Made by a program: the position numbers and the translations under genes
Source: a virus
IMG/VR virus record: IMGVR_UViG_3300009159_008491
Coordinates: 1-64,000 of that record
Length of the DNA stretch: 64,000 nt
Strand: one strand, 5' to 3'
Part shown: piece by piece, positions 1-64,000 of the stretch
Numbering within the stretch: the stretch's first letter is position 1
How the letters are laid out: every line of letters starts with the position of its first letter
The notes under the pieces: generated by a model
Seen by the model: only the letters and a program-made list of their open reading frames with translations
Database searches by the model: none
Told to the model about the DNA's origin: nothing

Positions 1-1309
1 TGCAGGAAGTAGAGGAACATCTGGATCATCCGGAAGTTCTGGTAGTGCAGGTAGTTCAGGTTCTGCAGGTAGCGCAGGATCAAGTGGTAGTGCAGGTAGT
101 TCAGGAAGTTCTGGTGCTAATGGAACATCTGGTTCAGCAGGTAGTGCAGGAACTAGTGGTAGCTCAGGAAGTAGAGGCACATCTGGTTCATCAGGAAGTT
201 CAGGATCAAGTGGTAGTGCAGGTAGTGCAGGTACATCTGGTAGCTCAGGTAGCTCAGGTGGTTCAGGTAGTGCTGGTGCTGATGGTTCATCTGGTACAGC
301 AGGTAGTTCTGGTATATCAGGTATGGATGGTTCTAATAGTGGAAGATGGATATTTACTGACGTAAATGGAACCTCTCCAGTAGATCCGCAGGCAAATAAC
401 TTTGTTTCTAATAATGGTGATGGAAATACTTTAGCTAGTACTTCACAATTATCAATCAATATAGCTTCTCAAGGTGGAGTAAATTATTATTCATGGCTTA
501 GTGCTATGAAGACTTTAAGAGATGTAGGAAATACAGTCTATCTTCAAATTTATGAGGTATCAGACACTAAAAATTTACTTATATGGGAAATAGATACTAT
601 ACAAGATGCTACAACTTATTTTAATATTAATCGTGGTCTTGTATTAGCCGCAAATGGCACGTGGACAAACGATAAAATCTATACTATTTCATTTGTTGCT
701 AACGGATTAAATGGTTCATCAGGAAGTTCAGGGGAAGCTGGATCATCAGGTAGTGCAGGAACTAGTGGTAGCTCAGGAAGTAGAGGCACATCTGGTTCAT
801 CAGGAAGTTCAGGATCAAGTGGTAGTGCAGGTAGTGCAGGTACATCTGGTAGCGCAGGAAGTTCCGGTGCTAATGGTACATCCGGTAGTGCAGGTTCATC
901 TGGTTCTGCAGGAAGTGCAGGTTCTAGTGGTAGTTCAGGTGGCACAGGTACATCAGGTAGTTCAGGAAGTTCTGGTGCTAATGGCACATCAGGTAGTTCA
1001 GGAAGTTCTGGTGCTAATGGCACATCAGGTAGTTCAGGAAGTTCTGGTGCTAATGGCACATCAGGTAGTTCAGGAAGTTCTGGTACATCAGGTTTAGCAG
1101 GAAGTGCAGGTTCTAGTGGTAGTTCAGGTGGCACAGGTACATCAGGTAGTTCAGGAAGTTCTGGTGCTAATGGTACATCAGGTAGTGCAGGTTCATCTGG
1201 CTCTGCAGGTAGTTCAGGTTCATCTGGTAGTTCAGGTGCAAACGGTACTTCCGGTAGTTCAGGAGCATCTTATCAACAAATGTTAATAATAGCCTCATTA
1301 GGAGTATAA
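1..1309 (+). CDS. Collagen-like tail fibre protein (5' partial)
   Basis: The reading frame is open from base 2, so the start lies outside the window; the ATG at 323 is internal. About 435 residues are visible. They form a Gly-X-Y block (residues 1-107), a non-collagenous globular segment (about 108-238, bases 323-713), a second Gly-X-Y block to about base 1267, and a short hydrophobic tail ending in LIIASLGV. X and Y are almost all Ser, Thr or Ala (GSSG, GTSG, GSAG, GANG), with almost no Pro. Phage collagen-like proteins of this type are trimeric fibre shafts, and I infer the same here. The Ser/Thr content makes the shaft a plausible O-glycosylation substrate for the glycosyltransferases starting at 5052. 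Four virion-type paralogues follow on the same strand, 19 bases downstream. The protein family is clear; its place on the virion is inferred. Confidence 0.85.
   Translation, partial: AGSRGTSGSSGSSGSAGSSGSAGSAGSSGSAGSSGSSGANGTSGSAGSAGTSGSSGSRGTSGSSGSSGSSGSAGSAGTSGSSGSSGGSGSAGADGSSGTAGSSGISGMDGSNSGRWIFTDVNGTSPVDPQANNFVSNNGDGNTLASTSQLSINIASQGGVNYYSWLSAMKTLRDVGNTVYLQIYEVSDTKNLLIWEIDTIQDATTYFNINRGLVLAANGTWTNDKIYTISFVANGLNGSSGSSGEAGSSGSAGTSGSSGSRGTSGSSGSSGSSGSAGSAGTSGSAGSSGANGTSGSAGSSGSAGSAGSSGSSGGTGTSGSSGSSGANGTSGSSGSSGANGTSGSSGSSGANGTSGSSGSSGTSGLAGSAGSSGSSGGTGTSGSSGSSGANGTSGSAGSSGSAGSSGSSGSSGANGTSGSSGASYQQMLIIASLGV
140..244 (+). repeat. 105-bp direct repeat, copy A (collagen gene)
   Basis: The 105 bases at 140-244 are identical, read base by base, to those at 749-853. 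Both copies lie in Gly-X-Y coding sequence on either side of the globular domain. The offset is 609 bases, exactly 203 codons, so recombination between the copies would remove or duplicate the globular domain in frame. Confidence 0.85.
749..853 (+). repeat. 105-bp direct repeat, copy B (collagen gene)
   Basis: Second exact copy of the repeat at 140-244, in the second Gly-X-Y block just after the globular domain. The flanking bases differ between the copies, so the identity has defined ends and is more than general collagen redundancy. Confidence 0.85.
947..1081 (+). repeat. 36-bp tandem repeat in collagen block
   Basis: Three full 36-base units (947-982, 983-1018, 1019-1054) and a 27-base partial unit, each coding for GTSGSSGSSGAN. 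Units differ by about one base. A longer 77-base segment covering part of this array (908-984) recurs exactly at 1097-1173, an in-frame offset of 189 bases. The array can expand or contract in 12-residue steps and so change fibre length. Confidence 0.8.
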
Positions 1310-1328
1310 AATATAATATAATAAAAAT

Positions 1329-2234
1329 ATGATATTAGATTCAACAACAGACGCATTAAATGTTTTTTTATCAGGTAATGTGCAAACTTCTCAACTTGAT
1401 GTTTGCTCTGCTTATAATATTATTACTTCAACATCTTTGACTCCTGCTAAAATTCAAAATACCACAAGTGATTTAGCTCCAATAAATATTTTACCTCCTC
1501 CAAGTTCTGGACAACAAACTCAATTAAGATTTTGTTCAATATATAATGCAGATTCAACTAATGCTACTGTTACAATTGAATATACAGGAAATACAGGAAG
1601 ATCTATAATTTTTCTATCAAGTATTGATCCCGGAGACTCAGTTCAATATACACAAAATAGAGGATGGAGAACTTTTGGTGCCATGGGTCAAGAAAGAATA
1701 TTGGGTATGAATGATGCTCCCGGAGAATTAAGATTACCTCCTAATCTTAAACCGGTAGGTGTAACAGATATATTAACTTGTACAAGTGGTACAGATTATG
1801 GTTTTTATTTAGGTAAAGCGGATAGACCTTATTCTAATATAAAAATAAGATATAATGTTACTAATAGTCCCACTTCAATAACTTGGGCAGAAGCTGCTAT
1901 TTATAAAACATTTATAAAATTGGCTTCTGCTACAACAGTTGTTAATTATTGTGGTTTTGTAAGTATTTCAACTGATATTGGTACAACGGGAAATAAAACT
2001 GCAACAATAAATGTTACAGGAATTACAGAAAATGATGATTTATTTCTTGTTATAGGATCTGTTTTTGGGGCTGGTACATTCGCTGTAAGAGCAGGAATAC
2101 CAGATATTATAAGTACAGGTAGTGTTGGGTCAGTTGCAGGAAGTTTAAGACCATCAACAAATACGAGTTTGACATTAACAACGTCAGCAGCTCTTAATCA
2201 TGCTTGGGTTGCTTGGCAAGGATCTCAATGGTAA
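1329..2234 (+). CDS. Virion-type protein, paralogue 1 of 4
   Basis: 301 residues, family not recognised. It is the first of four tandem paralogues. Shared landmarks are the N-terminus D(S/T)TTDxxxV, a central SGTDYxxYLGKADR-like motif, ITWAEAAIYK, a CGFV segment, TGNKT, and GSLRPSTN near the C-terminus. The composition is rich in Thr, Ser, Asn and aromatic residues with no membrane segment or signal peptide, as expected of a beta-rich virion surface protein. It starts 19 bases after the collagen-like gene on the same strand, so I infer a fibre, fibre-tip or decoration protein made late with the fibre. The start is fixed by alignment with the paralogues (MILD). Confidence 0.6.
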   Translation: MILDSTTDALNVFLSGNVQTSQLDVCSAYNIITSTSLTPAKIQNTTSDLAPINILPPPSSGQQTQLRFCSIYNADSTNATVTIEYTGNTGRSIIFLSSIDPGDSVQYTQNRGWRTFGAMGQERILGMNDAPGELRLPPNLKPVGVTDILTCTSGTDYGFYLGKADRPYSNIKIRYNVTNSPTSITWAEAAIYKTFIKLASATTVVNYCGFVSISTDIGTTGNKTATINVTGITENDDLFLVIGSVFGAGTFAVRAGIPDIISTGSVGSVAGSLRPSTNTSLTLTTSAALNHAWVAWQGSQW

Positions 2235-2246
2235 AAAAATATAAAT

Positions 2247-3182
2247 ATGATATTAGATACAACAACGGATTCTATAGAAGTAAAATTAGCAGCCGCACAT
2301 ACAACAAGGGCTTTGCAATTTTATGCTTCATATCATATTATTGATTCAACTAGTTTTATATTTACTCCAACCAAAAATTTCGGTTCAACAAATGGTACAA
2401 CTGCAGTAACAATGGTTCCTGCTCCAACCTCTAGTAAATTAAATCAATTAAGATCTTGTTCAGTTTATAATTGTGATTCAATTGATCATACGGTTACAAT
2501 TCAAATAAATTCATCATCTAATTTGAGAACAGTATATTCTGTTATAATTAAAGTAGGAGAACAAATTCAATTTACACTTTATGAAGGATGGAAAATATTT
2601 AATGTGGATGGAATTTTAAAAACTTCTAGTTCTGTAATTGGGGGTCCTGCAGTAAAACAAAGTATAATACCAAACTTTCAAGGCACTGCAGGAGGTACTT
2701 CACAAACAAGTGGAACAGATTTTGCTTATTATCTAGGAAAAGCAGATAGAAGTTATGACTCTGTAACTGTACAGATAAATGTTACTTCTGCTGTTGTTGG
2801 AGCAATAACATGGGCAGAAGCTGCGATATATAAAGGATACCCATCAATTGGAAGTAATGTAACACTTACAAGATGTGGTTTTGTTGATGTTTCCACTGGC
2901 TCCAATCATGGTGTGAATGCAACTGGTAATAAAACAATCGTTATACCAATAACAGATAAGAATTTATTTGTTGGTGATGATATATGGTTTGTTTTTGGGT
3001 GTGTAGTTGCAACTACAGGTCCAGCTTTCAAACATATAGGTTATGCAGATAATATAGGTTCTGGTATTGTACAAAGTGCAACTGGAAGTTTAAGACCATC
3101 AACAAACTCAAGTATATCATTTACTTTATCTACAACAATATTAACAATATTTGCTGCATGGTACGGAGCACAAAACGTATAA
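2247..3182 (+). CDS. Virion-type protein, paralogue 2 of 4
   Basis: 311 residues, the closest relative of the next gene. Long stretches agree at both protein and DNA level, for example around 2494-2580 against the matching part of the next gene, which suggests recent duplication or gene conversion. It carries the family landmarks: DTTTDSIEV at the N-terminus, SGTDFAYYLGKADR, ITWAEAAIYKGY, CGFVDVSTG and GSLRPSTNSS. Only 12 bases separate it from the previous stop, so the group is probably one transcript. A TATAAATA string overlaps the start codon here and is too close to be its promoter. Function is inferred only from position. Confidence 0.6.
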   Translation: MILDTTTDSIEVKLAAAHTTRALQFYASYHIIDSTSFIFTPTKNFGSTNGTTAVTMVPAPTSSKLNQLRSCSVYNCDSIDHTVTIQINSSSNLRTVYSVIIKVGEQIQFTLYEGWKIFNVDGILKTSSSVIGGPAVKQSIIPNFQGTAGGTSQTSGTDFAYYLGKADRSYDSVTVQINVTSAVVGAITWAEAAIYKGYPSIGSNVTLTRCGFVDVSTGSNHGVNATGNKTIVIPITDKNLFVGDDIWFVFGCVVATTGPAFKHIGYADNIGSGIVQSATGSLRPSTNSSISFTLSTTILTIFAAWYGAQNV

Positions 3183-3186
3183 AAAA

Positions 3187-4122
3187 ATGACATTAGATAC
3201 AACAACAGATTCAATAGAAGTAAGATTAGCAGCCGCTCATACAACTAGAGCTTTGCAGTTTTTTGCTTCTTATACCAACCTTAATGTTTCTAGTGCTACG
3301 AATACTCCAACAAAAAACTTTGGTTCAACAAATGGCACAACTGCAGTAACAATGGTTCCTGCACCAACTTCTGGAGTAATAAATCAACTAAGATTTTGTT
3401 CAGTTTATAATTGCGATTCTGTTGATCATACGGTTACAATTCAAGTAAATTCATCATCTAATTTGAGAACAGTATTTTCTGTTATAATTAAAGTAGGAGA
3501 ACAAATTCAGTTTACACTTGGCGAAGGTTGGAAAATATTCAATGTGGATGGTATTTTAAAAACTTCCAATTCCACTATCGGCACTTCAGCAGTAAAGTCT
3601 GCAGCTTCTATTTTCAATCAACAAGCAAGTGTTAATTCATCATATACTTCAGGTACTGATTATGCTCAATATTTGGGCAAAGCAGATAGGAATTATGATA
3701 CAGTAACAATTCAATTGGATATTCCAAACATAGTTGGTGCAACCATAACATGGGCTGAGGCTGCAATATACAAGGGTTATCCATCCATAGGAAGTAATGT
3801 AACGCTCACAAGGTGTGGTTGGGTGGATATTTCTACTGGAACAAATCATGGTGTTAATAGTACCGGAAATAAAACTATTGTAATTCCAATAATAGATAAC
3901 AATTTATTTGTTGGAGACGAAATTTGGTTTGTTATTGGATATGTTAATACCGGCGGTTCAGGTACATTAAGGATTGGTTCTTTAGGAGACAATATTGGAG
4001 CCGGTTTGGTACAGACAGCCACCGGAAGTTTAAGACCATCAACCAATTCAAGCATATCTTTCGCCATATCTTTAACACGTGCACCAATATTTGTTACATG
4101 GCAAGGTACTCAAAATGTTTAA
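3187..4122 (+). CDS. Virion-type protein, paralogue 3 of 4
   Basis: An upstream ATG at 3151 is in frame but lies inside the previous gene. The ATG at 3187 gives MTLDTTTDSIEV, which matches the N-terminus of paralogue 2 and gives the same length of 311 residues, so I use it. The landmarks are conserved: SGTDYAQYLGKADR, ITWAEAAIYKGYPSIGSNV, RCGWVDISTG and GSLRPSTNSS. Differences from paralogue 2 concentrate around residues 140-160 and near the C-terminus, so those may be the variable surface-exposed parts. Only four bases separate it from the preceding stop codon. Function unknown; probably a virion surface protein. Confidence 0.6.
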   Translation: MTLDTTTDSIEVRLAAAHTTRALQFFASYTNLNVSSATNTPTKNFGSTNGTTAVTMVPAPTSGVINQLRFCSVYNCDSVDHTVTIQVNSSSNLRTVFSVIIKVGEQIQFTLGEGWKIFNVDGILKTSNSTIGTSAVKSAASIFNQQASVNSSYTSGTDYAQYLGKADRNYDTVTIQLDIPNIVGATITWAEAAIYKGYPSIGSNVTLTRCGWVDISTGTNHGVNSTGNKTIVIPIIDNNLFVGDEIWFVIGYVNTGGSGTLRIGSLGDNIGAGLVQTATGSLRPSTNSSISFAISLTRAPIFVTWQGTQNV

Positions 4123-4143
4123 AATTAAAAACAATAATAAAAA

Positions 4144-5055
4144 ATGGTAATAGACAATACAAACGAAACTATAGAACTTGTTTTAGCTGGTGCAGTAACA
4201 ACTAGCCAAGCAACTTTTACTTGTTCTTTTAATGAAATTTCATCTACAACTTTTACAGGAAATGAAACAAATGGTACAAGTAATAATACCACTGCAGTTA
4301 CATTGATTTCTAGTCCTTCAGCTGGATTTCAAAGACAATTGAGGGAGTTAATAATTGAAAATAATGACACCGCAACTATGACTGTTACCATTAGATATAA
4401 TAATACATCAGTAACAAGAATTATAATGAAGGCAATTATTGATTCTGGTGATAGTTTAACTTATACAGCAGATGGTGGATGGAATTGTAAAAATACAAAT
4501 GGCTCAATTAGGTATTATAATATTCATGTAAATCAAACAGGCAATATTAGAGGTCCTGAATATTTTAATTTAGCTACTTCAGCTAGTAGTGTTTCGCTTT
4601 CAACTACTGTTGTTGGTCAATATTTAGGTAAGGCGGAAAAAGCATACGCTTCAATAGATTTCAGATACCAAGTAGATACGGCAGCTGTTACAATAACTTT
4701 TTGTGAACTTGCTGTGTATAGAATATCAAATAGACTTAGTATAGGAACTCAACAAGTATGGACTAGATTAGGTTATACAGATACATCAGGAATTTGGAAT
4801 AGTACTGGCTTAAAAACAACTAACGTTGCTCTTACAGGATGTAGAACTGGTGATGATTTATATGCAATTTGGGCAAGTAATGCTACAACATCAATGGCAC
4901 CAAGAGGTGGCAACATAGCTGATCCAACATCATCTATTCTACAAACAACAACAAATACTGTTTCAAGTTGGAGGCCTAGTACATCTCCTTTATATCAAGC
5001 AACAAGTTTTACAGCAGCTGCAGCTGCTATATGGTTTAATTGGCAAGGCAATTAA
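4144..5055 (+). CDS. Virion-type protein, paralogue 4 of 4
   Basis: 303 residues and the most divergent paralogue. It keeps the N-terminal frame (VIDNTNETIELVLAGAVTT), a QYLGKAEKAY motif, an ITFCELAVYR segment in place of ITWAEAAIYK, and WRPSTS near the end. Its stop codon (5053-5055) overlaps the stop of the convergent glycosyltransferase (5052-5054) within a single TTAA, so there is no intergenic space at this strand switch and no hairpin terminator is visible. By position it is part of the fibre module. No enzymatic motif is visible. Confidence 0.6.
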   Translation: MVIDNTNETIELVLAGAVTTSQATFTCSFNEISSTTFTGNETNGTSNNTTAVTLISSPSAGFQRQLRELIIENNDTATMTVTIRYNNTSVTRIIMKAIIDSGDSLTYTADGGWNCKNTNGSIRYYNIHVNQTGNIRGPEYFNLATSASSVSLSTTVVGQYLGKAEKAYASIDFRYQVDTAAVTITFCELAVYRISNRLSIGTQQVWTRLGYTDTSGIWNSTGLKTTNVALTGCRTGDDLYAIWASNATTSMAPRGGNIADPTSSILQTTTNTVSSWRPSTSPLYQATSFTAAAAAIWFNWQGN

Positions 5056-7418
5056 ATAAACTTGCTCAATTTATCTATTACTGTATTTGATTTTATAGAT
5101 TTAGTACATTCAAATTGTCTTGAAGTTCCTTTGTGTCTTGGGCACCAATTCCAATCTGATGGATCTAAACGAAAATCATTAAAACAACCATTACATGTAT
5201 TTATTGGATCGTTGACAAATATTCTTTCGCAATCTGTCATTTCACAATTAGGTCTTGAAAATCCACTTATTAAAAATATTTTTTTATCAAGTGCCCACGC
5301 AACCCATGAAAGACCACTTCCAAGACCAATAAACCCTTCAGAATGATATAAAATGTTACATATTTCTTTTATAGATTTATCATTAATTTTAATTACTCCT
5401 TTAGGATTTTTATTTCCCATATAATCATCTGGTTCTTTAGAAAGTAAAAGAACATCATAACCTTTTGATTTTATGTAATCAACAACTTCCTGCCATCCAT
5501 TAGGATTGTTCCAATATTTTGCTTGAGCTGTTGAGTGGTTAGCTATACAAAAATATTTATTTTCTATTGGTCTTTCACTTGGAATAAAATCAATTTTTGG
5601 TTTTACTTCTTTAAAATCTAATCCAAGAATATCTGTTGCTGTTTTTTGTAAATGTTGATCTCTAAAGTTTAAGGGATTTTTACTAGAAACAAATTCATTT
5701 TTATCATCATAAAACCATCCAATAGTAAACATTTTATATAAGTTGTGAACTATGGATCCGGGTTTAACAAATTCTATTTCAGGATAATTTTTTTCAAAGA
5801 AATCATTATGGAATGTAGAACAAATAACTTTTGCATTATGTGTTTTCCTAAATTCATCAACTTGTGGAAACCATGCAATAGTATCTCCTAAGGAAGAAGA
5901 ATCTAAATGTATATATACTCTTTGGTTTTCAAAAGAAGGTTTTAAAATATGTTTTTCATTTTCTACTTTATATTCAATAAAAAAATCTCTATGATATTCT
6001 CTATTTAATTGACCAAACATATTATTTTTTAAAGTCGTTTCATATAAAAGATTTTTTGTTTCTTCATCAAAGAATCTAAATTTCACTTCTGTTTGATCAT
6101 CACATTCTAAATTAATTTTAGGTTCTTTAAAATAGTTTAAGCTAACTTCAACATTTTTTTTCTTTTTGGTTTTACTTAAAATGGGAGATTCTTTATAACC
6201 GTTAAGTAAAATATCTTTAAATTCTGTTTGATTGTTATCAATTTTCATAATATTGTTAGTTGAATTTAATTCTATAAATATTGCTCTGTGGTCTTGGTAA
6301 TTGAAATATATTGGACTTTTACTTTTAATTTTTTCAACAATTTCTTCAAGATTGTTTTTGCCAGATCTATTATTGTTTTGTAGGTGAGTATTATCACAAA
6401 AATAATTGATTATACAATTTATTTTCTTGGCAATATTCAAAATTTTATCACCATTATCAAATGAATTTATTCTTATGAATGCATAATCTAATTCAATAAA
6501 TTCATCTAAGAAAATATCATGGTCAAAAAATAAAACTTTTAATTTTTCTAACTGCTTTTGATCATAATGAAAATTAAAAAATCCAACTTTGCATCTTTTG
6601 TTTTCCCAGTTTAATTTACTTAAATATGTTGATTCGGCAGCTTCGTATACATCATCAAAAAAATCATTTTTTCTTGGGTAAATTAAGTTTAGTTTTTTTC
6701 TTCTTTCTTTTGCTTCTTTGATTAATATTACTTCTCCTCTAATGTTCCAGTTTCTAAAATTTTCTGAATCCCAATGTTGTCTTGCTAAATAAGTTGTTCT
6801 AGGAATTGTTAACCATTTCCCTTTTTCTTCAAGGTTGATAAGCCACTGAGCATCATTTGATGTACAAACATCACTGTCTTCATGAACTTTAAAATTTAAA
6901 TTTGGTATATTTCTAAATATTCTTAGATAACCAAAAATTCCACTTCTATCAGGTGTCAATCTTTCAAAGGCCTCTAAAAAAGAATCATTATCTCTTGAAA
7001 TATAAACATTGTTTATAAATGAATTAAGAAAGTTATCTTTTGAATCAGGAAGGTTATCTTGATGTTTATTGGCATTAAAATGTAGAAAAATTACATCTGG
7101 AAACTTTTTAAAATAATAAACTATTTTTTCAAATGTATTTGGTAATATCTTATCATCTCCGTCAATAGGACAAACAATATCTCCCTTTGCGTGTAATTGA
7201 GGGTTCCACCAAATTTCTTTTTTATAATTAGGCTCTACGATTTTTATTCTTTTATCATGGTTGGCTAATGCTATAAGTTTTTCTTTTGTTTTATCAGTAG
7301 AAAAATCATCAGCTATAATCCATTCCCAATCTTTATAAGATTGACTTAAAATAGATTCAGATAATTCTTTGATGTAATTTTCTGAGTTGTAAAAAGAAGT
7401 TACGATTGATAATTTCAT
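5052..7418 (-). CDS. GT2 fused to TibC-like (BAHT) O-heptosyltransferase
   Basis: 788 residues in two enzymatic parts. Residues 1-230 are a GT-A family 2 glycosyltransferase: LSIVTSFYNSENYI at the N-terminus, a DDFSTD nucleotide-sugar motif near 37-42, and a PIDGDD metal-binding motif at 84-89. Residues 500-788 are a GT-B domain of the GT9/autotransporter-heptosyltransferase type, with HLDSSSLGDTIAWFP at about 504-518, SGLSWVAWAL near 701-710, and four cysteines at 742, 745, 759 and 771 around WNWCPRHKGTSRQFEC. In TibC-type bacterial heptosyltransferases, which put heptose on autotransporter serines, four such cysteines bind iron. The middle 240-490 is unassigned. It is last in a minus-strand glycan operon and abuts the Ser-rich fibre module. 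A role in virion protein O-glycosylation is inferred. Confidence 0.85.
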   Translation of the reverse strand: MKLSIVTSFYNSENYIKELSESILSQSYKDWEWIIADDFSTDKTKEKLIALANHDKRIKIVEPNYKKEIWWNPQLHAKGDIVCPIDGDDKILPNTFEKIVYYFKKFPDVIFLHFNANKHQDNLPDSKDNFLNSFINNVYISRDNDSFLEAFERLTPDRSGIFGYLRIFRNIPNLNFKVHEDSDVCTSNDAQWLINLEEKGKWLTIPRTTYLARQHWDSENFRNWNIRGEVILIKEAKERRKKLNLIYPRKNDFFDDVYEAAESTYLSKLNWENKRCKVGFFNFHYDQKQLEKLKVLFFDHDIFLDEFIELDYAFIRINSFDNGDKILNIAKKINCIINYFCDNTHLQNNNRSGKNNLEEIVEKIKSKSPIYFNYQDHRAIFIELNSTNNIMKIDNNQTEFKDILLNGYKESPILSKTKKKKNVEVSLNYFKEPKINLECDDQTEVKFRFFDEETKNLLYETTLKNNMFGQLNREYHRDFFIEYKVENEKHILKPSFENQRVYIHLDSSSLGDTIAWFPQVDEFRKTHNAKVICSTFHNDFFEKNYPEIEFVKPGSIVHNLYKMFTIGWFYDDKNEFVSSKNPLNFRDQHLQKTATDILGLDFKEVKPKIDFIPSERPIENKYFCIANHSTAQAKYWNNPNGWQEVVDYIKSKGYDVLLLSKEPDDYMGNKNPKGVIKINDKSIKEICNILYHSEGFIGLGSGLSWVAWALDKKIFLISGFSRPNCEMTDCERIFVNDPINTCNGCFNDFRLDPSDWNWCPRHKGTSRQFECTKSIKSNTVIDKLSKFI

Positions 7419-7419
7419 G

Positions 7420-8349
7420 TTATATTAATTTACTTACTGTGGTACTTTCTTCTAAAAATTTTTGTGTATTTGAATCATATAAATCTACATCCATATAAAG
7501 CATATTGTTTCCGAATATTTTTACATAATGTGTGTTTTTTTTAAGTTTAATTAAATTAAAATTTCCACTTTCTAACCAAAAATTATATACATTGCTATCT
7601 TCTATTATATTAAAAATCATAGGTTCTTTTGAATAGTTATAACATAAAACATAATAATCGCCATTGTGTGGAAAAACTATGCCCCAGTAAAGAAAATCTC
7701 CTGAGCATAATCCGGTTGAAAAATTTTCATTAGTAGCTATTAAATTAAAATCTTTCTTATATACATTATTCTTAAGAAATCTAGTGTGTAAAAATTCTTC
7801 ACATAAAATATCTAAATTTTCTAATAATTTATTTTCGTCATATAAAAAGTCAGAATAATTTAATTTATTTAAGTTAATACATAAATAATTACCACTCATC
7901 CATTCTTGATTAAAGTATCCAACAGCATTATAATTAGAACTTCTTAAAATATTTAAATTTTCATTAAACTCTTTTATGCTTGATATTTTACTATCGTATT
8001 CAACATAATGTACAACATCGTATTTTAAAGTTTTTGCCATTGTGAATCCATTAAATAAAATTCTCATTACAGCTAAAAAAGTATTTTGTCTAGCCGGTAA
8101 CTTAGATGCAAGATCTACTAATTGACTAGAAAAACTTGAATATCCAATATATTTTTTATCAGTTAATAATTTATTTTCTTTATCATATATGAAGTAATCA
8201 CATTTTCTTAAAATTATTTCTTCTGGAGCTATATGAGAACTAATCATTACTTCTTTTCCATTTTCTTTGAAAAAATTAACTAAATCTAACAATAGATCTT
8301 TTTTTTCTTTCGTATTTGAATAGTCTCCTATTAAAATTAAATCTTTCAT
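7420..8349 (-). CDS. Glycan-operon protein, possible glycosyltransferase
   Basis: 309 residues, not recognised. The N-terminus (MKDLILIGDYSNTKEKKD) and the segment VVHYVEYDS near residue 110 look like an alpha/beta fold with an acidic pair, as in GT-A enzymes, but no canonical DxD or sugar-binding motif is convincing. The C-terminal 100 residues are beta-rich and may be a separate binding domain. The gene sits one base from the fusion glycosyltransferase downstream and one base from the acyltransferase upstream, so it is co-transcribed with glycan genes and probably acts on the same product. Confidence 0.5.
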   Translation of the reverse strand: MKDLILIGDYSNTKEKKDLLLDLVNFFKENGKEVMISSHIAPEEIILRKCDYFIYDKENKLLTDKKYIGYSSFSSQLVDLASKLPARQNTFLAVMRILFNGFTMAKTLKYDVVHYVEYDSKISSIKEFNENLNILRSSNYNAVGYFNQEWMSGNYLCINLNKLNYSDFLYDENKLLENLDILCEEFLHTRFLKNNVYKKDFNLIATNENFSTGLCSGDFLYWGIVFPHNGDYYVLCYNYSKEPMIFNIIEDSNVYNFWLESGNFNLIKLKKNTHYVKIFGNNMLYMDVDLYDSNTQKFLEESTTVSKLI

Positions 8350-8350
8350 A

Positions 8351-8902
8351 CTAACTCAAATAAATGTTTTTTCTTTTTTTAATAAATTTGATTGGTGTTC
8401 CAGCAACAACATCAAATGGATTTGTATTTTTGTTTACTAATGAATTTGAGCCAACTGAAGTAGCAAATTCTAAAACAGTTTCAGGTAAAATAACAGTATT
8501 GCATCCTATAACTACGTGTTTTCTTATTAGAATATCACCAGTTTTAACTTTTTTAAATTCATCAGCAACAACGGAATTTGTCATATACCCTTCCGTATAA
8601 TCATCATTAGATGTATACAATATGCAACGAGCAGAAGTACAAGTATAATCTTCTAATGTTATATTACCACTATTACCATAATAATAACAACCTGCAGAAA
8701 TATGAACATTATTACCTATAGATATTTTACTATCTTTTCCTGCAATCAAAATACATTGTGAATCTATTCTTACGTTATTACCTATAGTGATGTTTTGAGG
8801 GTTATGAAATATAACATCGTTAGAAATAAAAACATTTTCACCAATAGTTAAATTTGATTCCAAAAGTTCTTCTCTAGAATAATTTTTGAATGTTCTGATC
8901 AT
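8351..8902 (-). CDS. Hexapeptide-repeat acyltransferase (WbbJ/CysE-like)
   Basis: 183 residues of left-handed beta-helix hexapeptide repeats (LTIGENVFISNDVIF, ITIGNNVRID, ISIGNNVHISAG, VVIGCNTVILPE) ending in VVAGTPIKFIKKR, the usual C-terminal signature of sugar O-acetyltransferases. It probably transfers an acetyl or similar acyl group from acyl-CoA to a sugar or sugar nucleotide, as a trimer in the cytoplasm. The start overlaps the stop of the DegT-like gene by four bases, which implies translational coupling. With a DegT-type protein beside it, N-acylation of an amino sugar is one reasonable role. The fold is certain; the substrate is unknown. Confidence 0.85.
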   Translation of the reverse strand: MIRTFKNYSREELLESNLTIGENVFISNDVIFHNPQNITIGNNVRIDSQCILIAGKDSKISIGNNVHISAGCYYYGNSGNITLEDYTCTSARCILYTSNDDYTEGYMTNSVVADEFKKVKTGDILIRKHVVIGCNTVILPETVLEFATSVGSNSLVNKNTNPFDVVAGTPIKFIKKRKNIYLS

Positions 8903-9528
8903 TGTTTATAGATTTCAAATTTTGATAAATCAGGATAAGGCAATTCTAAATCAGGATTGTTTTTTGGACTTCCGTCTATATTATAAAATTGATTCATTAA
9001 CAAACATCCTCTTGCAGCTAATTCAGGCATCATATAAAAATTCCAACCAAGCATGTCAAAGTGATCATCATGATATGAACACTCTCTCCTACCGCTATAC
9101 CTAGCTCTTTTAAACCATAAATAAGCTTCGTAGTTATCAGTTAGTATTGCACCGCCTTTTGATAATTTAAAGTGCTTATAGGGGCCTGTAAAAGAAATAC
9201 ACATATGTTGTCCGGGTATGTACATATCTGATGTAAATCTAAGTGCTGAATCCCAAACATTAGTAGGTTCTAATTGATAAGCCCCTTTAATTGTTTTGCC
9301 TTTTACTGGTTTAAATTTAACTTTAGCTCCAGCATGAATAATTTCACAAGGAACAGAAGGATAAGTTCTTGATGGAATTGTTATTTCTGTGTCTTTGACT
9401 TTTTCAAACATTAGTGCTAAGAATAAAGCATTGCTTTGGTTGTCAACAGTAACACAATAAGGTGCCCCAGTGTAATCACACAGCATTTTTTCAAAATCTT
9501 CAGTAATTTTATAAATTCCGTTTGCCAT
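8899..9528 (-). CDS. Compact DegT/DnrJ/EryC1-like aminotransferase homologue
   Basis: 209 residues, about half the usual 370-400 of this PLP-dependent sugar aminotransferase family. It retains the large-domain landmarks: TVDNQSNALFLAL (phosphate-binding start), IPSRTYPSVP, the pyridine-contacting Asp in VWDSALR, and the Schiff-base lysine region SFTGPYKHFKLSKGGAILT. The C-terminal small domain is missing; the protein ends just after MMPELAARG. A sibling of the same compact design lies at 38169-38780, and the two share the tail YPDLSxxxI, so this is a stable short form rather than a random truncation. It may be an aminotransferase acting with a partner, or a sugar-binding or isomerase-like derivative. 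Confidence 0.75.
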   Translation of the reverse strand: MANGIYKITEDFEKMLCDYTGAPYCVTVDNQSNALFLALMFEKVKDTEITIPSRTYPSVPCEIIHAGAKVKFKPVKGKTIKGAYQLEPTNVWDSALRFTSDMYIPGQHMCISFTGPYKHFKLSKGGAILTDNYEAYLWFKRARYSGRRECSYHDDHFDMLGWNFYMMPELAARGCLLMNQFYNIDGSPKNNPDLELPYPDLSKFEIYKQ

Positions 9529-9529
9529 A

Positions 9530-12500
9530 TTATAAATTATATTTAGTTCTATTGTATTCTTTATTTCTTAATAAATCGTTCAACTCTAATCCAAATTGAG
9601 TAAACTCTCCATTTCTAGCGATTCCGTATTGATAGTACCATGAATAATCTAAGTGATAAATCTTTGGATCATCATATTTCTCGTTTATTCTTTTTGTACC
9701 TTCAAATTCATTTTTCCAAGGATTCTCATTTTCAGTCATATTTTCTAAAAGAAAATCTTTATTCCAAAAGCAAGCATTGTGTGAAAGTAGATATTCACTA
9801 TTAATCTTTTGTTTTAAAACTCTTTTATCATTGATAAAATAATTAGTTTGTTCTAGATCATAATTAAAGAATGTTTTTTCGTGAATTTTTAAACAGTTCC
9901 ATTCAAAGTGTTTCATTAAATACAAACTATCTTCAAAAGTCTTTTTATCTATTTTTTTGTGTAACCACATATCATCTTGAATATACAAGATGTATTTAGT
10001 TTTTATTTTAGTTAAAATATCAATCAATCTATTACTGAAACCAGATGAATCATGTGATCTAATTGTATTTAATTGTTTAATTCTGCTATCGCTAAAATTT
10101 AATTTTTCTTCTTCATTACAGAAATAAATGTCCCAGTTTAATGACCAATCCCAATTTTCTTTAAATGAATAATACCAACCTTTCCATAGAAAATTATATT
10201 TGTCACACGTTTGAACTATTACAGTAATATCGTCATTCTCAAAATTTACCGGTAATGAATTTTTTTCATGTAAAATATATCCATCTTTAAATTTATAATC
10301 TATGTTTGATATACTAGGATATTGTAATGCATAAGGTCTACTGAAAATTCCCTTTTTAAAATCAGTGATAAAATTATTATACCATAAATCAGAAACGTCC
10401 CAAGGAGTATTTTCAAATTTTGATTTGAAATAATCGTATTTATCTTTTAAAATTAAAATACAATGTGCTTCAGAAAGTGTATTTGTCAAATAAAAATCCT
10501 CCTCTACTTTTTCATGATCTAAATTAGGTATCTTTTTCCCAAAACTTATATAGGCTAAATCATGTTTTTTCGCATATTGGTAAGCTCTAAAAATAGTTTC
10601 AGACATTTCTTTTTCTGAAAACTGTAAAATACTATCACACTCATTTAAAAGTATTGCATCCACATCATCATTTAAACCTTCTTCTATTCCTTGTCTATGA
10701 GAAAGGTAACAACCGTAATGTCCGGGGCCTAATAAGTAATCTCCCGGTGATTCAGAAATTTGACTTGGTCTATTACAATTTTCTTTAGGTGGCAATCCCT
10801 TAAATAAGGGATTTATAATTTGTTGATAGGTGAAACCATAATTTTCTAATGTTCTTAAAGAGTTGATAGAAGATATTTCTCTTTCCGATTCAACATTGTT
10901 CAGAAGATGAACTATTTTAATTTTTGGTTTTTTTTCTGCTTTAAAAATTAGAATACTTTCAATATCAATATTTCTATCTTCTTCAACTTCAAATCCACAA
11001 CGAATTAATTTGTTCTTAATTTTATTTTCATAGTCAGAATGTGATCCTGCAAATGCGTGAACTTCTCCGGTAATGAATTTGACATTATTTCTTAAATAAC
11101 CTTCATCTATGGTTTCAAAGAAAGGAAACTCTCCTCCTTCACAATCAATTTTAAGATAATCTATTTTTTCAATGCTATATTCTTGAATTAAAGAATTGGC
11201 ATCAATTGATTTAACTTTTATAGAATTATCTTCAAATTTATATCCAGAAAGATTTTCACTTTGTTTAAATATAGTATGTATACTAGATGAATCACCAACG
11301 AAGAAATCAACTTCTCCTCTGTTATAATCTATTGCATATTGTATAGGTATAATTTCTTTGAATTGAAAAGTATTCTTTTTTAAATTTTCAAAGTTTTTTG
11401 GTTCTGGTTCTACACTATAAACTTTAGAAGCCCCTTGATCAAGAGCATATAAACTGAGAAATCCTAAATTAGATCCAATATCTAAAACCACATCCCCTTT
11501 TTTAATTCCTTTATAATCATTTCTTATGTAAACTTCATAGTAAGTAAACCATGAGGATTGATCAAAATCTTCATGAGAAATCATAATTTCTTTACTTTCT
11601 ACTTTTGGTGTTAATTTATGTTCGAAATTATTCTCAAAAATTACTTTATCAAAGTATGAGATATTATTTTCTTTATCAAAAACTTGAACCAGAAAACCAT
11701 TAAATGTATATCTTGAAGCATTGGAACTAAACCAAAAACTTGTTCCTGATTGAAAAATAAAATCAAGAACATAATTTGTCAAAAGATTATAACTGTCTTT
11801 TAAAATAATGTTTAATTTTTTCCCATTTAGTTCAGGACAATGCAAACATTTAACATCAAATTTATGATCTATTTCATTATAAGAAACATCAATGTAATTA
11901 TATTTGAGTCGTAGGTTTAATGTTTGTTTTATTAACTCTAAATTAGTATTAGTATCAAGTAAATAATTTACATTGTCAAATTTGTAAAAATAATTTTGAT
12001 AAACATCTAAATTATATAATAAGATAGGGATCTTCCATCCTATTGATTCTCTCAATACTAAAGGCATTGTTTCTTTATCACCATTTTGGCCTCTGGAAGT
12101 AAAAAGAAACAAATCCATACAAGAGTAAAAATTATCAGTATCATTTCTTTCGCCCCAAATTTTGCAATTTGAAGGTATATTATTAAGCAATGGTTCCCAA
12201 TAAAATTTAAAATTATCTGCTTGATTTCCTAGAAAATGAAATTGTACAGTATCATCAAAATATTTAGCTAATTCAAATATTTCAGCCTGATTTTTTCTTG
12301 GAGTAAATAAACCTACATTTAAAACATGTTTCTTTTTAGGGTCCAATCCTAACTTTAATAATCCTTCTTCTCTATTTGGTCTTTCCTTGTATTCAATAGG
12401 GTATTCTGCTAAGTATTTAGGAACATTTATATTTTTATATTGTTCTATTTGCCAATTGCTTACAAAGAAAAAAGCATCCGGAAAATATACTTTTTTATTA

Positions 12501-12871
12501 TCAGGATCAAATGAAGAATCATGGCTTGTTTCAAAGATCTTATATTTTCTATTTTTTGTATAAATTAAATCTGAAATTTCACTTGGTAAAAAATATTCTG
12601 GTATTTCTTCTAAATGAATAAAATCAGGATTAATTTTGTTAATTAAATTTATTAAATCTTCTTTTTTATTTTCTCCTAGAGTTATAAAATGTTGATTATC
12701 AAGAAGTTGTTCAATTTTATTTCTTTGTACTACTAATACCCCACCAGTTATATTTTCATATTCAATGCAAAAGATTTCTAAATCATTTTTTAGAATTTCT
12801 ATTTTTTTAACAAGATATTGAGGTAAGCCACCAGTAGATAAATGTGGAGCAATAAATATAATCTTCTTCAT
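9530..12871 (-). CDS. Four-domain GT4-FkbM-GT25-like-GT-A fusion protein
   Basis: 1113 residues with at least four modules. Residues 1-320 are a GT-B family 4-like glycosyltransferase (IFIAPHLSTGGLPQYLV at the start; NVGLFTPRKNQAEIF near 185). About 340-440 is a beta-rich linker. Residues 455-645 are an FkbM-type SAM methyltransferase (VLDIGSNLGFLSLYA, YSVEPEP, IDYLKIDCEGGEF). About 650-860 is GT25-like (GPGHYGCYLSHRQGIEEGL, but NECDS where GT25 enzymes carry an acidic EDD-type motif). Residues 880-1113 are GT-A-like, starting TVIVQTCDKY and holding YIQDDMW at 963-969. One chain could thus perform several consecutive steps on one glycan. It is the first gene of a five-gene operon, with a 79-base upstream gap that probably holds the promoter. 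Confidence 0.8.
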   Translation of the reverse strand: MKKIIFIAPHLSTGGLPQYLVKKIEILKNDLEIFCIEYENITGGVLVVQRNKIEQLLDNQHFITLGENKKEDLINLINKINPDFIHLEEIPEYFLPSEISDLIYTKNRKYKIFETSHDSSFDPDNKKVYFPDAFFFVSNWQIEQYKNINVPKYLAEYPIEYKERPNREEGLLKLGLDPKKKHVLNVGLFTPRKNQAEIFELAKYFDDTVQFHFLGNQADNFKFYWEPLLNNIPSNCKIWGERNDTDNFYSCMDLFLFTSRGQNGDKETMPLVLRESIGWKIPILLYNLDVYQNYFYKFDNVNYLLDTNTNLELIKQTLNLRLKYNYIDVSYNEIDHKFDVKCLHCPELNGKKLNIILKDSYNLLTNYVLDFIFQSGTSFWFSSNASRYTFNGFLVQVFDKENNISYFDKVIFENNFEHKLTPKVESKEIMISHEDFDQSSWFTYYEVYIRNDYKGIKKGDVVLDIGSNLGFLSLYALDQGASKVYSVEPEPKNFENLKKNTFQFKEIIPIQYAIDYNRGEVDFFVGDSSSIHTIFKQSENLSGYKFEDNSIKVKSIDANSLIQEYSIEKIDYLKIDCEGGEFPFFETIDEGYLRNNVKFITGEVHAFAGSHSDYENKIKNKLIRCGFEVEEDRNIDIESILIFKAEKKPKIKIVHLLNNVESEREISSINSLRTLENYGFTYQQIINPLFKGLPPKENCNRPSQISESPGDYLLGPGHYGCYLSHRQGIEEGLNDDVDAILLNECDSILQFSEKEMSETIFRAYQYAKKHDLAYISFGKKIPNLDHEKVEEDFYLTNTLSEAHCILILKDKYDYFKSKFENTPWDVSDLWYNNFITDFKKGIFSRPYALQYPSISNIDYKFKDGYILHEKNSLPVNFENDDITVIVQTCDKYNFLWKGWYYSFKENWDWSLNWDIYFCNEEEKLNFSDSRIKQLNTIRSHDSSGFSNRLIDILTKIKTKYILYIQDDMWLHKKIDKKTFEDSLYLMKHFEWNCLKIHEKTFFNYDLEQTNYFINDKRVLKQKINSEYLLSHNACFWNKDFLLENMTENENPWKNEFEGTKRINEKYDDPKIYHLDYSWYYQYGIARNGEFTQFGLELNDLLRNKEYNRTKYNL

Positions 12872-12950
12872 GGTATAAAAGTAACAAAAATAAATTTATT
12901 TTGACCAATAAATTTACTATAAAATTACTTAAAAAAATTATAAAAAAGTA

Positions 12951-13832
12951 TTATTCTGTAATACCGAGAGAAATTTGTGAAAATTCTTGATTAAAGTTTG
13001 TAATTGATCTTTGCTCCCTCACATCAATATTTCCATATTCAAAAGCAGATTTTCTTGTAAATAGATTATATTGCTTATAGATTAAATTTTGATCGTTGAA
13101 ATAAGTTAAAATTCCTGTTTGTAAATCTCTTGAGGAGTTTCCATAAAGAGCATAGGAAAGAGTTTTAATGGTTTGATCAACCATTTCAATTTCAACATAA
13201 AAAGGATCAAAAAAAGTATTAGAAATTAATATTTTTTGGTTTTTTACACCAAGATCTACTTTCACATTGTTTGAAATTAAACTTCCTTGATCCGGAGTCA
13301 AAGTTAAAAATATTATACTTCCAGCAGGGTCTAAAACATAAGTGGTTGCACCTTGATTTACTGTATTATTATTAACGTTTATACTTACTAAATCACTTGA
13401 AGTTATAATTCTGGTAAGATTATTTATTTTAACCCCATTTGTATCAAAATATTCTATTTGGTACCCTACTAATGAATTGTTTCTAGAAAATTGAAGAGAA
13501 GGAATAACAATGCCCTTTTTTGATATATTTAACTGATTATTATCGTTTGTTACAACATAAGAACAGTCTAAAATGGTAGTTTGAAAAGTTTTTGGTTTAA
13601 TTAAAATACTATAATAACCTAATTTATTGAATACATTAGCTGGTAAACGTAATTTATACATTCCATCGGCTCCAATTAATTTTCTTAAATCTGCATTGGT
13701 TATAGCGTTAAAAAGTGGTCTTAATTGTACGTCCCCAATTTCTTCTCTTGAGGGACTATAAGCATAAAGGATGTCCACATCATCTATTGTGACATCAGCT
13801 AATTTATTTACACCATATAATCCAACTGCCAT
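12951..13832 (-). CDS. Hypothetical structural protein (tail/baseplate region)
   Basis: 293 residues, not recognised. The sequence is beta-rich (alternating polar and hydrophobic residues with many Asn, Thr and Ile) with no catalytic motif, signal peptide or membrane segment. It is last in the minus-strand tail/baseplate series and directly precedes the glycan operon. A 38-base gap separates it from the 842-residue gene upstream. By position it is probably an outer baseplate or fibre-attachment protein. Confidence 0.5.
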   Translation of the reverse strand: MAVGLYGVNKLADVTIDDVDILYAYSPSREEIGDVQLRPLFNAITNADLRKLIGADGMYKLRLPANVFNKLGYYSILIKPKTFQTTILDCSYVVTNDNNQLNISKKGIVIPSLQFSRNNSLVGYQIEYFDTNGVKINNLTRIITSSDLVSINVNNNTVNQGATTYVLDPAGSIIFLTLTPDQGSLISNNVKVDLGVKNQKILISNTFFDPFYVEIEMVDQTIKTLSYALYGNSSRDLQTGILTYFNDQNLIYKQYNLFTRKSAFEYGNIDVREQRSITNFNQEFSQISLGITE

Positions 13833-13871
13833 TTTTTACTTTATTTTAAAGATAAATAGTATTTTAAAAAT

Positions 13872-16400
13872 TTATAGAGATAAAATTTGATCTTTTAAAT
13901 CTCTTAAAATTGGTAAAAAATAAACCTGAGCATCTTCAAAAGTCTCAAAAAACCTTTCTGTGTCATCCAGATATTGATTAGATGCTTTCCTATCCACAAT
14001 TTTACCGAATTTTAAATACTGAATACTAAAAACTAAAATTCTTATTGAATTCCAAATTCTTTTTTTTAATCTTGTTAAATCTTTTGAATTAAAATATTTT
14101 TCAGAGTCATTAAAATGAGAATCAGAAATTTGAATAGCTTTAGTTTTAAATTCTTCTTTTGTTATATTTGTTGAAAATTCAATTCTTTGTAATATTTTAT
14201 AAGTATCTTCTTCAGTAAAATATTGGAAGAAATTTCTGTCAGATAACAAATTTGTTTCATTAAATGCTGGAACAGCAAATTCATTCAATTGGTACTGAAA
14301 AGTTCTTGGGTTGTATAATGAAAAATCTATGTCACCAATTTTAAAATAATTAACATCTGAATTAGTATCAGCTACTATTGTAATATCAGCATCAGAAGAT
14401 GCTTGAACTTTTTCATAATAGTGTGCCCCATTAACATAAATATTATAAATTGCACTTTCTGGTATATTTAATCTTCTTGCTAAACTAGCTAATGTTAATG
14501 AACTATCATTAAAAATATTAAATAATTTTTGATTAACAGTTGTTCCTGAGTTTGATGAAAAACCATTAATAATACTAAACCCAGCACTATTAGCTGGTAT
14601 ATTTACATAATTTAAAGGAATATTATCCGGTCTATATTTTTGTAAAAAACTATCATCATATTTTTGATCGACAAACCCATTATACATTAATCTACACTTA
14701 TCAAAGCTTTTTACATCTATGTATTCATTGTATGAAAAACTAGATAAATCATAAAACTCTTCAAGATAAATAACTAAATATTGTAATATTTGATTTGGAT
14801 TTTTTGCTGGTCTTAATGAAAGAACAATTGGTGATCTGACTGGCCAATTTTTATAAATTTTTATATCTACGCTTTTTACAACATCACCCACATCAAAATG
14901 AATTATAAATTTATCAACATTAAAATATATATTATTAAGAACATCTAAACTTACGGAGTTAATTCCATCATCTGGTCCAAGTAAACCAACTGAAAAATAT
15001 TCATATTGAACAATAACATCTTTATATTTTCTAGGATCTCTGTGTGCTATATTTATTTTTAATGTATTATCTGATAAATCATCAAAAAGTTGACCTATAA
15101 AATCTAAATTGTCCCAAGATGGATTTTTTACAAAGTTAAACTCCGGTTTTATTAAATTAGGGATATTTGGATTGTTACCCATGCTTCCAGTTCCCATACT
15201 AGGCATATTTGTTCCAAATATTCCACTATCAAAAATTGAATATGTTTGAGGTATTAAATCAATTACTTGCTGATATATATATTTGTAGTTTGCTTGTTCA
15301 GGATATACAAAAGGAGGAGAGAAAGGCTTATATAAAAAACCATACCAATTTGAAAATTCAGGAAAGCTTTTAAAATTTGCTTTTTTAAAAAGACTGTTAT
15401 ATTCAAGATTACCACCACTAGCTGATGCTGTAGAATTTACTAAGTTTTGTAAATAGTTTTGATCATAAGCTATTGGAATACTTATGACTTGATTGTTTGG
15501 TGTGTCATAATAGATACCATCAGCTAAAGTTATTGTTGCTTGTTGGGAAGGCTGTTGACTATTATTATTATTAGAAAGTGCTAGTTGTGGTAGAAAATTA
15601 TCTGGTAATAAACCATTGTACTTTTCTAAAGATTCTTTTGAAGGTCCATAATTTGAATTTGATAATTCTTTTAATTTTAATATTTCTTCAATATTTCCAT
15701 ATTTAGATAAAATACTAAAATTATTTTTATAAGTATATTTTGTATAATCTATTGTTCCTTCACAGGTATCTATAAAATATTCAGAAAAATCATCTGTAAA
15801 AATTGTTGTCTTATTTGTATTGATTTGAATATTGACATAATAATTTTCACTGTCTCCACTAAAGTTTATAAAATCAGTTTGCCTCGTAGCATTTGTATAG
15901 TTATTTGGTACAGATTTTCCAGCATTATTAACGGTGTTAGTGTAATAACTAGTTAATGCATTTGTTTTTAAATATTTTTCATCTTGATTAAAAAGAGATT
16001 GTTTCTTTTCAATAAGATTTATGTTTGGGTCCGATGTTTCTTCAGTTTGTTCTTGATTAGAATAGCTTATATTTTTTCTGTAATAGCTATTAAAAAATTC
16101 TGCTAATTTTTTATTATCGTAAAAAAGATCTCTAAATTCATCAAGAGTTAATAATTTTTTTAAATAATCAACAAAATTTATTGCAATTTTTTCGTTTTGT
16201 GGCATATCTAAATATGCCTTTACATTTAAATCATTTACAATCCCTACTCCAACTTGTGAAGTATAAGAAAAATATTCTTGATCTAATCCTACATTTTGCT
16301 GAGTTTCATATAGAACATCTTGCTGTACTGTTTCCAGTAAAGCATCAGTATTAGTATTTGCACTGAAAGCGATATTATATAATATTTCAAACTTTTGCAT
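13872..16400 (-). CDS. Large hypothetical baseplate/tail protein
   Basis: 842 residues, not recognised. Asn- and Tyr-rich with long low-complexity polar stretches (for example LALSNNNNSQQPSQQA near 275-290) between folded-looking segments. A central part (about 440-560) reads as beta-sandwich, and the C-terminal 150 residues are predicted helical (TEEDTYKILQRIEF onward). It starts one base after the stop of the 115-residue gene, so the two are coupled. Its size and its place among gp25/gp6-linked genes suggest a baseplate-periphery or fibre-connector component. Confidence 0.5.
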   Translation of the reverse strand: MQKFEILYNIAFSANTNTDALLETVQQDVLYETQQNVGLDQEYFSYTSQVGVGIVNDLNVKAYLDMPQNEKIAINFVDYLKKLLTLDEFRDLFYDNKKLAEFFNSYYRKNISYSNQEQTEETSDPNINLIEKKQSLFNQDEKYLKTNALTSYYTNTVNNAGKSVPNNYTNATRQTDFINFSGDSENYYVNIQINTNKTTIFTDDFSEYFIDTCEGTIDYTKYTYKNNFSILSKYGNIEEILKLKELSNSNYGPSKESLEKYNGLLPDNFLPQLALSNNNNSQQPSQQATITLADGIYYDTPNNQVISIPIAYDQNYLQNLVNSTASASGGNLEYNSLFKKANFKSFPEFSNWYGFLYKPFSPPFVYPEQANYKYIYQQVIDLIPQTYSIFDSGIFGTNMPSMGTGSMGNNPNIPNLIKPEFNFVKNPSWDNLDFIGQLFDDLSDNTLKINIAHRDPRKYKDVIVQYEYFSVGLLGPDDGINSVSLDVLNNIYFNVDKFIIHFDVGDVVKSVDIKIYKNWPVRSPIVLSLRPAKNPNQILQYLVIYLEEFYDLSSFSYNEYIDVKSFDKCRLMYNGFVDQKYDDSFLQKYRPDNIPLNYVNIPANSAGFSIINGFSSNSGTTVNQKLFNIFNDSSLTLASLARRLNIPESAIYNIYVNGAHYYEKVQASSDADITIVADTNSDVNYFKIGDIDFSLYNPRTFQYQLNEFAVPAFNETNLLSDRNFFQYFTEEDTYKILQRIEFSTNITKEEFKTKAIQISDSHFNDSEKYFNSKDLTRLKKRIWNSIRILVFSIQYLKFGKIVDRKASNQYLDDTERFFETFEDAQVYFLPILRDLKDQILSL

Positions 16401-16401
16401 C

Positions 16402-16749
16402 TTATTTATTAATAGTTATAGAAAAAATTTCTGCTTTTTTTATTAAGTTTTCTGTAGTTGGAACTAAAACATTATAGTTGTTTGATGATGTTCCAGTTAT
16501 TCCAGTAGATCTAATGCTCTCAAAAAATCCATATTCTATAAACCACGGATTTATAAATTGACGTTGCATATCAACTCTTAGTGGATCTTTTTGTATATCT
16601 ATATACTCGTCAATAATTCTTATTTCTCTGTTTAAATTAAGGTTAATATAATAGTCCTTAATGTTTTGAGTTCCGTAGGTTCCATCTGGTTGTACAACAC
16701 CATCTTCTCTTAGATCTAAATATAATTTTACTTTTAAGTTTTTTTCCAT
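16402..16749 (-). CDS. Small hypothetical tail-region protein
   Basis: 115 residues, not recognised. It starts MEKNLKVKLYLDLREDG and is beta-rich, with aromatic residues around NPWFIEYGFFES and a C-terminus rich in Ile. No membrane segment or metal motif. It sits between two very large structural genes, with gaps of 12 bases upstream and one base downstream, so it is probably co-expressed in fixed proportion with them and could be an adaptor. Confidence 0.45.
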   Translation of the reverse strand: MEKNLKVKLYLDLREDGVVQPDGTYGTQNIKDYYINLNLNREIRIIDEYIDIQKDPLRVDMQRQFINPWFIEYGFFESIRSTGITGTSSNNYNVLVPTTENLIKKAEIFSITINK

Positions 16750-16761
16750 TTTTTTTGTTTT

Positions 16762-19700
16762 TTAAAAATCGTTTGATTTTATCCAAGTAATTCCATTATC
16801 TGAACATGATGGTCCCCGTTGAGAAACAGGGATAGCACTAAATCCAATAGCTTTGCGAGCAGCGGTATTTGATGCTGTTGCAATAAAACCATGTACTATA
16901 AATGATTTGTTAATATTGGGATCTTGTGATAATACTCTAACATTTAAAATAGTAGGATCACAAACAAATAAAGGTGGTTGTGTTAAACGTAATCTTGTAT
17001 TTACTAAAACTCTATTATTAAAAACAGAAGTTAAATAAAATCTTTCTTCATTAAAACGAGGAGCACCACCGGCAATATTTATATTGGCAATTATTTCAAA
17101 AGGTGGAATTGTTTGATTAATAATTTTGTTAGAAGGTAATCCATCCGATTCATTATATAAAACAAAGTTTAAAAATGAAACTTTATATTTTGATGTTGTG
17201 AATTTGTTTAAAGTAACATTATTTATTGTTCTCTTAAAATTATAATTGGTTGGTAATTTTAAAACAAGTTGATCTAATGGAGTTACTACGTTTTTAACTA
17301 AACCTCCACTATTTGATGTTGATATTGCATATTCGCTTAGCCATAATTTTTCTCTAGGATTTATTATTGTGTCTAATATTTTAACTGGAATTACACCCTC
17401 ATTAACAATTTCTATTACTGCTTGATTTTTTGTATTTATATTAGCTTGGCTCCAAGTATAAAGAAATCCATTTTTAAGCCAACTTGGTGTATTACTGCTA
17501 AAATATTTTGTTGCCGCTACAAAACTATCAATTGTATTTGTTTGAGGATTAGCATTTACATCAGTAAATGTTTTTAAATAATATCCTGCTTGTACTATTA
17601 ATTGACCAAAATCAAAAGTATTAGTATTTAATATTGCATTTGGATCTAAAGGTATAGTATAATCACTACATGGAAAACTTAAAATATTAGGATTTGTTGT
17701 AGATGCTGTATTAAAATCATTTTCAATTCCAACTACATCTTTATTTAAAAATATTTTAGCTGATGTTGATGCATCATCAGGTGAAAAACCTGCTGGTATA
17801 ACACTTCCTTTTGGTATTATTACTATGCCCGGATAATAAATTTTATTTGGACTAAAGTACAAATTATATGGTTTTGGGATTGAATATGGTGCACTATAAT
17901 TTGCTACTTCATTTGTTATAGATATTTCTTTATTTATTTCCTCTGTTTTAAATTCAATCTGTGTATTTAAATTTTGTAATTGTGTTGTTGTATAATAAAC
18001 TTCTTTTTTATTATCATTTCCAGCATTAACATAAAAACTTTCTTCAAAATTATAATTATTATTTCTAAAAATTCCATTATAAATTTTAATAGTTAATAAA
18101 TTAGTAGTTTTAAAATCATCATTTGTTGGTGAAACTGAAGGAATATAATTATATGTTTGATTTTGTATTTCAATTTGATAATTTACCTTTTGAAAACCCC
18201 AAATAGATGCTCCTGATAAATTAAGACCTAGTATATTACTTCCTATTCCCGGAAAACCTTCAAAATATTCAAAATTATCATTTGCTGGTAATTTTAAAAT
18301 AAATTGAGAGCCATCGTATATGAATTGACCGCTTGATACACTAGTGCTAAAACCAGAATATACATTTAAACTTAATGTATCTCCATTATCATAGGTATTA
18401 CCATCAAATACAATTCTTCCTCCAAGATTTTTAATATTTATTTTAAAAAAATCTTCAAATACTAAATCCCTAAATTTATACGGCTGTATGTTTCCAGTAA
18501 TTATGGTATTTGCTAATATATTACCAAAAGAAGAACCATCAAATGTTTGTAGTTTTGTTATATAATCTTTATATGATCCAAATTTATTATAATAATTAGG
18601 ATCTAATGGTTTATTAAAAACACTTCTTAAAACTGCTTTGCCACTTTGTTTATCAAAAGGTATATTTATTTGAACATAATTTTTATCAATATTTTTATCT
18701 ACATATAAAACAAACTTGTTATCATTTGATTGATTTAAATTTCCGGGCACTACATTGGATGTAAAATTCCTAAGTCTTAAAGTTATTTTAGTTTGTAAAT
18801 CATCACTTCTTCTTGATATAAAATAAAAATTGGTAGAATAAGATAAATCAACTTGATTAAATTCAAATTTATGGGAATTTGTATAAGCAGTGCTGTTAGG
18901 ATCTAAAAATCCAAATGTTGAAAGACAATCTGTCTCTGCCTCATCAATATATAATTCTAAACTTTGATTAGGTACTAATAATTTTTTATCAAGATTTAAA
19001 GTTATAGGTATGATTAAAGGATCTATATCTTGCCTTGGTTCTAAAAATTGATATGATTGAGAATTAAAAGTAACAGTTGAAGGGATGTCATTATCTTCAA
19101 TATAAATAGACATCATCTGTGCTTTTTCTGGATCAGGAAGCACTCCTAAGATTGGAACTATTTGTAGTGTTAGTCTTTCTAATTTCTCAACATAAAAATC
19201 ATCGTTTAATCTAAGGCTTATTTTTTGCACAGTACTTGCAGAAGTACTATTCCACTCAATATTATTAAAATTAAGTACTACATCTTGTGGCACAGTAACA
19301 TTTGTATATTCGTTAAAATCTTTATCTAGACCATAAACAACACTTAATTTTATTCTCTCTACACCTCTTGGCGGCTTACTTAAAGCTACATCAAATTGAA
19401 TTATTTTATTATTTGTAAAATCCGATTGATTTGGATCTCCTTCGGTGAATGTTATGTTTGATTGTGGGAAATAAACAAATGGTGGTCCAGTAGGTTCCAA
19501 TTCTCTTCTTAACCAATGTCTATCATAAAAGAAGGGATAATTATTATTAATTTCTAATATATTACCGTCATCTAATATTTCAGCAATTTCGCTACCGTAT
19601 TCCAATACTTTACTTTCTTCGTTAAAATATAAGAATGGAAATTCTTGTTCAGAATATAAACTATTTACTATGTCATTTATTTTTACATAAATTGACTTAT

Positions 19701-20157
19701 TGCTGTTTGTAATAGAATTTAAATCAAGTTCAAAAGGAAAAAAATATTGACCCTTTTTTTTGCCATAAATATTTTTACTTAAATCTCCATTTGAAAAATC
19801 TAATGATTTACTTACTGAATTCCATGATGTTGCTGATAAACTAGAACTTTTATCATAAAACCAGAAAGGATAACTATTGTTTGTAAGACCCGTGCCAAGA
19901 TTTGTTGATGAATCACCAATTCTAAAATTTAATTGTAAATTATTGCAATTTCCCCATTTAGATTCAACCTTACCATATAAACAAAATTTTGCAGAAGCAT
20001 TTCTTTCTTCTTCAAATTTTATTGACATATCAAAAAGATTATCAGCTTTATCAGGTTTTAAAATATTTTTTTCTCCCGATAATTCTGAATTAATGTATAA
20101 TGCAATATTTTTTGCATTTACATAATCTTTACTTGGTAATAATTGTTTATCGCTCAT
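16762..20157 (-). CDS. Large structural protein with Calx-beta-like domains
   Basis: 1131 residues. Residues about 230-345 fit a Calx-beta domain: ITFTEGDPNQ at the start, alternating strands, and an acidic loop NDDFYVEKLERLTLQIVP typical of the Ca-binding DD..E..E motif. A second divergent copy follows (STVTFNSQSYQFLEP onward). Calx-beta domains occur in large extracellular adhesion proteins and in phage receptor-binding proteins. The rest is beta-rich and Asn/Thr-rich. Only three bases separate its start from the stop of the 1174-residue gene. I infer a peripheral baseplate or fibre protein, perhaps calcium-stabilised. Confidence 0.6.
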   Translation of the reverse strand: MSDKQLLPSKDYVNAKNIALYINSELSGEKNILKPDKADNLFDMSIKFEEERNASAKFCLYGKVESKWGNCNNLQLNFRIGDSSTNLGTGLTNNSYPFWFYDKSSSLSATSWNSVSKSLDFSNGDLSKNIYGKKKGQYFFPFELDLNSITNSNKSIYVKINDIVNSLYSEQEFPFLYFNEESKVLEYGSEIAEILDDGNILEINNNYPFFYDRHWLRRELEPTGPPFVYFPQSNITFTEGDPNQSDFTNNKIIQFDVALSKPPRGVERIKLSVVYGLDKDFNEYTNVTVPQDVVLNFNNIEWNSTSASTVQKISLRLNDDFYVEKLERLTLQIVPILGVLPDPEKAQMMSIYIEDNDIPSTVTFNSQSYQFLEPRQDIDPLIIPITLNLDKKLLVPNQSLELYIDEAETDCLSTFGFLDPNSTAYTNSHKFEFNQVDLSYSTNFYFISRRSDDLQTKITLRLRNFTSNVVPGNLNQSNDNKFVLYVDKNIDKNYVQINIPFDKQSGKAVLRSVFNKPLDPNYYNKFGSYKDYITKLQTFDGSSFGNILANTIITGNIQPYKFRDLVFEDFFKINIKNLGGRIVFDGNTYDNGDTLSLNVYSGFSTSVSSGQFIYDGSQFILKLPANDNFEYFEGFPGIGSNILGLNLSGASIWGFQKVNYQIEIQNQTYNYIPSVSPTNDDFKTTNLLTIKIYNGIFRNNNYNFEESFYVNAGNDNKKEVYYTTTQLQNLNTQIEFKTEEINKEISITNEVANYSAPYSIPKPYNLYFSPNKIYYPGIVIIPKGSVIPAGFSPDDASTSAKIFLNKDVVGIENDFNTASTTNPNILSFPCSDYTIPLDPNAILNTNTFDFGQLIVQAGYYLKTFTDVNANPQTNTIDSFVAATKYFSSNTPSWLKNGFLYTWSQANINTKNQAVIEIVNEGVIPVKILDTIINPREKLWLSEYAISTSNSGGLVKNVVTPLDQLVLKLPTNYNFKRTINNVTLNKFTTSKYKVSFLNFVLYNESDGLPSNKIINQTIPPFEIIANINIAGGAPRFNEERFYLTSVFNNRVLVNTRLRLTQPPLFVCDPTILNVRVLSQDPNINKSFIVHGFIATASNTAARKAIGFSAIPVSQRGPSCSDNGITWIKSNDF

Positions 20158-20160
20158 TTT

Positions 20161-23100
20161 TTAAAATGCTTTACTATAATCTAATACAACAGAATCATAT
20201 TCATATTCCATATAATATGCTTGATTTCCTATTCCTTTTGCATTGTTTTCATACATTTTTGTAGGTTGAAATACCATTATAGGTCCTCCTTCATTTATTC
20301 TTTTTTCATAATCTTGAAAATAATAATTTCCGAAATATGGAACATTAACCTTAAAATCAAGTTTAGCAGATTCTTTTACATCATCACCTACATAAGGTAA
20401 TGGCCCTCTTGCTTTTAAATATTTTGCACCTAATGCAAAACAACTATTTCCGGGAGGAACACAATAATTCATTCCATTTATGAAAACACCATAATTATTT
20501 TGATCTCTATAATCTGAATTAAATACTTCTGGATTTTTTACAAATACATCTCTAATTTCATTCCATAATCTATTTCTTACTGTTTTATTAAAAAACACAA
20601 TTGATCCAAAAATTAATCCAGTAGGACTAAAAAAATTAAGTGCAGCAGTAATAAAAATATATGCAGATGCTATCGCTTCACCTAAATCTTTTAAACTTAT
20701 TCCTTCTGCAGTGTCAAAATCTTTTACAGCACTACATCTATCACCTCCCAAACCAACTTGTCTTGGTATTAATGAAGTTAAATAATAATCTTTAATATTC
20801 TCTTCTGTTCCAACAGCATATTTATATATTGGTTGAACCCATCCACCAATTGCTGTAAAACCTCTAGGTGTTCTTGCGCTACCCATATAAATTAAATAAG
20901 ATGCTCCTTCATAAGTATTATTATTAGGGTCATATTTATCATTTGCAGGAAGAATTAACTCAGCATTATTAGAAATTTGAATCTCTACTCTATCATTCCA
21001 ATCACCACTTGGAATTGATTCTTTTCCATTGATAAATACTTTTGTAGTACCTATATTTAAAACATATATATTAAGTAATGAATTAAAATCACAAAATTGA
21101 ACATTACAATCTTGAACAAAATCTTTATCTGGTTCAGGTTTGTATTCACCTATATCAAGCCTAATAAAACAATCTGCTTTATTTCCTATTCCACCACTTC
21201 CACATTTGTTAGCTTTGCATTTCCATCTGTTACTATCGCCAGCTTTTGATTGATCAAGTATAATTCGTTGAAACTTGAAAGTTGCATACTTTTCTGTAAA
21301 AGGAGGCTTTTTAGGATTATTGTAATAAGGTTTTTCAATTCTATACATACTTAATCCTCCAAATTTGGAGAAAAAATCTGCTCTTGCTCCCATTTGTAAA
21401 GTTATTTCATCAAGATAATTATATATTGAAAAATAGTATGAATTATATTCGGATGGACTTTGATAAACTGAAAGATAATCATGATTAGCTAATGGATCAT
21501 AATCATTTTCTAATAGGTGATCGCCCCAATTTTCATTTTTTATTCTAGGCCATCCTCTTGGTCTTAACCAATAAGCATATCCAGCTTCTAATCTTTGCCA
21601 TTTTTCTCCATTGTTAGCTGGTTTCCCATCTCTGGAATCTGGATATTTATCTAAATCAAAACCAGTTACTCCGGGCTTATATCCATTGGACCATTCAGTG
21701 GCCCAATCGGACTCTCCTTCATATAACCAAATTTCATTTTTTGTTACTTCTCTTGAAAAATTATTTCCAGCGAATGTATTTTGAAAAGTTTGAAGGCCAT
21801 ATCCATTTGCATTTGTTCCCCAAGCATCAGATCCGCCAGCTAAATCTCCATCTAAAAATCTAGGTTCTAAAAAGAACTGACCCGGTGTGAGTTGATAATT
21901 ATGAACTACACCATTTCTATTAATAATATCAGTATTTAAAATTGGTTGATTATCTGGAGTAAATTTTTTTAATGGATTAGGTACAAAAGGTTTTTTTGTT
22001 ACTATGTAATTTTCAGGATATGTTAAAGACCATGGTTTTTCATAAGGGAATTTACCTATTCCGGAACCGGGAAGTGGTTGATTATCTTCTTTATACCATT
22101 CTTTATATCTATTTAAATCATAGTGATTAGCTTTGTAATATTTACCATTCCCTTCAGAATCTGTTGGCCAACTTTCTTCATAACCCGTCACTTGATAAGA
22201 AATAGTAGGATCTGGAAAAGCAGTTTTAATTTGATATGCCCCTAACCAAACACCTTTATTTCCATTGGTATCTGTTCCGTCTGGATCATATAAATTTGCA
22301 GGTAATTTAAAAGCATTATAATTTGTTGTAAAATATTCTATTTTATTTCCTTTTATTTTAAATTCTTCATTCCAAGCGCATTTAAGATCTAAATTTTTAT
22401 CAAATATGTCTATTATTTTTACTAATTCTATTTTTGCTGGATTTACAACATCAAAAGGTTTAGTCATGTCCCTTATAAAAACAGTAAATGGATTTGTTAC
22501 TCCAGCTGTTCTCAGCTCTTCTAATATTTTTGGCGTAGAATCAATAGCTTGATTTGAAATATTTGTTGGATTACCAACTTTTGAAGAAATAGGAAATGTA
22601 AAATAAGTTATCCATTTTCTTAAATCTAATACTATCGCTAAATCAACTTGTGTATATCCTGTTTGTATTTCACCCCATGAAGGAACTATGTTTATAGGGA
22701 ATTGATTAAAATATAAATGTGGTATGTTAGAAACATTTGGATCATCTAGTGTAGAATAAGGGAAAAAATTTAAAGCAACTTCTTCTGGCTCTAATCCTTG
22801 TTTTAGCAAATCAATTTCAACCATTAATGTTTGTTGTCCAACTGGAACTCCATGTAATACAAATTCTCCATTTTCGTTAGTTAAGGATGTGTATTTATAT
22901 TTTGGAGGAATAGTATCATTTTCAACATCTTTCGGCGAATATTTTGTATCTGTTAAGAATGATTGAAAGCTTCCATAACTTGTTATATTATTTGAATTTA
23001 AATTTTCAAATAAATTCATTCTAATTCTATTACCATCTTGATCAACAGATCCTATGGATGGTATTTCATCACTTGGATTAAATATTCCTACTGAAGCATT

Positions 23101-23685
23101 TTTTATGGGTATTCTTAATTTGTTTCCACTATCATCAATAATAACTTGAATTGCTTCTATTTTTCCATATAAAACTCCAGTATCATTTGTGAATTTTGCT
23201 CCTTCATTAAAAGGGACATTATATATATTTAAAGTATCTAAAGTATCTATACTTCTATTTAATTTAACATTTAAAAAATAATCATTATATTGAGATTCTT
23301 CAAAAAATACAGTTGAAAAATTGTTTGAATTAACACCTGTTGCACCAGAAGTAGAATCAGTATTTATTTTTTGTACATAATTGCCTGTAATAAATTGTTT
23401 ATCTTCATCAGTAAAAATTTGATTTAAAGCTTCATTGTGTACTACTGTTCCAGAATAAACTTTATAACCAGAAGTAATAGAAGAAAGCGGTATATTGTAA
23501 TTATTTGGATCTAGTCCAAATTTAGTTTCTACAGAAGATTGAACTAATTTTAAAGGAACATTATTAGTATCTGCTATAACATAATACAAAGAATTATCAT
23601 CAGAGGTTTGTCCACTGTAATTTGTAAAATATTTTATTGTTGTTTTTGGCGCTTCACCTTTAAAGAAAATTTCTTCTTGTTTCAT
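20161..23685 (-). CDS. Very large baseplate/tail protein with CarboxypepD_reg-like domain
   Basis: 1174 residues. A segment near 215-310 ends in TSLTNENGEFVLHGVPVGQQTLMVE when read in parts (NENGEFVLHGVPVG is the key piece), the signature of a carboxypeptidase-regulatory or transthyretin-like beta-sandwich. A cysteine-rich patch (KCKANKCGSGG, then CNVQFCDF) near 820-870 may bind metal or form disulfides. A hydrophobic stretch near 1020-1050 (ASAYIFITAALNFF, GLIFGSIVFF) could be a membrane-interacting segment. Many Trp/Tyr/Gly segments suggest an extended beta-rich virion protein. It sits between the DNRLRE-like protein and the Calx-beta protein. The exact counterpart in T4 is not identifiable. 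Confidence 0.55.
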   Translation of the reverse strand: MKQEEIFFKGEAPKTTIKYFTNYSGQTSDDNSLYYVIADTNNVPLKLVQSSVETKFGLDPNNYNIPLSSITSGYKVYSGTVVHNEALNQIFTDEDKQFITGNYVQKINTDSTSGATGVNSNNFSTVFFEESQYNDYFLNVKLNRSIDTLDTLNIYNVPFNEGAKFTNDTGVLYGKIEAIQVIIDDSGNKLRIPIKNASVGIFNPSDEIPSIGSVDQDGNRIRMNLFENLNSNNITSYGSFQSFLTDTKYSPKDVENDTIPPKYKYTSLTNENGEFVLHGVPVGQQTLMVEIDLLKQGLEPEEVALNFFPYSTLDDPNVSNIPHLYFNQFPINIVPSWGEIQTGYTQVDLAIVLDLRKWITYFTFPISSKVGNPTNISNQAIDSTPKILEELRTAGVTNPFTVFIRDMTKPFDVVNPAKIELVKIIDIFDKNLDLKCAWNEEFKIKGNKIEYFTTNYNAFKLPANLYDPDGTDTNGNKGVWLGAYQIKTAFPDPTISYQVTGYEESWPTDSEGNGKYYKANHYDLNRYKEWYKEDNQPLPGSGIGKFPYEKPWSLTYPENYIVTKKPFVPNPLKKFTPDNQPILNTDIINRNGVVHNYQLTPGQFFLEPRFLDGDLAGGSDAWGTNANGYGLQTFQNTFAGNNFSREVTKNEIWLYEGESDWATEWSNGYKPGVTGFDLDKYPDSRDGKPANNGEKWQRLEAGYAYWLRPRGWPRIKNENWGDHLLENDYDPLANHDYLSVYQSPSEYNSYYFSIYNYLDEITLQMGARADFFSKFGGLSMYRIEKPYYNNPKKPPFTEKYATFKFQRIILDQSKAGDSNRWKCKANKCGSGGIGNKADCFIRLDIGEYKPEPDKDFVQDCNVQFCDFNSLLNIYVLNIGTTKVFINGKESIPSGDWNDRVEIQISNNAELILPANDKYDPNNNTYEGASYLIYMGSARTPRGFTAIGGWVQPIYKYAVGTEENIKDYYLTSLIPRQVGLGGDRCSAVKDFDTAEGISLKDLGEAIASAYIFITAALNFFSPTGLIFGSIVFFNKTVRNRLWNEIRDVFVKNPEVFNSDYRDQNNYGVFINGMNYCVPPGNSCFALGAKYLKARGPLPYVGDDVKESAKLDFKVNVPYFGNYYFQDYEKRINEGGPIMVFQPTKMYENNAKGIGNQAYYMEYEYDSVVLDYSKAF

Positions 23686-23733
23686 TATTAAATTTTTATT
23701 CTAAAATATTAACTTTATCAAAAAAATAATTAA

Positions 23734-25170
23734 TTAATAATCCTGAGGATAAAGTTTATCAACTATTTTAAATGATAATTTTTCAGCTATGATTCTTCTT
23801 GTTCCAAGCTCATTTATTCTAAATGTAATTTGGTAATTTTGATTTGTTAATAACCAAGAAGTATCTAAATCTAAAAATGATTTTGCACAACCGTCAATTA
23901 CTGCTGAATTACAAGGTGTCCATGAAATAAGTTCAACGACATTATTCATACTTAACCTATATTCTAAACCGTAATTGGTTTTAGGATTTTTTAGAGTATA
24001 GTTTACTCTCGTATCAGCATAAATTCTTATTAATTCATCAGTTTGTAATGTATCATTATTATTAAGACCATATGTTGTTACCACATAATCATTAATACTT
24101 CTTGAATTATTTGTGTAATAATTTTGATTTATATCAAAAAACTGTGTAAAATCTGTTTGATCATATCCGGGATTAAAAGTGACTCCTGGCCAAACATCTT
24201 TATATCTTTGACCCGGAGTAGCACCACTCATCCAAACATCAATATAATACACTCCTTTTGAAAGTTGTTGTGGAACTAAACCAGTAAATACATTGGCATT
24301 CCCCTGTGTTTTAATACTTACTGTTCCAGCTGAATAAAAGTTTACAGCTTGATTTCCTGAAAAAGTATAAAGAAATAATCTGCAAGGTCTATTATTGGTA
24401 ACCGTTGTTCTTTCATCGTTTATTGTTTGGTTATAATTAACTTCTAGATATGGTTTAAATGCTGAATTTGTTTTTTGAGTTAAAAAAGAAGCAATATTTC
24501 TCGTATTTCCACTTTCTAGTTCATATGGTCTAGAAAAAGCAATCCCAATTCCATAATTTTGAGAACCACCTGATAACCAATTATTTACCATGTTGGTAAC
24601 ATCTATATTTATGTCTTCACTTCCAAGTTGAAAATGTTGCGTTGAATAAAAAGGAGTTGAAGCTGTAGGATTATTATAAACACCCGGCTCACTCCAAGGA
24701 TCATTTGATTTTGCGTAATTCCAATTAGAGTATCCCGTTAATCTTAAATTTCCAGATGCTTTTAATAGATAACTCATTTCAAATAAATCATAACCTCTTC
24801 CTTCGTCCCAGTCTTTATTAATAGGAAAAGCAATTAAATCAAAAGATGAAGCAATTGCTTTATTTAAAGTAGCATTTTGATATTCCGGTATTAAAATTTT
24901 ATCTGAAGGAACTGCATTTTTAAGAACTATTTTATAAGATTGAACGGTTCCGGAATTAATAGTTAAATCATTGAAATTTGATAATAAATTAGAAAAATCA
25001 AAATATAAAAGTAATCTACTTATATTATTTTCTCTATAAACATTATTTTTACTAAATCCACCTCCATAAAAAATATCAGAAACTGGATTCTGAGATGAAT
25101 TTATGTACTCAAATTCTGAGCCACTTGCTATTGTGTTGCTTTTGCTTGGATAAATACGATAAACAGACAT
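23734..25170 (-). CDS. DNRLRE-domain-like baseplate/fibre protein
   Basis: 478 residues. The first 250 resemble a DNRLRE beta-sandwich: an N-terminal SRLLLYFDFSNLLS strand, a segment DINVTNMVNNWLSGG (the usual V..W..G motif before the last strands), then ASFLTQKTNSAFKPYLEVNY, the typical closing strand. DNRLRE domains are common in secreted adhesive proteins. The rest is beta-rich and may be Ig-like. The gene heads the long minus-strand series and is divergent from gp25, with a 68-base shared promoter region. I infer a baseplate-periphery or receptor-facing protein. Confidence 0.65.
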   Translation of the reverse strand: MSVYRIYPSKSNTIASGSEFEYINSSQNPVSDIFYGGGFSKNNVYRENNISRLLLYFDFSNLLSNFNDLTINSGTVQSYKIVLKNAVPSDKILIPEYQNATLNKAIASSFDLIAFPINKDWDEGRGYDLFEMSYLLKASGNLRLTGYSNWNYAKSNDPWSEPGVYNNPTASTPFYSTQHFQLGSEDINIDVTNMVNNWLSGGSQNYGIGIAFSRPYELESGNTRNIASFLTQKTNSAFKPYLEVNYNQTINDERTTVTNNRPCRLFLYTFSGNQAVNFYSAGTVSIKTQGNANVFTGLVPQQLSKGVYYIDVWMSGATPGQRYKDVWPGVTFNPGYDQTDFTQFFDINQNYYTNNSRSINDYVVTTYGLNNNDTLQTDELIRIYADTRVNYTLKNPKTNYGLEYRLSMNNVVELISWTPCNSAVIDGCAKSFLDLDTSWLLTNQNYQITFRINELGTRRIIAEKLSFKIVDKLYPQDY

Positions 25171-25238
25171 TTTTTTTATTTTTTTATAAATAGAACAATA
25201 AAAAAATCAATAATTTTTTAATCATATATTTATTAATA
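25171..25238. promoter_or_regulatory. Divergent promoter region with TATAAATA-type late boxes
   Basis: TATAAATA, the T4 late-promoter consensus, reads on the plus strand at 25185-25192, 46 bases before the gp25-like start. AATAAATA reads on the minus strand at 25234-25227, 56 bases before the divergent 478-residue gene. A near-identical arrangement occurs at 52541-52605. A gp55-like sigma factor in the window (31216-32100) makes this plausible, but AT richness alone yields many such strings. Confidence 0.4.
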
Positions 25239-25628
25239 ATGGCAAAGACAATTAATATAAAGTTCCCTTTCAAAGACACCTATGATGGAGGTGTTTTTGC
25301 TAGTACTATTACTTCTGAGACAGCATATCAATCAGATTTAATTTCTCTTTTAACAACAAAAAGAGGTCAAAGAGTAATGAGATCTAAACTATATTCACCA
25401 ATTTATGATTATTTAATGGAACCATTAGATGATATTACCCAACAAGAACTTAGGAGAGATATTGACGCAAAAGTTAGAGAATATATACCTCAAATTGAAA
25501 TAAAAAAAATTAAGTTTAGTCCAGATTATGAAAATAATGCATTAGGAATTAAAATTATTTACATTATAAAAGAATTTTTTAGTATTGAAAAAACACTGGA
25601 ACTTTCATTCCCAACTGATATACAATAA
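25239..25628 (+). CDS. gp25-like baseplate wedge protein
   Basis: 129 residues, a normal length for the GPW/gp25 family (T4 gp25 is about 130). Family hallmarks are visible: an N-terminal strand and loop region, SLLTTKRGQRVMRSKLYSP (the conserved turn before the core helix), DDITQQELRRDI, and a C-terminal beta hairpin. These proteins nucleate baseplate wedge assembly and bear the lysozyme-like fold shared with type VI secretion TssE. It is followed five bases later by the gp6-like gene, a widely conserved pairing in contractile tails. The divergent upstream region carries a late-promoter-like box. Confidence 0.9.
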   Translation: MAKTINIKFPFKDTYDGGVFASTITSETAYQSDLISLLTTKRGQRVMRSKLYSPIYDYLMEPLDDITQQELRRDIDAKVREYIPQIEIKKIKFSPDYENNALGIKIIYIIKEFFSIEKTLELSFPTDIQ

Positions 25629-25633
25629 TTACA

Positions 25634-27490
25634 ATGGCCAATTTATCACCGAAATTAAATTACATAAATAAAGATTATGAAAGCATAAGAAAGGATATTA
25701 TTGATATTCTTAAGGTTTATTATCCAGATCAATTTCAAGATTTTAATGTTACCAGCATTGGAATGTCAATGGTGGATTTACTTGCTTATGTTGGAGATAT
25801 TCTTTCTTATAATACAGATAAAAGATTTAATGAATTATTTCTAGATGGGGTTACTGAAAGAAATGCTGTTTTTAGATTAGCAAAAACTTTTGGATACAAA
25901 CCAGTTGGTAACCGTCCTGCAATTACGCTTTGTGATATAACAATTTCGGTTCCTACAACTGCAACTGGTCCAGATTTAGCTTATTTGCCAATTTTCCGAT
26001 CAGGAGTTCAAGCAAAAGGTAATGGACAAATTTATGAAACAGTAGCTGAAATTGATTTTAGTAGCGATTTTTCTTCAACTGGGGTTGCTAATAGAATTAT
26101 TATTCCTGTTTTTAATTCAAATCAAGATATAATAAGATATGAGGTTACTAAGAGAGAATTATTTAAAGCTGGTTCTACTGTAATTTATAAAAAAGAAATA
26201 AGTCCTGATGAGGCTGCTACTCCTTTCTTTGAAATAACGTTACCAGAAACCAATATATTAGAAATCGTTTCAATTATAAATAAGCCCGGACAAGGATATC
26301 AGGGAAATCCCACTTATCAAGAATTTAATGATATTAATTTAAAATATTGGGAAGTTGATTATCTAGCTCAATCAAAAGTTTTTATTGAAGATAGTAATGT
26401 TGGACCAAATAACGGTATTTATGCTGGAAAATGGTTAGATGTACCACAAAGATTTACTAAAGAATATATGTCAAATGGAAGACATAAATTAACATTTGGT
26501 GGTGGTGTTAATAATTATCTAGCATACGAAAACTATCTTTCTAATATAAATATTTATAATGATGGTTTTATTGATATATCTGATGTTCTAAATAATGATG
26601 CATTAGGTACAAAATTACAACCAACTTCTACTGTGTATGTTTTATATAGAGTGGGGGGTGGAAGTATATCAAATGTTGGTGCTGGTGCTTTAACTAGTAT
26701 AGGTAATGTATCTTCTGTTTTTTCTGGCGGAGATCCAAATACAATTCAAAATATACTTGCTACAATTAAAATAAATAATCCTTTACCCGGAAATGGTGGT
26801 ACTGATCCACAATCAGTGGATGAAATAAAATTTTATGTAGCGTCTAATTATGCAGCTCAAGATAGATGTGTTACACTTTCTGACTATATAGCCAGAGTAA
26901 ATCAGATTGGTGGTAAGTTTGGAGCACCATTCAGAACTTGGGGCCAACTTGAAGATAATAAAGTAAAATTATACATATTATCAAAAGATGCCAACGGAAG
27001 ATTAAATAATATTTCTAATTCATATATAAAAAATAATTTAGTAGAATATTTGAAAGAATATAGGATGTTAAATGATTTTGTTGAGGTAAATGATGGGGCA
27101 ATAATTAATTTACAAATGGAAGTGGATCTTTATGTTGATAAGCAATATAATTCAAATGAAATAAAATTAGCTGCTATTGATGCTATTAAAGGGTTTATGA
27201 ATATTAATAAGTGGACATTTAATCAAAACATTTATATTTCTCAAATTACTGATATATTGAAAAATATTCCGGGAATTGTAAACGTTGTTGATATTAGAAC
27301 ATATAATATGGAAGGTGGTAATTATTCTAACACATTAATACCACAAGCTATTGGTAGTAGGTTATCTGTAATAGGAACATCAATATATAGAACTGAGATA
27401 CAGTATGTAGATAATGCAGTTTTTGGTAGCTCTGTATCAATGTTTGAAATTAAATTCCCTGATAACGATATTAAAATTCGTGTAGCTTAA
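25634..27490 (+). CDS. gp6-like baseplate wedge protein (Baseplate_J family)
   Basis: 618 residues, close to T4 gp6 (about 660). The N-terminus is diagnostic: LNYINKDYESIRKDIID, then MSMVDLLAYVGDILSYNTDK and AKTFGYKPVGNRPA. This is the pattern of gp6/gpJ-type wedge subunits that form the baseplate iris around the hub. The C-terminal part (SLSDYIARVNQIGG region, ITDILKNIPGIVNVVDI) fits the gpJ core. It directly follows gp25. Its stop shares a TTAA with the stop of the convergent gp5-like gene (27487-27489), so the two transcripts meet with no spacer. Confidence 0.9.
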   Translation: MANLSPKLNYINKDYESIRKDIIDILKVYYPDQFQDFNVTSIGMSMVDLLAYVGDILSYNTDKRFNELFLDGVTERNAVFRLAKTFGYKPVGNRPAITLCDITISVPTTATGPDLAYLPIFRSGVQAKGNGQIYETVAEIDFSSDFSSTGVANRIIIPVFNSNQDIIRYEVTKRELFKAGSTVIYKKEISPDEAATPFFEITLPETNILEIVSIINKPGQGYQGNPTYQEFNDINLKYWEVDYLAQSKVFIEDSNVGPNNGIYAGKWLDVPQRFTKEYMSNGRHKLTFGGGVNNYLAYENYLSNINIYNDGFIDISDVLNNDALGTKLQPTSTVYVLYRVGGGSISNVGAGALTSIGNVSSVFSGGDPNTIQNILATIKINNPLPGNGGTDPQSVDEIKFYVASNYAAQDRCVTLSDYIARVNQIGGKFGAPFRTWGQLEDNKVKLYILSKDANGRLNNISNSYIKNNLVEYLKEYRMLNDFVEVNDGAIINLQMEVDLYVDKQYNSNEIKLAAIDAIKGFMNINKWTFNQNIYISQITDILKNIPGIVNVVDIRTYNMEGGNYSNTLIPQAIGSRLSVIGTSIYRTEIQYVDNAVFGSSVSMFEIKFPDNDIKIRVA

Positions 27491-28515
27491 TTTAATCTTA
27501 CGTGATTAGATAAAATCTGAGCAGATAAGAAATTTTTATTTCTAAATCTCTGTAATTCAAAAGCAAAATTATTTGGTAGAGCAGGAGACTGTGGAGTATG
27601 AATATGTGTAAACATATAACTAATAATTAAATATAAAATATTTACCAATTCATCTCCTAATACTGCAGGATGTAAAGTTTTAGCTTCTTCACCAAAATCA
27701 TTTAATCTAGGATTATAAGCTAATTCAGCTGTTGCGCTAGATATTTTTCTAAATTTCCCTTCTGGTGATATTAAATTTATATTAGAAGCTTTTATGTTTT
27801 GTTGTGAAAAAGGTTCAAAAGTTGCATTTAATTCAGCATCTGCTAGTCTTACACCACTAGTTGCTATAGGTTGTTCAACTATTTTTAATTCTATTTGACA
27901 AGGATAATCTGTGTTCTCTTTAAAATCAAGAAGGTTTTGGAATATACCAGTTCTTAATTTAACCTGATTATTTCCTAAAACAAGATCACTATTTTTTCTG
28001 CCTTGAAAAGCTATTTCATCTTGTTTAGCAAATAAAGTTCCAGCATCATTGTCGTTTCTTGTTGATGGGCTTCCACCTATTTGATTTCCATTTAAAGAAG
28101 CTTTATTATATATTGCTTGTGCTGATGCAAAACTTTGAAATTCTAATTTTGTTTGTTGGTTTATAACTGGTCCTATCCAATATCTTGCTGATGTTGGATC
28201 AGATGGGTTTTCTAATAATAATAAAACAGTTTCACCTATTTGTGGCCTCACATGCATAAATTCTGGCAATAGAGGAATACATATCGGCATTTGTTCTAAA
28301 CTTGCATCTTTATCTTTTCCGGCATAAATACGTCCTTCATTATTTAAATTTACAATCTCTGCTTTAATACGATTATATCCTGCATTATCAGAAACTTCTC
28401 TTACTATTGCTGGGTATATTAATCTTTGACTTTGATTTCCGGGAATTCTATGAAAAGCTTGCCCGTTAGTTGTCATAAGGGACTCGGCTAGATTTGTAAA
28501 TACATTTTTTCCCAT
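27487..28515 (-). CDS. gp5/gpV-type baseplate hub OB-fold protein
   Basis: 342 residues. The N-terminal half fits the OB-fold of tail-hub needle proteins: RLIYPAIVREVSDNAGYNRIKA, then MPICIPLLPEFMHVRPQIGETVLLLLE and SARYWIGP. Proteins of this type (T4 gp5, P2 gpV) seat on the gp27-like hub and lead to the membrane-piercing spike. No lysozyme domain and no long beta-helix triplets are visible, so cell-wall lysis must be supplied elsewhere. A C-terminal ordered segment (HIHTPQSPALPNN) may bind metal. The 54-residue coiled-coil gene ends one base upstream of its start. Confidence 0.75.
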   Translation of the reverse strand: MGKNVFTNLAESLMTTNGQAFHRIPGNQSQRLIYPAIVREVSDNAGYNRIKAEIVNLNNEGRIYAGKDKDASLEQMPICIPLLPEFMHVRPQIGETVLLLLENPSDPTSARYWIGPVINQQTKLEFQSFASAQAIYNKASLNGNQIGGSPSTRNDNDAGTLFAKQDEIAFQGRKNSDLVLGNNQVKLRTGIFQNLLDFKENTDYPCQIELKIVEQPIATSGVRLADAELNATFEPFSQQNIKASNINLISPEGKFRKISSATAELAYNPRLNDFGEEAKTLHPAVLGDELVNILYLIISYMFTHIHTPQSPALPNNFAFELQRFRNKNFLSAQILSNHVRLN

Positions 28516-28516
28516 T

Positions 28517-28681
28517 TTAGTTTTGTTTTATTTTAGATGCTATTTCATAATATTGAATTTCAAGAGAATCAATTATTTGTAATAATTTTTCAACTTCAAA
28601 CTTATAACGTTCAATATCCTCTGCCACTAATTGCATTTCTTTTAATAAATCTGATTTAGATTTTTCTTGATTATTATCCAT
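28517..28681 (-). CDS. Small coiled-coil protein (54 aa)
   Basis: An open frame of 54 codons plus stop on the minus strand, starting at 28681 (MDNNQEKSKSDLL) and ending with a TAA at 28519-28517. The predicted protein is almost wholly helical with heptad-like spacing of Leu, Ile and Val (LLKEMQLVAEDIERYKFEVE). It fills what would otherwise be a 178-base gap, with one base to the gp5-like start downstream and 12 bases to the gene upstream, so it fits the packed operon. It could be a chaperone or spacer for the hub. It is easily missed because of its size. Confidence 0.65.
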   Translation of the reverse strand: MDNNQEKSKSDLLKEMQLVAEDIERYKFEVEKLLQIIDSLEIQYYEIASKIKQN

Positions 28682-28693
28682 TTTTTAAAATTA

Positions 28694-29110
28694 TTAAACA
28701 GCTACACCTGTGCCAAGCCAAGGAGTAAGGTTTGATCCTTGTGTAACGACTGGTCCACCTGCATTAGCACCGAATGAAGTTACTTGTTGCCCAAGATCAA
28801 CTAATACATCAACTCTTAAATCATCTTGAATTGCACTGGTTATTTCTTCACATAAGATATTAGTAAGAATTTCAAGAGAATTAGGTGTTCCATCTTGTAG
28901 TGGGCCAGTTGGTATTCCGGCTTCTGAAAATCTTGAAGTGATGCTTGAAGCTACAACAGTTGGATCCATTCCGGGTCTAGCTTTTGCTAATAATAAACTT
29001 TGTATGCTTAGTTTAGGTATTTTTAATCTTGATGATGATATTTGTGATAATATTAAATCAGCTAATTCATCTGATACTTGTAAACTTTCATCAATAGGTA
29101 TAATTCCCAT
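28694..29110 (-). CDS. Hypothetical tail/hub-region protein
   Basis: 138 residues, not recognised. The first 90 residues are helical (ELADLILSQISSSRLKIPKL, DPTVVASSITSRFSEAG, LEILTNILCEEITSAI), followed by a Gly/Val-rich tail. No catalytic motif, signal peptide or membrane segment. It lies between the 566-residue protein and the coiled-coil/OB-fold hub genes, all minus strand with short spacing, so a minor baseplate-hub or tail-tube-attachment role is plausible. Confidence 0.45.
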   Translation of the reverse strand: MGIIPIDESLQVSDELADLILSQISSSRLKIPKLSIQSLLLAKARPGMDPTVVASSITSRFSEAGIPTGPLQDGTPNSLEILTNILCEEITSAIQDDLRVDVLVDLGQQVTSFGANAGGPVVTQGSNLTPWLGTGVAV

Positions 29111-29131
29111 AGTTTTATTTTTTTAAATTTT

Positions 29132-30832
29132 TTATGTAGAAGAAGAATTTGTATTTTGAGCATAATCATAAACTACTTTTAAAGCTTTTAGTGCTAAACC
29201 TGCTTCAGCCTTTTTTTCTAATTCTTGAGCTTGTTGTTGTAATAATTTAGCTCTTTCTTGATATCTTTTAAATTTTCTTTGCAATTGATTAGCCTTTCTT
29301 TTGGCTAATGCTTTTGCTATCAGTTTTGTTATTTTTGGAATAACTTTTTTAAGTATAAGGGTTAATAATGTTGAATAAATAGCATTCATTATTATTTTAT
29401 AAAAAGTTGAATTTTTGTCAAATAAACTTCTATTATTTTTTGAATCATCTTTTATACTTGTTAGAAGCCCTAGGGTGTTATCAACAGTTAATAAAGGGAA
29501 ATTTATAGCAAATGGACTTGGTGGTGTTGCTTCATATGTTGCAATCACAGTTGAGCCTGTCGGAGTTGGAAGAGTTGTTGTAAAAGAACCTACGCCAGTA
29601 TTATAATCAACAATACCAGTGTTATTTAAATTACTCAAAAGCGAACCGCTACCGCCATCAACAAAAGTTTCATTATCAAAACTAATTTTCAATGTACCCG
29701 GAGCAATTGTGGTAGAGCCAGTTATTCCGTTTGCAACAAAAATATTACGTGTTGTACCATTAGTTGATCCAACAGTTTCAGTTATTGGTGTATTTGCAGG
29801 TGGTGTAACATTTGATCCTGAAATTGCTGCTGCTTGCTTTTGTAATTCTAAATTTATTTTATCTAAAATTTTTTGTAAAATTGGATATAATACTAATGGT
29901 AAAAGATTAATCATTTTATCCAACATAATCCTAATCCAACTTTTCCTTACCGCAGCTGCATTTTCTTCACTGTTTATTCTTTGCGTTTCATTTTCAACGT
30001 GTCCATTCAAATCAACTAAAACTCCTGCAGGGTTTTGGTAGGCAACTTGTCCTCCGCCTTGTGTTTGTCCTTGTAGGTAAACTTTTATATTATCAGCAAT
30101 TACATCATCTGCACTTTGTAAAATAGATTCTGGTAAATTAATTTTTACATCTTGACATGATACAGTAAATGTCACGATACCTTTTGCAAGTTGTTCTTTT
30201 AGTTGTACTATATTATATTCTATATCTCCATAGGTATTACTAGCCACATTTACTGTTGTAAACATTACATCTTGTAATGCAGCATTGTCTAAATATTGAT
30301 CAGGAGTTAAATCTGTATAGTTTTGAGTTAAATAAAAATTATTACCATAATTATTAGGAGGTAAAGTCAGAGGCTTTATTTTATCTTTTGGTCCGAACAT
30401 TAATTGAATTGCTTTTTTTACAAGAATAGCTTTTAATATTCTCATAGCTACATGTAGTTCAGGTTTTACATTCGCAGTTAGCCATTCTTCGTTGCTCATT
30501 CCTTGTTTAATGCTAATTGGACTACCATCTGCTTTGGTTTTTGAATCAAGGGCTTTAGCTATTGCTTTAATAATTGATGACTCTAATTTCTCTGAATTTT
30601 TATCAAAAAGATCATTAAAAAAAGTCATTATTAAATTATCAATATAACCCACACCTAATATAGCATCTGTTATTTTTGTTAAAAAATCTAATAATGATAT
30701 TTGTTCTGATTTAGGTCTATCAAAAAACTTTTTAAAAGGAATTACAAGCAAATTATTCATTGTTTGTAATTTGCTAAGTGCTTCACTTTGGGCACCTGTT
30801 AAAGGATTTTGTACTGGTACATTAAAAGCCAT
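29132..30832 (-). CDS. Large tail-assembly/baseplate protein, unknown
   Basis: 566 residues, not recognised. Residues 1-130 are helical (KLQTMNNLLVIPFKKFF; LLDFLTKITDAIL), 150-260 mixed, and a hydrophobic helix near 300-325 (IMLDKMINLLPLVLYPIL) precedes a coiled coil. A beta domain follows at about 360-450 (NIFVANGITGSTTIAPG). The last 90 residues are a basic, Gln/Lys-rich helix (RKFKRYQERAKLLQQQAQ). Its start overlaps the stop of the 114-residue gene by one base. Position next to the hub OB-fold protein suggests a hub or tape-measure-associated protein, but it is too short and too ordered for a normal tape measure. Confidence 0.45.
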   Translation of the reverse strand: MAFNVPVQNPLTGAQSEALSKLQTMNNLLVIPFKKFFDRPKSEQISLLDFLTKITDAILGVGYIDNLIMTFFNDLFDKNSEKLESSIIKAIAKALDSKTKADGSPISIKQGMSNEEWLTANVKPELHVAMRILKAILVKKAIQLMFGPKDKIKPLTLPPNNYGNNFYLTQNYTDLTPDQYLDNAALQDVMFTTVNVASNTYGDIEYNIVQLKEQLAKGIVTFTVSCQDVKINLPESILQSADDVIADNIKVYLQGQTQGGGQVAYQNPAGVLVDLNGHVENETQRINSEENAAAVRKSWIRIMLDKMINLLPLVLYPILQKILDKINLELQKQAAAISGSNVTPPANTPITETVGSTNGTTRNIFVANGITGSTTIAPGTLKISFDNETFVDGGSGSLLSNLNNTGIVDYNTGVGSFTTTLPTPTGSTVIATYEATPPSPFAINFPLLTVDNTLGLLTSIKDDSKNNRSLFDKNSTFYKIIMNAIYSTLLTLILKKVIPKITKLIAKALAKRKANQLQRKFKRYQERAKLLQQQAQELEKKAEAGLALKALKVVYDYAQNTNSSST

Positions 30833-31176
30833 TATTGAATAGGTTCAGAATTATTTTCAGATGAATTAATCATCTTAAGGATTTCAGATTTAACTTGATC
30901 ATCATTTAACATTGGTTTTCCGGCCCCATTTTCATCTTTATAAACAATGGTTGTAATCATTTTAGTTAAATTCATAAGTGCATCAGTTCTATCTGAAGCA
31001 GTTCTCAAAAAATCTACTAAATATTTTCCTTGAAGAATAAATTGTTCATTATTCTCAATAGTTTCATCTTGTCTCCTAAATCTTTCAAGTGCAAGATTTC
31101 TTTCTTCGTTAATATTGTCTTTTAAATTATTTAAAAGAGATTTGATTCCATCTTCAGAAATTTCAACTTTTCCCAT
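30832..31176 (-). CDS. Small hypothetical helical protein
   Basis: 114 residues, predicted almost all helical with charged heptads (GIKSLLNNLKDNINEERNLALERFRRQ, split here as EERNLALERFRRQ; LVDFLRTASDRTDALMNL) and an acidic C-terminus ending NNSEPIQ. Not recognised. It heads a run of minus-strand tail genes. Coupling to the 566-residue protein by a one-base overlap suggests a joint role. The short gap upstream holds no perfect late box on the minus strand. Confidence 0.45.
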   Translation of the reverse strand: MGKVEISEDGIKSLLNNLKDNINEERNLALERFRRQDETIENNEQFILQGKYLVDFLRTASDRTDALMNLTKMITTIVYKDENGAGKPMLNDDQVKSEILKMINSSENNSEPIQ

Positions 31177-31215
31177 TTTTGTTATTTTTTATAAATATAT
31201 TATAGGAAAAAAAAA

Positions 31216-32100
31216 TCACTTATTTTTATTTAAAAAATTAGTTTTAAAAACTTTGTAAAAAGATTTAAATCTACTTAAAGAGTAAGTAATTTCTTTTGTT
31301 TCTAGTCCAGTTCTTTCTTTTAAAAGATAATAAATGGTATTTTTGTTATATAATTTAAGTAATTCGTGATTTTTAAAAACCCAAACAATTGCTTCTCCTA
31401 CCTTACGATCATTAGGTAACATTTTGGGTTTTTGAATTTCATCTTCTAATTTATTGATTACAGTTTCGAAAATTTTCATGTTAAAATCTTCTTTTTCAAT
31501 TTCCTCGTAATTAATTATATTTTCTGGTCTACCTGATGCTTCTTCTATACTTTCATCAATATCAACATTAGATTTTATGTGTTTATATTGAATTCTCTTT
31601 TCACCCATCAAATAATGTTTGGCGATTGTTCCTAAATAGGAAAATGCTTGAGTTCCATTTTTTGGATTAAATTTATCAATCTTGGTTATTAAAAAAGACA
31701 TACAATCAACTTGAAGTTCTTTAACTTCTACATCTGATCTAAAGAGCTTATAAGTAAAAATTATATTTTCAATCAATTTAATCATTGGTTTATATAAATG
31801 TTTACTATAGATTTTATTCTTCTCATCTATATCTTGAGAATTTATATAATCAACTATAGCCTTTTCTTGTTCAGTAAACCAATATCTTTTTGAGCCTTCA
31901 TATTTTTTATCAAGCTCATTCATTGTTACTAAGTCTTTATAGTATTCCCTTAAAACAGATATATCAGGCGATCCATTTTCAGACTTTAAAATATCAGAAA
32001 AAGCACTTTTAAATAAAGTTTCATGAAGATAAACGTATTCATCTCCTACTGTATCAAATTTTAATTCATCAAGTTTTAATAATTTTTTGTTTTTTTCCAT
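31216..32100 (-). CDS. gp55-like late-transcription sigma factor
   Basis: 294 residues. Residues about 115-185 match a sigma region 2 core as found in T4-type late sigma factors: ELQVDCMSFLITKIDKFNP, then GTQAFSYLGTIAKHYLMGEKR, equivalent to the promoter-melting and -10-recognition helices. It has an N-terminal extension of about 100 residues and a C-terminal helical part compared with T4 gp55 (185 residues). It should bind host RNA polymerase and direct it to TATAAATA-type late promoters, with a sliding clamp as co-activator if this phage follows T4. A terminator lies just upstream (32114-32140), so it probably has its own promoter or is made by read-through. Confidence 0.75.
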   Translation of the reverse strand: MEKNKKLLKLDELKFDTVGDEYVYLHETLFKSAFSDILKSENGSPDISVLREYYKDLVTMNELDKKYEGSKRYWFTEQEKAIVDYINSQDIDEKNKIYSKHLYKPMIKLIENIIFTYKLFRSDVEVKELQVDCMSFLITKIDKFNPKNGTQAFSYLGTIAKHYLMGEKRIQYKHIKSNVDIDESIEEASGRPENIINYEEIEKEDFNMKIFETVINKLEDEIQKPKMLPNDRKVGEAIVWVFKNHELLKLYNKNTIYYLLKERTGLETKEITYSLSRFKSFYKVFKTNFLNKNK

Positions 32101-32113
32101 AAAATTAGAATGT

Positions 32114-32140
32114 AAAAAAGGGGTTTTTAGACCCCTTTTT
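32114..32140 (-). terminator. Rho-independent terminator after GT pair
   Basis: A stem AAAAGGGGT/ACCCCTTTT with a loop of about six bases, followed by a T-run in both directions. It lies five bases beyond the stop of the minus-strand glycosyltransferase (32145-33086) and upstream of the sigma factor, so it should end the two-gene glycosyltransferase transcript. Confidence 0.8.
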
Positions 32141-32144
32141 CTTT

Positions 32145-33086
32145 TTAGGCTGATTGATAGATTTTATTTCTATCATTATCAAAGAAATATTCTTTTTTGG
32201 CTAAATCTGTCCAAAATTTAAATTCCTCTACTTTTAATCCTCCATTTTCAGGAGTTTTTTGCACTAAATCCATAGGTAATTTAGAGCTAAAATAATCGTA
32301 CTTTTCAATGGTTTTATTTATTCTACAATCATACCCCATTCTTGGTATTGTATAAAACTTAAGATCATTGTAAATCATTCTTAATAAGAATTCATAAGAA
32401 TAATTAATTTTCATACTTTCTTTCATTGGCTTATATAAACCATCTTTTTCCTCTGCATACTTAATAATAGATTGTGTTTTAAAGACTGTACCTGCAATAT
32501 TGATACAATTGAATCTTAACATAAGATTTAAATCAAAAATACCGGCAACTTCAGCAAAACCATCAACCCAACAAGCTTCATTCATAAAACCAACAAATCC
32601 CATAGGTGAAATTTGTCTTGAAAGTGGAACAAATGCATCATATTCATTTTTTTCTGTTGAATATAAGTTAAAATATTTAACCCAATTTTTGGTTAAACTA
32701 TCATCCATTTCTAAAACTGTAAACCATTCGTATTTATTGACGTTGGCATAATTTAAAGATTCATTAAAAATTTTAGAAAATGTATCTGATGAAGTTTCCT
32801 CAATAATAAAATTAATTTTATTTTTTGCAGTTAATGTTATTGTTTCTTGCTCTCCTTGTTTTCCTTTTAATCTATCAATCGTAGGGTTATCAATAATTCT
32901 TTTTATTGTATTGATTGATTCATTGTTTAAATTATGGCCCAATATTAATAAATCAACTAATTCATCTTGCTCTCCAAGTGAATAAAGGCATTCATTTAAA
33001 AATTTTTCCTCTATGCTATTATTAAGAGGTAATACAAACAAAATTTTATTATTGTTTGAGCTTTTGTAATTCTTCAATTCTTTCAT
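32145..33086 (-). CDS. Glycosyltransferase family 2-like protein
   Basis: 313 residues. After 13 residues it begins KILFVLPLNNSIEEKFLNECL, the usual GT-A opening, and holds EWFTVLEMDDSLTKNW near residue 122, where EMDD takes the place of the metal-binding DxD. The C-terminal half (MGFVGFMNEACWVDGF; FEFLLRMIYNDLK-type helix) suits an acceptor-binding part. It overlaps the start-proximal GT4 gene by 38 bases, so the two are translationally linked. The substrate is unknown. The pair stands apart from the main glycan clusters. Confidence 0.65.
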   Translation of the reverse strand: MKELKNYKSSNNNKILFVLPLNNSIEEKFLNECLYSLGEQDELVDLLILGHNLNNESINTIKRIIDNPTIDRLKGKQGEQETITLTAKNKINFIIEETSSDTFSKIFNESLNYANVNKYEWFTVLEMDDSLTKNWVKYFNLYSTEKNEYDAFVPLSRQISPMGFVGFMNEACWVDGFAEVAGIFDLNLMLRFNCINIAGTVFKTQSIIKYAEEKDGLYKPMKESMKINYSYEFLLRMIYNDLKFYTIPRMGYDCRINKTIEKYDYFSSKLPMDLVQKTPENGGLKVEEFKFWTDLAKKEYFFDNDRNKIYQSA

Positions 33087-34242
33087 GTTTATATTCGTTA
33101 AAGTTTTTTAGTAATGAATTTTTTTCTGTTTCAGAAGTATATTTACTTAAAGTAATATCATATTGTTTATGAACTTCTTCTGAATCAAGTTGACCAGTGA
33201 TCATTTTTTCAACAGCAATACCTAATAATTCTGCTAATTGGAATATATCACCATTAGCAGCCCAGAAACCATTATCTGCTGTCATGTATTCTTTTCCACC
33301 AAGTGGTGTCCAGCCTACAACGTGTGTACCACAAGCCATTGCTTCTAAAGGCATTGTTCCAAAACCAGCAATTTCATCAGTGTATAGACAAATAGAAGAT
33401 GAAGCTAATCTCTCAGAAAATTCTTCTTTTGATAAGCCTTTTAGTTCATCAAATCTAATCCATCTAAAATTTGGATAAAATGAATAAAATGTTTTAATTA
33501 CATTGTAAGTTTTTATAACTGCATCTTGAGTTCTTCCCGGCATGAAAGCTATTTTAGGAAATTTATCAGTTATTTTATTTTTCTTAAAAGTTTCTCTATC
33601 TATTTCTTGAGTACAGTTCTTAATTTTTAAACCGGGCATAATTGCATTAATGTATTCAGATATTCCAGAAGAAATACTCATTACATCTTGAATTCCAAAT
33701 TGTTGCCACTTTTGTCCAATTTGCATTGAATTTAAAATATAATACCAGCTTTGTGCTAATATAATTTTTTTACATGCAATTTGAGAAAATTTTTCCATTA
33801 CATTTGGAAAACCTTCTGGAATAATAACAAAATCTTCTGGGTTTATAACTAATTGTTGAGCTTTCATTGTTGTTCCATCATTGAAACGAATATCTCCTTC
33901 CCCTAATGTTATTAATTCAACATCTGCGGCATCTTTTCCAATCCAACTAGTATCAAATTTTTCATGAACTGCAATTTGCTTCTTTTGTTTTTGTGATTCT
34001 TCATAAGAAGCTTTGTTATCAACTCTTGGTTCATAAACAATAAAACTGTTGAATCCATTTTTCTTTAAAATGTTTACTTGTTTAAAAATAACTGAAATAC
34101 CTCCAGAAGCTACATTCATAGGTGGACAGTAATAATAAATTTTAAAATTATTGGACTCTAATTTTGAGATCACATCATTAATTATTTGGTTGTGATCTGG
34201 AGTTCCTTGTGAAATTTCCTTTTCTAATGTTTCTTGTGACAT
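33049..34242 (-). CDS. Glycosyltransferase family 4 (GT-B)
   Basis: 397 residues. It has the GT-B opening YYYCPPMNVASGGISVIFKQ near 37-56 and the C-terminal donor-site motif TDEIAGFGTMPLEAMACG, the family E-x7-E signature, followed by HVVGWTPLGGKEYM. It should use a nucleotide sugar and retain anomeric configuration. The first 35 residues are a charged leader with no membrane segment. It is transcribed with the following GT2-like gene and ended by the terminator at 32114-32140. Acceptor unknown. Confidence 0.85.
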   Translation of the reverse strand: MSQETLEKEISQGTPDHNQIINDVISKLESNNFKIYYYCPPMNVASGGISVIFKQVNILKKNGFNSFIVYEPRVDNKASYEESQKQKKQIAVHEKFDTSWIGKDAADVELITLGEGDIRFNDGTTMKAQQLVINPEDFVIIPEGFPNVMEKFSQIACKKIILAQSWYYILNSMQIGQKWQQFGIQDVMSISSGISEYINAIMPGLKIKNCTQEIDRETFKKNKITDKFPKIAFMPGRTQDAVIKTYNVIKTFYSFYPNFRWIRFDELKGLSKEEFSERLASSSICLYTDEIAGFGTMPLEAMACGTHVVGWTPLGGKEYMTADNGFWAANGDIFQLAELLGIAVEKMITGQLDSEEVHKQYDITLSKYTSETEKNSLLKNFNEYKHERIEELQKLKQ

Positions 34243-34287
34243 ATTTATTTTTTGTTTTAAAAATATTTTTTTATTGTATAAAGTAAA

Positions 34288-34959
34288 TTATAAATTATTT
34301 TCTTTTATTAAATTAATAAAAAATGGATCTTCTATTTCGTTCAATGAATTAAATTCATAATCAGCTTGATCATACTGATTGTAGTCAGCTTTAATTTTCA
34401 AAACTTTTTTATTGTTCGGCTTGGATTCAATTATCTCTGGATTATCAGTTATAATTAAGTCGCAATAATCCCAAATTCTATTTAAATCATTTTCAAAAAT
34501 TATTTTTTTAATTCTACAAGCTGATTTTGCTAAAAAGTGATATGTTGCTTGTATTGCTTGATCTTGCTCTGAAGAAAAAAGAACAATTTCATACTTTTCA
34601 TTTACCTCTCCTATTTTTTGTAATTTATTAGCTTTATCCATCGCTTTTGCTATTGGTGGTGCTGAACCATAAATTTCAAAAACATAATCCAGATTCAAAA
34701 AATTATTATATTCTTCTTTTGACTCAAATATATAATGGTTTTGAAGGTCAAATGTATCTATTGGATATTTTATTTTTTCGTTAATTATATTTTGTATTCT
34801 CACGTCTTCTCCTTCATTTTCATCTTCAGGGACATAACGAAAATATTCATCCATTTTTACTATAGATTCATTCTTGATGAATTTCTTTCTATACATTTTA
34901 TCAAATTGAGTGAATTTATCTCTTAACACTCCGTCTATATTTATTCCTATAATTTTCAT
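34288..34959 (-). CDS. HAD-like protein with altered nucleophile motif
   Basis: 223 residues. The start MKIIGINIDGVLRD resembles HAD motif I (DxDG), but the first Asp, the phosphorylated nucleophile, is Asn at position 7, while Asp9 is kept. Later parts fit the fold: LFSSEQDQAIQATYHFL (motif II-like) and CDLIITDNPEII (motif IV-like). Without Asp7 normal phosphatase chemistry is unlikely; a binding or regulatory role, or residual activity, is possible. The gene is flanked by a 45-base gap downstream and a terminator upstream (34999-35024), so it is probably transcribed from its own promoter. Confidence 0.6.
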   Translation of the reverse strand: MKIIGINIDGVLRDKFTQFDKMYRKKFIKNESIVKMDEYFRYVPEDENEGEDVRIQNIINEKIKYPIDTFDLQNHYIFESKEEYNNFLNLDYVFEIYGSAPPIAKAMDKANKLQKIGEVNEKYEIVLFSSEQDQAIQATYHFLAKSACRIKKIIFENDLNRIWDYCDLIITDNPEIIESKPNNKKVLKIKADYNQYDQADYEFNSLNEIEDPFFINLIKENNL

Positions 34960-34998
34960 AACTTAAAAATATGTTTTTAAAAAAATAAAGTAAATAAA

Positions 34999-35024
34999 AA
35001 ACCCCTCAAAATATAGAGGGGTTT
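34999..35024 (-). terminator. Rho-independent terminator after 35049-35477 gene
   Basis: Nine-base perfect stem AAACCCCTC/GAGGGGTTT around an eight-base AT loop, followed on the minus strand by TTTATTTACT. It lies 24 bases beyond the stop of the minus-strand gene at 35049 and should end that transcript before the HAD-like gene. Confidence 0.85.
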
Positions 35025-35048
35025 ATAAAAATATTTTTTTTATATTTT

Positions 35049-35477
35049 TTATAGGACAAATGAAGATTGCGTCTTGTCAACTAAGTTAAAACCAAAAAGT
35101 TTATAATTACTTTGTACAACACCTTCTCTAACTTCTGCTTTACCTTTTGGTATTATAACACAATTTTCTAAGTCTATTTTCTTTGAATAAATTTCTTCAG
35201 ACTTATATCCCTCAGTAAAAAACTTAACTTTTCCATAAAGAGCATTTTCTTTGATATGTAATTTAGTAATAATTCCGCAGACTAAATCTGAATTGGTATA
35301 TTCATATTGTATGTCTTTTGATTTAGAGCCTATTGCATATTCTAAATCATAACCATTTTCATCTAATGAGTTGATCCAGTTTTTAACCAGTTCTTCTGAG
35401 TATCTTCTAAAGTTTTTATTTGGCTCATTAACTTTTAGAATAAAGAATTCTTTTTCTAATATGTTTTTATTTTTCAT
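35049..35477 (-). CDS. Hypothetical protein (142 aa)
   Basis: 142 residues, not firmly recognised. The segments NKNFRRYSEELVKNWI and ALYGKVKFFTEG faintly recall the N-x-R-Y and gKv strands at the start of phage prohead proteases and head-related beta proteins, but the catalytic His and Ser positions are not evident and the protein is short. It is coupled to the metallophosphoesterase (two-base gap) and ends at a strong terminator. Function unassigned. Confidence 0.45.
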   Translation of the reverse strand: MKNKNILEKEFFILKVNEPNKNFRRYSEELVKNWINSLDENGYDLEYAIGSKSKDIQYEYTNSDLVCGIITKLHIKENALYGKVKFFTEGYKSEEIYSKKIDLENCVIIPKGKAEVREGVVQSNYKLFGFNLVDKTQSSFVL

Positions 35478-35479
35478 TT

Positions 35480-37132
35480 TTAATATAATGTTATTTTGTT
35501 ATAATCAAATCCATAACCAATTTCTGGTTGTTTTCCTGTTATAAATCCCGGTAAATTATTGTTTCCTAATTCTTCTAAAATATATTTATCTGAAGAGGCG
35601 ACAGAAGGAACTTTTAATGCTATAAAATTTGTCCCTTCTTCTACTTTTAGCGAATGCCAATGGCCTTGTACTAAAATAGTAAAACATCCGGGTTCTCCAT
35701 ATAAATTAACCAGTTCACTAGGTTTCTTTTTTGATAAAGAAGAATCTCCATGTTGGACAAATATACAAATGTTTTCTTTTACAATTTTGCAAAGATTATT
35801 TTTTGGTATAAAAAATTTCATTCTATCATTTTCAAGTTCTCTTTTTAGAACATGTGAAATTACTTTTCCAGCAGTTCTACTTTTATCTTGATCTCTTCCA
35901 ACTCCAACACGATCATGATTTCCATGTATTGAATAAAATTCAATTGGACAAGAAGTATTGTTATGGATTTCTGATAATAAAACTTTAAGAGAGTCTACCG
36001 CATAGAAAATTTGTTCTTCTTGAAATAAATCCATTTCAGCTGTATGATTTGGATGCATACCATCTTCAAGAACACTCTCAACTAAATCTCCTAAATTTAC
36101 TAATACAATTTCACTATTGTTTTGTTGATTATATTGCTCAAGAATTTTATTTTTTATTTCTATAATTCTTTCGTGAGCTATATTTTTATTATATCCTCTA
36201 CCATAAATTGGATTATCATACTTTTTTCCATAGTGAATATCTCCAAAAAGACAGATAAGAGGTTTACCTTGATTTTTCTTTATCTTTTTATCTTTTGTTT
36301 CTTTTGGGGAAATAAGAGTATTGCCACTAGAATTTTGAATGTATTTTGATACAACACTTTCAATCCATTCTTCATTATTTTTATATTCAATTATTAATTT
36401 GTGAGCATCTTTTAAGTTTTTCTCAACATATCTTCCACGTTCTTCTTCCAGTTTTTTAAGAATATTATTTTCTTTGTTTCTGAAAATTATATCCATAACT
36501 TCTTCCTCGGATGACTCTTCAATGATGTGAGGAGCCACAGGAATAGATGATTTTGTTATATTAAAAGCTCTTAAAATTCTTTTAAAATCTCTGAAGGTTA
36601 AGTTAGAAAAATGTCTTGATACACTTCTTAAAGTCATTCCGGCACCATCCATATTTGAATATAGACGATAAACCAAATCCATTTCTTCTTTAGTAAAATA
36701 ACCTTCTAAAGGTTTTTCATCTCTAATAAAAATATTATAATGATACGATGTTATTTTTTTATTATCATCTCTTATTATTTCTGAAAAACTACGATCTTCA
36801 TATTTATCATCTTCATATGCATCGTATTCTATTTGATTTTTTTCTTCATCAGTCAAATCCCCATTTTCAATAATAAGCTTTTCTACTACAGATAATTTGT
36901 TTTGTTTTTTATTATGAAATTTATTTGTTTTGATGGTATTATAAAGGTCTAAAATTTCATCAGCTTGTTCTTGAGTTATTTGATTTTTATCAACTCTTTC
37001 ATTTAAATCTTCGCAAAATTTTGACACATAACCCTTTCCTCTTCCGTGTTTTAAACAAGCATCAGGTACTGAAACTTTTTTCTTAATTGAATAATTAAGG
37101 ATTTGTATACAATTCTTGTAATATTGATTCAT
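35480..37132 (-). CDS. Metallophosphoesterase with N-terminal helical domain
   Basis: 550 residues. The C-terminal half is a calcineurin-type phosphoesterase with all motif blocks: FGDIH (296-300), NLGDLVES (347-354), GNHD (404-407), VQHGD and GHWHS. The N-terminal 300 residues are helical; residues 1-70 (VSVPDACLKHGRGKGYVSKF) look like a helix-turn-helix of the kind that recognises DNA. Mre11/SbcD-type DNA nucleases share this catalytic core, so a DNA end-processing role is reasonable, but no SbcC partner is in the window. A phosphodiesterase acting on other substrates is the alternative. The 56-base upstream gap separates it from the main glycan cluster. Confidence 0.8.
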   Translation of the reverse strand: MNQYYKNCIQILNYSIKKKVSVPDACLKHGRGKGYVSKFCEDLNERVDKNQITQEQADEILDLYNTIKTNKFHNKKQNKLSVVEKLIIENGDLTDEEKNQIEYDAYEDDKYEDRSFSEIIRDDNKKITSYHYNIFIRDEKPLEGYFTKEEMDLVYRLYSNMDGAGMTLRSVSRHFSNLTFRDFKRILRAFNITKSSIPVAPHIIEESSEEEVMDIIFRNKENNILKKLEEERGRYVEKNLKDAHKLIIEYKNNEEWIESVVSKYIQNSSGNTLISPKETKDKKIKKNQGKPLICLFGDIHYGKKYDNPIYGRGYNKNIAHERIIEIKNKILEQYNQQNNSEIVLVNLGDLVESVLEDGMHPNHTAEMDLFQEEQIFYAVDSLKVLLSEIHNNTSCPIEFYSIHGNHDRVGVGRDQDKSRTAGKVISHVLKRELENDRMKFFIPKNNLCKIVKENICIFVQHGDSSLSKKKPSELVNLYGEPGCFTILVQGHWHSLKVEEGTNFIALKVPSVASSDKYILEELGNNNLPGFITGKQPEIGYGFDYNKITLY

Positions 37133-37188
37133 AAATTTATAATAAGTTTCTGAAAAATAATTAAAATAAATTATAAAAACAAATTTTT

Positions 37189-38172
37189 TTATCTATAAGA
37201 TTTTTTTCCTTGTAAAACATCTAACCAATGATCACACATTTCATGTAAAAGTGTTTCAAAATAATACTCTGGTTCCCAATTTAATATTTTTCTTGCTTTT
37301 GAAGAATCTCCTTTTAAATAAGGTAATTCTTCTGGCCTTAAATATTTTGCATCTTGTTTTATAACAATAGGATCAATATCAAGATAATTACAAACAATGT
37401 TGCACATTTCTCTTACCGTATGTGTTTGCATTGTAGAAATTACAAAATCATCCGGTTCATTATGATTTAACATTAAATGCATTGCTTTCACATAATCTTT
37501 TGAATGTCCCCAATCACGATATGAGTCCATGTTTCCTAAAAATAATTCTTTTTGTAATCCAAGTTTAATTGAACATAATCCTTTTGCAATTTTACTTGAA
37601 ACGAAATTACTACCTCTTCTTGGCGATTCATGATTAAATAGAATTCCATTAGAAATAAATAAGTTATAAGCCCTTCTATAATGCCTAGTGATATTATAAC
37701 CAAAGACCTTGGAACATCCATATGGAGAAACAGGATTCATAATGGTTTTTTCTCTTTGAAATCCATCTTCATCTATGGTTAAACCAAACATCTCAGAAGA
37801 ACTTGCTTGATAAAATTTTGCTTCAGGACAATTTTCTTTATAGGCTTCTAAAACATTTAACACGCCAAGAGCATTTATTTCTACTGTTAAATTTGGAATA
37901 TCACTAGATATTCTCACATGACTTTGTGCAGCTAAATTATAAATTTCATCAGGCTTTATTTTTGACAATAAATTATTTAAAGAATATTGATCAATTAGAT
38001 CGCCATAATGTATATTTATTTTATCTTCTATATGTTCTAATCTATAAGATTGATTTTCAGATACAGAGTGTCTTCTAACTATCCCATGAACCTCGTATCC
38101 TAAATTTAAAAGATGTTCAGAAAGATAACTTCCATCTTGACCTGATATTCCAGTTATAAAAGCTTTTTTCAT
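37189..38172 (-). CDS. gmd: GDP-mannose 4,6-dehydratase
   Basis: 327 residues, extended SDR fold. Rossmann motif GISGQDG (8-14), RRHSVSENQSYRLEH (the GDP-mannose dehydratase-specific loop), SSSEMFG (124-130) and the catalytic Tyr151/Lys155 pair in SPYGCSKVFGYN. It also carries NHESPRRGSNFVSSKI and RDWGHSKDYVKAM, both family signatures. It converts GDP-mannose to GDP-4-keto-6-deoxymannose, the entry to GDP-fucose, rhamnose or perosamine. It overlaps the compact DegT-like gene by four bases. A fucosyltransferase-like protein (42608) and a short SDR (47496) in the same cluster fit a 6-deoxyhexose pathway. It is last in the 15-kb cluster. Confidence 0.93.
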   Translation of the reverse strand: MKKAFITGISGQDGSYLSEHLLNLGYEVHGIVRRHSVSENQSYRLEHIEDKINIHYGDLIDQYSLNNLLSKIKPDEIYNLAAQSHVRISSDIPNLTVEINALGVLNVLEAYKENCPEAKFYQASSSEMFGLTIDEDGFQREKTIMNPVSPYGCSKVFGYNITRHYRRAYNLFISNGILFNHESPRRGSNFVSSKIAKGLCSIKLGLQKELFLGNMDSYRDWGHSKDYVKAMHLMLNHNEPDDFVISTMQTHTVREMCNIVCNYLDIDPIVIKQDAKYLRPEELPYLKGDSSKARKILNWEPEYYFETLLHEMCDHWLDVLQGKKSYR

Positions 38173-38780
38173 ATATTTTTTTTAAAAATTTTCATTTGTG
38201 TTAAATCGGGCCAATCGGTGAATACCCATTGTCTTGGTTTCTTCTCAATCGCTTCAGGTAATTTTTCAATACCCATTTTAGCAGTTTCAGGTGTCATATA
38301 ATAATGGTAACCTACTGATTCAATATTTTGCTCTCTCCAAGGTATGTTAGGAATTCTTCCGTCATAAGACATTTTTTTTAAACTTATTGCAGCAGTTTCA
38401 TCATTTGTTAATATTATACCCCCTCTTCCTAAGTTCAAATGCTTTTGAAATTGAAAACTAATACACATAAAAGTATTCGGTATATAACTATCTTTTTTCC
38501 ATAAAACAGCGGAATCAATTATGTTTTCTGTAACATAATAAAAATTACTCCATTCCTCATCCCTCCAATCTAAATCAATTTTAAGTTTGTGTGATAAAAA
38601 TGGAATTGAAAGATAGGTTCTTTTTGGTGTACTAATTTTTTTTGCTTCTGTATACAATAAACATAATTCTATTCCATGTGTACAACTATCTACAGCAATA
38701 GCGTATTTTGAACCAAAGAATTCAGCAATTTTACTTTCAAATTCAGAAACAACATTAAAATCAACTTTTTTTAATATCAT
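38169..38780 (-). CDS. Compact DegT/DnrJ/EryC1-like aminotransferase homologue
   Basis: 203 residues, the second half-length DegT-like protein of the window. It keeps AVDSCTHGIELCLL, TPKRTYLSIPF, the Asp of IIDSAVLW and the lysine segment SFQFQKHLNLGRGGIILT, then stops after YYMTPETAKMGIEKL with a short tail WPDLTQMKIFKK. The C-terminal domain of normal family members is absent, as in the copy at 8899-9528. Its four-base overlap with GDP-mannose dehydratase suggests it acts on GDP-4-keto-6-deoxymannose; a perosamine-synthase-like reaction is one inference. The missing domain makes the activity uncertain. Confidence 0.75.
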   Translation of the reverse strand: MILKKVDFNVVSEFESKIAEFFGSKYAIAVDSCTHGIELCLLYTEAKKISTPKRTYLSIPFLSHKLKIDLDWRDEEWSNFYYVTENIIDSAVLWKKDSYIPNTFMCISFQFQKHLNLGRGGIILTNDETAAISLKKMSYDGRIPNIPWREQNIESVGYHYYMTPETAKMGIEKLPEAIEKKPRQWVFTDWPDLTQMKIFKKNI

Positions 38781-38784
38781 ATTT

Positions 38785-39324
38785 TCATTTTTTTACACAT
38801 TCAATATTTAAACTTATTAATACACCATTTTCTTTGTCCATATGAGGAATATACGCCTGAGAATGATCATCATAATTAGCATGTTCTGTGTTCCTCCAAT
38901 CATATCTTTCTATTTGATAAAATCCACTTTGTTCTAGTAAGTCAAATAGTGAATTAAAATCATATGTGGTTTTATGGTATATGTTTGAATTTCCCATTGA
39001 CATTTTTCCATAAAGTGGACCTAAAATTTGATTTAAAGAAACAATTTTGTTTAAATATAATTCTGACATTTTTTCAAAATCAGGAACTGCAATTCTTAAT
39101 GTTTTTTCCGGCTTTAAAACTCTTTTCCACTCTTTTAAAATATCTAAAATTTCGACTCTATCAAAATATTCTATAACATGTGATGAGTAAATTAAATCTA
39201 CAGAATCATCATCAAATGGCAATTTTGTAATATCATTATAATCTAAATGATCATAGGTTCCACCATCTATATGAATCCAATCTTTGCCAAAATTTCTCCA
39301 GCCACACCCTAAATGTAATTTCAT
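38785..39324 (-). CDS. SAM-dependent methyltransferase (type 11-like)
   Basis: 179 residues. It opens with KLHLGCGWRNFGKDWIHID, the SAM-binding motif I of small class I methyltransferases, followed by LPFDDDSVDLIYSSHVIEYF (motif around the acidic loop) and EWKRVLKPEKTLRIAVPD. This layout is common in polysaccharide clusters, where the enzymes methylate sugars. The target is unknown. The gene is one base from the CDP-alcohol phosphatidyltransferase stop-start junction upstream and four bases from the DegT-like gene downstream. Confidence 0.8.
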   Translation of the reverse strand: MKLHLGCGWRNFGKDWIHIDGGTYDHLDYNDITKLPFDDDSVDLIYSSHVIEYFDRVEILDILKEWKRVLKPEKTLRIAVPDFEKMSELYLNKIVSLNQILGPLYGKMSMGNSNIYHKTTYDFNSLFDLLEQSGFYQIERYDWRNTEHANYDDHSQAYIPHMDKENGVLISLNIECVKK

Positions 39325-39325
39325 A

Positions 39326-40048
39326 TTATTTTTTTTTAGTTAAATTATTTATAACATTTATTATAAAACAAATTGTTATAATTATAAAACTAATAAAAAA
39401 AGATAATTTTTGCAACCCTAAAATTGATAAAAATATTAATATTGTAAAAGTTCCTGTTCCAAAATATTTTATTAATTCAATTGATTTGAAAATTTTTTTG
39501 TTTTCTATTTTGTAGAAGAAATAATAAAAAGAATAATAACAAATATTTTTAGAAAAAAAGTAATATCTATAAAACAATCCATTTTTTTGATTTTCTACTG
39601 ATTTACTTTTAAAAGAATTAGTTTTCTCAAAATTACTTACAGCATCAAGTGTTCCTATGTGTAGTAACATAGGAAATATGAATAGCAATATAGAGAAAAA
39701 AGCATAATAATCAGATTTTAAAAAAAATGTCAATAAGAATAGAAAGCCAACAATGTGATCTTTGTTCCAATCATATACTGCTCCAAAAAAAGAACATTCA
39801 TTATACTTTCTTGCAACTTGCCCATCAACACAATCTAAAACATAATAAATAAAATAAAAAATTACTGCAATTATTAAATGATTATATAAATAAAATACAG
39901 GTGATAAAAATGAAAAAAATAATGAAATTGTGGTTATGTTAGATGGCGATAAACCCATTTTATGTAATGGGTCTACAAGTATATTAGCTATTTTTCTAAA
40001 TATATATAAATCTAAAGGGTCTTCTAGGTTTTTGTTGTAACTTGGCAT
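39326..40048 (-). CDS. CDP-alcohol phosphatidyltransferase family protein
   Basis: 240 residues, membrane protein with several hydrophobic helices. It carries the complete family signature D-x2-D-G-x2-A-R-x8-G-x3-D-x3-D: D72, D75, G76, A79, R80, G89, D93, D97. The enzymes join a CDP-linked moiety to an alcohol at the membrane, making for example phosphatidylglycerol phosphate, phosphatidylinositol or polymer precursors. The N-terminal NLEDPLDLYIFRKIA region fits the amphipathic lead. It overlaps the next methyltransferase by one base and lies two genes from a sulfatase-fold transferase. A phage-encoded lipid or head-group step is unusual. Substrates cannot be told from sequence. Confidence 0.9.
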   Translation of the reverse strand: MPSYNKNLEDPLDLYIFRKIANILVDPLHKMGLSPSNITTISLFFSFLSPVFYLYNHLIIAVIFYFIYYVLDCVDGQVARKYNECSFFGAVYDWNKDHIVGFLFLLTFFLKSDYYAFFSILLFIFPMLLHIGTLDAVSNFEKTNSFKSKSVENQKNGLFYRYYFFSKNICYYSFYYFFYKIENKKIFKSIELIKYFGTGTFTILIFLSILGLQKLSFFISFIIITICFIINVINNLTKKK

Positions 40049-40758
40049 TATTTTTTTTCTATTAATACATTATAACGATATGGTGCTGAAAGATTCCAAT
40101 CAAAATTACAAATATCAATTTGATTAAATATTTTAATATCACAATTGTTATCTTTAGCAAAATTTTCAAATAAAGATTTTGGTAAATATAAATGTTTTAA
40201 ATCTTCTTTTATAATTTTATCACTTGATTGATGTGTTTCCTTTCTTAATTTTTTTGCAAGTTCTTCTTTTTCTTTATCTGAAATATCTATAATTAATATT
40301 TTGCCGCTCTTAGAAGTCTGATACATTTTTTTAAGTACCTCTAAAGCATATTCTTCATTTTCAAGATAAATAAAAGTTCCAACATTAAAAACAAAATCAT
40401 ATTTTTCATCTTCACAAACCCATTTCTCATTTTGAGCATCATCTACCCAAAAATTACCTTGTATATTATCTTTGCAGATTTTTATAAGTGACTCGGAATA
40501 ATCAAATCCGTTTAATAAAATATTTGGATAATTTTCATTTATAAATCTTATTGCAGCTCCTGCACCACAGCCAAGCTCCATAATAGAATCAATATTTTTT
40601 AAATAATCTTTAATAGGAAAAAAACTATTTGATAAAAAATTATCCCATTGTTTTTTTTCTAGGTGATCCCATCCATCTAACTGGTGAAGATCTTTGTTTT
40701 GAAAACCTTTTTTGTTCCAAACCTCTTTCCAATCATTTTTTTGTTTTACTACATCCAT
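40048..40758 (-). CDS. SAM-dependent methyltransferase
   Basis: 236 residues, class I. Motif I is SIMELGCGAGAAIRFI, followed by LLNGFDYSESLIKI and FDFVFNVGTFIYLEN-type strands (YDFVFNVGTFIYLE). The central part (LKKMYQTSKSGKILIIDIS) matches the post-motif III helix-strand pair. The product is unknown; the enzyme may methylate a sugar or a lipid head group, given the genes on either side (CDP-alcohol phosphatidyltransferase and sulfatase-fold protein). It overlaps the latter by ten bases. Confidence 0.85.
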   Translation of the reverse strand: MDVVKQKNDWKEVWNKKGFQNKDLHQLDGWDHLEKKQWDNFLSNSFFPIKDYLKNIDSIMELGCGAGAAIRFINENYPNILLNGFDYSESLIKICKDNIQGNFWVDDAQNEKWVCEDEKYDFVFNVGTFIYLENEEYALEVLKKMYQTSKSGKILIIDISDKEKEELAKKLRKETHQSSDKIIKEDLKHLYLPKSLFENFAKDNNCDIKIFNQIDICNFDWNLSAPYRYNVLIEKK

Positions 40759-41831
40759 TTAAATATGTTTTTCATTTTATTTACGTGACTATCAAAAAAT
40801 TCTACATTTCCATTAAAAATTTCTCTGCTTTTATAATTGAAATTAATAGATTTAAAATTATTTTCATTTAAAAAATAACTAGTTTGCTCTATTTTTAACG
40901 GCATATTGTTTTCCCATTCTTTACAAGAAATTGCACAAGAAGTTGTTGAGTTGTATAGATCGTATTGTGCCCTGCTATCTTCTAGAAAAAAAGTTCTTTC
41001 TTTATTAAATTGATCATAAATACTTTGGCCCATCCAATCATTTTGTTTATCTATTCCAAATTCTTCACAAAATGAAGGTATAAAATCTAAAATAGATATT
41101 AAGCCATGATTACTTTTTCTATTTTTTATATTGTCTTTAGATAATACCCAAGTTGTCCAAGCGTGAGGTGGCGAATTAAATTTATCAATTTTTTTAAAAT
41201 TTCCATGATCAGAAAAAAACCAAAAAACAGAATCTTCTTCTTCAAAATCCCAAGCATCAATTATTTTAAATATAGATTCATCAAGATGGGAAAAATTTTC
41301 TAAATCTGTATTTGTAGCCTCATGATGATGGTGATAAATTATAAAATGAAATTCATTTAATTCACTTTTATTTTTTTGTATTTTTTTAATATGATTAATT
41401 TCTCTTTCGGTCATTTTAAGAGATTCTTCTGAAAAATGACAAAGTAAATCTTGAGTTTTCTTATCAGTCCAAATTCCAGTTTTTTCTCCAGAGCCATCAA
41501 GTTCTATTCCGCTTGTTCTATCTAATTTAAATTTATTAAATATTACATTTTCAATCCAAACAGAGTTGTGTAAATAAATTTTCCACTTTTCTCTATCTAA
41601 TTTTTCAAATAATTGAATATCGCTTCTTTTTAAAACATCGGGTTCACTATTATAACCAAAACCATTATTGAAAACTTGTGATGGTAAATATCCAGTAAGT
41701 AATGAAAAGACAGAAGTAAAAGTAAAACTATTAGATATTTGATGATGAAAATCCAAACCTTTTTCCTTGCTAATATCTATTAATTTATCATAGAAAGGCA
41801 TGCTATCAAACAATACGCAATAAAATTTCAT
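40749..41831 (-). CDS. Sulfatase/phosphotransferase (alkaline phosphatase superfamily)
   Basis: 360 residues. The N-terminus CVLFDSMPFYD supplies a metal-binding Asp9; SFTFTSVFSLLTGYLPS places Thr37 where sulfatases have their Cys/Ser and phosphoethanolamine or phosphoglycerol transferases have Thr; WFFSDHGNF (S207-D208-H209-G210) is the second metal site. Thr rather than Cys/Ser argues for head-group phosphotransfer over sulfate hydrolysis. There is no N-terminal membrane domain, unlike EptA or LtaS. Neighbours are a methyltransferase and a CDP-alcohol phosphatidyltransferase, which supports phospho-decoration of a glycan. A TACATTTG string resembling a Bacteroidota -7 box lies 46 bases upstream (41885-41878), without a clear -33 box. 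Confidence 0.75.
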   Translation of the reverse strand: MKFYCVLFDSMPFYDKLIDISKEKGLDFHHQISNSFTFTSVFSLLTGYLPSQVFNNGFGYNSEPDVLKRSDIQLFEKLDREKWKIYLHNSVWIENVIFNKFKLDRTSGIELDGSGEKTGIWTDKKTQDLLCHFSEESLKMTEREINHIKKIQKNKSELNEFHFIIYHHHHEATNTDLENFSHLDESIFKIIDAWDFEEEDSVFWFFSDHGNFKKIDKFNSPPHAWTTWVLSKDNIKNRKSNHGLISILDFIPSFCEEFGIDKQNDWMGQSIYDQFNKERTFFLEDSRAQYDLYNSTTSCAISCKEWENNMPLKIEQTSYFLNENNFKSINFNYKSREIFNGNVEFFDSHVNKMKNIFKWM

Positions 41832-41895
41832 ATTTGATTAATATTATAATACTTTATAATAATAAGTAATTTTTAATCAAATGTAAATTTTTATT

Positions 41896-42624
41896 TTATA
41901 GTTTAACCCATTCTCTAGATGAGTCTACGCTATAAAATTTCCACAAAATATTATCTGCATATTCATTCCAATGTTCTTTACTTGATGGAGGAGGATAGTT
42001 AAATGATGCATTATCTATGTTTATAAAGTTACTTAAAGGAATATTTTGTTCCTCTGAATTAAGAAATTCATTTTTAACAAAAATTAAATTTTGTTGATTA
42101 GATCTAAAAACCAAACTATATCCTTTTTCTTTACCTAAATTATAAAGAGCAGCTAAAGAAGCACCAAAATAATCTGTACTGGTGTTGCTTTTATCTGGAA
42201 CAACTAATGGAATTGTTGGATCTAATGATGAATTAAATTCTATAATTACAACTCTAGGGTTGTAATTACAACTTTTCCAACACCAATAATCATGAGAATC
42301 AATATCTATACTCAATAAATCAAATTCATTTGGAACATTGTTTTGAGAAAATAAATCATTTATGTTTTCAGAAGTGACAGTACCCTGTATAATTCCATTT
42401 TGACATTTTGAACTATCAGATTCTAAGAGTAAACCACTCCAATCGTGATTTAATTTTAAATTTGCTGTGTTGGATAAATGTACTCCATCCCACGCACCAA
42501 ATTCAACAAAATATTTATTTATAGTACCTATTTTATTGAAAATTTCTAACAATATTCCATCTTCTCCATTTTGAGAATATACCTTTTTTTGAAAACTTTT
42601 TAAGTTACTAATAAACTTTTCCAT
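41896..42624 (-). CDS. FkbM-like SAM methyltransferase
   Basis: 242 residues. The pattern YSQNGEDGILLEIF followed by YFVEFGAWDGVHLSNT is typical of a methyltransferase group found in polysaccharide clusters, with motif I FGAWDG in place of the usual G-x-G. Later LLSIDIDSHDYWCW gives the acidic motif and VVIIEFNSS the next strand. It may methylate a sugar hydroxyl. Its start overlaps the stop of the fucosyltransferase-like gene by 17 bases; downstream lies a 64-base gap to the sulfatase-fold gene. Reaction type likely, acceptor unknown. Confidence 0.75.
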   Translation of the reverse strand: MEKFISNLKSFQKKVYSQNGEDGILLEIFNKIGTINKYFVEFGAWDGVHLSNTANLKLNHDWSGLLLESDSSKCQNGIIQGTVTSENINDLFSQNNVPNEFDLLSIDIDSHDYWCWKSCNYNPRVVIIEFNSSLDPTIPLVVPDKSNTSTDYFGASLAALYNLGKEKGYSLVFRSNQQNLIFVKNEFLNSEEQNIPLSNFINIDNASFNYPPPSSKEHWNEYADNILWKFYSVDSSREWVKL

Positions 42625-43597
42625 GCTCTATACTATTTATATCTTTTATATTAATAAATTTTTCCGAATCAAATTTTTCAAATCTTGCAAAATTTATACA
42701 CGGAGTATAGATAATTATTCCTTTATTAAAATAACAAGCTAGAGTTGAAAATGTACTTTGTCCTGTTACTAAATAGGAAGAAGAAACTAAATGATGAAAA
42801 ATTTCAGTATCTAAACCGCCAGAAATAATATTTATTTTACCTTCAAATTTATTATTTAAAATAGTATTGTTTTTTTCATTTGGATTCATACTAAATTTAT
42901 GAAAATTACTATCTAAATTTAATATTTCTTGAAAATCTAAAAATTCTTCTTTTTCTCCTTCTGTAAAAATAAAAAAATTAGCATTTGGTATTTTTTCTTT
43001 TAGTATTTTTATTAATTCAATATAATGATTATCGTTTTTCCATCGATCTGGATGAGCTAAAATTTTTACATCACCTCTTCTCATGTGAATTGCCACATTT
43101 ATCTCTCCAGCATTATAAATTGTATTTGATAAATTATTTTTTTTCCAATATGCTCTTTGAAATTTTTCTATAATCCATTCAGAATCATCAATCATCTTCC
43201 CCGGAAAATGTATTCCGGCTTCTGTACCAAGTTCAAACAATGTGTTATAATTATAGTCAACATATTTTTTTATGTAATTTGTCATATAATCATAATCTGG
43301 ATTATGAAATCTTTCTAATTCTGATAAATTTGAACTTAAATTTAGATGTACAGAAGGAATTGAAATTTTTCTATTAAATTCTATATCATCAATTGATTTA
43401 AATTCAGATCTTAAATTTAATAATCTATTGAATCTTGAACTTGAATTTGTTAAATCAGAATGAATAAATTCAAAATCTAATTTTTTTGACAATAATAATC
43501 CGGTTATGTAGTTGTACATACAGTGACCTAGTGATCCTCTAAAATGGTTTGTACTACTATGATCATTAAGAAGATTTGATTTTAAAAAATTTTTCAT
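42608..43597 (-). CDS. Fucosyltransferase-like GT-B protein
   Basis: 329 residues. The motif VAIHMRRGDVKI near residue 170 matches the H-x-R-R-G-D box shared by alpha-1,2-, alpha-1,6- and protein O-fucosyltransferases, which binds GDP-fucose. Supporting parts are HFRGSLGHCMYNYITGLLL at the N-terminus (family peptide I-like), IFTEGEKEEFLDFQ in the middle, and SGGLDTEIFHHLVSSSYLVTGQS split around DTEIFHHLVSS near the donor site. With GDP-mannose dehydratase in the same cluster the donor is probably GDP-fucose or a related GDP-6-deoxyhexose. The acceptor could be a glycan or a protein. Confidence 0.7.
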   Translation of the reverse strand: MKNFLKSNLLNDHSSTNHFRGSLGHCMYNYITGLLLSKKLDFEFIHSDLTNSSSRFNRLLNLRSEFKSIDDIEFNRKISIPSVHLNLSSNLSELERFHNPDYDYMTNYIKKYVDYNYNTLFELGTEAGIHFPGKMIDDSEWIIEKFQRAYWKKNNLSNTIYNAGEINVAIHMRRGDVKILAHPDRWKNDNHYIELIKILKEKIPNANFFIFTEGEKEEFLDFQEILNLDSNFHKFSMNPNEKNNTILNNKFEGKINIISGGLDTEIFHHLVSSSYLVTGQSTFSTLACYFNKGIIIYTPCINFARFEKFDSEKFINIKDINSIEHGKVY

Positions 43598-43603
43598 AAA
43601 TTA

Positions 43604-44158
43604 TTATTTTTTTTTATGATACCATACTCCACCATCATGTAAATCATAATCAGAAAACACTTCATTAACAGCTTTTACAACCCCCATTCCGTTTTGATCA
43701 TATCTAAAATCATGACCAGAAATTATACCACCTTTTCTTATTTTTGGCAACCAATTTTGAATGTCTTTTAAAACTGATTCATAGGAATGATCAGCATCTA
43801 TAAAAACAAAATCTACAGATTCATCTTCAAATTGACTGGCAGCTTCCCAAGAAATAGATTTAATATCGATAATCATATCTCTTACGTTTTTATTTTTGAG
43901 ATTTGTATTATAGATTTCATTTATATGTTTTACTTCATCTAATACATTTTTATTTTTATTCCAATCTTCAAAAATATCAACTGCGTAAATTTTTACATTA
44001 GGTTTATTTCTCAAATTATTTGCTAGATAAGAAATTGAATGTCCTTTCCAAACTCCTAATTCTACAAATGTATTAAAATCTTCATGAGATGATATCATAT
44101 TGTAGAAAGATTGATAATTAAACCAATTGTTTGTTTCTAATAAATTGTTTATATTCAT
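43604..44158 (-). CDS. Class I SAM methyltransferase (Methyltransf_24 type)
   Basis: 184 residues. TFVELGVWKGHSISYLAN is motif I of the macrocin/CmcI-like O-methyltransferases, VKIYAVDIFEDW the second strand, DFVFIDADHSYESVLKDI the metal-adjacent acidic motif with the conserved DADHSY, and GGIISGHDF the next strand with a second His-Asp. These enzymes O-methylate sugars or small molecules using a divalent metal. Seven-base gap to the fucosyltransferase-like gene and two bases to the sulfotransferase gene place it in the same transcript. Confidence 0.85.
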   Translation of the reverse strand: MNINNLLETNNWFNYQSFYNMISSHEDFNTFVELGVWKGHSISYLANNLRNKPNVKIYAVDIFEDWNKNKNVLDEVKHINEIYNTNLKNKNVRDMIIDIKSISWEAASQFEDESVDFVFIDADHSYESVLKDIQNWLPKIRKGGIISGHDFRYDQNGMGVVKAVNEVFSDYDLHDGGVWYHKKK

Positions 44159-44160
44159 AA

Positions 44161-44748
44161 TTAATTAATTTTAAAATTAAATATTTTTAAGTCTTTTTTA
44201 TATATTTGATGTACTTTTTCTAATAAATCTTCATTATAATATTCTTTATAATCTTTATGATTGCTTTGGTTTATTTTTTTCAATTCTATGTTAAATAAAC
44301 TTTTTAATTCTTCATTTATGTTTTCATAATTTATTAAATGATCAACAATAATTTCTTTTTTTGAGTTTATGACATATGGATATTGAGAATCCCATCCCTG
44401 ATGTTTGAACAAACTTCTGTCTTCATATAATAAATTTACACAACCAGCAAAATCAATATTCTTTAGTAAGTTATAATCTGGGTGTGGACCATAAAGTGTT
44501 TTGTTTGTGAAAGAATGCCAATAACTTTCATCTAATTTTGAATATTCATAATTAGATACAGTTCTATCCAAAGGATTTCTGATAACTGCAATTTTTTTGT
44601 AGTTTTCCCATTCGTTTGGATATTTATTTTGATAATAATCAAATTTATGATGTCCTTCATCATCCATTTCCAACGCTTCAACTATTGATGTACCTGCGTT
44701 TTTGGGAATGTGAATAAATATAACTTTATATTTGTGTGATATTGGCAT
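44161..44748 (-). CDS. Sulfotransferase family protein
   Basis: 195 residues. FIHIPKNAGTS (11-21) is the PAPS 5'-phosphosulfate-binding loop, and IAVIRNPLDRTVSNYEYS (53-70) the 3'-phosphate-binding motif with Arg57 and Ser65. This is the carbohydrate sulfotransferase-2-like group, which transfers sulfate from PAPS to a sugar hydroxyl. It is short but complete through the C-terminal helices (LLEKVHQIYKKDLKIF). No PAPS-synthesis gene is in the window, so PAPS would come from the host. Sulfated glycans are common in marine organisms. It is one base from the cupin gene. Confidence 0.85.
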   Translation of the reverse strand: MPISHKYKVIFIHIPKNAGTSIVEALEMDDEGHHKFDYYQNKYPNEWENYKKIAVIRNPLDRTVSNYEYSKLDESYWHSFTNKTLYGPHPDYNLLKNIDFAGCVNLLYEDRSLFKHQGWDSQYPYVINSKKEIIVDHLINYENINEELKSLFNIELKKINQSNHKDYKEYYNEDLLEKVHQIYKKDLKIFNFKIN

Positions 44749-44749
44749 T

Positions 44750-45160
44750 TTAAATCATTTTTTTATCTAGTTCAATACCTAAATACGGTCCTGTTTTATA
44801 TTCATATACAATTGTATTAGGCTCTAATATTTCATAATTATGACCACCTTCAAGGGTAAAAGAAGCATCTCCACTATATAAAATTTTTTCTTCTATAATT
44901 GTATCATCAATATCATAAAAAATACATTTTACAGATCCTTCTATAACAAGCCAACTTTCCTGTGGAATATATTTTTCATTATGCACTTCTCTGTGAAAAT
45001 GTTTGTGTGGTTTAAATGTTTTTCCTTTTTGCAAATTCATAGTTGAACATTGTAAAAATTCTGTATCGCTAATTAAATTATTTCTTTCAGAAACTATATC
45101 TTCTTTTCTGTTTATGAAATGTAATAATTTGCTGTTTATTTTAGAATATATTTTTTCCAT
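44750..45160 (-). CDS. Cupin-fold protein (sugar-modification type)
   Basis: 136 residues, single cupin domain: KTFKPHKHFHREVHNE gives the metal-binding His cluster, ESWLVIEGSVKCIFYD the following strand turn, and GDASFTLEGGHNYEIL the second motif with its His. Cupins of this size in polysaccharide clusters act as sugar ketoisomerases, epimerases or binding proteins. The exact residues of FdtA/WxcM-type ketoisomerases are not evident, so the reaction is left open. Tight spacing with the GT25 (one base) and sulfotransferase genes indicates one operon. Confidence 0.7.
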   Translation of the reverse strand: MEKIYSKINSKLLHFINRKEDIVSERNNLISDTEFLQCSTMNLQKGKTFKPHKHFHREVHNEKYIPQESWLVIEGSVKCIFYDIDDTIIEEKILYSGDASFTLEGGHNYEILEPNTIVYEYKTGPYLGIELDKKMI

Positions 45161-45161
45161 T

Positions 45162-45869
45162 TTATAAATAATTTTTTATTGAATCATAACTAGCTTGTGA
45201 ATTATGTATGTCAGAATAGCCACCTTCTTGATATGCTAGGAATGGCATCGCTATAAATGATTTAATTGATTCTTGAATTGTTACATAACAGGAATCAACT
45301 GGTTTAGTAAACATATTTGTCTCTAATAGTTTTATTAAAAATTTATAAGCCGATGAATTTACTGCATAAGAATGTGTGGTATGTGTACTTATTAACTCTG
45401 AATAATAATTAAATTTTTTTCCTTCTTTTACCAAAGAACCACTTAAATAAAACATATCCCATTCTGTAGGAAAATTTTTAGATAAATTTTCTAATTTTTG
45501 TTCAAAATCATCAGAAAAAGCCACATCATCTTCTAATACAAGAATGGAACTATAATTATTTTTTTGTGCTAATTTTAATGTTTCTAAATGAGAAATTAAA
45601 CATCCAACTTGTCCTTTGAAATATCTATCGTGATAATTCTCAATTCCAAAAAAATTTCCCGGTTCATGTTTATAAAATTCATTTTTAATAAATGAAACTT
45701 TTTTATTTTCATAAGTAAAATTCTCATCTATTAAAGAATAACCATCACAAGCTTTTATTCTTTCAAAAGAAAAATTATATTTTTCAGAAATTTTTAGAAA
45801 TTTATCGTATCTATCTTTTCTTTTGTCTAAGTTTATTAGATAAATTTTTTCAAAAAGATTATTTAACAT
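45162..45869 (-). CDS. Glycosyltransferase family 25
   Basis: 235 residues, usual size. EKIYLINLDKRKDRYDKFL (N-terminus), AFERIKACDG-like segment (SFERIKACDG), GQVGCLISHLETLKLAQ and ILVLEDDVAFSDDFEQ are the family blocks, with LEDD as the metal site. GT25 enzymes of LPS synthesis transfer galactose or related sugars from a UDP-donor. It is followed by the cupin gene. A 43-base gap separates it from the upstream glycosyltransferase, one of the few spacings in the cluster where an internal promoter could sit. Confidence 0.88.
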   Translation of the reverse strand: MLNNLFEKIYLINLDKRKDRYDKFLKISEKYNFSFERIKACDGYSLIDENFTYENKKVSFIKNEFYKHEPGNFFGIENYHDRYFKGQVGCLISHLETLKLAQKNNYSSILVLEDDVAFSDDFEQKLENLSKNFPTEWDMFYLSGSLVKEGKKFNYYSELISTHTTHSYAVNSSAYKFLIKLLETNMFTKPVDSCYVTIQESIKSFIAMPFLAYQEGGYSDIHNSQASYDSIKNYL

Positions 45870-45912
45870 TTTTTAAAATTAATTTTGTTTAATCAAAAAG
45901 GAATAATAAAAA

Positions 45913-46623
45913 TTATTTAGAATATTTTATTAACTCATTTACTTCCTTAAAATATTTTTCATAAGGTCTTAGAAGATGAGAATCTATATAGTGTCCTTTC
46001 TTTAATAGTTCTATATCATAAGTCCATTTACTCCTATCAATTCTTTTTGAAAAATCTCTATCTTTTTTTACTATTAATTTATCTTTGTGATTTTCGAGTT
46101 TATCAAACATGAAGTTTTCATCTGAATTCCATGCTAAACCATATTTTTCATTTAATAGATTACAATAACTTTCAAAATTTAAATCTTGAAGATCTAAGAG
46201 TTTTATATAAGTTTGAGATTTTGATAATACATAACACATAGGATAAAATTTATTTTTATCATATGGCTGTCCGGAATAAAGTATCATATTATCACTAGTT
46301 AATTCATCATTATATTGATTAAAATATTCTCCATTTAATGGTAACATATCAATGTCAGACATTAACAAATTACCATCAATAAATTTTGAAGTGAATAATC
46401 TAACTATTTGTGATTGAAATCCAGTTGGAAAATTTTCTAATGCTTTTATGTTGTGTACAATACCCCATTTATTTTCATATATTGAGTTTTCATCTGTAAT
46501 GTTTACATAATAAGTTTTAAATCCAAGATCAAGCCATTTTTTTGCAACTATTGGATAAAAATCTTTATAAAGTGAATTATCATCAGATGATATTACTACA
46601 TAATCTATCTTTGTATTATTCAT
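45913..46623 (-). CDS. Glycosyltransferase-like protein (GT-A, DxD)
   Basis: 236 residues. KIDYVVISSDDNSLYKDF opens the protein; FIDGNLLMSDIDMLPLNGEY carries a DxD motif (SDID) of GT8/GT77-like transferases near residue 95. MILYSGQPYDKNKFYPMCYVLSK gives a likely acceptor-side strand pair when read in parts (YSGQPYDKNKF). The closest described family is uncertain. It is 13 bases from the GT32-like gene upstream and belongs to the same transcript. Nucleotide-sugar transfer is likely. Confidence 0.7.
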   Translation of the reverse strand: MNNTKIDYVVISSDDNSLYKDFYPIVAKKWLDLGFKTYYVNITDENSIYENKWGIVHNIKALENFPTGFQSQIVRLFTSKFIDGNLLMSDIDMLPLNGEYFNQYNDELTSDNMILYSGQPYDKNKFYPMCYVLSKSQTYIKLLDLQDLNFESYCNLLNEKYGLAWNSDENFMFDKLENHKDKLIVKKDRDFSKRIDRSKWTYDIELLKKGHYIDSHLLRPYEKYFKEVNELIKYSK

Positions 46624-46636
46624 ATTATTAAAATGA

Positions 46637-47503
46637 TCAAATCATTTTTTGATCTTTAAGTATTTTTTCAAATTTTTGTTCTATAGTATACCATTTTGAA
46701 TCCACTTCAACAGCATCTAACCATTTGTTATGCCAGTGCCAACAAAATGATCCTTCATAAAGATCAAAATCATATTTTTTCATAGGATTCCATAAACCCA
46801 TTAATGGATCTTGCCATTCACTATTAAAAAAACCACTTGGGAAAATTGTCCAATCTTTATTATAGTTTCTAACTTTTTGATATAAATCTGTTGACCAATT
46901 TGTAGTATTTGGTTTTATAGCACCGTTATTTATTTCACTCATTAAATCATTGGAAAGTTTACTGTTTGCAAACAATCTCATTACAGCTCCATTTATCATT
47001 TTCTTTTCAAGTCCCCATTTATACATAAATTCTTGATCTAAAATTGGAGAAAATGATCTTAAAAAAGCTACATCTACATCAGTATATAAACCACCATATT
47101 TGTGTAGAATTAAAATTCTAAATAAATCTCCTTTTGCCCAATTCTTTTCATCTTGTGCTTCGATTATATCTTTTCTACCCTCTAAAACTGTACCTTTTAT
47201 TTCTTCTGCAGGATTATAAATTCTTAAATTTATAAAAGGTAAATAAGGCTTTAAAAATTCATTATTTTTTAAATCTACATTACACCATAAGTTAAATCTT
47301 GTATTTTCTAAATCTTGTGTACACAAATAAGATTTTATTCCTAATAATTGTTTTCTTTCAAAAGGTAATCCAACATTCCAAAAAACATGGAAATCAACTA
47401 TTTCTTTTAATTTATTATTATCTTCTATTGTTTTACAAAAATTTAGACATTCATCTAAGTCGTAATACAATATTTTGTTTTCATCTTCAGTTATTTTAAC
47501 CAT
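46637..47503 (-). CDS. Glycosyltransferase, GT32/OCH1-like
   Basis: 288 residues. The diagnostic block is GDLFRILILHKYGGLYTDVDVAF: Arg at the helix, GGLYTD and the DxD (DVD) of the Gly_transf_sug family, which includes OCH1 mannosyltransferases and capsular transferases. Flanking parts (HVFWNVGLPFERKQLLGI and MRLFANSKLSNDLM) fit. It should use a nucleotide sugar with retention of configuration. Start overlaps the SDR gene's stop by eight bases. The acceptor is unknown; GT32 enzymes often add sugars to outer chains of a polysaccharide. Confidence 0.88.
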   Translation of the reverse strand: MVKITEDENKILYYDLDECLNFCKTIEDNNKLKEIVDFHVFWNVGLPFERKQLLGIKSYLCTQDLENTRFNLWCNVDLKNNEFLKPYLPFINLRIYNPAEEIKGTVLEGRKDIIEAQDEKNWAKGDLFRILILHKYGGLYTDVDVAFLRSFSPILDQEFMYKWGLEKKMINGAVMRLFANSKLSNDLMSEINNGAIKPNTTNWSTDLYQKVRNYNKDWTIFPSGFFNSEWQDPLMGLWNPMKKYDFDLYEGSFCWHWHNKWLDAVEVDSKWYTIEQKFEKILKDQKMI

Positions 47504-48182
47504 TGTTCAAATATTTTTTTATTAATTTTTGAATATATCCTTTTTTTTCTATTTTTTTTAATTTTAAAAATAGGTTTATTTCAGGATTGTTTTCAAATAT
47601 AGTTGAAATTTCTGTATTAATCAATAAATTATAATTTAAATTTTTATTTAAATTGTTTGCCATTAAAGTAGCTAGGTTTAACACACTAATTTTTTCTACT
47701 GAAGAAAAGTTTAAGGTTCCAGAAATATTATTTTCTAAAGCATAAAAAACAAAATCCCTTACATCGTCAATATCAATTAAGGATCTTTCAGAATCTTTTA
47801 TTATTGAAATAATTTCATCTTTAGAAATTTTATCTTTAAAAAAATTAAAAATATTATTTGAATTACCGCCAGTCCCAACTAGTTGTGGTAATCTTAATAT
47901 TAAAAAATCATGAGATTTCTTTTTAATTATGTTTTCAATATTTGTTTTATGTTCATAATAGGGACTTTTTCTATTTATGAAAATACTACTAAAATAGACT
48001 AATTTTAAATTTTTATTCTCAGATAATACTTGATTAATTAAATCTACTTCCTTAGAAAAATTATTTAAATCACTTTCACTTGAATTGGAAACTCCCGATG
48101 CAAAAATTATACAATTAAATTTTTTGTCTATTTTATGTTCCAAAAAAGATTTAGCCAATAATCCATTTCCTATTATCTTCAT
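47496..48182 (-). CDS. Short NAD-dependent epimerase/reductase-like protein
   Basis: 228 residues of an extended-SDR design. MKIIGNGLLAKSFLEH is a reduced G-x-G-x-x-A/G nucleotide-binding start, IIFASGVSNSSESD the second strand, VYFSSIFINRKSPYYEHKTNIE holds SS and YYEHK (Tyr-x3-Lys equivalent), and FLILRLPQLVGTGG the sugar-binding region. It is shorter than RmlD or fucose synthase (about 300). It could reduce or epimerise the GDP-4-keto-6-deoxymannose from GDP-mannose dehydratase, but the N-terminal glycine motif is weak. Confidence 0.7.
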   Translation of the reverse strand: MKIIGNGLLAKSFLEHKIDKKFNCIIFASGVSNSSESDLNNFSKEVDLINQVLSENKNLKLVYFSSIFINRKSPYYEHKTNIENIIKKKSHDFLILRLPQLVGTGGNSNNIFNFFKDKISKDEIISIIKDSERSLIDIDDVRDFVFYALENNISGTLNFSSVEKISVLNLATLMANNLNKNLNYNLLINTEISTIFENNPEINLFLKLKKIEKKGYIQKLIKKYLNNG

Positions 48183-48814
48183 TTATAAAATTCTTTTTTT
48201 AGCACAAATAAACTATCCCAATAATTTCTTCCTAATCCCATTGGAAAACCTTCGTGATCAGTTATTTCATGTTGTTTTATTTCGCAATAATTTAACATTT
48301 TTTCAAAAATTCTCTCATAATACAAATGATTATCCGGATAGTTTGGATTCATAAATCTAAAATCATGAAATTCGACAGAATATTGTTTTGAAATAGTCCA
48401 ATCAATATTTTCTAAAATTTTATATTCACCACCTTCTATGTCAAATTTTATAAGTTCAAATTGTTTTATATTATATTTATTCATAACATCTTTTATGGTT
48501 AACATAGGAACTTCAATTTTACCAATTAATTGACACCAATCTTTTTCTGGATTTAATAATGAGCACCCTTGATTGTCACTATAAATAAAAAATTCAGTCA
48601 TTTCATTGTTTGAGTCATGTGAAATAGCTGCTCTTTCATATAATATTCCTTCTGGAGCTTTTTTGATTTTAGGATTAGGGTCAACACAAATAATGTTATC
48701 ACATAATTCTTTCATTTTAAGTGTAAATCCAAAATTTACACAACCCAAATCTAATACATATCCATTTCTATCAATAGTAGTTTCTTCTATTGTGTGTTCA
48801 GCAAGTGTAATCAT
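48179..48814 (-). CDS. FkbM-type SAM methyltransferase
   Basis: 211 residues. GYVLDLGCVNFGFTLKM is motif I, ICVDPNPKIKKAP the second strand, and QFELIKFDIEGGEYKILENI is the clear FkbM signature (K-x-D-x-E-G-x-E). The family O-methylates sugars and other natural products. It overlaps the next genes by four bases on both sides. Another FkbM module is fused in the 1113-residue protein and a third relative lies at 41896, so methylation recurs in this glycan system. Confidence 0.88.
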   Translation of the reverse strand: MITLAEHTIEETTIDRNGYVLDLGCVNFGFTLKMKELCDNIICVDPNPKIKKAPEGILYERAAISHDSNNEMTEFFIYSDNQGCSLLNPEKDWCQLIGKIEVPMLTIKDVMNKYNIKQFELIKFDIEGGEYKILENIDWTISKQYSVEFHDFRFMNPNYPDNHLYYERIFEKMLNYCEIKQHEITDHEGFPMGLGRNYWDSLFVLKKEFYK

Positions 48815-49494
48815 TTTAATGTTTTTAGATATTGTTTTAAATTTTCTATATGTTCAATAACTGTTTCATCATTCTCGTTAAATACCTGACCTACAAATTC
48901 AAAATCATTACGATCTGATGGGAATGGATAGTTGTTAGGGAAATCAAAAAAATCATCATGACAAATCATACTATCCATGTATGCTTTATGTATTTTAATT
49001 AAAAATCTTTGATCATCTCCATAATTAAAAAGATTCTTATCTTTTAAATATGTATTGATCATTTCAGACATATTAAATTTATGATCATTTTTCATTCCCC
49101 AAGTACCGCCTAAAATCAATACTCCATGTTGTGGATGATCTCTCATAATGTGAAGATTTTTATCACTCTCAATCCATTGATCTACGGCTTCTTTTTCTCT
49201 TGTGTTTAATCTAGAGTCTGTATCTCTAACAATAAATCTTTCTACTTCTTTATCGTCATAAACCATAAAACGCCAAAACATTCCAAATCCATTAAGGTTG
49301 GTATTTGACATATCAACTAATTCAGCATTAAATTTTTTTAATTCATTGATATAATAACTTGGAACTGTATAGTTATAATAAACTCTACAAATCCAATCTG
49401 GATATATTTCTGGTTGTAACAATATATTTTTTATTGCTCCAACGCAATATTTTGGGTTGTCTCCGTATAAGCTAAAAGCGATTATTTTTTTCAT
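48811..49494 (-). CDS. Putative GT-A-like glycosyltransferase
   Basis: 227 residues. IIAFSLYGDNPKYCVGAI is followed by RFIVRDTDSRLNTREKEAVDQW, where RDTDS could be a DxD site, and HIMRDHPQHGVLILGGTWGMK and YGDDQRFL complete a conserved pattern I recognise from capsule-type gene clusters without a firm family name. No signal peptide or membrane segment. It starts where the next glycosyltransferase ends (one-base overlap at 49494). Substrate unknown. Confidence 0.6.
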   Translation of the reverse strand: MKKIIAFSLYGDNPKYCVGAIKNILLQPEIYPDWICRVYYNYTVPSYYINELKKFNAELVDMSNTNLNGFGMFWRFMVYDDKEVERFIVRDTDSRLNTREKEAVDQWIESDKNLHIMRDHPQHGVLILGGTWGMKNDHKFNMSEMINTYLKDKNLFNYGDDQRFLIKIHKAYMDSMICHDDFFDFPNNYPFPSDRNDFEFVGQVFNENDETVIEHIENLKQYLKTLK

Positions 49495-50357
49495 TAGTAT
49501 AATATTTCTTTTAATAATTCTGTTAGTTGTTGTGCTCTAACAAAATATGTATGATTATCTAAAACATGATTATACCCTTCATTAGATATGTTTTCTAGTT
49601 TATCTGTGTTTTTAAGATAGTAACTTATTTTATCTAACAAATCTTTTTCTGAATTATAAACCACTAAGTGTTTGTTTAAATCAAATAATTTTTCTAAACT
49701 GGGAGTATGATTTGTAAAAAGCGTTGTTTTGCATCCAAGAGTTTCGAATGTTCTAAAGTTAATATCATCAGCTAAGTTTCTATTAAAATGAATCTTGTAA
49801 GAATTTATGGCTTTTACCATATCGTTCCCAATTACAAAAACATCTTCTCTTAACCTATATTTACTTTTTATTAGATCAATCCAATTTTTTCTATTAAGAT
49901 AGTTTCCACAAAATCCAATGTCATATTTTTTTTCTATTTCTGACATTGGAAAAATTAAATCATCAGGATATGCATTCGGAAACCAAATTGTTTGTTGCTT
50001 TTTAAAATATGTTTGATGATGTTCTATAGCACATAAAACCAATTGTATTTTATGTTTATTACAAGTATCTACATGTTGCTGTGGAACACAGTGAGAATCA
50101 ATCGACCAAAAAATTTTGAATTTTTTACTTTGAGATAAATCTGGAATCCAGCCGTTTATTTCATAGTTTTCCAACAATATGATAACATCACATTTTTCCT
50201 CCAGTTCTTTAAATGAAATATTGAAGTTATCGTAGTTTAAACCCCATACAACAGAATCATGACCCAATTTCTTTAAAGCTCTACTTAAATTGAGTGCCTC
50301 CCTAAATTCTTGATTTGCTAAGTGCCTTCCTTTTTCCTGTATTAATAAAAAATTCAT
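49494..50357 (-). CDS. CgeB-like GT-B glycosyltransferase
   Basis: 287 residues. GRHLANQEFREALNLSRALKK opens a GT-B fold, with a central IGFCGNYLNRKNWIDLI and a C-terminal donor-site region NRNLADDINFRTFETLGCKTTLFTNHT in which the NFRTFE segment stands for the family E-x7-E type loop. The pattern matches the CgeB/spore-maturation-like glycosyltransferase group (with a DUF3880-like N-terminal domain). It shares one base with the GT-like genes on both sides. Donor and acceptor unknown. Confidence 0.75.
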   Translation of the reverse strand: MNFLLIQEKGRHLANQEFREALNLSRALKKLGHDSVVWGLNYDNFNISFKELEEKCDVIILLENYEINGWIPDLSQSKKFKIFWSIDSHCVPQQHVDTCNKHKIQLVLCAIEHHQTYFKKQQTIWFPNAYPDDLIFPMSEIEKKYDIGFCGNYLNRKNWIDLIKSKYRLREDVFVIGNDMVKAINSYKIHFNRNLADDINFRTFETLGCKTTLFTNHTPSLEKLFDLNKHLVVYNSEKDLLDKISYYLKNTDKLENISNEGYNHVLDNHTYFVRAQQLTELLKEILY

Positions 50358-51025
50358 TATAATGCTAGATCAAAATTATTTTTTTTTCTTTTTTCATAAT
50401 TCACTTTATCAACATTATTAAATGAATCATTTTTTACTTGTAAATTATCCCACTTTTCTCCTAACCATACCGGATGTTCATGTTTAATTATTACATGTGG
50501 TATGTATTTTACTTTATTAAGTATTCTAGAAACATCTGTAAATTCAGTATCACACCAAAGACTTACATATGTGGGGTTATATATATAACCAAATCGATCA
50601 TAATATTTTTTGCCAAGTATGGATAATGTATTTAAGTTTGAACCTTGATATCCATCGTTAAACCATAAAACTCCATCAGTATCTGGAAAGAATTTTTTAA
50701 AACTTTGTTTAATTATTGTATCATATCCTTTTTCTTGAGGTATCATGTCATCAGAAGCAAGTAAAATCATATCATAATCATTATCATTCATATCAGCATT
50801 AATTGCCTCTATTTTGTTTTTATTATTTCCAAAGTAGAATTTTAGATTTTCATATTCTTTAAATTTGTTTATAATAATTTCATTATTCATTGTAGAATCG
50901 TCAGCGTCACAACTGATTATGAATCTAGTATTTGACAAATCATCCAAAAGATTATAATATTTATCTAAAACTAAAAAAAACTTATCAGGTCTTGATCTTG
51001 TAGGGAATTTAATTAGTAATTTCAT
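50357..51025 (-). CDS. Glycosyltransferase family 2-like
   Basis: 222 residues. KLLIKFPTRSRPDKFFLVL is a common opening of small GT-A transferases, RFIISCDADDSTMNN the donor-contact loop, and YDMILLASDDMIPQEKGYD the metal-binding motif ASDDM near 128. The C-terminal third (HVIIKHEHPVWLGEKW) resembles the acceptor-side His-containing loop. It overlaps the next gene by 17 bases, so it is translationally coupled. Substrate unknown. Confidence 0.75.
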   Translation of the reverse strand: MKLLIKFPTRSRPDKFFLVLDKYYNLLDDLSNTRFIISCDADDSTMNNEIIINKFKEYENLKFYFGNNKNKIEAINADMNDNDYDMILLASDDMIPQEKGYDTIIKQSFKKFFPDTDGVLWFNDGYQGSNLNTLSILGKKYYDRFGYIYNPTYVSLWCDTEFTDVSRILNKVKYIPHVIIKHEHPVWLGEKWDNLQVKNDSFNNVDKVNYEKRKKNNFDLAL

Positions 51026-51713
51026 TTGTAATTTGTGATTTTATTAAAAATTTCATTCTGTCAATATTTAAAATTTTAAAATTAAAGTTAATAATTTCAT
51101 TTCTATTTTCAAAAATTAGTTCTATTGTTTTGCTTTGTTCAAAACAAGCCATTAAGTTTTTGGGGTAATTATCAAATATTTGTAAATTATTCTCAAGCTC
51201 AATAGTATCAGAAAAATTTATATTTTTTATAAACTTTAAAAGTTCTTTTCCTCTATATACTGTTCCGTCTAAATTAAACGGATAACCAAAGTCCATATAG
51301 TGCTTTGACCAGTCCCAAATTAAAATTCCATCATCTTCTCTTTCAGATATGAAAACATTATCGCAACCCATATTAGAACAATATGTTATATTTTTTCCAA
51401 GACCTAATCCGAAGCAAAATATTTCTTGATATAAAAGTGTATTTTTTATTTTTTCTATATCAACCCTGTCATAGAAAAATTTATTTTCATCAATTATTGT
51501 AAAATTATTTTTGACATCATTTTCAATAATTTCAACTAATTGCCTTTTTAAATCATTAACAACCAAAACATTATATTTATTTTGACTGTCTTTTAAAAGA
51601 TTATTTTGATCTAAAATTGCAATTGAATATTCTCCAATAACTTGATTTTCAATACTTTTAATGAGTAAATCAAGATTTTCTAAGTTTCTGTTTAAAATAA
51701 TTATAAATTTCAT
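51009..51713 (-). CDS. Glycan-cluster protein, glycosyltransferase-like without DxD
   Basis: 234 residues. The opening KFIIILNRNLENLDLLIKSI resembles a GT-A strand-helix start, but no DDx or DxD motif is found where expected. A conserved-looking segment DFGYPFNLDGTVYRGKELL near 155 is typical of some polysaccharide-cluster proteins of unknown function. It could be a catalytically inactive partner of the GT2 enzymes next to it, which overlap its start (four bases) and stop (17 bases). Confidence 0.5.
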   Translation of the reverse strand: MKFIIILNRNLENLDLLIKSIENQVIGEYSIAILDQNNLLKDSQNKYNVLVVNDLKRQLVEIIENDVKNNFTIIDENKFFYDRVDIEKIKNTLLYQEIFCFGLGLGKNITYCSNMGCDNVFISEREDDGILIWDWSKHYMDFGYPFNLDGTVYRGKELLKFIKNINFSDTIELENNLQIFDNYPKNLMACFEQSKTIELIFENRNEIINFNFKILNIDRMKFLIKSQITNEITN

Positions 51714-52540
51714 AATAATAGTGGTTTTTTATTTTGAATTAAATCTTGTGTATTATAATATAAATCTGAATTTGTTTTTTCAGAATTAATTGGATTGTCT
51801 ACATTATAGATATAAATGACATCTTTTATATGTAAAACATTATTAAAACCAGCTAATTCTGCTAAAGGATAAAAAATAGCCATGTTTGAACAACATGAAA
51901 ACCAACTTCCATTTTCATCTGTGAAACTATTAAATAGGGGATCAGTTTCCATGAATTTTGAGTACAAAGAATTTTTAAAAGTAATAGGATGTGAAAGTTT
52001 TGAAGTAATTCTCCTTAGAACAGAAAATTCTTTTTCTGAATAAGGTCCAGAATAGCACTTTTTTCCATCTGATAATTTTGCTGAACCATAAGTTAATAAA
52101 CAGTTAGTCTGATTATAATAATCATTTATTTTACTTAGTACGTTTTTATTTACTAACCAATCATCTCCATATAATATAAATATAATATCATCTGGATCCT
52201 GACTTGCATTTATTATTGCATTATGTATATTGGGCAAAGCAGTTAATCTTTTGTTTGATCTCCAAGCATTTACTTTGTTGCACTTTGTTATTTCTAATAT
52301 TGGATGAATTTCAGTAATAATCAATTCTCCTTTTTCATCTCTTACTGGTTCATTGTTTTCATCAGTTTGATATGTACAGGCAGGTATTTTATTATAACTA
52401 TCATCAGTTGATGAATCGTCTATAAATAAAACATCATAATTATCATAATCTTGAGTTAGGACTGAATTTATACACATATCTAAAAAATCGCCCGGATTGT
52501 GGAAAGGAATAATAACCTTTATTTTATTGTTTTTTGACAT
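51710..52540 (-). CDS. Glycosyltransferase family 2
   Basis: 276 residues, a good GT2: IKVIIPFHNPGDFLDMCINSV at the start, VLFIDDSSTDDS as the nucleotide-binding DDS motif and IFILYGDDWLVNK as the DxD-equivalent GDD near residue 128. Residues 160-250 (RITSKLSHPITFKNSLYSKF) fit the acceptor domain. This is the first gene of the 15-kb minus-strand glycan cluster. The divergent 65-base region to the next plus-strand gene carries late-promoter-like boxes and a TACTTTTG string close to the start. Confidence 0.85.
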   Translation of the reverse strand: MSKNNKIKVIIPFHNPGDFLDMCINSVLTQDYDNYDVLFIDDSSTDDSYNKIPACTYQTDENNEPVRDEKGELIITEIHPILEITKCNKVNAWRSNKRLTALPNIHNAIINASQDPDDIIFILYGDDWLVNKNVLSKINDYYNQTNCLLTYGSAKLSDGKKCYSGPYSEKEFSVLRRITSKLSHPITFKNSLYSKFMETDPLFNSFTDENGSWFSCCSNMAIFYPLAELAGFNNVLHIKDVIYIYNVDNPINSEKTNSDLYYNTQDLIQNKKPLLL

Positions 52541-52605
52541 GTCTCAAAAGTATAAATAAACTTTTTAATAGAAATAATAGTTTTTAAAAAATTCTTTCTA
52601 TTTAT
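52541..52605. promoter_or_regulatory. Divergent promoter region with facing TATAAATA boxes
   Basis: TATAAATA reads on the plus strand at 52551-52558, 47 bases before the plus-strand start at 52606, and on the minus strand at 52606-52599, 58 bases before the GT2 start at 52540. Spacing and facing orientation are close to those at 25171-25238. A gp55-like sigma factor could use both. A TACTTTTG string (minus, 52552-52545) resembles a Bacteroidota -7 box. Transcription start sites are not proven. Confidence 0.4.
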
Positions 52606-52983
52606 ATGAAAATATTAAATATGAAGACCAATAAAATATCTAAAGATTTTATTTTAGAATCTATTGAAAAGCAAGCTAAAATATACGCTAGAAAATCTGA
52701 ATTATATGATTTAATTAAAGAGGTAAATGAAGAATTAAAACAATTAAATGAAAATTCTCCTATTGCTTCTTTTGGTTTTATAGCATCAAATGATGCTTTT
52801 GGAATGGGAAAAGCTGCAAGAACAGGCTTTGTTAATACTCCAAATATTTCTTATATAGCTCAACTTGAACAAGAAATGAATTCTAATAATATAAATGAAG
52901 AGAATTTAATGGAAATTGATGAGCTGAAAAAAGAAAATGACGCTTTAAAAAAAGAATTAGAAGATTTAAAAAAGAAAAAATAA
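52606..52983 (+). CDS. Hypothetical protein with C-terminal coiled coil
   Basis: 125 residues, not recognised. Residues 15-50 and 95-125 are charged helices (LKKENDALKKELEDLKKKK at the end is a coiled coil), with a Gly/Ala-rich middle (SFGFIASNDAFGMGKAARTG). An alternative start at 52621 (MKTNKISKDF) would trim five residues. It heads a plus-strand pair with the Glu-rich protein downstream and has a late-promoter-like box 47 bases upstream, so it is probably expressed late and may be an assembly or virion protein. Confidence 0.5.
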   Translation: MKILNMKTNKISKDFILESIEKQAKIYARKSELYDLIKEVNEELKQLNENSPIASFGFIASNDAFGMGKAARTGFVNTPNISYIAQLEQEMNSNNINEENLMEIDELKKENDALKKELEDLKKKK

Positions 52984-53041
52984 TTTTTTTACATATTTAG
53001 TATTATATACTTAATTCAATTAATTAAAAAATTCAAATAAA

Positions 53042-53680
53042 ATGAAAATAACAAAATCACAGCTTGTACAAATAATTAAAGAAGAAGCTGCAAGTTTCAA
53101 AAAAGAATTGACTCTTAAAAAGCAGTTAGCTGAAATTGAAAAACAATTAAACGAAGTTCATGCTGGAGCTGAAATGAGTTCAACCTCAAATAATGGTGTT
53201 CATGCTGGTCAAAAGAAACCTGTTTTCAATAAAAAAGGTTCTAGTTTAATTGAGATTGAAGATGAAATGCAAAATCAAGAAGCTATTCTTGATGCTTTAA
53301 AAACTATTGCTGCAGCTTGTGGTTTAACAGGGACAATTGAATTAGCTGGAGAAGAAGAATCTGGTGAAGAGGGCGAAGAAGAAGTTGATGTTGATGTGAT
53401 TGAGCCTGCTGAAGAAGAAGAAGAAGAAGAAGAAGAAGAAGAAGGTGAAGGCGAAGAAGAAACTGAAACTGAGACTGAGACTGAGACTGAGACTGAGGCT
53501 GAAATGGAAGAAGGTGAAATGGAAGAAGGTCGTGGCATTGTGAATCAAGAAGGCGAAATGGAAGAAGGAGAAATGGAAGAAGAAGGTCGTGCTATTGTGA
53601 ATCAAGAAGAAGAAGGTAAAATGATGAATGAATCTGTTGAAAGAAAAAGAATGATGCAACTTGCTGGTCTTAAAAAATAA
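53042..53680 (+). CDS. Acidic low-complexity protein, possible scaffold/core protein
   Basis: 212 residues. The N-terminal 60 are basic-amphipathic (MKITKSQLVQIIKEEAASF). Residues about 100-190 are extremely acidic: an 11-Glu run, a (Thr-Glu) repeat and a duplicated unit MEEGRGIVNQE / EEGRAIVNQE. The C-terminus NESVERKRMMQLAGLKK carries an R-M-x-x-L-A-G-L motif that recurs in similar form at the start of the gene at 55782 (RLRELSGI). Highly acidic proteins with such tails occur as scaffold or core components in large phages, but the role here is inferred. A terminator follows (53711-53736). The microsatellite-type DNA makes its length unstable. Confidence 0.55.
   Translation: MKITKSQLVQIIKEEAASFKKELTLKKQLAEIEKQLNEVHAGAEMSSTSNNGVHAGQKKPVFNKKGSSLIEIEDEMQNQEAILDALKTIAAACGLTGTIELAGEEESGEEGEEEVDVDVIEPAEEEEEEEEEEEGEGEEETETETETETETEAEMEEGEMEEGRGIVNQEGEMEEGEMEEEGRAIVNQEEEGKMMNESVERKRMMQLAGLKK
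53411..53503 (+). repeat. GAA and ACTGAR microsatellite tracts
   Basis: Eleven consecutive GAA codons at 53411-53443, then six ACTGAA/ACTGAG units at 53462-53497 followed by GCTGAA. Both are inside the acidic protein, so slippage in whole units would change only the length of its Glu and Thr-Glu tracts. A tandem duplicated segment of about 60 bases (53505 onward) follows. Confidence 0.85.
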
Positions 53681-53710
53681 ACTACCACTACTCTTTATAT
53701 AAATAAAATT

Positions 53711-53736
53711 AGCCCGGAGAAATCTGGGCTTTTTTA
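53711..53736 (+). terminator. Rho-independent terminator (plus strand)
   Basis: Eight-base stem AGCCCGGA/TCTGGGCT (one G-U pair) with a GAAA loop, followed by a T-run. It lies 30 bases after the stop of the acidic protein and should end the plus-strand pair at 52606-53680. Confidence 0.85.
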
Positions 53737-53763
53737 TTGCTTATATTTTTACAAAATAAAAAA

Positions 53764-53787
53764 AACCCGACTTAAAAAAATCGGGTT
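53764..53787 (-). terminator. Rho-independent terminator (minus strand)
   Basis: Seven-base stem AACCCGA/TCGGGTT with a ten-base A-rich loop; on the minus strand it is followed by a T-run. It lies 24 bases beyond the stop of the zinc-ribbon gene at 53812. With the plus-strand terminator at 53711 it forms a back-to-back pair in this convergent gap. Confidence 0.8.
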
Positions 53788-53811
53788 ATTAAAAATTATT
53801 ATTTTAAAATA

Positions 53812-54027
53812 CTAATACAATAAGTTATTTGTGGATCTTTGATGCATTTCAAAAATTGAACCACAGCAAGTACAATTATAAACTTTTACTTTTTTTACTT
53901 TTGGTTGTTGGTTTGATGACTCATTTAAGAGTTGACTATTATTTTCAACAATAGTCTTTACTGATTCTGCAAATACTGGATTTGAACATCCATTGGGACA
54001 ATTTACCCTATTAATTAATTCTGCCAT
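53812..54027 (-). CDS. Small zinc-ribbon-like protein
   Basis: 71 residues. Two cysteine pairs, NCPNGC near the N-terminus and YNCTCCGSIF near the C-terminus, separated by a helix (ESVKTIVENNSQLL), look like a zinc-ribbon site of C-x3-C and C-x-C-C type. It may bind DNA or RNA polymerase, or be structural. A TATAAATA box on the minus strand (54068-54061) lies 33 bases upstream, overlapping the end of the phoH gene. A terminator follows at 53764-53787, so it can be a single-gene late unit. Confidence 0.65.
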   Translation of the reverse strand: MAELINRVNCPNGCSNPVFAESVKTIVENNSQLLNESSNQQPKVKKVKVYNCTCCGSIFEMHQRSTNNLLY

Positions 54028-54059
54028 TTTACTTATGTTTTACAATAAATAGTATTAAA

Positions 54060-54767
54060 TTATTTATACTTATCTAAAATCTTGCTTATTACCTTATTTC
54101 TAACAATATCATTTTCAGAGAATTTAAAAACACCTATTTCTTCGATATCTGATAATCTATTTAAAGCATCATATAATCCAGTTTCTTTTGTATCTTTATA
54201 TCTATCAGATTGTTCAAGATCACCGCTTATAATGAATTTTGAATTATATCCTATTCTAGTTAATAATGTTTTAACTTGTCTTGGAGTAGCATTTTGAAAT
54301 TCCTCTGCTATTACTATAGCATTATCAATATTTATACCCCTCATAAAAGCAAGTGGTATAACTTTAATATATTCTCTTTCAATTAAACTTTGAACTCTAC
54401 TTTTACCTAAAGCTTTCTCAAAAAGATAGATAGAAGAGTATATATATGGTTCCATCTTTTCCTCTAGTGAACCTTTTAAATAGCCAAGTTTTTCATCAGC
54501 TTCTACTGCTGGTGTACATAATATAATTTGATAAAAATCATTATTAGGATCTTTTAAAATTTCTAGTGCTTTTAGAATAGAAATCATTGATTTCCCAACT
54601 CCTGCGGGACCAGAACAAATAATTATTTCTTTGTTATCAATTAAATTTAAAAATTCTTTTTGACTATTATTTTTTGGTTGATAGTAAAGATCTCCTATTA
54701 AAATTTCAAGATCTTTTTTTGTCTCAGTTTGATAGTATGAGTTTGGTTTTTTCTTTTTTGATGGCAT
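54060..54767 (-). CDS. phoH: PhoH-like ATPase
   Basis: 235 residues. Walker A is GPAGVGKS (53-60), preceded by NNSQKEFLNLIDNKEIII; Walker B-like AIVIAEEFQNATPRQVKTLLTR is the PhoH signature with EE in place of DE; and KFIISGDLEQSDRYKDT gives the sensor motif. PhoH proteins are common in marine phages; their role may be RNA metabolism or phosphate-stress response, but is not settled. The gene is separated from the next plus-strand gene by a 118-base divergent gap. Confidence 0.93.
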   Translation of the reverse strand: MPSKKKKPNSYYQTETKKDLEILIGDLYYQPKNNSQKEFLNLIDNKEIIICSGPAGVGKSMISILKALEILKDPNNDFYQIILCTPAVEADEKLGYLKGSLEEKMEPYIYSSIYLFEKALGKSRVQSLIEREYIKVIPLAFMRGINIDNAIVIAEEFQNATPRQVKTLLTRIGYNSKFIISGDLEQSDRYKDTKETGLYDALNRLSDIEEIGVFKFSENDIVRNKVISKILDKYK

Positions 54768-54885
54768 AAAAAACTTATTTATTTATAAATATACTATAAA
54801 TATTATTATATGTGATTATTAGATTAAATTATAAATTTAAAAAATAATATTTTAGTAAACTATTTATTTAAATAAATCTCAAAAG
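54768..54885. promoter_or_regulatory. Divergent gap with several TATAAATA-like boxes
   Basis: TATAAATA reads on the plus strand at 54784-54791 and 54795-54802, both more than 80 bases before the plus-strand start at 54886. On the minus strand TATAAATA reads at 54787-54780, only 12 bases before the phoH start, and AATAAATA at 54868-54861. The gap is very AT-rich and no hairpin was seen. At least one promoter in each direction must lie here, because phoH and the plus-strand genes diverge. Confidence 0.4.
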
Positions 54886-55785
54886 ATGAAAAAAAACATT
54901 TCAGTTCAAGAAATTGAAGAAATTATTAAAAATAAGCTTCGTCAAAATGGAGTTTTGGATATAGTTGGTCAAGAAAAAGTTTCAGAAATAAAAAATAAAA
55001 TCAAAGATATTCTGGAAAATGGAAAGAAATTACAAGAAGTGGAAGCTCAAAATCCGACAGCAGCACAACCTGCTCCTGAAAAAGTACAAACTTCTAACCC
55101 TAATATAACTGTAAAAACTACTGAAGATCCTGAGAAAACTGAGATAGTAAAAAAAGAAACAGAGATTGAAATAAAACAGAGAGAATTATTACAAAAAGAA
55201 TTTGAATTAGAGCAAAAAGAAAAAGAATTACAACAGAGAGAAAAAGAATTAAGTTATAGACCAGAAATGCCGGAAGTTCTCAAGAATATAGAACCAGAAT
55301 CAATTATTGTTTTTAGTGAAAATGAATTAAGTCTTGGTTCAGAAAGTTTATCTAATAGAAAATTCAGAATGAAATCTGACCCTGATGATAAAAAATCTAT
55401 TCATGATTTATGGTTATTAAGTGCTATAACTAAGGCTAATGTTTATGTGGTTGAATTAAAAAAAATAGGCGATCTTATTTTTAATCCTTATGAAGGTAAT
55501 GCTACTTTTGAGAATGTAACTGAATTACTTGAGTTGCCTAAACTTGATGATGAATATGAAATGAATCATAATGTAGAACAAGCAGTCCAAAGTCAACAAC
55601 CAAAAGAAGAAATGCTTGATGCTATAAAACCTATTACAGATGTAAGTCAACCAATAATGAATGTTGATGAATTAGAAAAAGAAAAGTTTCATAATAATTT
55701 TAAAGATGCTATTTCAAAGATAGTAAGTGATGAACTTAATAAAATTAGTAGTCAAACTACAAAAAAGAATATTTTTAGCTTATGA
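54886..55785 (+). CDS. Hypothetical coiled-coil protein
   Basis: 299 residues, not recognised. An N-terminal helical part (IEEIIKNKLRQNGVLDI), a Pro/Thr-rich linker (PTAAQPAPEKVQTSNPN), a strong coiled coil at about 85-125 (KQRELLQKEFELEQKEKELQ), then a mixed alpha/beta domain from about 130 to 225 (FRMKSDPDDKKSIHDLWLL). The layout could suit a head-core or scaffold protein, but nothing specific supports it. It overlaps the next gene by four bases. Confidence 0.45.
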   Translation: MKKNISVQEIEEIIKNKLRQNGVLDIVGQEKVSEIKNKIKDILENGKKLQEVEAQNPTAAQPAPEKVQTSNPNITVKTTEDPEKTEIVKKETEIEIKQRELLQKEFELEQKEKELQQREKELSYRPEMPEVLKNIEPESIIVFSENELSLGSESLSNRKFRMKSDPDDKKSIHDLWLLSAITKANVYVVELKKIGDLIFNPYEGNATFENVTELLELPKLDDEYEMNHNVEQAVQSQQPKEEMLDAIKPITDVSQPIMNVDELEKEKFHNNFKDAISKIVSDELNKISSQTTKKNIFSL

Positions 55786-56252
55786 TAATTTCTGAAACAT
55801 ATAAGAGTAGATTAAGAGAGCTAAGCGGAATTGTTAACGAAATAGAACTTAAAGCCACCTCCGGTAGAAGTGGTGTTAATACATTAAGTTATTTTGTTGA
55901 AGAATATCTTCTTAATCTAGGTGGTATGATTTTAGATATATTGAATAAAAAAACTGAAGAAAATCCAAATAAAAATTTTAAAATAAATCAACCAGAAAAT
56001 AAAATTTCAAACAATTCGCTTTTCATGTCTTTTCAGATTGAAGATTTAACAGATAAAAATAATGTTAAAGAAATCAATTTTAATTTGAATTTGTTGGTGA
56101 AATTAGAATCTAATTCTAATACGGTTGCTATCTTGAAATATGAAAATGTTAATGATGAATTTAATTTACAATCTAAACATTCAGAACAAGATATTCAAGA
56201 CTTTTTAAATGAAATTACAACAAGAGTATTTAATATAGAAAAAACTGCTTAA
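55782..56252 (+). CDS. Hypothetical protein with RLRELSGI N-terminus
   Basis: 156 residues, not recognised. It begins MIISETYKSRLRELSGIVNE, which resembles the C-terminal NESVERKRMMQLAGLKK of the acidic protein at 53042, so the two may share a short linear motif. The remainder is alpha/beta with SFQIEDLTDKNNVKEINF and a central NLLVKLESNSNTVAIL strand pair. Coupled to the coiled-coil gene by a four-base overlap; next gene 47 bases away. Probably an assembly or virion protein. Confidence 0.45.
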   Translation: MIISETYKSRLRELSGIVNEIELKATSGRSGVNTLSYFVEEYLLNLGGMILDILNKKTEENPNKNFKINQPENKISNNSLFMSFQIEDLTDKNNVKEINFNLNLLVKLESNSNTVAILKYENVNDEFNLQSKHSEQDIQDFLNEITTRVFNIEKTA

Positions 56253-56299
56253 TATTCTTTTTTGTATTAAATTGAATTAATTTAATAAAAATAAATAAA

Positions 56300-56617
56300 A
56301 TGAATTACTGGAAAATTACAAATTTGTCTACACAAAATGCTAAGCTTATTGTTAGTACTGCCCCTAATCACTCAAAAGGTTTAGTGTTAAGACCGGGTGA
56401 ATTTTGCCTATCAAATCCAAAACAAACCCCTGTTATGGATGCTCAAATAAGAAGAAAATTAATTTCTGTTGAAAAAGATTTTGATAACTCAAAATATAAT
56501 TTCAAAATCGCTGAAGCTTATAATTTAGATATTTTAAACAATCTTATTCAAGAAGAAAATGATAAGATGAAAGAAGCAAAAGTTGATGCTGAAAATTATA
56601 TGAATAATCCTGAATAA
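56300..56617 (+). CDS. Small hypothetical protein
   Basis: 105 residues, not recognised. Residues 1-50 are beta-like (YWKITNLSTQNAKLIVS; GLVLRPGEFCLSNPKQT), residues 60-105 helical and acidic (LIQEENDKMKEAKVDAENY). No enzyme motif. The NLSTQNAKLIV and LRPGEF parts suggest a small beta-sandwich such as a head- or tail-completion or decoration protein. It is ten bases upstream of the next gene. Confidence 0.45.
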   Translation: MNYWKITNLSTQNAKLIVSTAPNHSKGLVLRPGEFCLSNPKQTPVMDAQIRRKLISVEKDFDNSKYNFKIAEAYNLDILNNLIQEENDKMKEAKVDAENYMNNPE

Positions 56618-56627
56618 AAATTTTTTT

Positions 56628-57206
56628 ATGAAAGAAACAATTGGTGGAATATCAAATGAATATTGTTATCTGAACTATAGTGATTTTAACAACATAACTA
56701 CTACTACAAGTTTAACTGGAACTAGTGGTAGTTATGTATATGATATAAATACAACAACTAATGTTCCATACAATTATACTTATGTAAATGGTTCTAATAG
56801 TAGTAATATTATATCATTAAATGCAGATTATTTTAAAGACGGATTAATTAAGAATTTATTAGATAGATTCATTGAAATAAGAAGTTTGATAAAAAAACAA
56901 TCTTTTTATGAAATTTTTAATGTTAAAAAAATCAGTTTTTTAAAAGATAAAACTAAAATTGTTTGCACGAAAGATATTGACATGGATTATATAAATGAAT
57001 TAAAAAGTGAATCAGTTTTGTTGTTGGAATGTATTGATGTTCCGACTGATAATTATAAGGAAAAAGCAATTAATCACAATAATCATAAGTTATCAGATTC
57101 TAATTTTATGTGGACAACTAATAATACATATTTTGCAGTTGCAGATAATCCTGTTAATATTAATTGGACTAATTCCATAAATAATACTATAACTTATACT
57201 ATTTAG
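56628..57206 (+). CDS. Hypothetical virion-type protein
   Basis: 192 residues, not recognised. The N-terminal 70 residues are Thr/Asn/Ser-rich and beta-like (TTTTSLTGTSGSYVYDINT), the middle helical (IKNLLDRFIEIRSLIKKQSF), and the C-terminus again Asn/Thr-rich ending NTITYTI. The surface composition resembles structural proteins elsewhere in the window. No start ambiguity. A 49-base gap separates it from the GT4 gene downstream. Confidence 0.45.
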   Translation: MKETIGGISNEYCYLNYSDFNNITTTTSLTGTSGSYVYDINTTTNVPYNYTYVNGSNSSNIISLNADYFKDGLIKNLLDRFIEIRSLIKKQSFYEIFNVKKISFLKDKTKIVCTKDIDMDYINELKSESVLLLECIDVPTDNYKEKAINHNNHKLSDSNFMWTTNNTYFAVADNPVNINWTNSINNTITYTI

Positions 57207-57255
57207 TATTCTATTTGTTTTTTTTATTTATTATTTTTTCGGAAACAATTAATAT

Positions 57256-58518
57256 ATGTCAGATAACAAAATTAAAATTTTATTGGTGCCAAGTGATTTG
57301 GCAGGTGTAGGTCATTACAGAAACATTTGGCCGGGTCAAGAAATTAATAAAAAATTTGGAGATAGATTTAAAATTGAAATAGATCACACACCAGATTTTA
57401 ATGATGTAAACTTTTTCGCACAATTTGATATTGTACATTTCCATAGACAATTAGGTCAATTTGAAAATCAAGAAAAATTAATTAAAGAATTACGTAACAG
57501 AGGAGTTATCACAATTATGGATCTTGACGATTATTGGATGCCACCGAAAGAACATCCAATGTATGGAGCAGCTATAAAAGAAAGGCTTGCAGAAAAAGTT
57601 ACAGCAACATTTAAAATGGTTGATTATGTTACAACTACAACTGATATTTTTGCTAGTCATATAAAAAAATATAATCAAAATGTTGCAGTAATTCCAAATG
57701 CAATTGATATGTCTCATCCTATGTGGTCACAGGAAGATACAAGAAAATCAGATAGAATAAGAATCTCTTGGATCGGAGGATCTAGTCATGAAAAAGATTT
57801 AGAGTTACTTAAGAGTTCTATGAATATTCTTCATAATGATTCTAATCTAAATGGAAAATATCAAATAGTAATGTGTGGATATGATGTTAGAGGGTATATT
57901 ACTGAAGTAGACCAAAATGGTAATGTTATCAATAATAGAAAAATATTCCCACACGAAACAATATGGAATAAATTTGAATCAATATTCACTGATAATTATA
58001 ATACAAATTTAATTTCAGAATCTTATAAAAAATATTTATTAAGATATGAAAATATTAATTTTAAAGATCAAGATGTTTATGAAGGGCCATATGTTAGAAG
58101 ATGGACATTGCCATTAACTCAATATGGTAAACATTATAACTATTGTGATGTTTGTTTGGCCCCTCTTGCTGAAAATACTTTTAATGAAGTAAAATCCGAA
58201 TTAAAGATCATTGAGGCTGGACTGACTAAAAAAGTGTTAATAGCTCAAGAATACGGTATTTATAAAGATTTAATCAAACATGGTGAAAATGGTATTTTAA
58301 TACCAAAATCAAAAAATGTTAGAGGGTGGTACGAAGCCATAAAAAAGGTTGTTAATGATAAAGAGTACAGAGAAATGCTTTCAAGTAACTTGTATGATTT
58401 TGTAAAAGATAAATATACTCTTGAGGTAGTAACGGCAAAGAGAGTTGCTTGGTACGAAGAAATATTTGAAAAAAATAAGAAAAATAGTCTGATTTTAACG
58501 GAATCATTATCAAACTAA
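57256..58518 (+). CDS. Glycosyltransferase family 4 (GT-B)
   Basis: 420 residues. N-terminal GT-B part with VGHYRNIWPGQEI and ITIMDLDDYWMPPKEHPMY; the donor side has ISWIGGSSHEKDLELL and VKSELKIIEAGLTKKVLIAQ, where the E-x7-E type loop is formed around SELKIIEAG. CLAPLAENTFN precedes it. It should be a retaining nucleotide-sugar transferase. It stands alone between plus-strand genes of virion type instead of in the glycan clusters, which hints at a glycosylation step tied to assembly. Substrate unknown. Confidence 0.85.
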   Translation: MSDNKIKILLVPSDLAGVGHYRNIWPGQEINKKFGDRFKIEIDHTPDFNDVNFFAQFDIVHFHRQLGQFENQEKLIKELRNRGVITIMDLDDYWMPPKEHPMYGAAIKERLAEKVTATFKMVDYVTTTTDIFASHIKKYNQNVAVIPNAIDMSHPMWSQEDTRKSDRIRISWIGGSSHEKDLELLKSSMNILHNDSNLNGKYQIVMCGYDVRGYITEVDQNGNVINNRKIFPHETIWNKFESIFTDNYNTNLISESYKKYLLRYENINFKDQDVYEGPYVRRWTLPLTQYGKHYNYCDVCLAPLAENTFNEVKSELKIIEAGLTKKVLIAQEYGIYKDLIKHGENGILIPKSKNVRGWYEAIKKVVNDKEYREMLSSNLYDFVKDKYTLEVVTAKRVAWYEEIFEKNKKNSLILTESLSN

Positions 58519-58553
58519 TTAATTTCTAGATATTTATTATAAAAAATAATATA

Positions 58554-59363
58554 ATGAAGAATATTAGTTTAAACTTAGGTTCAATAAAAGATACTATTTT
58601 TAGATACTCATCTAAAACTATTATTAGCGAAGGTAAAAGTTCAAGTTTTGTTGATTTATTCATAAATGAGCTTAAAAACAAGCCTATTTTGAAGCTCCAG
58701 TACTTGATTTATAAAAATTTAGAGAATTCTAATTTTGAAAAAGAATATCTTGCCGAAAGATATCTTAATCAAAATATCAATCTAATTAAAGATTGTGATT
58801 GGAACGATATTCTTAAAGAAAACAAGTCATTTAGAACTGATATTTTAAAGAATTTTCATGTAGAAGGAGATAAAAATAAAGAAGAATTGTATGAGTGTAT
58901 ACATACTCTTATAAAATCAAAATCTATGAAAAATTTTACTGATTTTGATGATGAAAATAAAGCTTATGAATATGTTGTAAATTATTTAACTAAAAAAGAG
59001 TCTAATAACATTCAAGAAAACACCACTAATTCAGAAGAAAATGAGATTCCTAAATTGCTTTCTTGGAAGTATGTTACAGAATTAGCAGTAAATAGTTTTA
59101 ATGATAGATATGCTCATTTAAGTGAATCAGAACAAAGTTTACTTAAAATATTAATGTCTGATTCAGATTATAAAAATAATTACCTACAAGATCTTAAACA
59201 AGAAAATTTAAATTTAATTAATGGACTTTTAATTAAAGAATCTGATGATGAAGTTAAAAGTAATTTGATGAAATTTAAAAATAAAATTCAAGTTCTTAAA
59301 GAGGGTAATGTAGACGAATCAATAATTAACTTGTATGAGTTAAAAATGAATCTTGAAAATTAA
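58554..59363 (+). CDS. Hypothetical helical protein
   Basis: 269 residues, not recognised, almost wholly helical and highly charged. The first 25 residues (ISLNLGSIKDTIFRYSSKT) are followed by repeated helices such as KNKPILKLQYLIYKNL and LSESEQSLLKILMS. There is a low-complexity linker near 150-160 (ESNNIQENTTNSEENE). It is the last plus-strand gene before a bidirectional terminator. It could be a virion or assembly factor by context; nothing enzymatic is visible. Confidence 0.45.
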   Translation: MKNISLNLGSIKDTIFRYSSKTIISEGKSSSFVDLFINELKNKPILKLQYLIYKNLENSNFEKEYLAERYLNQNINLIKDCDWNDILKENKSFRTDILKNFHVEGDKNKEELYECIHTLIKSKSMKNFTDFDDENKAYEYVVNYLTKKESNNIQENTTNSEENEIPKLLSWKYVTELAVNSFNDRYAHLSESEQSLLKILMSDSDYKNNYLQDLKQENLNLINGLLIKESDDEVKSNLMKFKNKIQVLKEGNVDESIINLYELKMNLEN

Positions 59364-59367
59364 AAAG

Positions 59368-59391
59368 AAAGCCCCGAAATTCCGGGGCTTT
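59368..59391. terminator. Bidirectional Rho-independent terminator
   Basis: Nine-base stem AAAGCCCCG/CGGGGCTTT with a six-base loop, followed by a T-run on the plus strand and by T-rich bases on the minus strand. It separates the plus-strand helical protein gene from the convergent exonuclease gene, three bases from the stop of the latter (59394), and can serve both. Confidence 0.88.
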
Positions 59392-59393
59392 TT

Positions 59394-60224
59394 TTATTGA
59401 TTTAAAACATGTTTTTTTCGATAATTATCCATTAACTCAAATAATATTTTTCTAGTTTGAGTGGTAAATTCACCTTTAGTCATAATCCAATCATAATATG
59501 ATTTATCTTTTTCCAAAACTGTAGTAACCGATTGCCCTTGATATTTCCCAAAACCAAATACCGGAATATTATCAGAATTTAATTTAATTGTCCCTGCAAA
59601 ATCAACACTATCAAAGTCCTTTGTGAAATTAGCAAGAGATTCCATATTGTTTTGTATTGGTTCAGAAACCACTGTATCATCTTTATCTACACAATCCACA
59701 CCTTTGTAGTAATCTAGCATTGATTCTAGAACCTCTACGGTGGCTTTTACGTCATTTAAAGCATCATGGGCACCTTCTAGTGGCTTTTTACAATAAAATT
59801 CATATGCGGCCTTTAAATCACGTCTTTCCATTCGGTGAAAGATCCTTTTGACATCAATACAGTTACGATTGGTCATGTCTAATTCAAAGTCAGCTCTCGA
59901 AAATTCCTCCATGAGCATGGGTATGTCAAATCGGTTTCCATTAAAAGTGCAGAAATCAGAGTCACCAATTAAATCAAAAAGTGATTTTGCAACACGATCA
60001 AAAGATGGTTGGTCTTTGACCATTTCATCAGTTAAATGGTGAACATCACTTGCTGCTTTAGGGATAGGAATACCCGGATTTATTAATCTGGTTTTTACCA
60101 AATTTTCTCTTCCATCAGCAAAAATTTTAATAATCGCTAATTGTACAATACGATCATTTTTTACACTTAATCCAGTTGATTCAATGTCAAAACAGATTAA
60201 ATCCTTTTCTAAATTTAATTTCAT
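59394..60224 (-). CDS. DnaQ-like 3'-5' exonuclease (DEDDh)
   Basis: 276 residues. The exonuclease core has Asp13 and Glu15 in CFDIESTG, Asp100 in NGNRFDIPML, and His153/Asp158 in GAHDALNDVKAT, the full DEDDh set of epsilon/RNase T enzymes. A C-terminal segment FGFGKYQGQSVTTVL followed by YYDWIMTKGEF resembles the ExoX C-terminal add-on. It may proofread or degrade DNA or RNA in phage replication. The 38-base upstream gap holds TATATTTG on the minus strand (60252-60245), a match to the Bacteroidota -7 box TAnnTTTG, with a TTTG 27 bases further up, longer than the usual spacing. Confidence 0.9.
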   Translation of the reverse strand: MKLNLEKDLICFDIESTGLSVKNDRIVQLAIIKIFADGRENLVKTRLINPGIPIPKAASDVHHLTDEMVKDQPSFDRVAKSLFDLIGDSDFCTFNGNRFDIPMLMEEFSRADFELDMTNRNCIDVKRIFHRMERRDLKAAYEFYCKKPLEGAHDALNDVKATVEVLESMLDYYKGVDCVDKDDTVVSEPIQNNMESLANFTKDFDSVDFAGTIKLNSDNIPVFGFGKYQGQSVTTVLEKDKSYYDWIMTKGEFTTQTRKILFELMDNYRKKHVLNQ

Positions 60225-60262
60225 ATGTGCTTATTTTAATTAAGCAAATATAATAAAAAAAA

Positions 60263-60664
60263 TTAAATTTCGGTTATTTCAAATTCATCTAAACCACAAC
60301 CTTCTCCATCTTCACCAAAATCTCCTGTTTTTTCATCGGTTAACCAACCCCTAAATACAGCAGAATATCCATTTTTGTCATCTCCATCAGGATAAGATTC
60401 TAAATAAGCCTCTGTACCTTGATCAAACCACTCATCTGGTTTGGTTATAAATCTATAGTTTTGTTTATAAATTTTATAACTATAATTGTTATCTGGTTTA
60501 AAATAATCAATAAATCTATCTTCAAAAATACTGAACCATTTATTATTTATTATTATAAAATGATCATAAGATGATCTTCCTTCATATGATAAATAAATTA
60601 TATCATTATTTTTAAGGTCTTCAATTTTTATTTCTTGCCAGAATGGTTTATTGAATCTACTCAT
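60263..60664 (-). CDS. Hypothetical protein in replication operon
   Basis: 133 residues, not recognised. It is rich in aromatic and acidic residues (IIYLSYEGRSSYDHFIIINN, WFDQGTEAYLESYPDGDDKNG) and ends with an acidic GEDGEGCGLDEFEITEI. No catalytic motif or membrane segment; probably a small globular alpha/beta protein. It overlaps the topoisomerase stop by four bases (60661-60664), so it is co-translated with topoisomerase I, and could be a partner or inhibitor of a host factor. Confidence 0.45.
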   Translation of the reverse strand: MSRFNKPFWQEIKIEDLKNNDIIYLSYEGRSSYDHFIIINNKWFSIFEDRFIDYFKPDNNYSYKIYKQNYRFITKPDEWFDQGTEAYLESYPDGDDKNGYSAVFRGWLTDEKTGDFGEDGEGCGLDEFEITEI

Positions 60665-62991
60665 TTTTTCTTAGCGTATTTTTTGGGTTTAGCTGAACTT
60701 TTACCTTCTCCGATTATGTCTTCACAATCTTTTTTGGTAATAGTTTCTATATCATAAATAGCCGGAATCTTATAATTTTTATTCTTGAATTTAATATATG
60801 GTCCATATTGACCACTTAATACTTTAATTTCACCGAATTCTTTTGTAGATCCCGATTTTTCATTGCTTGAATTTTCTTTTATTAATTCTGTAGCTTCCTT
60901 TAGAGTTATTTTTTCAGGATCATATTCCGTATTCGATAATCCAACAAATTTACCATCATATTTGATATATGGTCCAAATTTACCAATTGCTACCAGTACA
61001 GGTTTTGATTTATATTCTCCTAGATTTCTAGGCCATTTTAAAAGTTCTAAAGCCTCTTCGAGATTTATGCCACCAACTTCTTTATCTTTAGGGATAGATG
61101 CATATTTTAAATCTTCATCTCCTTTTTCACCTAATTGTACCATTGGCCCAAATCTTCCAAAACGAGCATAAATATTTTTCTTGGTAGATTTATCAACACC
61201 AATTAATCTTTCGTTTGATGTTCCGGTTTCACCAAGAGCAGATTTAACTTTCTTATCAAAAGGAGAATAAAAATCTTTTAACATTGTTTTCCATTCTTTA
61301 CTGCCTTCTGAAATTTCATCTAATTGATTTTCTATTCCAGCAGTAAATTTATAATCCATGATATCTGGAAAATTTTCTGTAAGATAATCACAAACTACAA
61401 TACCAATTTCTGTAGGTATCATCTTAGCTTTTTCTGTACCAAATTTTTCATCTAGTTCAGTAGTAGATAAATTATCATTTTTTAATGAAAGGTTTTTTAC
61501 TTTTCTAGATTTTGCTGGTAAATCTTTTTTCTCAACATATTCTCTTTTTTGAATAGTTGATAAAATTGAAGCATAGGTAGAAGGTCTTCCTATTCCAAGT
61601 TCTTCTAGTCTCTTTACTAAAGACGCTTCATTATATCTAGCTGATGGTTTTGAATAGATTTCTAAACCTTCAATTTGTTCGTAATTAAGAATTTGACCTT
61701 TCTCCATTTTTGGTAAAGTGCCATTGTCATCTTGATCTTCTTGATTTTCTTCCTCTTCAACATCATCATTATTATAAACCTTTAAGAAACCATCGAATGT
61801 AATCACTTCTCCTTTGGCAACAAATAATTCTTTTTTTCCAGTATTAGAACTTTCAATTTCAATAGTGGTTTTATCAAGTAATGCATCCGACATTTGAGAG
61901 GCTACTGCTCTTTTCCAAATTAAACTATAAAGTTTCATTTCATCTTGACCAGAAACTACTTCTTCATGTTCAAAATGAGTTGGTCTTATTGCTTCATGGG
62001 CTTCTTGAGCACTGGCGTTTTTATTTTTAAATTTTTTCGGATTTGAAAATTTATTACCATACTTCTCAACTATAAATTGAGTTGCTGTTTGAACAGATTC
62101 TTCTGATAAATTTACACTGTCAGTACGATGGTAAGATATATGACCTTGCTCGTAAAGATTTTGAGCAGTTCTCATAGTTCTATCCACACTGAATCCAAAT
62201 TTTTTTGATGCTTCTTGTTGTAATCCTGAAGTTGTAAATGGAGCAGGTGAACTTCTTTTTCCCGGTTTAGTTTCAATTAAACTAACACTAAATTCTGAAC
62301 CAATTAATTTGCTTAAAAACTTTTCTGTTTCCTCATAGTTTTTAAATCTTTTATTTAATACGGCTTTTATTTTTTGTTTTTTACCACCTTTATCAATTGA
62401 GAAAATTGCAACAACTTTGTAATCAGAAGTTGAATCAAAAGACTTGTGTTCTTTTTCTCTTTCAACAAGAATTCTTAAAGCAACACTTTGAACTCTTCCT
62501 GCAGATAAACCTAATTTGATTTTTTTCCAAAGCAATAGAGAAAGATCAAATCCTACTAAACGATCTAATACCCTTCTTGCTTGTTGGGCATTAACCATAT
62601 TCATATTAAGTGTTGTAGGATTATTTATTGCATCCTTAAGAGCTTTTTCAGTAATCTCTTTAAAAATAATTCTTTTTGTTTTTTTGATGTTTAAACCAAG
62701 TACTTCTGCAACGTGCCAAGAGATTGCTTCACCTTCCAAATCGTAGTCACCAGCAAGAATTACTTCATCACATTTTTTTGCTAACTCTTTTAGTTCTTTT
62801 ACTACATCTTTTTTATCAGATGAAATTTGGTATGAAGGTTCAAAATCATTTTTTTTATCAATACCTTCTTTTCCTTTTTTTAATTCACGAATATGTCCAA
62901 CACTTGCTTTTACAACATAATCTTTTCCTAGGAAAGATTGAATTTTTTTAATCTTTCCGGGACTTTCACATATAACTAATTTTTTACCCAT
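60661..62991 (-). CDS. topA: DNA topoisomerase I (type IA)
   Basis: 776 residues. The Toprim domain starts LVICESPGKIKKIQSFLG and has Asp82, Asp84 and Glu86 in GDYDLEGEAISWH. The active tyrosine is Tyr287 in GHISYHRTDSVNLS. The strand-passage part shows SAGRVQSVALRIL and EAHEAIRPT. In place of zinc fingers the C-terminus carries three Topo_C repeats (GRFGPMVQLG, GKFGPYIKYDG, GQYGPYIKFKN), as in many Bacteroidota enzymes. It relaxes negative supercoils. A cellular-type topA in a phage is unusual, since T4 uses a type II enzyme. It is coupled with a small gene on each side. Confidence 0.95.
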   Translation of the reverse strand: MGKKLVICESPGKIKKIQSFLGKDYVVKASVGHIRELKKGKEGIDKKNDFEPSYQISSDKKDVVKELKELAKKCDEVILAGDYDLEGEAISWHVAEVLGLNIKKTKRIIFKEITEKALKDAINNPTTLNMNMVNAQQARRVLDRLVGFDLSLLLWKKIKLGLSAGRVQSVALRILVEREKEHKSFDSTSDYKVVAIFSIDKGGKKQKIKAVLNKRFKNYEETEKFLSKLIGSEFSVSLIETKPGKRSSPAPFTTSGLQQEASKKFGFSVDRTMRTAQNLYEQGHISYHRTDSVNLSEESVQTATQFIVEKYGNKFSNPKKFKNKNASAQEAHEAIRPTHFEHEEVVSGQDEMKLYSLIWKRAVASQMSDALLDKTTIEIESSNTGKKELFVAKGEVITFDGFLKVYNNDDVEEEENQEDQDDNGTLPKMEKGQILNYEQIEGLEIYSKPSARYNEASLVKRLEELGIGRPSTYASILSTIQKREYVEKKDLPAKSRKVKNLSLKNDNLSTTELDEKFGTEKAKMIPTEIGIVVCDYLTENFPDIMDYKFTAGIENQLDEISEGSKEWKTMLKDFYSPFDKKVKSALGETGTSNERLIGVDKSTKKNIYARFGRFGPMVQLGEKGDEDLKYASIPKDKEVGGINLEEALELLKWPRNLGEYKSKPVLVAIGKFGPYIKYDGKFVGLSNTEYDPEKITLKEATELIKENSSNEKSGSTKEFGEIKVLSGQYGPYIKFKNKNYKIPAIYDIETITKKDCEDIIGEGKSSAKPKKYAKKK

Positions 62992-62992
62992 A

Positions 62993-63364
62993 TTATTTTA
63001 ATTTTTTTGGTCTTCCTCTTTTTTTCTGAGGTAATACATTTTTTTCTGAAATTGAATCTATAATAATTATTTTTTTATTTTCTTCTAATTTAGAAGGAAT
63101 ATCAAACCAAGTTTCTTTCAAATCCTTAATATGTTCCTCTAATTTCTTTTTGGTCCATATGTAATTTTTTACAATAGTAATTGTGCCTTGATCTTCGGTT
63201 ATCCAAAATATTTTTTTTATATTATTGTTTTCGTTTAATTCAACATTATAAAAAGGGCCTTCCTTGTAATTCATTCTTACAGAAGTTCCTTTGTCAATTA
63301 TCGTCCCATCATTTAATTTGATGTTCTCAATAAGTTTCATATAAGTTATTTTAATATTTGTCAT
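62993..63364 (-). CDS. Small protein with C-terminal AT-hook
   Basis: 123 residues. The tail PQKKRGRPKKLK contains the AT-hook core RGRP with flanking Lys, which binds the minor groove of AT-rich DNA. The rest is a small beta-rich domain (TSVRMNYKEGPFYNVEL) followed by helices (KKKLEEHIKDLKETW). An alternative start eight codons later (MKLIENIKLN) is possible. It lies between topoisomerase I (one-base gap) and the sigma gene (four-base gap), so it may act on DNA in replication or transcription. The core domain's function is unknown. Confidence 0.7.
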   Translation of the reverse strand: MTNIKITYMKLIENIKLNDGTIIDKGTSVRMNYKEGPFYNVELNENNNIKKIFWITEDQGTITIVKNYIWTKKKLEEHIKDLKETWFDIPSKLEENKKIIIIDSISEKNVLPQKKRGRPKKLK

Positions 63365-63368
63365 ATTT

Positions 63369-64000
63369 TTAAATGTGTTGACGTAATACTTTACTGTTTT
63401 TGTTGCACTTTAAAATTCTAATGGTCATATCTTTAATTTGACGAACACGTTCTCTGGTTAAATCAAGATAATCTCCAATTTCCTCTAAAGTCATAGTTTG
63501 ATAACCAAGTATACCATAATACATGCAAATAATTACACGCTGTCTAGGTTGAAGACTCTTTAAAATTTTTTCAAGATCCTTAGAAAAAGATTCTTTTATT
63601 AAAAATTCATCCGGAGATTTTGTTTCTTTGTTAACAATACAATCACTTAAAAAAACATCGTCACTATCTGAGGAAACAGGGCTATCAAGAGATGCTACTC
63701 TTCCAGTGTTGCTTAGCATTGTATCTCTAACTTTAATTTCACTCTCTTCTAAAACTTGAGCAAGTTCTTCTTCTGTAGGTTCTCTTTCAAGTTTTATTTC
63801 AAGTTTTTGAATAGTTTTATTTAGTTTGTTTATTGCTAAATTTTGATTGTTCGGCAATCTTATTAATTTTCCATTATCAGAAATTGATTGCATAATAGAT
63901 TGACGTATCCACCACACAGCATAAGATATAAATTTAAAACCTCTGGAATTATCAAATCTTTCCGCAGCTTTTATTAATCCTACATTTCCGTCTGAAATTA
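63369..64000 (-). CDS. Primary-type (RpoD-like) sigma factor, 5' partial
   Basis: The frame continues past the right edge; a GTG at 63917 is internal (Val in SYAVWWIRQ). Visible are region 2 (GLIKAAERFDN, then GFKFISYAVWWIRQSIMQSI, wording typical of Bacteroidota primary sigma factors), region 3 (INKLNKTIQKLEIKLEREPT) and region 4.2 at the end (MTLEEIGDYLDLTRERVRQI). It can direct RNA polymerase to Bacteroidota -33/-7 promoters. Phages that carry a full RpoD-type sigma are uncommon, and this one coexists with a gp55-like late factor. It is first in the replication operon as visible. Possible host acquisition. Confidence 0.93.
   Translation of the reverse strand, partial: ISDGNVGLIKAAERFDNSRGFKFISYAVWWIRQSIMQSISDNGKLIRLPNNQNLAINKLNKTIQKLEIKLEREPTEEELAQVLEESEIKVRDTMLSNTGRVASLDSPVSSDSDDVFLSDCIVNKETKSPDEFLIKESFSKDLEKILKSLQPRQRVIICMYYGILGYQTMTLEEIGDYLDLTRERVRQIKDMTIRILKCNKNSKVLRQHI

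Follow-up and report, generated by a model that had tools for sequence, protein, structure and literature searches.

A glycosyltransferase of 788 residues encoded by a phage combines an N-terminal GT2 domain with a C-terminal domain of the TibC type. It probably O-glycosylates Ser and Thr residues of the phage's own Gly-X-Y fibers, likely with heptose, and its GT2 half may extend the sugar. The open reading frame has exactly the boundaries originally predicted and lies in the 64,000-nt stretch of DNA analyzed here (the window), which belongs to a 93,819-bp IMG/VR virus record with phage features, e.g., a gp25-like baseplate protein. The features of the locus are collected in Table 1.

Table 1. 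Features of the fusion gene and its neighborhood (positions in the window)
Feature	Position	Strand	Basis
Collagen-like Gly-Ser/Thr-X fiber protein, 5′ end beyond contig	2..1309	+	PF01391 E 3e-42; PHROG tail fiber
Beta-rich ~300-aa fiber-associated paralogue 1	1329..2234	+	Paralogue alignment; low-confidence AF2 model
Beta-rich ~300-aa paralogue 2	2247..3182	+	Paralogue alignment
Beta-rich ~300-aa paralogue 3	3187..4122	+	Paralogue alignment; ORF listed from TTG at 3151
Beta-rich ~300-aa paralogue 4	4144..5055	+	Paralogue alignment; convergent with fusion gene, 4-nt overlap
GT2-TibC-type fusion glycosyltransferase, 788 aa	5052..7418	-	ORF; Pfam/NCBIfam/PDB matches; AF2, Foldseek
TibC-type (BAHT-like) domain, fusion residues 444-785	5064..6089	-	TIGR04414; pLDDT mostly 82-98
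Iron-finger segment, Cys742/745/759/771	5106..5195	-	Aligned to TibC Cys339/342/358/370
Asp512, counterpart of TibC catalytic base Asp110	5883..5885	-	Alignment; role from PMC4358343
GT2 domain, fusion residues 4-128, DGDD motif near residues 87-90	7035..7409	-	PF00535 E 8e-20; sequence
309-aa protein of unassigned fold	7420..8349	-	blastp; similar domains inside L022, L063 TibC-type polypeptides
Hexapeptide-repeat sugar O-acyltransferase-like protein	8351..8902	-	PF00132; WcaF-like
Short DegT-like (PLP) aminotransferase homologue, 209 aa	8899..9528	-	PF01041 E 5e-15
GT1 + FkbM methyltransferase multidomain protein	9530..12871	-	PF00534, PF05050

The fusion of a GT2 domain to a TibC-type domain, as originally predicted, was borne out by profile searches. 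Pfam recovered the N-terminal GT2 domain, and the C-terminal half matched the NCBIfam profile TIGR04414 with an E value of 8.7e-88 and 294.8 bits, above the curated cut-off of 200. A phmmer search of the PDB with the fusion protein matched TibC (4rb4, E 3e-54); a PHROG search gave no convincing family over the C-terminal half. The AF2 model was confident for that half and mostly of low pLDDT for the N-terminal half, where the alignment is shallow. Foldseek placed TibC on top of the matches to the C-terminal model (E 1.6e-31, TM 0.81 by target), and the superposition on 4rap_D covered 355 columns at 2.7 Å, including the N-terminal barrel.

In TibC, Asp110 is the catalytic base, Thr226, Lys230, and Trp305 are donor residues, Cys339, Cys342, Cys358, and Cys370 are the iron ligands, and Arg286 contacts adenine, its Ala mutant being inactive (Yao et al. 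2014, PMC4358343). Alignment with the fusion revealed an Asp at the position of the catalytic base and conservation of the donor residues as T630, K634, and W705. The four-cysteine ending recognized in the original prediction aligns with the iron ligands, and these Cys residues are invariant in 59/59 phage and 12/12 bacterial members of the clade described below. Because the C-terminal half both superposes on TibC and aligns with it, the four Cys are predicted to cluster in space and to form an iron finger as in TibC. Arg286 is replaced by Ile686 in the fusion, and by Val, Ile, or Thr in most clade members, versus Arg in 13/13 canonical enzymes. The Pro300 position is occupied by Gly700, and the thumb-tip residues Phe265 and Val266 align with Tyr666-Met667.

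A 55-row IQ-TREE phylogeny separated the canonical autotransporter enzymes and TibC from the phage and phage-like bacterial enzymes with a support of 100/100. The bacterial members of the phage-like clade come mostly from methanotrophs, and even sampling of Gammaproteobacteria added almost none. A methanotroph group falls among the phage sequences, with weak support for the surrounding forks. The two clades have different neighbor genes. In 10 of the 12 bacterial loci of the phage-like clade, the enzyme gene adjoins one for a (GTS)n/(GSS)n protein that is secreted or resembles a lipoprotein; of the two others, one has a homologue with Ser runs (L106), and in one a protein with GSS repeats is encoded at a distance of about 5 kb (L090/L099). 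No (Gly-Thr-Ser)n-type neighbor was found in 38 canonical or 18 GT9 loci, an enrichment with Fisher p-values of 6e-9 and 2e-6, respectively, which are too small because the loci are related. Conversely, SLS-like repeats adjoin the enzyme in 16/39 canonical loci versus 0/12 bacterial loci of the phage-like clade. The methanotroph proteins encoded next to TibC-type genes at L087-L089 and L104-L109 are secreted and carry long (Gly-Thr-Ser)n-type runs, a pairing not described in the literature searched. Across the methanotroph family, 7/8 genomes with the clade enzyme had collagen-like matches, versus 89/229 others (p 0.008). This co-occurrence is weak because such matches are common in the family (96/237 genomes); with the enzyme present in only 8 genomes, the repeat proteins evidently do not need it.

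Among 50,697 phage records, the C-terminal half was matched in four, one from Microcystis phage Mel-JY01 and the others from huge phages, including two records that are alike. Environmental phages often encode related enzymes, the IMG/VR count being at least 571 places, and the best 80 of these included stand-alone forms (~385 aa) and fused forms (690 to 1,312 aa). GT1-type domains were found at the N terminus of 9 of the 10 fusions scanned. Among the matches listed, the GT2 fusion is confined to this phage and a sister lineage and is rarer than both the GT1-TibC fusions and the stand-alone forms. The Mel-JY01 homologue lies next to a Gly-Ser/Thr fiber; its product (WWT39291.1; L004:4747-8430, plus strand) is annotated only as an FkbM methyltransferase, and we found GT1 and TibC-type domains in it. 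The enzyme is not unique to this phage: the domain is already known from phages in databases, where UniProt names a protein of an uncultured Caudovirales phage (A0A6J5SVC1) "Glycosyltransferase Aah/TibC." TibC-type enzymes in phages and heptosylation of Gly-Ser/Thr fibers are not described in the literature searched, which leaves most subscription journals outside.

The link between the enzyme and collagen-like genes in phages is strong for fusions and weak for stand-alone forms. Fusion forms occur within about 8 kb of Gly-Ser/Thr collagen-like genes in 14 of 19 clusters, and stand-alone forms near strong collagen repeats in 2 of 38; collagen-like matches anywhere in the record were found in 24/28 records. 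Terminase-based control contigs were mostly short fragments and were left out in favor of a within-contig position test on 14 phage contigs. The TibC-type gene was nearer the collagen-like gene than most ORFs, at 7 kb or less in 12 of the 14 contigs, with a combined p of 1e-5. This value and the Fisher p-values above are optimistic owing to kinship of the loci and to contig breaks inside repeats; the distance test is also influenced by the several contigs that begin within a collagen gene. Phage glycan and fiber genes may also be clustered for other reasons.

In the window, the collagen-like fiber ORF is truncated by the start of the contig. In the 100 Gly-X-Y triplets counted, X is Ser or Thr in 83 and Y in 64. 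The enzyme gene had been described as abutting the fiber gene set. The two gene sets are indeed convergent, but the end of the fiber gene is 3.7 kb away, with four Ser/Thr-rich, beta-rich paralogues placed between; a PDB search with a low-confidence AF2 model of one of them gave no trustworthy match. On the minus strand, the fusion gene is the last of five glycan genes, in the order GT1-FkbM, short DegT, hexapeptide transferase, 309-aa protein, and fusion. They come after a run of large minus-strand ORFs that are probably virion-associated or structural, with gaps of -4 to 79 nt. The 309-aa protein had no Pfam, NCBIfam, or PHROG match. The DegT-like gene has copies 86 to 88% identical just downstream of the TibC-type fusions in L050 and L063, and GT1 homologues of the GT1-FkbM protein accompany the TibC-type gene in most loci (70 of those examined). 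In the sister phage (L307-L309), the fusion and the beta-rich paralogues are kept and the upstream sugar genes differ.

Other genes of the record were noted in passing. A second short DegT-like homologue (38169-38780, minus strand, 203 aa) has, like that at 8899-9528, a Lys-Gly-Gly stretch resembling a PLP site. It lies in a second glycan island (37189-44748, minus strand) encoding GDP-mannose 4,6-dehydratase-like, methyltransferase, CDP-alcohol phosphotransferase-like, and sulfotransferase proteins. Beyond the window, a large terminase-like ORF of 913 aa (L002:4587-7328, minus strand; contig 68587-71328) seems to be split by an intein. Long fiber-like proteins with GNGxxNxIxGxxYSTI-type repeats (L002:7715-11920 and 11992-13419, both minus strand) are another possible Ser-rich virion substrate.

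The analysis establishes which domains the fusion has, that its catalytic residues are conserved, its fold, its clade, and the pairing of the clade with Gly-Ser/Thr repeat genes; from sequence and gene context, we infer the substrate, the donor sugar, and the role of the GT2 domain. The fusion would act in the cytosol as a protein O-glycosyltransferase, on a branch of the TibC superfamily apart from that of the autotransporter enzymes. During infection, its C-terminal half would attach a sugar to Ser and Thr of the fiber Gly-X-Y repeats, before or during virion assembly; the likeliest sugar is heptose, supplied by ADP-heptose. The GT2 domain and the products of the neighboring GT1/FkbM, acyltransferase, and DegT-like genes would probably extend or trim the glycan. 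For the fiber as substrate, as originally proposed, the argument comes from comparative genomics, which suggests it through the pairing of the enzyme with Gly-Ser/Thr repeat genes. That the GT2 domain extends the sugar, so that a single protein both adds the first sugar and elongates it, is a guess; the GT2 fusion is limited as described above.

Heptose is the likeliest donor but not a certain one, given the loss of the adenine contact and the failure to detect HldE2 in this phage. Among the matches listed, HldE2-like genes adjoin the enzyme in 23/59 phage clusters and HldE1-like genes in 21/59. Their best families are TIGR02199 and TIGR02198, with scores below the equivalog cut-offs, and they come directly after stand-alone TibC-type forms. 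In this phage and its sister, no HldE1/HldE2-like ADP-heptose gene lies next door, nor is there an HldE2-like gene anywhere in the contig or its 217-kb sister. A TibC-like enzyme retuned to a nucleotide sugar from the phage's own island is somewhat unlikely. It would fit this lack of an HldE2-like gene, the loss of Arg286 in most of the clade, the replacement of Pro300 by Gly, and the GMD-like, DegT-like, acyl-, and methyltransferase genes of the phage. Against it stand the retention of Thr226, Lys230, and Trp305, the abutting HldE1/HldE2-like genes in roughly one phage cluster in three, and the fact that Gram-negative hosts usually make ADP-heptose. The acceptor might likewise be another virion protein, such as the beta-rich 300-aa proteins, the baseplate, or head fibers, rather than the Gly-X-Y fiber. 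We consider this unlikely: the Ser/Thr-rich paralogues do lie directly between the enzyme and fiber genes, and stand-alone phage forms usually have no strong collagen repeat nearby, but we detected those paralogues in no contigs other than the window and its sisters, while in bacteria and other fusion phages it is Gly-Ser/Thr repeats that keep appearing next to the enzyme.

Two further readings place the target on the host. A GT9-like heptosyltransferase acting on LPS or another host surface, changing the envelope against superinfection, is very unlikely. The GT9 profile PF01075 does match the fusion above its gathering score (33 versus 22 bits), and WaaC is among the Foldseek matches. WaaC scores far lower than TibC, however (E 6e-8, TM 0.47), LPS heptosyltransferase models reach only 15 to 21 bits against cut-offs of at least 185 (TIGR02193, 21 versus 185; RfaQ and RfaC models, 16 and 15), and the fusion has the iron finger. 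The C-terminal half thus matches more than GT9 enzymes alone, and an LPS identity is disfavored in sequence and fold. Glycosylation of host autotransporter adhesins, as by TibC and Aah, is suggested by the name of the NCBIfam family and is likewise very unlikely. The enzyme belongs to a sister clade with another gene neighbor and is encoded among probable late virion genes, and no autotransporter with strand-loop-strand repeats lies beside the fusion gene. The clade split and the lack of an SLS-repeat partner in all 12 bacterial loci of the clade thus disfavor this reading. Because neither Arg286 nor an autotransporter partner was found, we do not class the fusion as an autotransporter heptosyltransferase.

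Glycosylation of the Gly-X-Y fiber, our preferred reading, has a wider counterpart to which we give an even chance: a second, unrecognized TibC branch in phages and some bacteria would act on Gly-Ser/Thr-X repeats, with phages glycosylating their own fibers, some of them with their own ADP-heptose synthesis genes. What appears new is the separate clade with its Gly-Ser/Thr partners, and the enzyme is expected to work like a TibC-type enzyme. Collagen-like fibers are common in phages, yet little is known about their modification; the pairing of the enzyme with such fibers in phages and with repeat proteins in bacteria suggests a specific and testable way for virions to acquire O-glycans. If true, this would correct an overly broad family name, autotransporter heptosyltransferase, and would suggest why some phages have heptose-synthesis genes.

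Several known proteins share the TibC-type domain. A0A6J5SVC1, Mel-JY01 WWT39291.1, and the huge-phage enzymes of LR756501 and LR756504 have it in common with the fusion, but those of Mel-JY01 and LR756501 carry an N-terminal GT1 instead of GT2, and that of LR756504 is stand-alone; no functional study on any of the four was found in the literature searched. The methanotroph enzymes belong to the same clade and are also paired with Gly-Ser/Thr repeats, but they are stand-alone and chromosomal, and their partner is secreted rather than a virion fiber. Bacterial autotransporter heptosyltransferases (BAHT) are dodecamers that transfer from ADP-heptose. TibC and Aah (TIGR04414; PDB 4RAP, 4RB4) share with the fusion the fold, including the N-terminal barrel region, the catalytic Asp, the Thr/Lys/Trp donor residues, and the four-Cys iron finger. 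Unlike them, the fusion lies in a separate clade (100/100), has lost Arg286 and has Gly for Pro300, is without an autotransporter partner, is fused to GT2, and is phage-borne. In Clostridioides difficile, SgtA, encoded beside the collagen-like BclA3, attaches a sugar to Thr (or Ser) residues in the collagen repeat (PMC7157674), an example of a transferase modifying the repeats of a collagen-like protein encoded next to it. As in the proposed phage case, the transferase gene adjoins the collagen-like gene, but SgtA adds beta-O-GlcNAc from UDP-GlcNAc and acts on the spore coat (PMC7157674), and it is not known to be a TibC-type enzyme. According to the account of Freeman 2023 given in PMC12619734, a mycobacteriophage glycosylates its own virion proteins, at the C termini of capsid and tail-tube proteins rather than on a fiber; the likeness lies in virion proteins being glycosylated by the phage itself.

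Follow-up and report, generated by a model that had tools for sequence, protein, structure and literature searches.

Why would a virus encode several glycan-modifying enzymes as one polypeptide, and does the order of the modules reflect the order of the sugars that they handle? These questions are raised by virus record IMGVR_UViG_3300009159_008491, in which the 64,000-nucleotide stretch analysed here ("the window") contains a single intact frame at 9530-12871 on the minus strand, with an ATG start, 1113 aa and zero internal stops. We describe its modules, the genes around it, how both vary among relatives, and what they suggest about function.

Modules of the 1113-aa protein

9530..12871, (-), multi-module protein, 1113 aa: GT4 - beta domain - FkbM - GT25-like - GT-A-like
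11918..12871, (-), GT4 module, residues 1-318 (PF00534; alignment of relatives)
11621..11899, (-), beta domain, residues 325-417, seven predicted strands (AlphaFold secondary structure)
10976..11554, (-), FkbM-family SAM methyltransferase, residues ~440-632 (PF05050, TIGR01444)
10286..10930, (-), GT25-like module, residues 648-862 (family profile, motifs)
9563..10231, (-), C-terminal GT-A-like module, residues 881-1103 (predicted secondary structure, motif)

An earlier note had proposed four modules (GT4-like, FkbM, GT25-like and GT-A), and all four are borne out, GT4 and FkbM by profile matches, the GT25-like module by family profile and motifs, and the last as a probable assignment by motif and predicted structure. 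Domain-by-domain profile searching matched GT4 and FkbM, placed the GT25-like module below the Pfam cut-off when used singly, and gave the C-terminal module no library match, while the full protein against PDB sequences returned generic methyltransferase matches only. The same module order occurs in two further virus sequences, both hitherto undescribed, distinct and full-length (56% and 52% identity), and these make a chance fusion or assembly error highly unlikely as the origin of the ORF.

The AlphaFold model, made from an alignment that excluded row L082, has a mean pLDDT of 85.4, with low-confidence stretches at residues 403-405, 418-421, 537-540 and 854-872. Its pTM is 0.48, so the placing of the modules relative to each other is not fixed by the model. 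For residues 650-1113 the prediction gives two distinct alpha/beta domains with a low-confidence linker between them, not a single non-enzymatic domain.

The GT4 block (residues 1-318) is conserved throughout in 85 viral or MAG sequences and is the constant head of the protein family. It combines a PF00534-type C-terminal domain (match to residues 173-315, E 1.1e-8), the E-X7-E motif and a basic donor-binding residue, K193; E267/E275, K193 N194 Q195 and H117 are invariant in 10 diverse relatives. The sole PDB match of its family profile was WaaG/RfaG (2iv7, E 5e-5), a weak match confined to the generic GT4 C-terminal half. WaaG adds glucose to the heptose of the LPS core.

Between GT4 and FkbM lies a fifth module, missing from the earlier note: a beta domain that is probably non-catalytic. 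Its profile resembles the one for the beta-barrel at the N-terminus of TibC-like (BAHT) enzymes (hhalign prob 69%, P 4.6e-5), a single pair but the strongest non-trivial match among 78 profile pairs (corrected P about 0.004). Deleting the TibC beta-barrel abolishes TibA heptosylation (PMC4358343), and the domain, as a putative relative of that barrel, may be a docking site between the extension arm and either the acceptor or the TibC-like enzyme.

The FkbM module exceeds both curated cut-offs (PF05050: E 2.8e-16, 60.5 bits, cut-off 22.7; TIGR01444: E 4.2e-21, 75.9 bits, cut-off 37.7) and contains DIGSNLG, a SAM-binding DxGxNxG motif, along with EPEP and YLKIDCEGGE. FkbM enzymes are O-methyltransferases that act on glycans or small molecules, and we predict that this one is a SAM-dependent sugar O-methyltransferase.

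Residues 648-862 appear to form a divergent GT25-like domain. We use "GT25-like" and not "GT25" because the single sequence missed the curated cut-off of PF01755 (E 0.029, 14.7 bits; cut-off 24). However, 7 of the 12 family members do match PF01755 (best E 7.1e-6), and a true GT25 of the same phage can be aligned with the family profile across 140 columns (hhalign P 5.5e-4). The module contains GHYGCYLSH, which may correspond to the GC-x-SH type motif, and H718-Y719-G720, E744-x-D746 and W824-D825..D828 are invariant in 12 homologues. Its acidic motif is E-x-D, not the usual E-D-D, with the middle D replaced by C, G or S. The family profile had no meaningful match in the PDB, and a single-sequence scan of viral contigs found no relative of the module.

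For the C-terminal module (residues 881-1103), searches of Pfam, NCBIfam, PHROG and PDB sequences gave no meaningful match. Its predicted secondary structure and a conserved acidic motif that follows the central strand (D966-D967, within Q965-D966-D967-M-W) would fit a GT-A-like fold, and together with its presence next to glycosyltransferases, or in one chain with them, they make it probably GT-A-like. Invariant positions in 16 homologues are D890, Y892, D967, W1036 and W1078. A single-sequence scan of viral contigs found no relative of this module, whereas a five-sequence alignment used as the query did recover relatives.

These last two modules could instead be non-catalytic carbohydrate- or protein-binding parts, leaving only GT4 and FkbM to act. 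The E-x-D motif, the sub-threshold single-sequence score and the C-terminal module's lack of any family match speak for this, but the acidic motifs and their flanks are invariant in 12 and 16 diverse homologues, even though their identity to the window drops as low as 21-35%, and this is the pattern expected of active sites. The earlier note had allowed for a GT25-like site that is inactive in all homologues; E744-x-D746 is kept in 12/12. Both modules are also fused differently elsewhere, and the GT-A-like module also occurs as a free-standing gene. We therefore think it distinctly unlikely that they are non-catalytic.

Neighbouring genes

2..1309, (+), end of a Ser/Thr-rich collagen-like (GSSGSSG...) protein cut by the record edge, candidate glycan acceptor
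5052..7418, (-), partner protein, 788 aa: GT2 (1-280), linking region, TibC-like BAHT (445-785) (TIGR04414, 4rb4, PF00535)
7420..8349, (-), N309 module family protein, 309 aa, in relatives fused directly behind GT4
8351..8902, (-), hexapeptide-repeat (left-handed beta-helix) sugar acyltransferase-like protein (PF00132 E 7.7e-9)
8899..9528, (-), short DegT/DnrJ/EryC1/StrS sugar aminotransferase-like protein, 209 aa (PF01041 E 5.1e-15)
25634-27490, baseplate wedge gene (structural-gene setting)

The likely role of the 1113-aa protein follows from the adjoining gene at 5052-7418, whose product is a predicted TibC-like O-heptosyltransferase. The BAHT domain of this partner (residues 445-785, window 5064-6086) exceeds the TIGR04414 cut-off (E 8.7e-88, 294.8 bits; cut-off 200) and matches the TibC structure 4rb4 (E 8.4e-55). 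TibC's catalytic Asp, D110, and its iron-finger Cys were defined in PMC4358343; in the partner, LGD aligns with the D110A position, keeping the catalytic Asp, and the four iron-finger Cys align with those of TibC (CNGC, WCPRHK, FEC). The GT2 part matches PF00535 (E 8.1e-20). This gene had been overlooked in the earlier note.

Heptose-pathway genes (HldE-, GmhA-type) were not recognisable in the window record, so the donor would be host-derived or not a heptose. Adenylyltransferase-like matches below cut-off occur in relatives G005, G006 and G009, with a fragment in G004. Among the smaller genes, the acyltransferase-like one is kept near the cluster in GT4+FkbM relatives (L003, L004, L007, L008, L011), and the 209-aa length of the aminotransferase-like protein is conserved in relatives. 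The cluster is flanked by baseplate-region genes on one side and, on the other, by consecutive Ser/Thr-rich paralogues of ~300 aa each (1329-5055). The window also has a second cluster of presumed sugar-related genes at 37-52.5 kb.

A constant pair with exchangeable modules

After GT4 relatives were dereplicated to 48 clusters at 90% identity, a BAHT domain was found in the same locus in 44, either 0-6 kb distant or fused to GT4. The sequences of the remaining four (L088, L090-L092) break off soon after the GT4 gene or while still in the GT2 region of the gene that follows, i.e., a BAHT gene is within ~6 kb or GT4-fused in 44/44 dereplicated relatives with sufficient sequence. The minimal form is a GT4 gene and a BAHT gene that touch or overlap (L070, L071, L074), and there are direct fusions of GT4+BAHT (L076) and GT4+N309+BAHT (L075). 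Among described phages, the only isolate found with a BAHT-containing gene is Microcystis phage Mel-JY01.

The GT4 head is constant. The body modules have been exchanged, rearranged or dispersed to genes of their own, and the GT4 tree for the 48 clusters shows 16 changes of architecture. For example, L037, L098, L101 and L102 encode GT4+N309+GT25-like, FkbM, GT-A-like and BAHT as adjoining genes, and the GT-A-like gene is separate in L060 and L112. In L087, the GT-A-like module heads the BAHT protein. FkbM precedes GT4 in L027 and L110 and comes last in L061.

Module order had been suggested to mirror the order of units in the glycan. This idea is not supported: relatives have other orders (L027, L110, L061), carry the same modules as separate genes (L037, L060, L098, L101) or have the C-terminal module fused to the BAHT protein (L087). 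The order is therefore not a collinear code, and we reject a collinear assembly line, given that both module order and fusion state vary.

The FkbM+GT25-like combination occurs in two lineages. The GT4 tree rejects keeping them together (p-AU 0.014), and the GT25-like tree does not discriminate (p-AU 0.445 and 0.145). Either GT4 replacement or two fusion events may explain this, as both fit.

Proposed function and alternatives

We consider it reasonably likely that the 1113-aa protein serves a phage-encoded O-glycosylation system, as the arm that extends and methylates glycans on the phage's own virion proteins. The TibC-like enzyme would link the first sugar, probably heptose or another activated-donor sugar, directly to Ser/Thr residues of a virion protein, for which the collagen-like fibre encoded close by is the likeliest candidate. 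The GT4 module would add the next sugar, and the GT25-like, GT-A-like and GT2 modules would add more, with FkbM O-methylating one sugar to make it capped or distinctive. Rare sugars could be supplied or modified by the aminotransferase-like, acyltransferase-like and second-cluster genes. As the earlier note suggested, the modules probably act on one glycan chain; their fusion would raise local concentration and fix stoichiometry, with sugar order not encoded. The glycan may serve in receptor binding, particle stability or shielding.

The choice of acceptor draws on an adjacency seen in one clade. Of the 146-152 ORFs per genome in G005, G009 and G004, just 1-2 are collagen-like, and these lie directly upstream of the GT4 gene (gap 54-1351 bp; S+T 36-46%). 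A near relative with the same setting as the window, G016, has longer collagen-like frames at 16115-21039. Weighing against this acceptor, a collagen-like gene lies <2 kb upstream in 10 of the 21 N309-type clusters with enough sequence but in 0/15 other clusters, that of the window stands ~3.7 kb away from the BAHT gene and on the opposite strand, and in L059 collagen-like genes are ~100 kb away from the cluster. Tentatively, large aquatic phages may have dedicated O-glycosylation for giant collagen-like Ser/Thr-rich fibres, in which a TibC-family enzyme primes (G-S/T-S)n, GT4 extends, and exchangeable FkbM, GT25-like, GT-A-like and N309 modules write a lineage-specific outer glycan.

The same virion pathway might instead use a tail, sheath, baseplate or capsid protein as its acceptor, which is a variant of the preferred explanation and not opposed to it on the virion target. 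In L042 and L043, the pair is directly upstream of a gene that, judged by eye, resembles a tail sheath gene, and collagen-like genes are absent from the vicinity; the position of the window's cluster beside baseplate-region genes and Ser/Thr-rich paralogues would also suit such an acceptor. However, the collagen-like association is specific at genome scale in G004, G005 and G009, and we find another acceptor rather doubtful.

A host target, with the BAHT and 1113-aa proteins remodelling host surface glycans or protein (serotype conversion, superinfection exclusion), seems unlikely to us. Host O-antigen modification by phage glycosyltransferases is known, the GT2 part matches PHROG 841 (GtrB-like, E 1.2e-4), and WaaG, the PDB match of the GT4 profile, acts on the LPS core. 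GtrB-type enzymes, however, are membrane proteins that work with a flippase, whereas the GT2 here shares its polypeptide with a TibC-like protein transferase. The substrates of BAHTs are proteins and not lipids (PMC4358343), and the clusters lie among phage structural genes, in one clade adjoining the genome's only collagen-like genes.

DNA hypermodification is highly unlikely: phage glycosyltransferases acting on DNA are well described (studies cited in PMC12619734), but here the partner's known relative O-glycosylates proteins, the methyltransferase is of FkbM type and the genes are in a structural region.

Comparison with known systems

The earlier note knew of no described protein with this exact arrangement, which may hold for the exact order, but two chlorovirus proteins are described viral precedents. 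By architecture, the closest described analogue appears to be PBCV-1 A064R (638 aa), which joins a beta-L-Rha-transferase, an alpha-L-Rha-transferase and a 2-O-methyltransferase (PMC9614988). Both are single virus-encoded polypeptides combining glycosyltransferase modules with a SAM methyltransferase, and in A064R both activities serve one virion glycan. A064R differs in that its first module is GT-A with no GT4 reported, its methyltransferase is last, its product is an N-glycan on a eukaryotic virus capsid, and its module order equals reaction order, whereas order varies among relatives of the 1113-aa protein. PBCV-1 A111/114R (860 aa, three glycosyltransferase modules) is likewise a multi-glycosyltransferase viral polypeptide and does consecutive glycan steps (PMC7826918), but it has no methyltransferase, other glycosyltransferase families and no BAHT partner.

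The 5052-7418 neighbour is a clear relative of the TibC/Aah BAHTs, with their catalytic Asp and iron-finger Cys. Known members modify Gram-negative autotransporters, whereas this one is phage-encoded, GT2-fused and accompanied by a GT4 extension protein. Glycosylation of phage virion proteins has a parallel in mycobacteriophages, a different host group, whose virions are reportedly glycosylated on capsid and tail proteins (Freeman et al. 2023, as cited in PMC12619734); we know of no BAHT-containing or four-module system described in them.

If our preferred explanation is true, phages resemble chloroviruses in equipping their particles with elaborate glycans made by self-encoded multi-enzyme proteins. 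Their synthesis would have a concrete start, a protein-linked sugar added by a TibC-like enzyme, and a candidate acceptor in the collagen-like fibres. The C-terminal module (about 230 aa) would represent a glycosyltransferase-like family unrecognised by current libraries, and module reshuffling would be a mechanism that could quickly alter the particle surface.

Modules of the 1113-residue protein

The protein is encoded on the minus strand as a single uninterrupted frame of 1113 amino acids (9530-12871), in an A+T-rich window (24-32% G+C) that covers the opening 64,000 bases of a virus record of 93,819 bases. Its modules are as follows:

Residues 1-318: GT4 glycosyltransferase
Residues 325-417: beta domain with seven strands as modelled by AlphaFold
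Residues about 440-632: FkbM methyltransferase (PF05050, E 2.8e-16; TIGR01444, E 4.2e-21)
Residues 648-862: GT25-like module (PF01755 matches among homologues, motifs)
Residues 881-1103: C-terminal GT-A-like module (AlphaFold prediction, acidic motif)

The GT4 module has an E-X7-E pair (E267/E275), K193-N194-Q195 and H117 that are invariant in an alignment of ten diverse relatives, and the FkbM module carries the customary DIGSNLG and YLKIDCEGGE motifs. On the window sequence alone, the GT25-like module falls under the Pfam cut-off; 7 of 12 homologues match PF01755 (best E 7.1e-6), E744-x-D746 is invariant in all 12, a GHYGCYLSH-like motif is found, and the family profile aligns across 140 columns with the true GT25 of the same phage (45162-45869). 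Searches of Pfam, NCBIfam, PHROGs and PDB sequences gave nothing meaningful for residues 881-1103. AlphaFold confidently predicts an alpha/beta domain there, whose strand order and acidic motif (D966-D967-M-W) are compatible with a GT-A transferase, and D890, Y892, D967, W1036 and W1078 are invariant across 16 homologues. For this module and the GT25-like one, we infer fold membership. The whole-protein model has a mean pLDDT of 85.4 (linker 854-872 is of low confidence); its pTM of 0.48 does not fix how the modules are placed relative to each other.

Viral multi-transferases already described are precedents: in the virion glycan system of chlorovirus PBCV-1, A064R joins two rhamnosyltransferases and a methyltransferase on a single chain, and A111/114R holds three GTs (PMC9614988, PMC7826918).

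A TibC-like partner

Scanning described phages together with viral and genome contigs yielded 85 modules of this GT4 family (48 clusters at 90% identity). The genome-contig scan gave only four loci, three with the same phage-type gene set and one a fragment, which suggests that this GT4 subfamily is essentially confined to phages. The relevant genes are:

5052-7418 (-): fusion of GT2 and TibC-like bacterial autotransporter heptosyltransferase (BAHT; TIGR04414, E 8.7e-88)
2-1309: collagen-like gene
25634-27490: baseplate wedge gene
37189-52540 (-): second large sugar cluster
G016 (nearest relative) 16115-21039: collagen-like gene(s)

A TibC-like (BAHT) O-heptosyltransferase lies about 6 kb or less from the GT4, or is fused to it, in 44 of 48 clusters; for the remaining four, the retrieved sequence stops soon after the GT4 gene or within the GT2 portion of the gene that follows. 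The earlier note missed this partner. In its smallest form the locus is GT4 then BAHT, touching or overlapping (L070, L071, L074), and L075 and L076 are direct fusions. BAHT domains of this type occur in only 4 of 50,697 described phage records, yet are constant beside this GT4 family.

Aligned to TibC (4rb4), the window's BAHT keeps the catalytic Asp and four iron-finger cysteines defined in PMC4358343, where deleting the TibC beta-barrel abolished activity. In hhalign comparisons, the beta domain's similarity to this barrel in BAHT (prob 69%, P 4.6e-5) is the top non-trivial match among 78 profile pairs, and we regard it as no more than suggestive.

One of the four described records is an isolate, Microcystis phage Mel-JY01. 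Its gene at L114:4747-8430, behind a 1016-aa collagen-like frame, has BAHT and N309 domains and is annotated only as 'methyltransferase FkbM', missing the glycosyltransferase. The N309 family, represented in the window by a 309-aa protein (7420-8349, minus strand) with no library match, is the commonest module fused behind GT4 among relatives; its profile weakly resembles that of the GT25-like module (hhalign P 0.004).

Candidate acceptor

Of the 146-152 ORFs in relatives G005, G009 and G004 (150-164 kb records), just one or two are collagen-like (up to 3007 aa, 36-46% Ser+Thr), and these sit immediately upstream of the GT4 gene, separated from it by 54 to 1351 bases. In the window's clade, the collagen-like gene lies 2.8-3.8 kb past the BAHT gene, and among non-N309 clusters with enough sequence, none of 15 has one nearby. 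This makes the collagen-like fibre the foremost candidate, though not an established acceptor. A full-text literature search found no paper joining phage heptosyltransferase, collagen and structural-protein glycosylation, and the TibC paper (PMC4358343) does not mention phages.

Between the collagen-like and BAHT genes, 1329-5055 (+) encodes four successive, paralogous-looking Ser/Thr-rich proteins of ~300 aa; G001, G002 and G016 have three at the equivalent place. G016 also carries two tandem tail-sheath-like genes (5310-10286, locus L142; 655 and 879 aa), each beginning MAQTVFVSPGVYTREQDFTFF.

Proposed pathway

We infer every enzymatic step of the following scheme from the observed genes. 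BAHT would prime Ser/Thr and GT4 would add the next sugar; WaaG, which glucosylates LPS heptose, is the sole, weak PDB match of the GT4 profile. GT25-like, GT-A-like and GT2 modules would extend the glycan, and FkbM would methylate it. Neighbouring aminotransferase-like and acyltransferase-like genes may, together with the second cluster (37-52.5 kb), supply and modify rare sugars. That cluster encodes GDP-mannose dehydratase, a short aminotransferase, a CDP-alcohol phosphatidyltransferase-like protein, several methyltransferases, a sulfotransferase, GT25, a DXD-type GT, FkbM, Glyco_trans_1_2 and GT2, plus several proteins of ~230 aa that match no Pfam family. The DegT/DnrJ-type aminotransferase-like proteins at 8899-9528 (-; 209 aa) and 38169-38780 (-; 203 aa) are about half the customary length, and the 209-aa form keeps its length in L003, L004, L007, L008 and L011.

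Exchange of modules

Three distinct sequences share the precise order of all five parts: the window, the one shared by L001, L002 and L035 (56% identical), and L059 (52%; 148-kb record). Behind a constant GT4 head, bodies include N309, N309+GT25-like, FkbM, FkbM+GT25-like, FkbM+FkbM and FkbM+GT2+N309, among others. The window's GT4 clusters with N309 lineages, and a GT4 tree that holds it together with the other FkbM+GT25-like lineage is rejected (p-AU 0.014), so either heads and bodies were exchanged or the fusion arose twice.

The earlier note proposed that module order may mirror the order of glycan units. This fits poorly with relatives in which FkbM precedes GT4, or in which the GT-A-like module, fused at the protein end in the window, L001 and L059, is its own gene (L037, L060, L098, L101, L102, L112) or heads the BAHT protein (L087). 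Such swapped, reordered and split modules, and the 16 changes that the architectures require on the GT4 tree, argue against a collinear code and for one pathway of separable steps.
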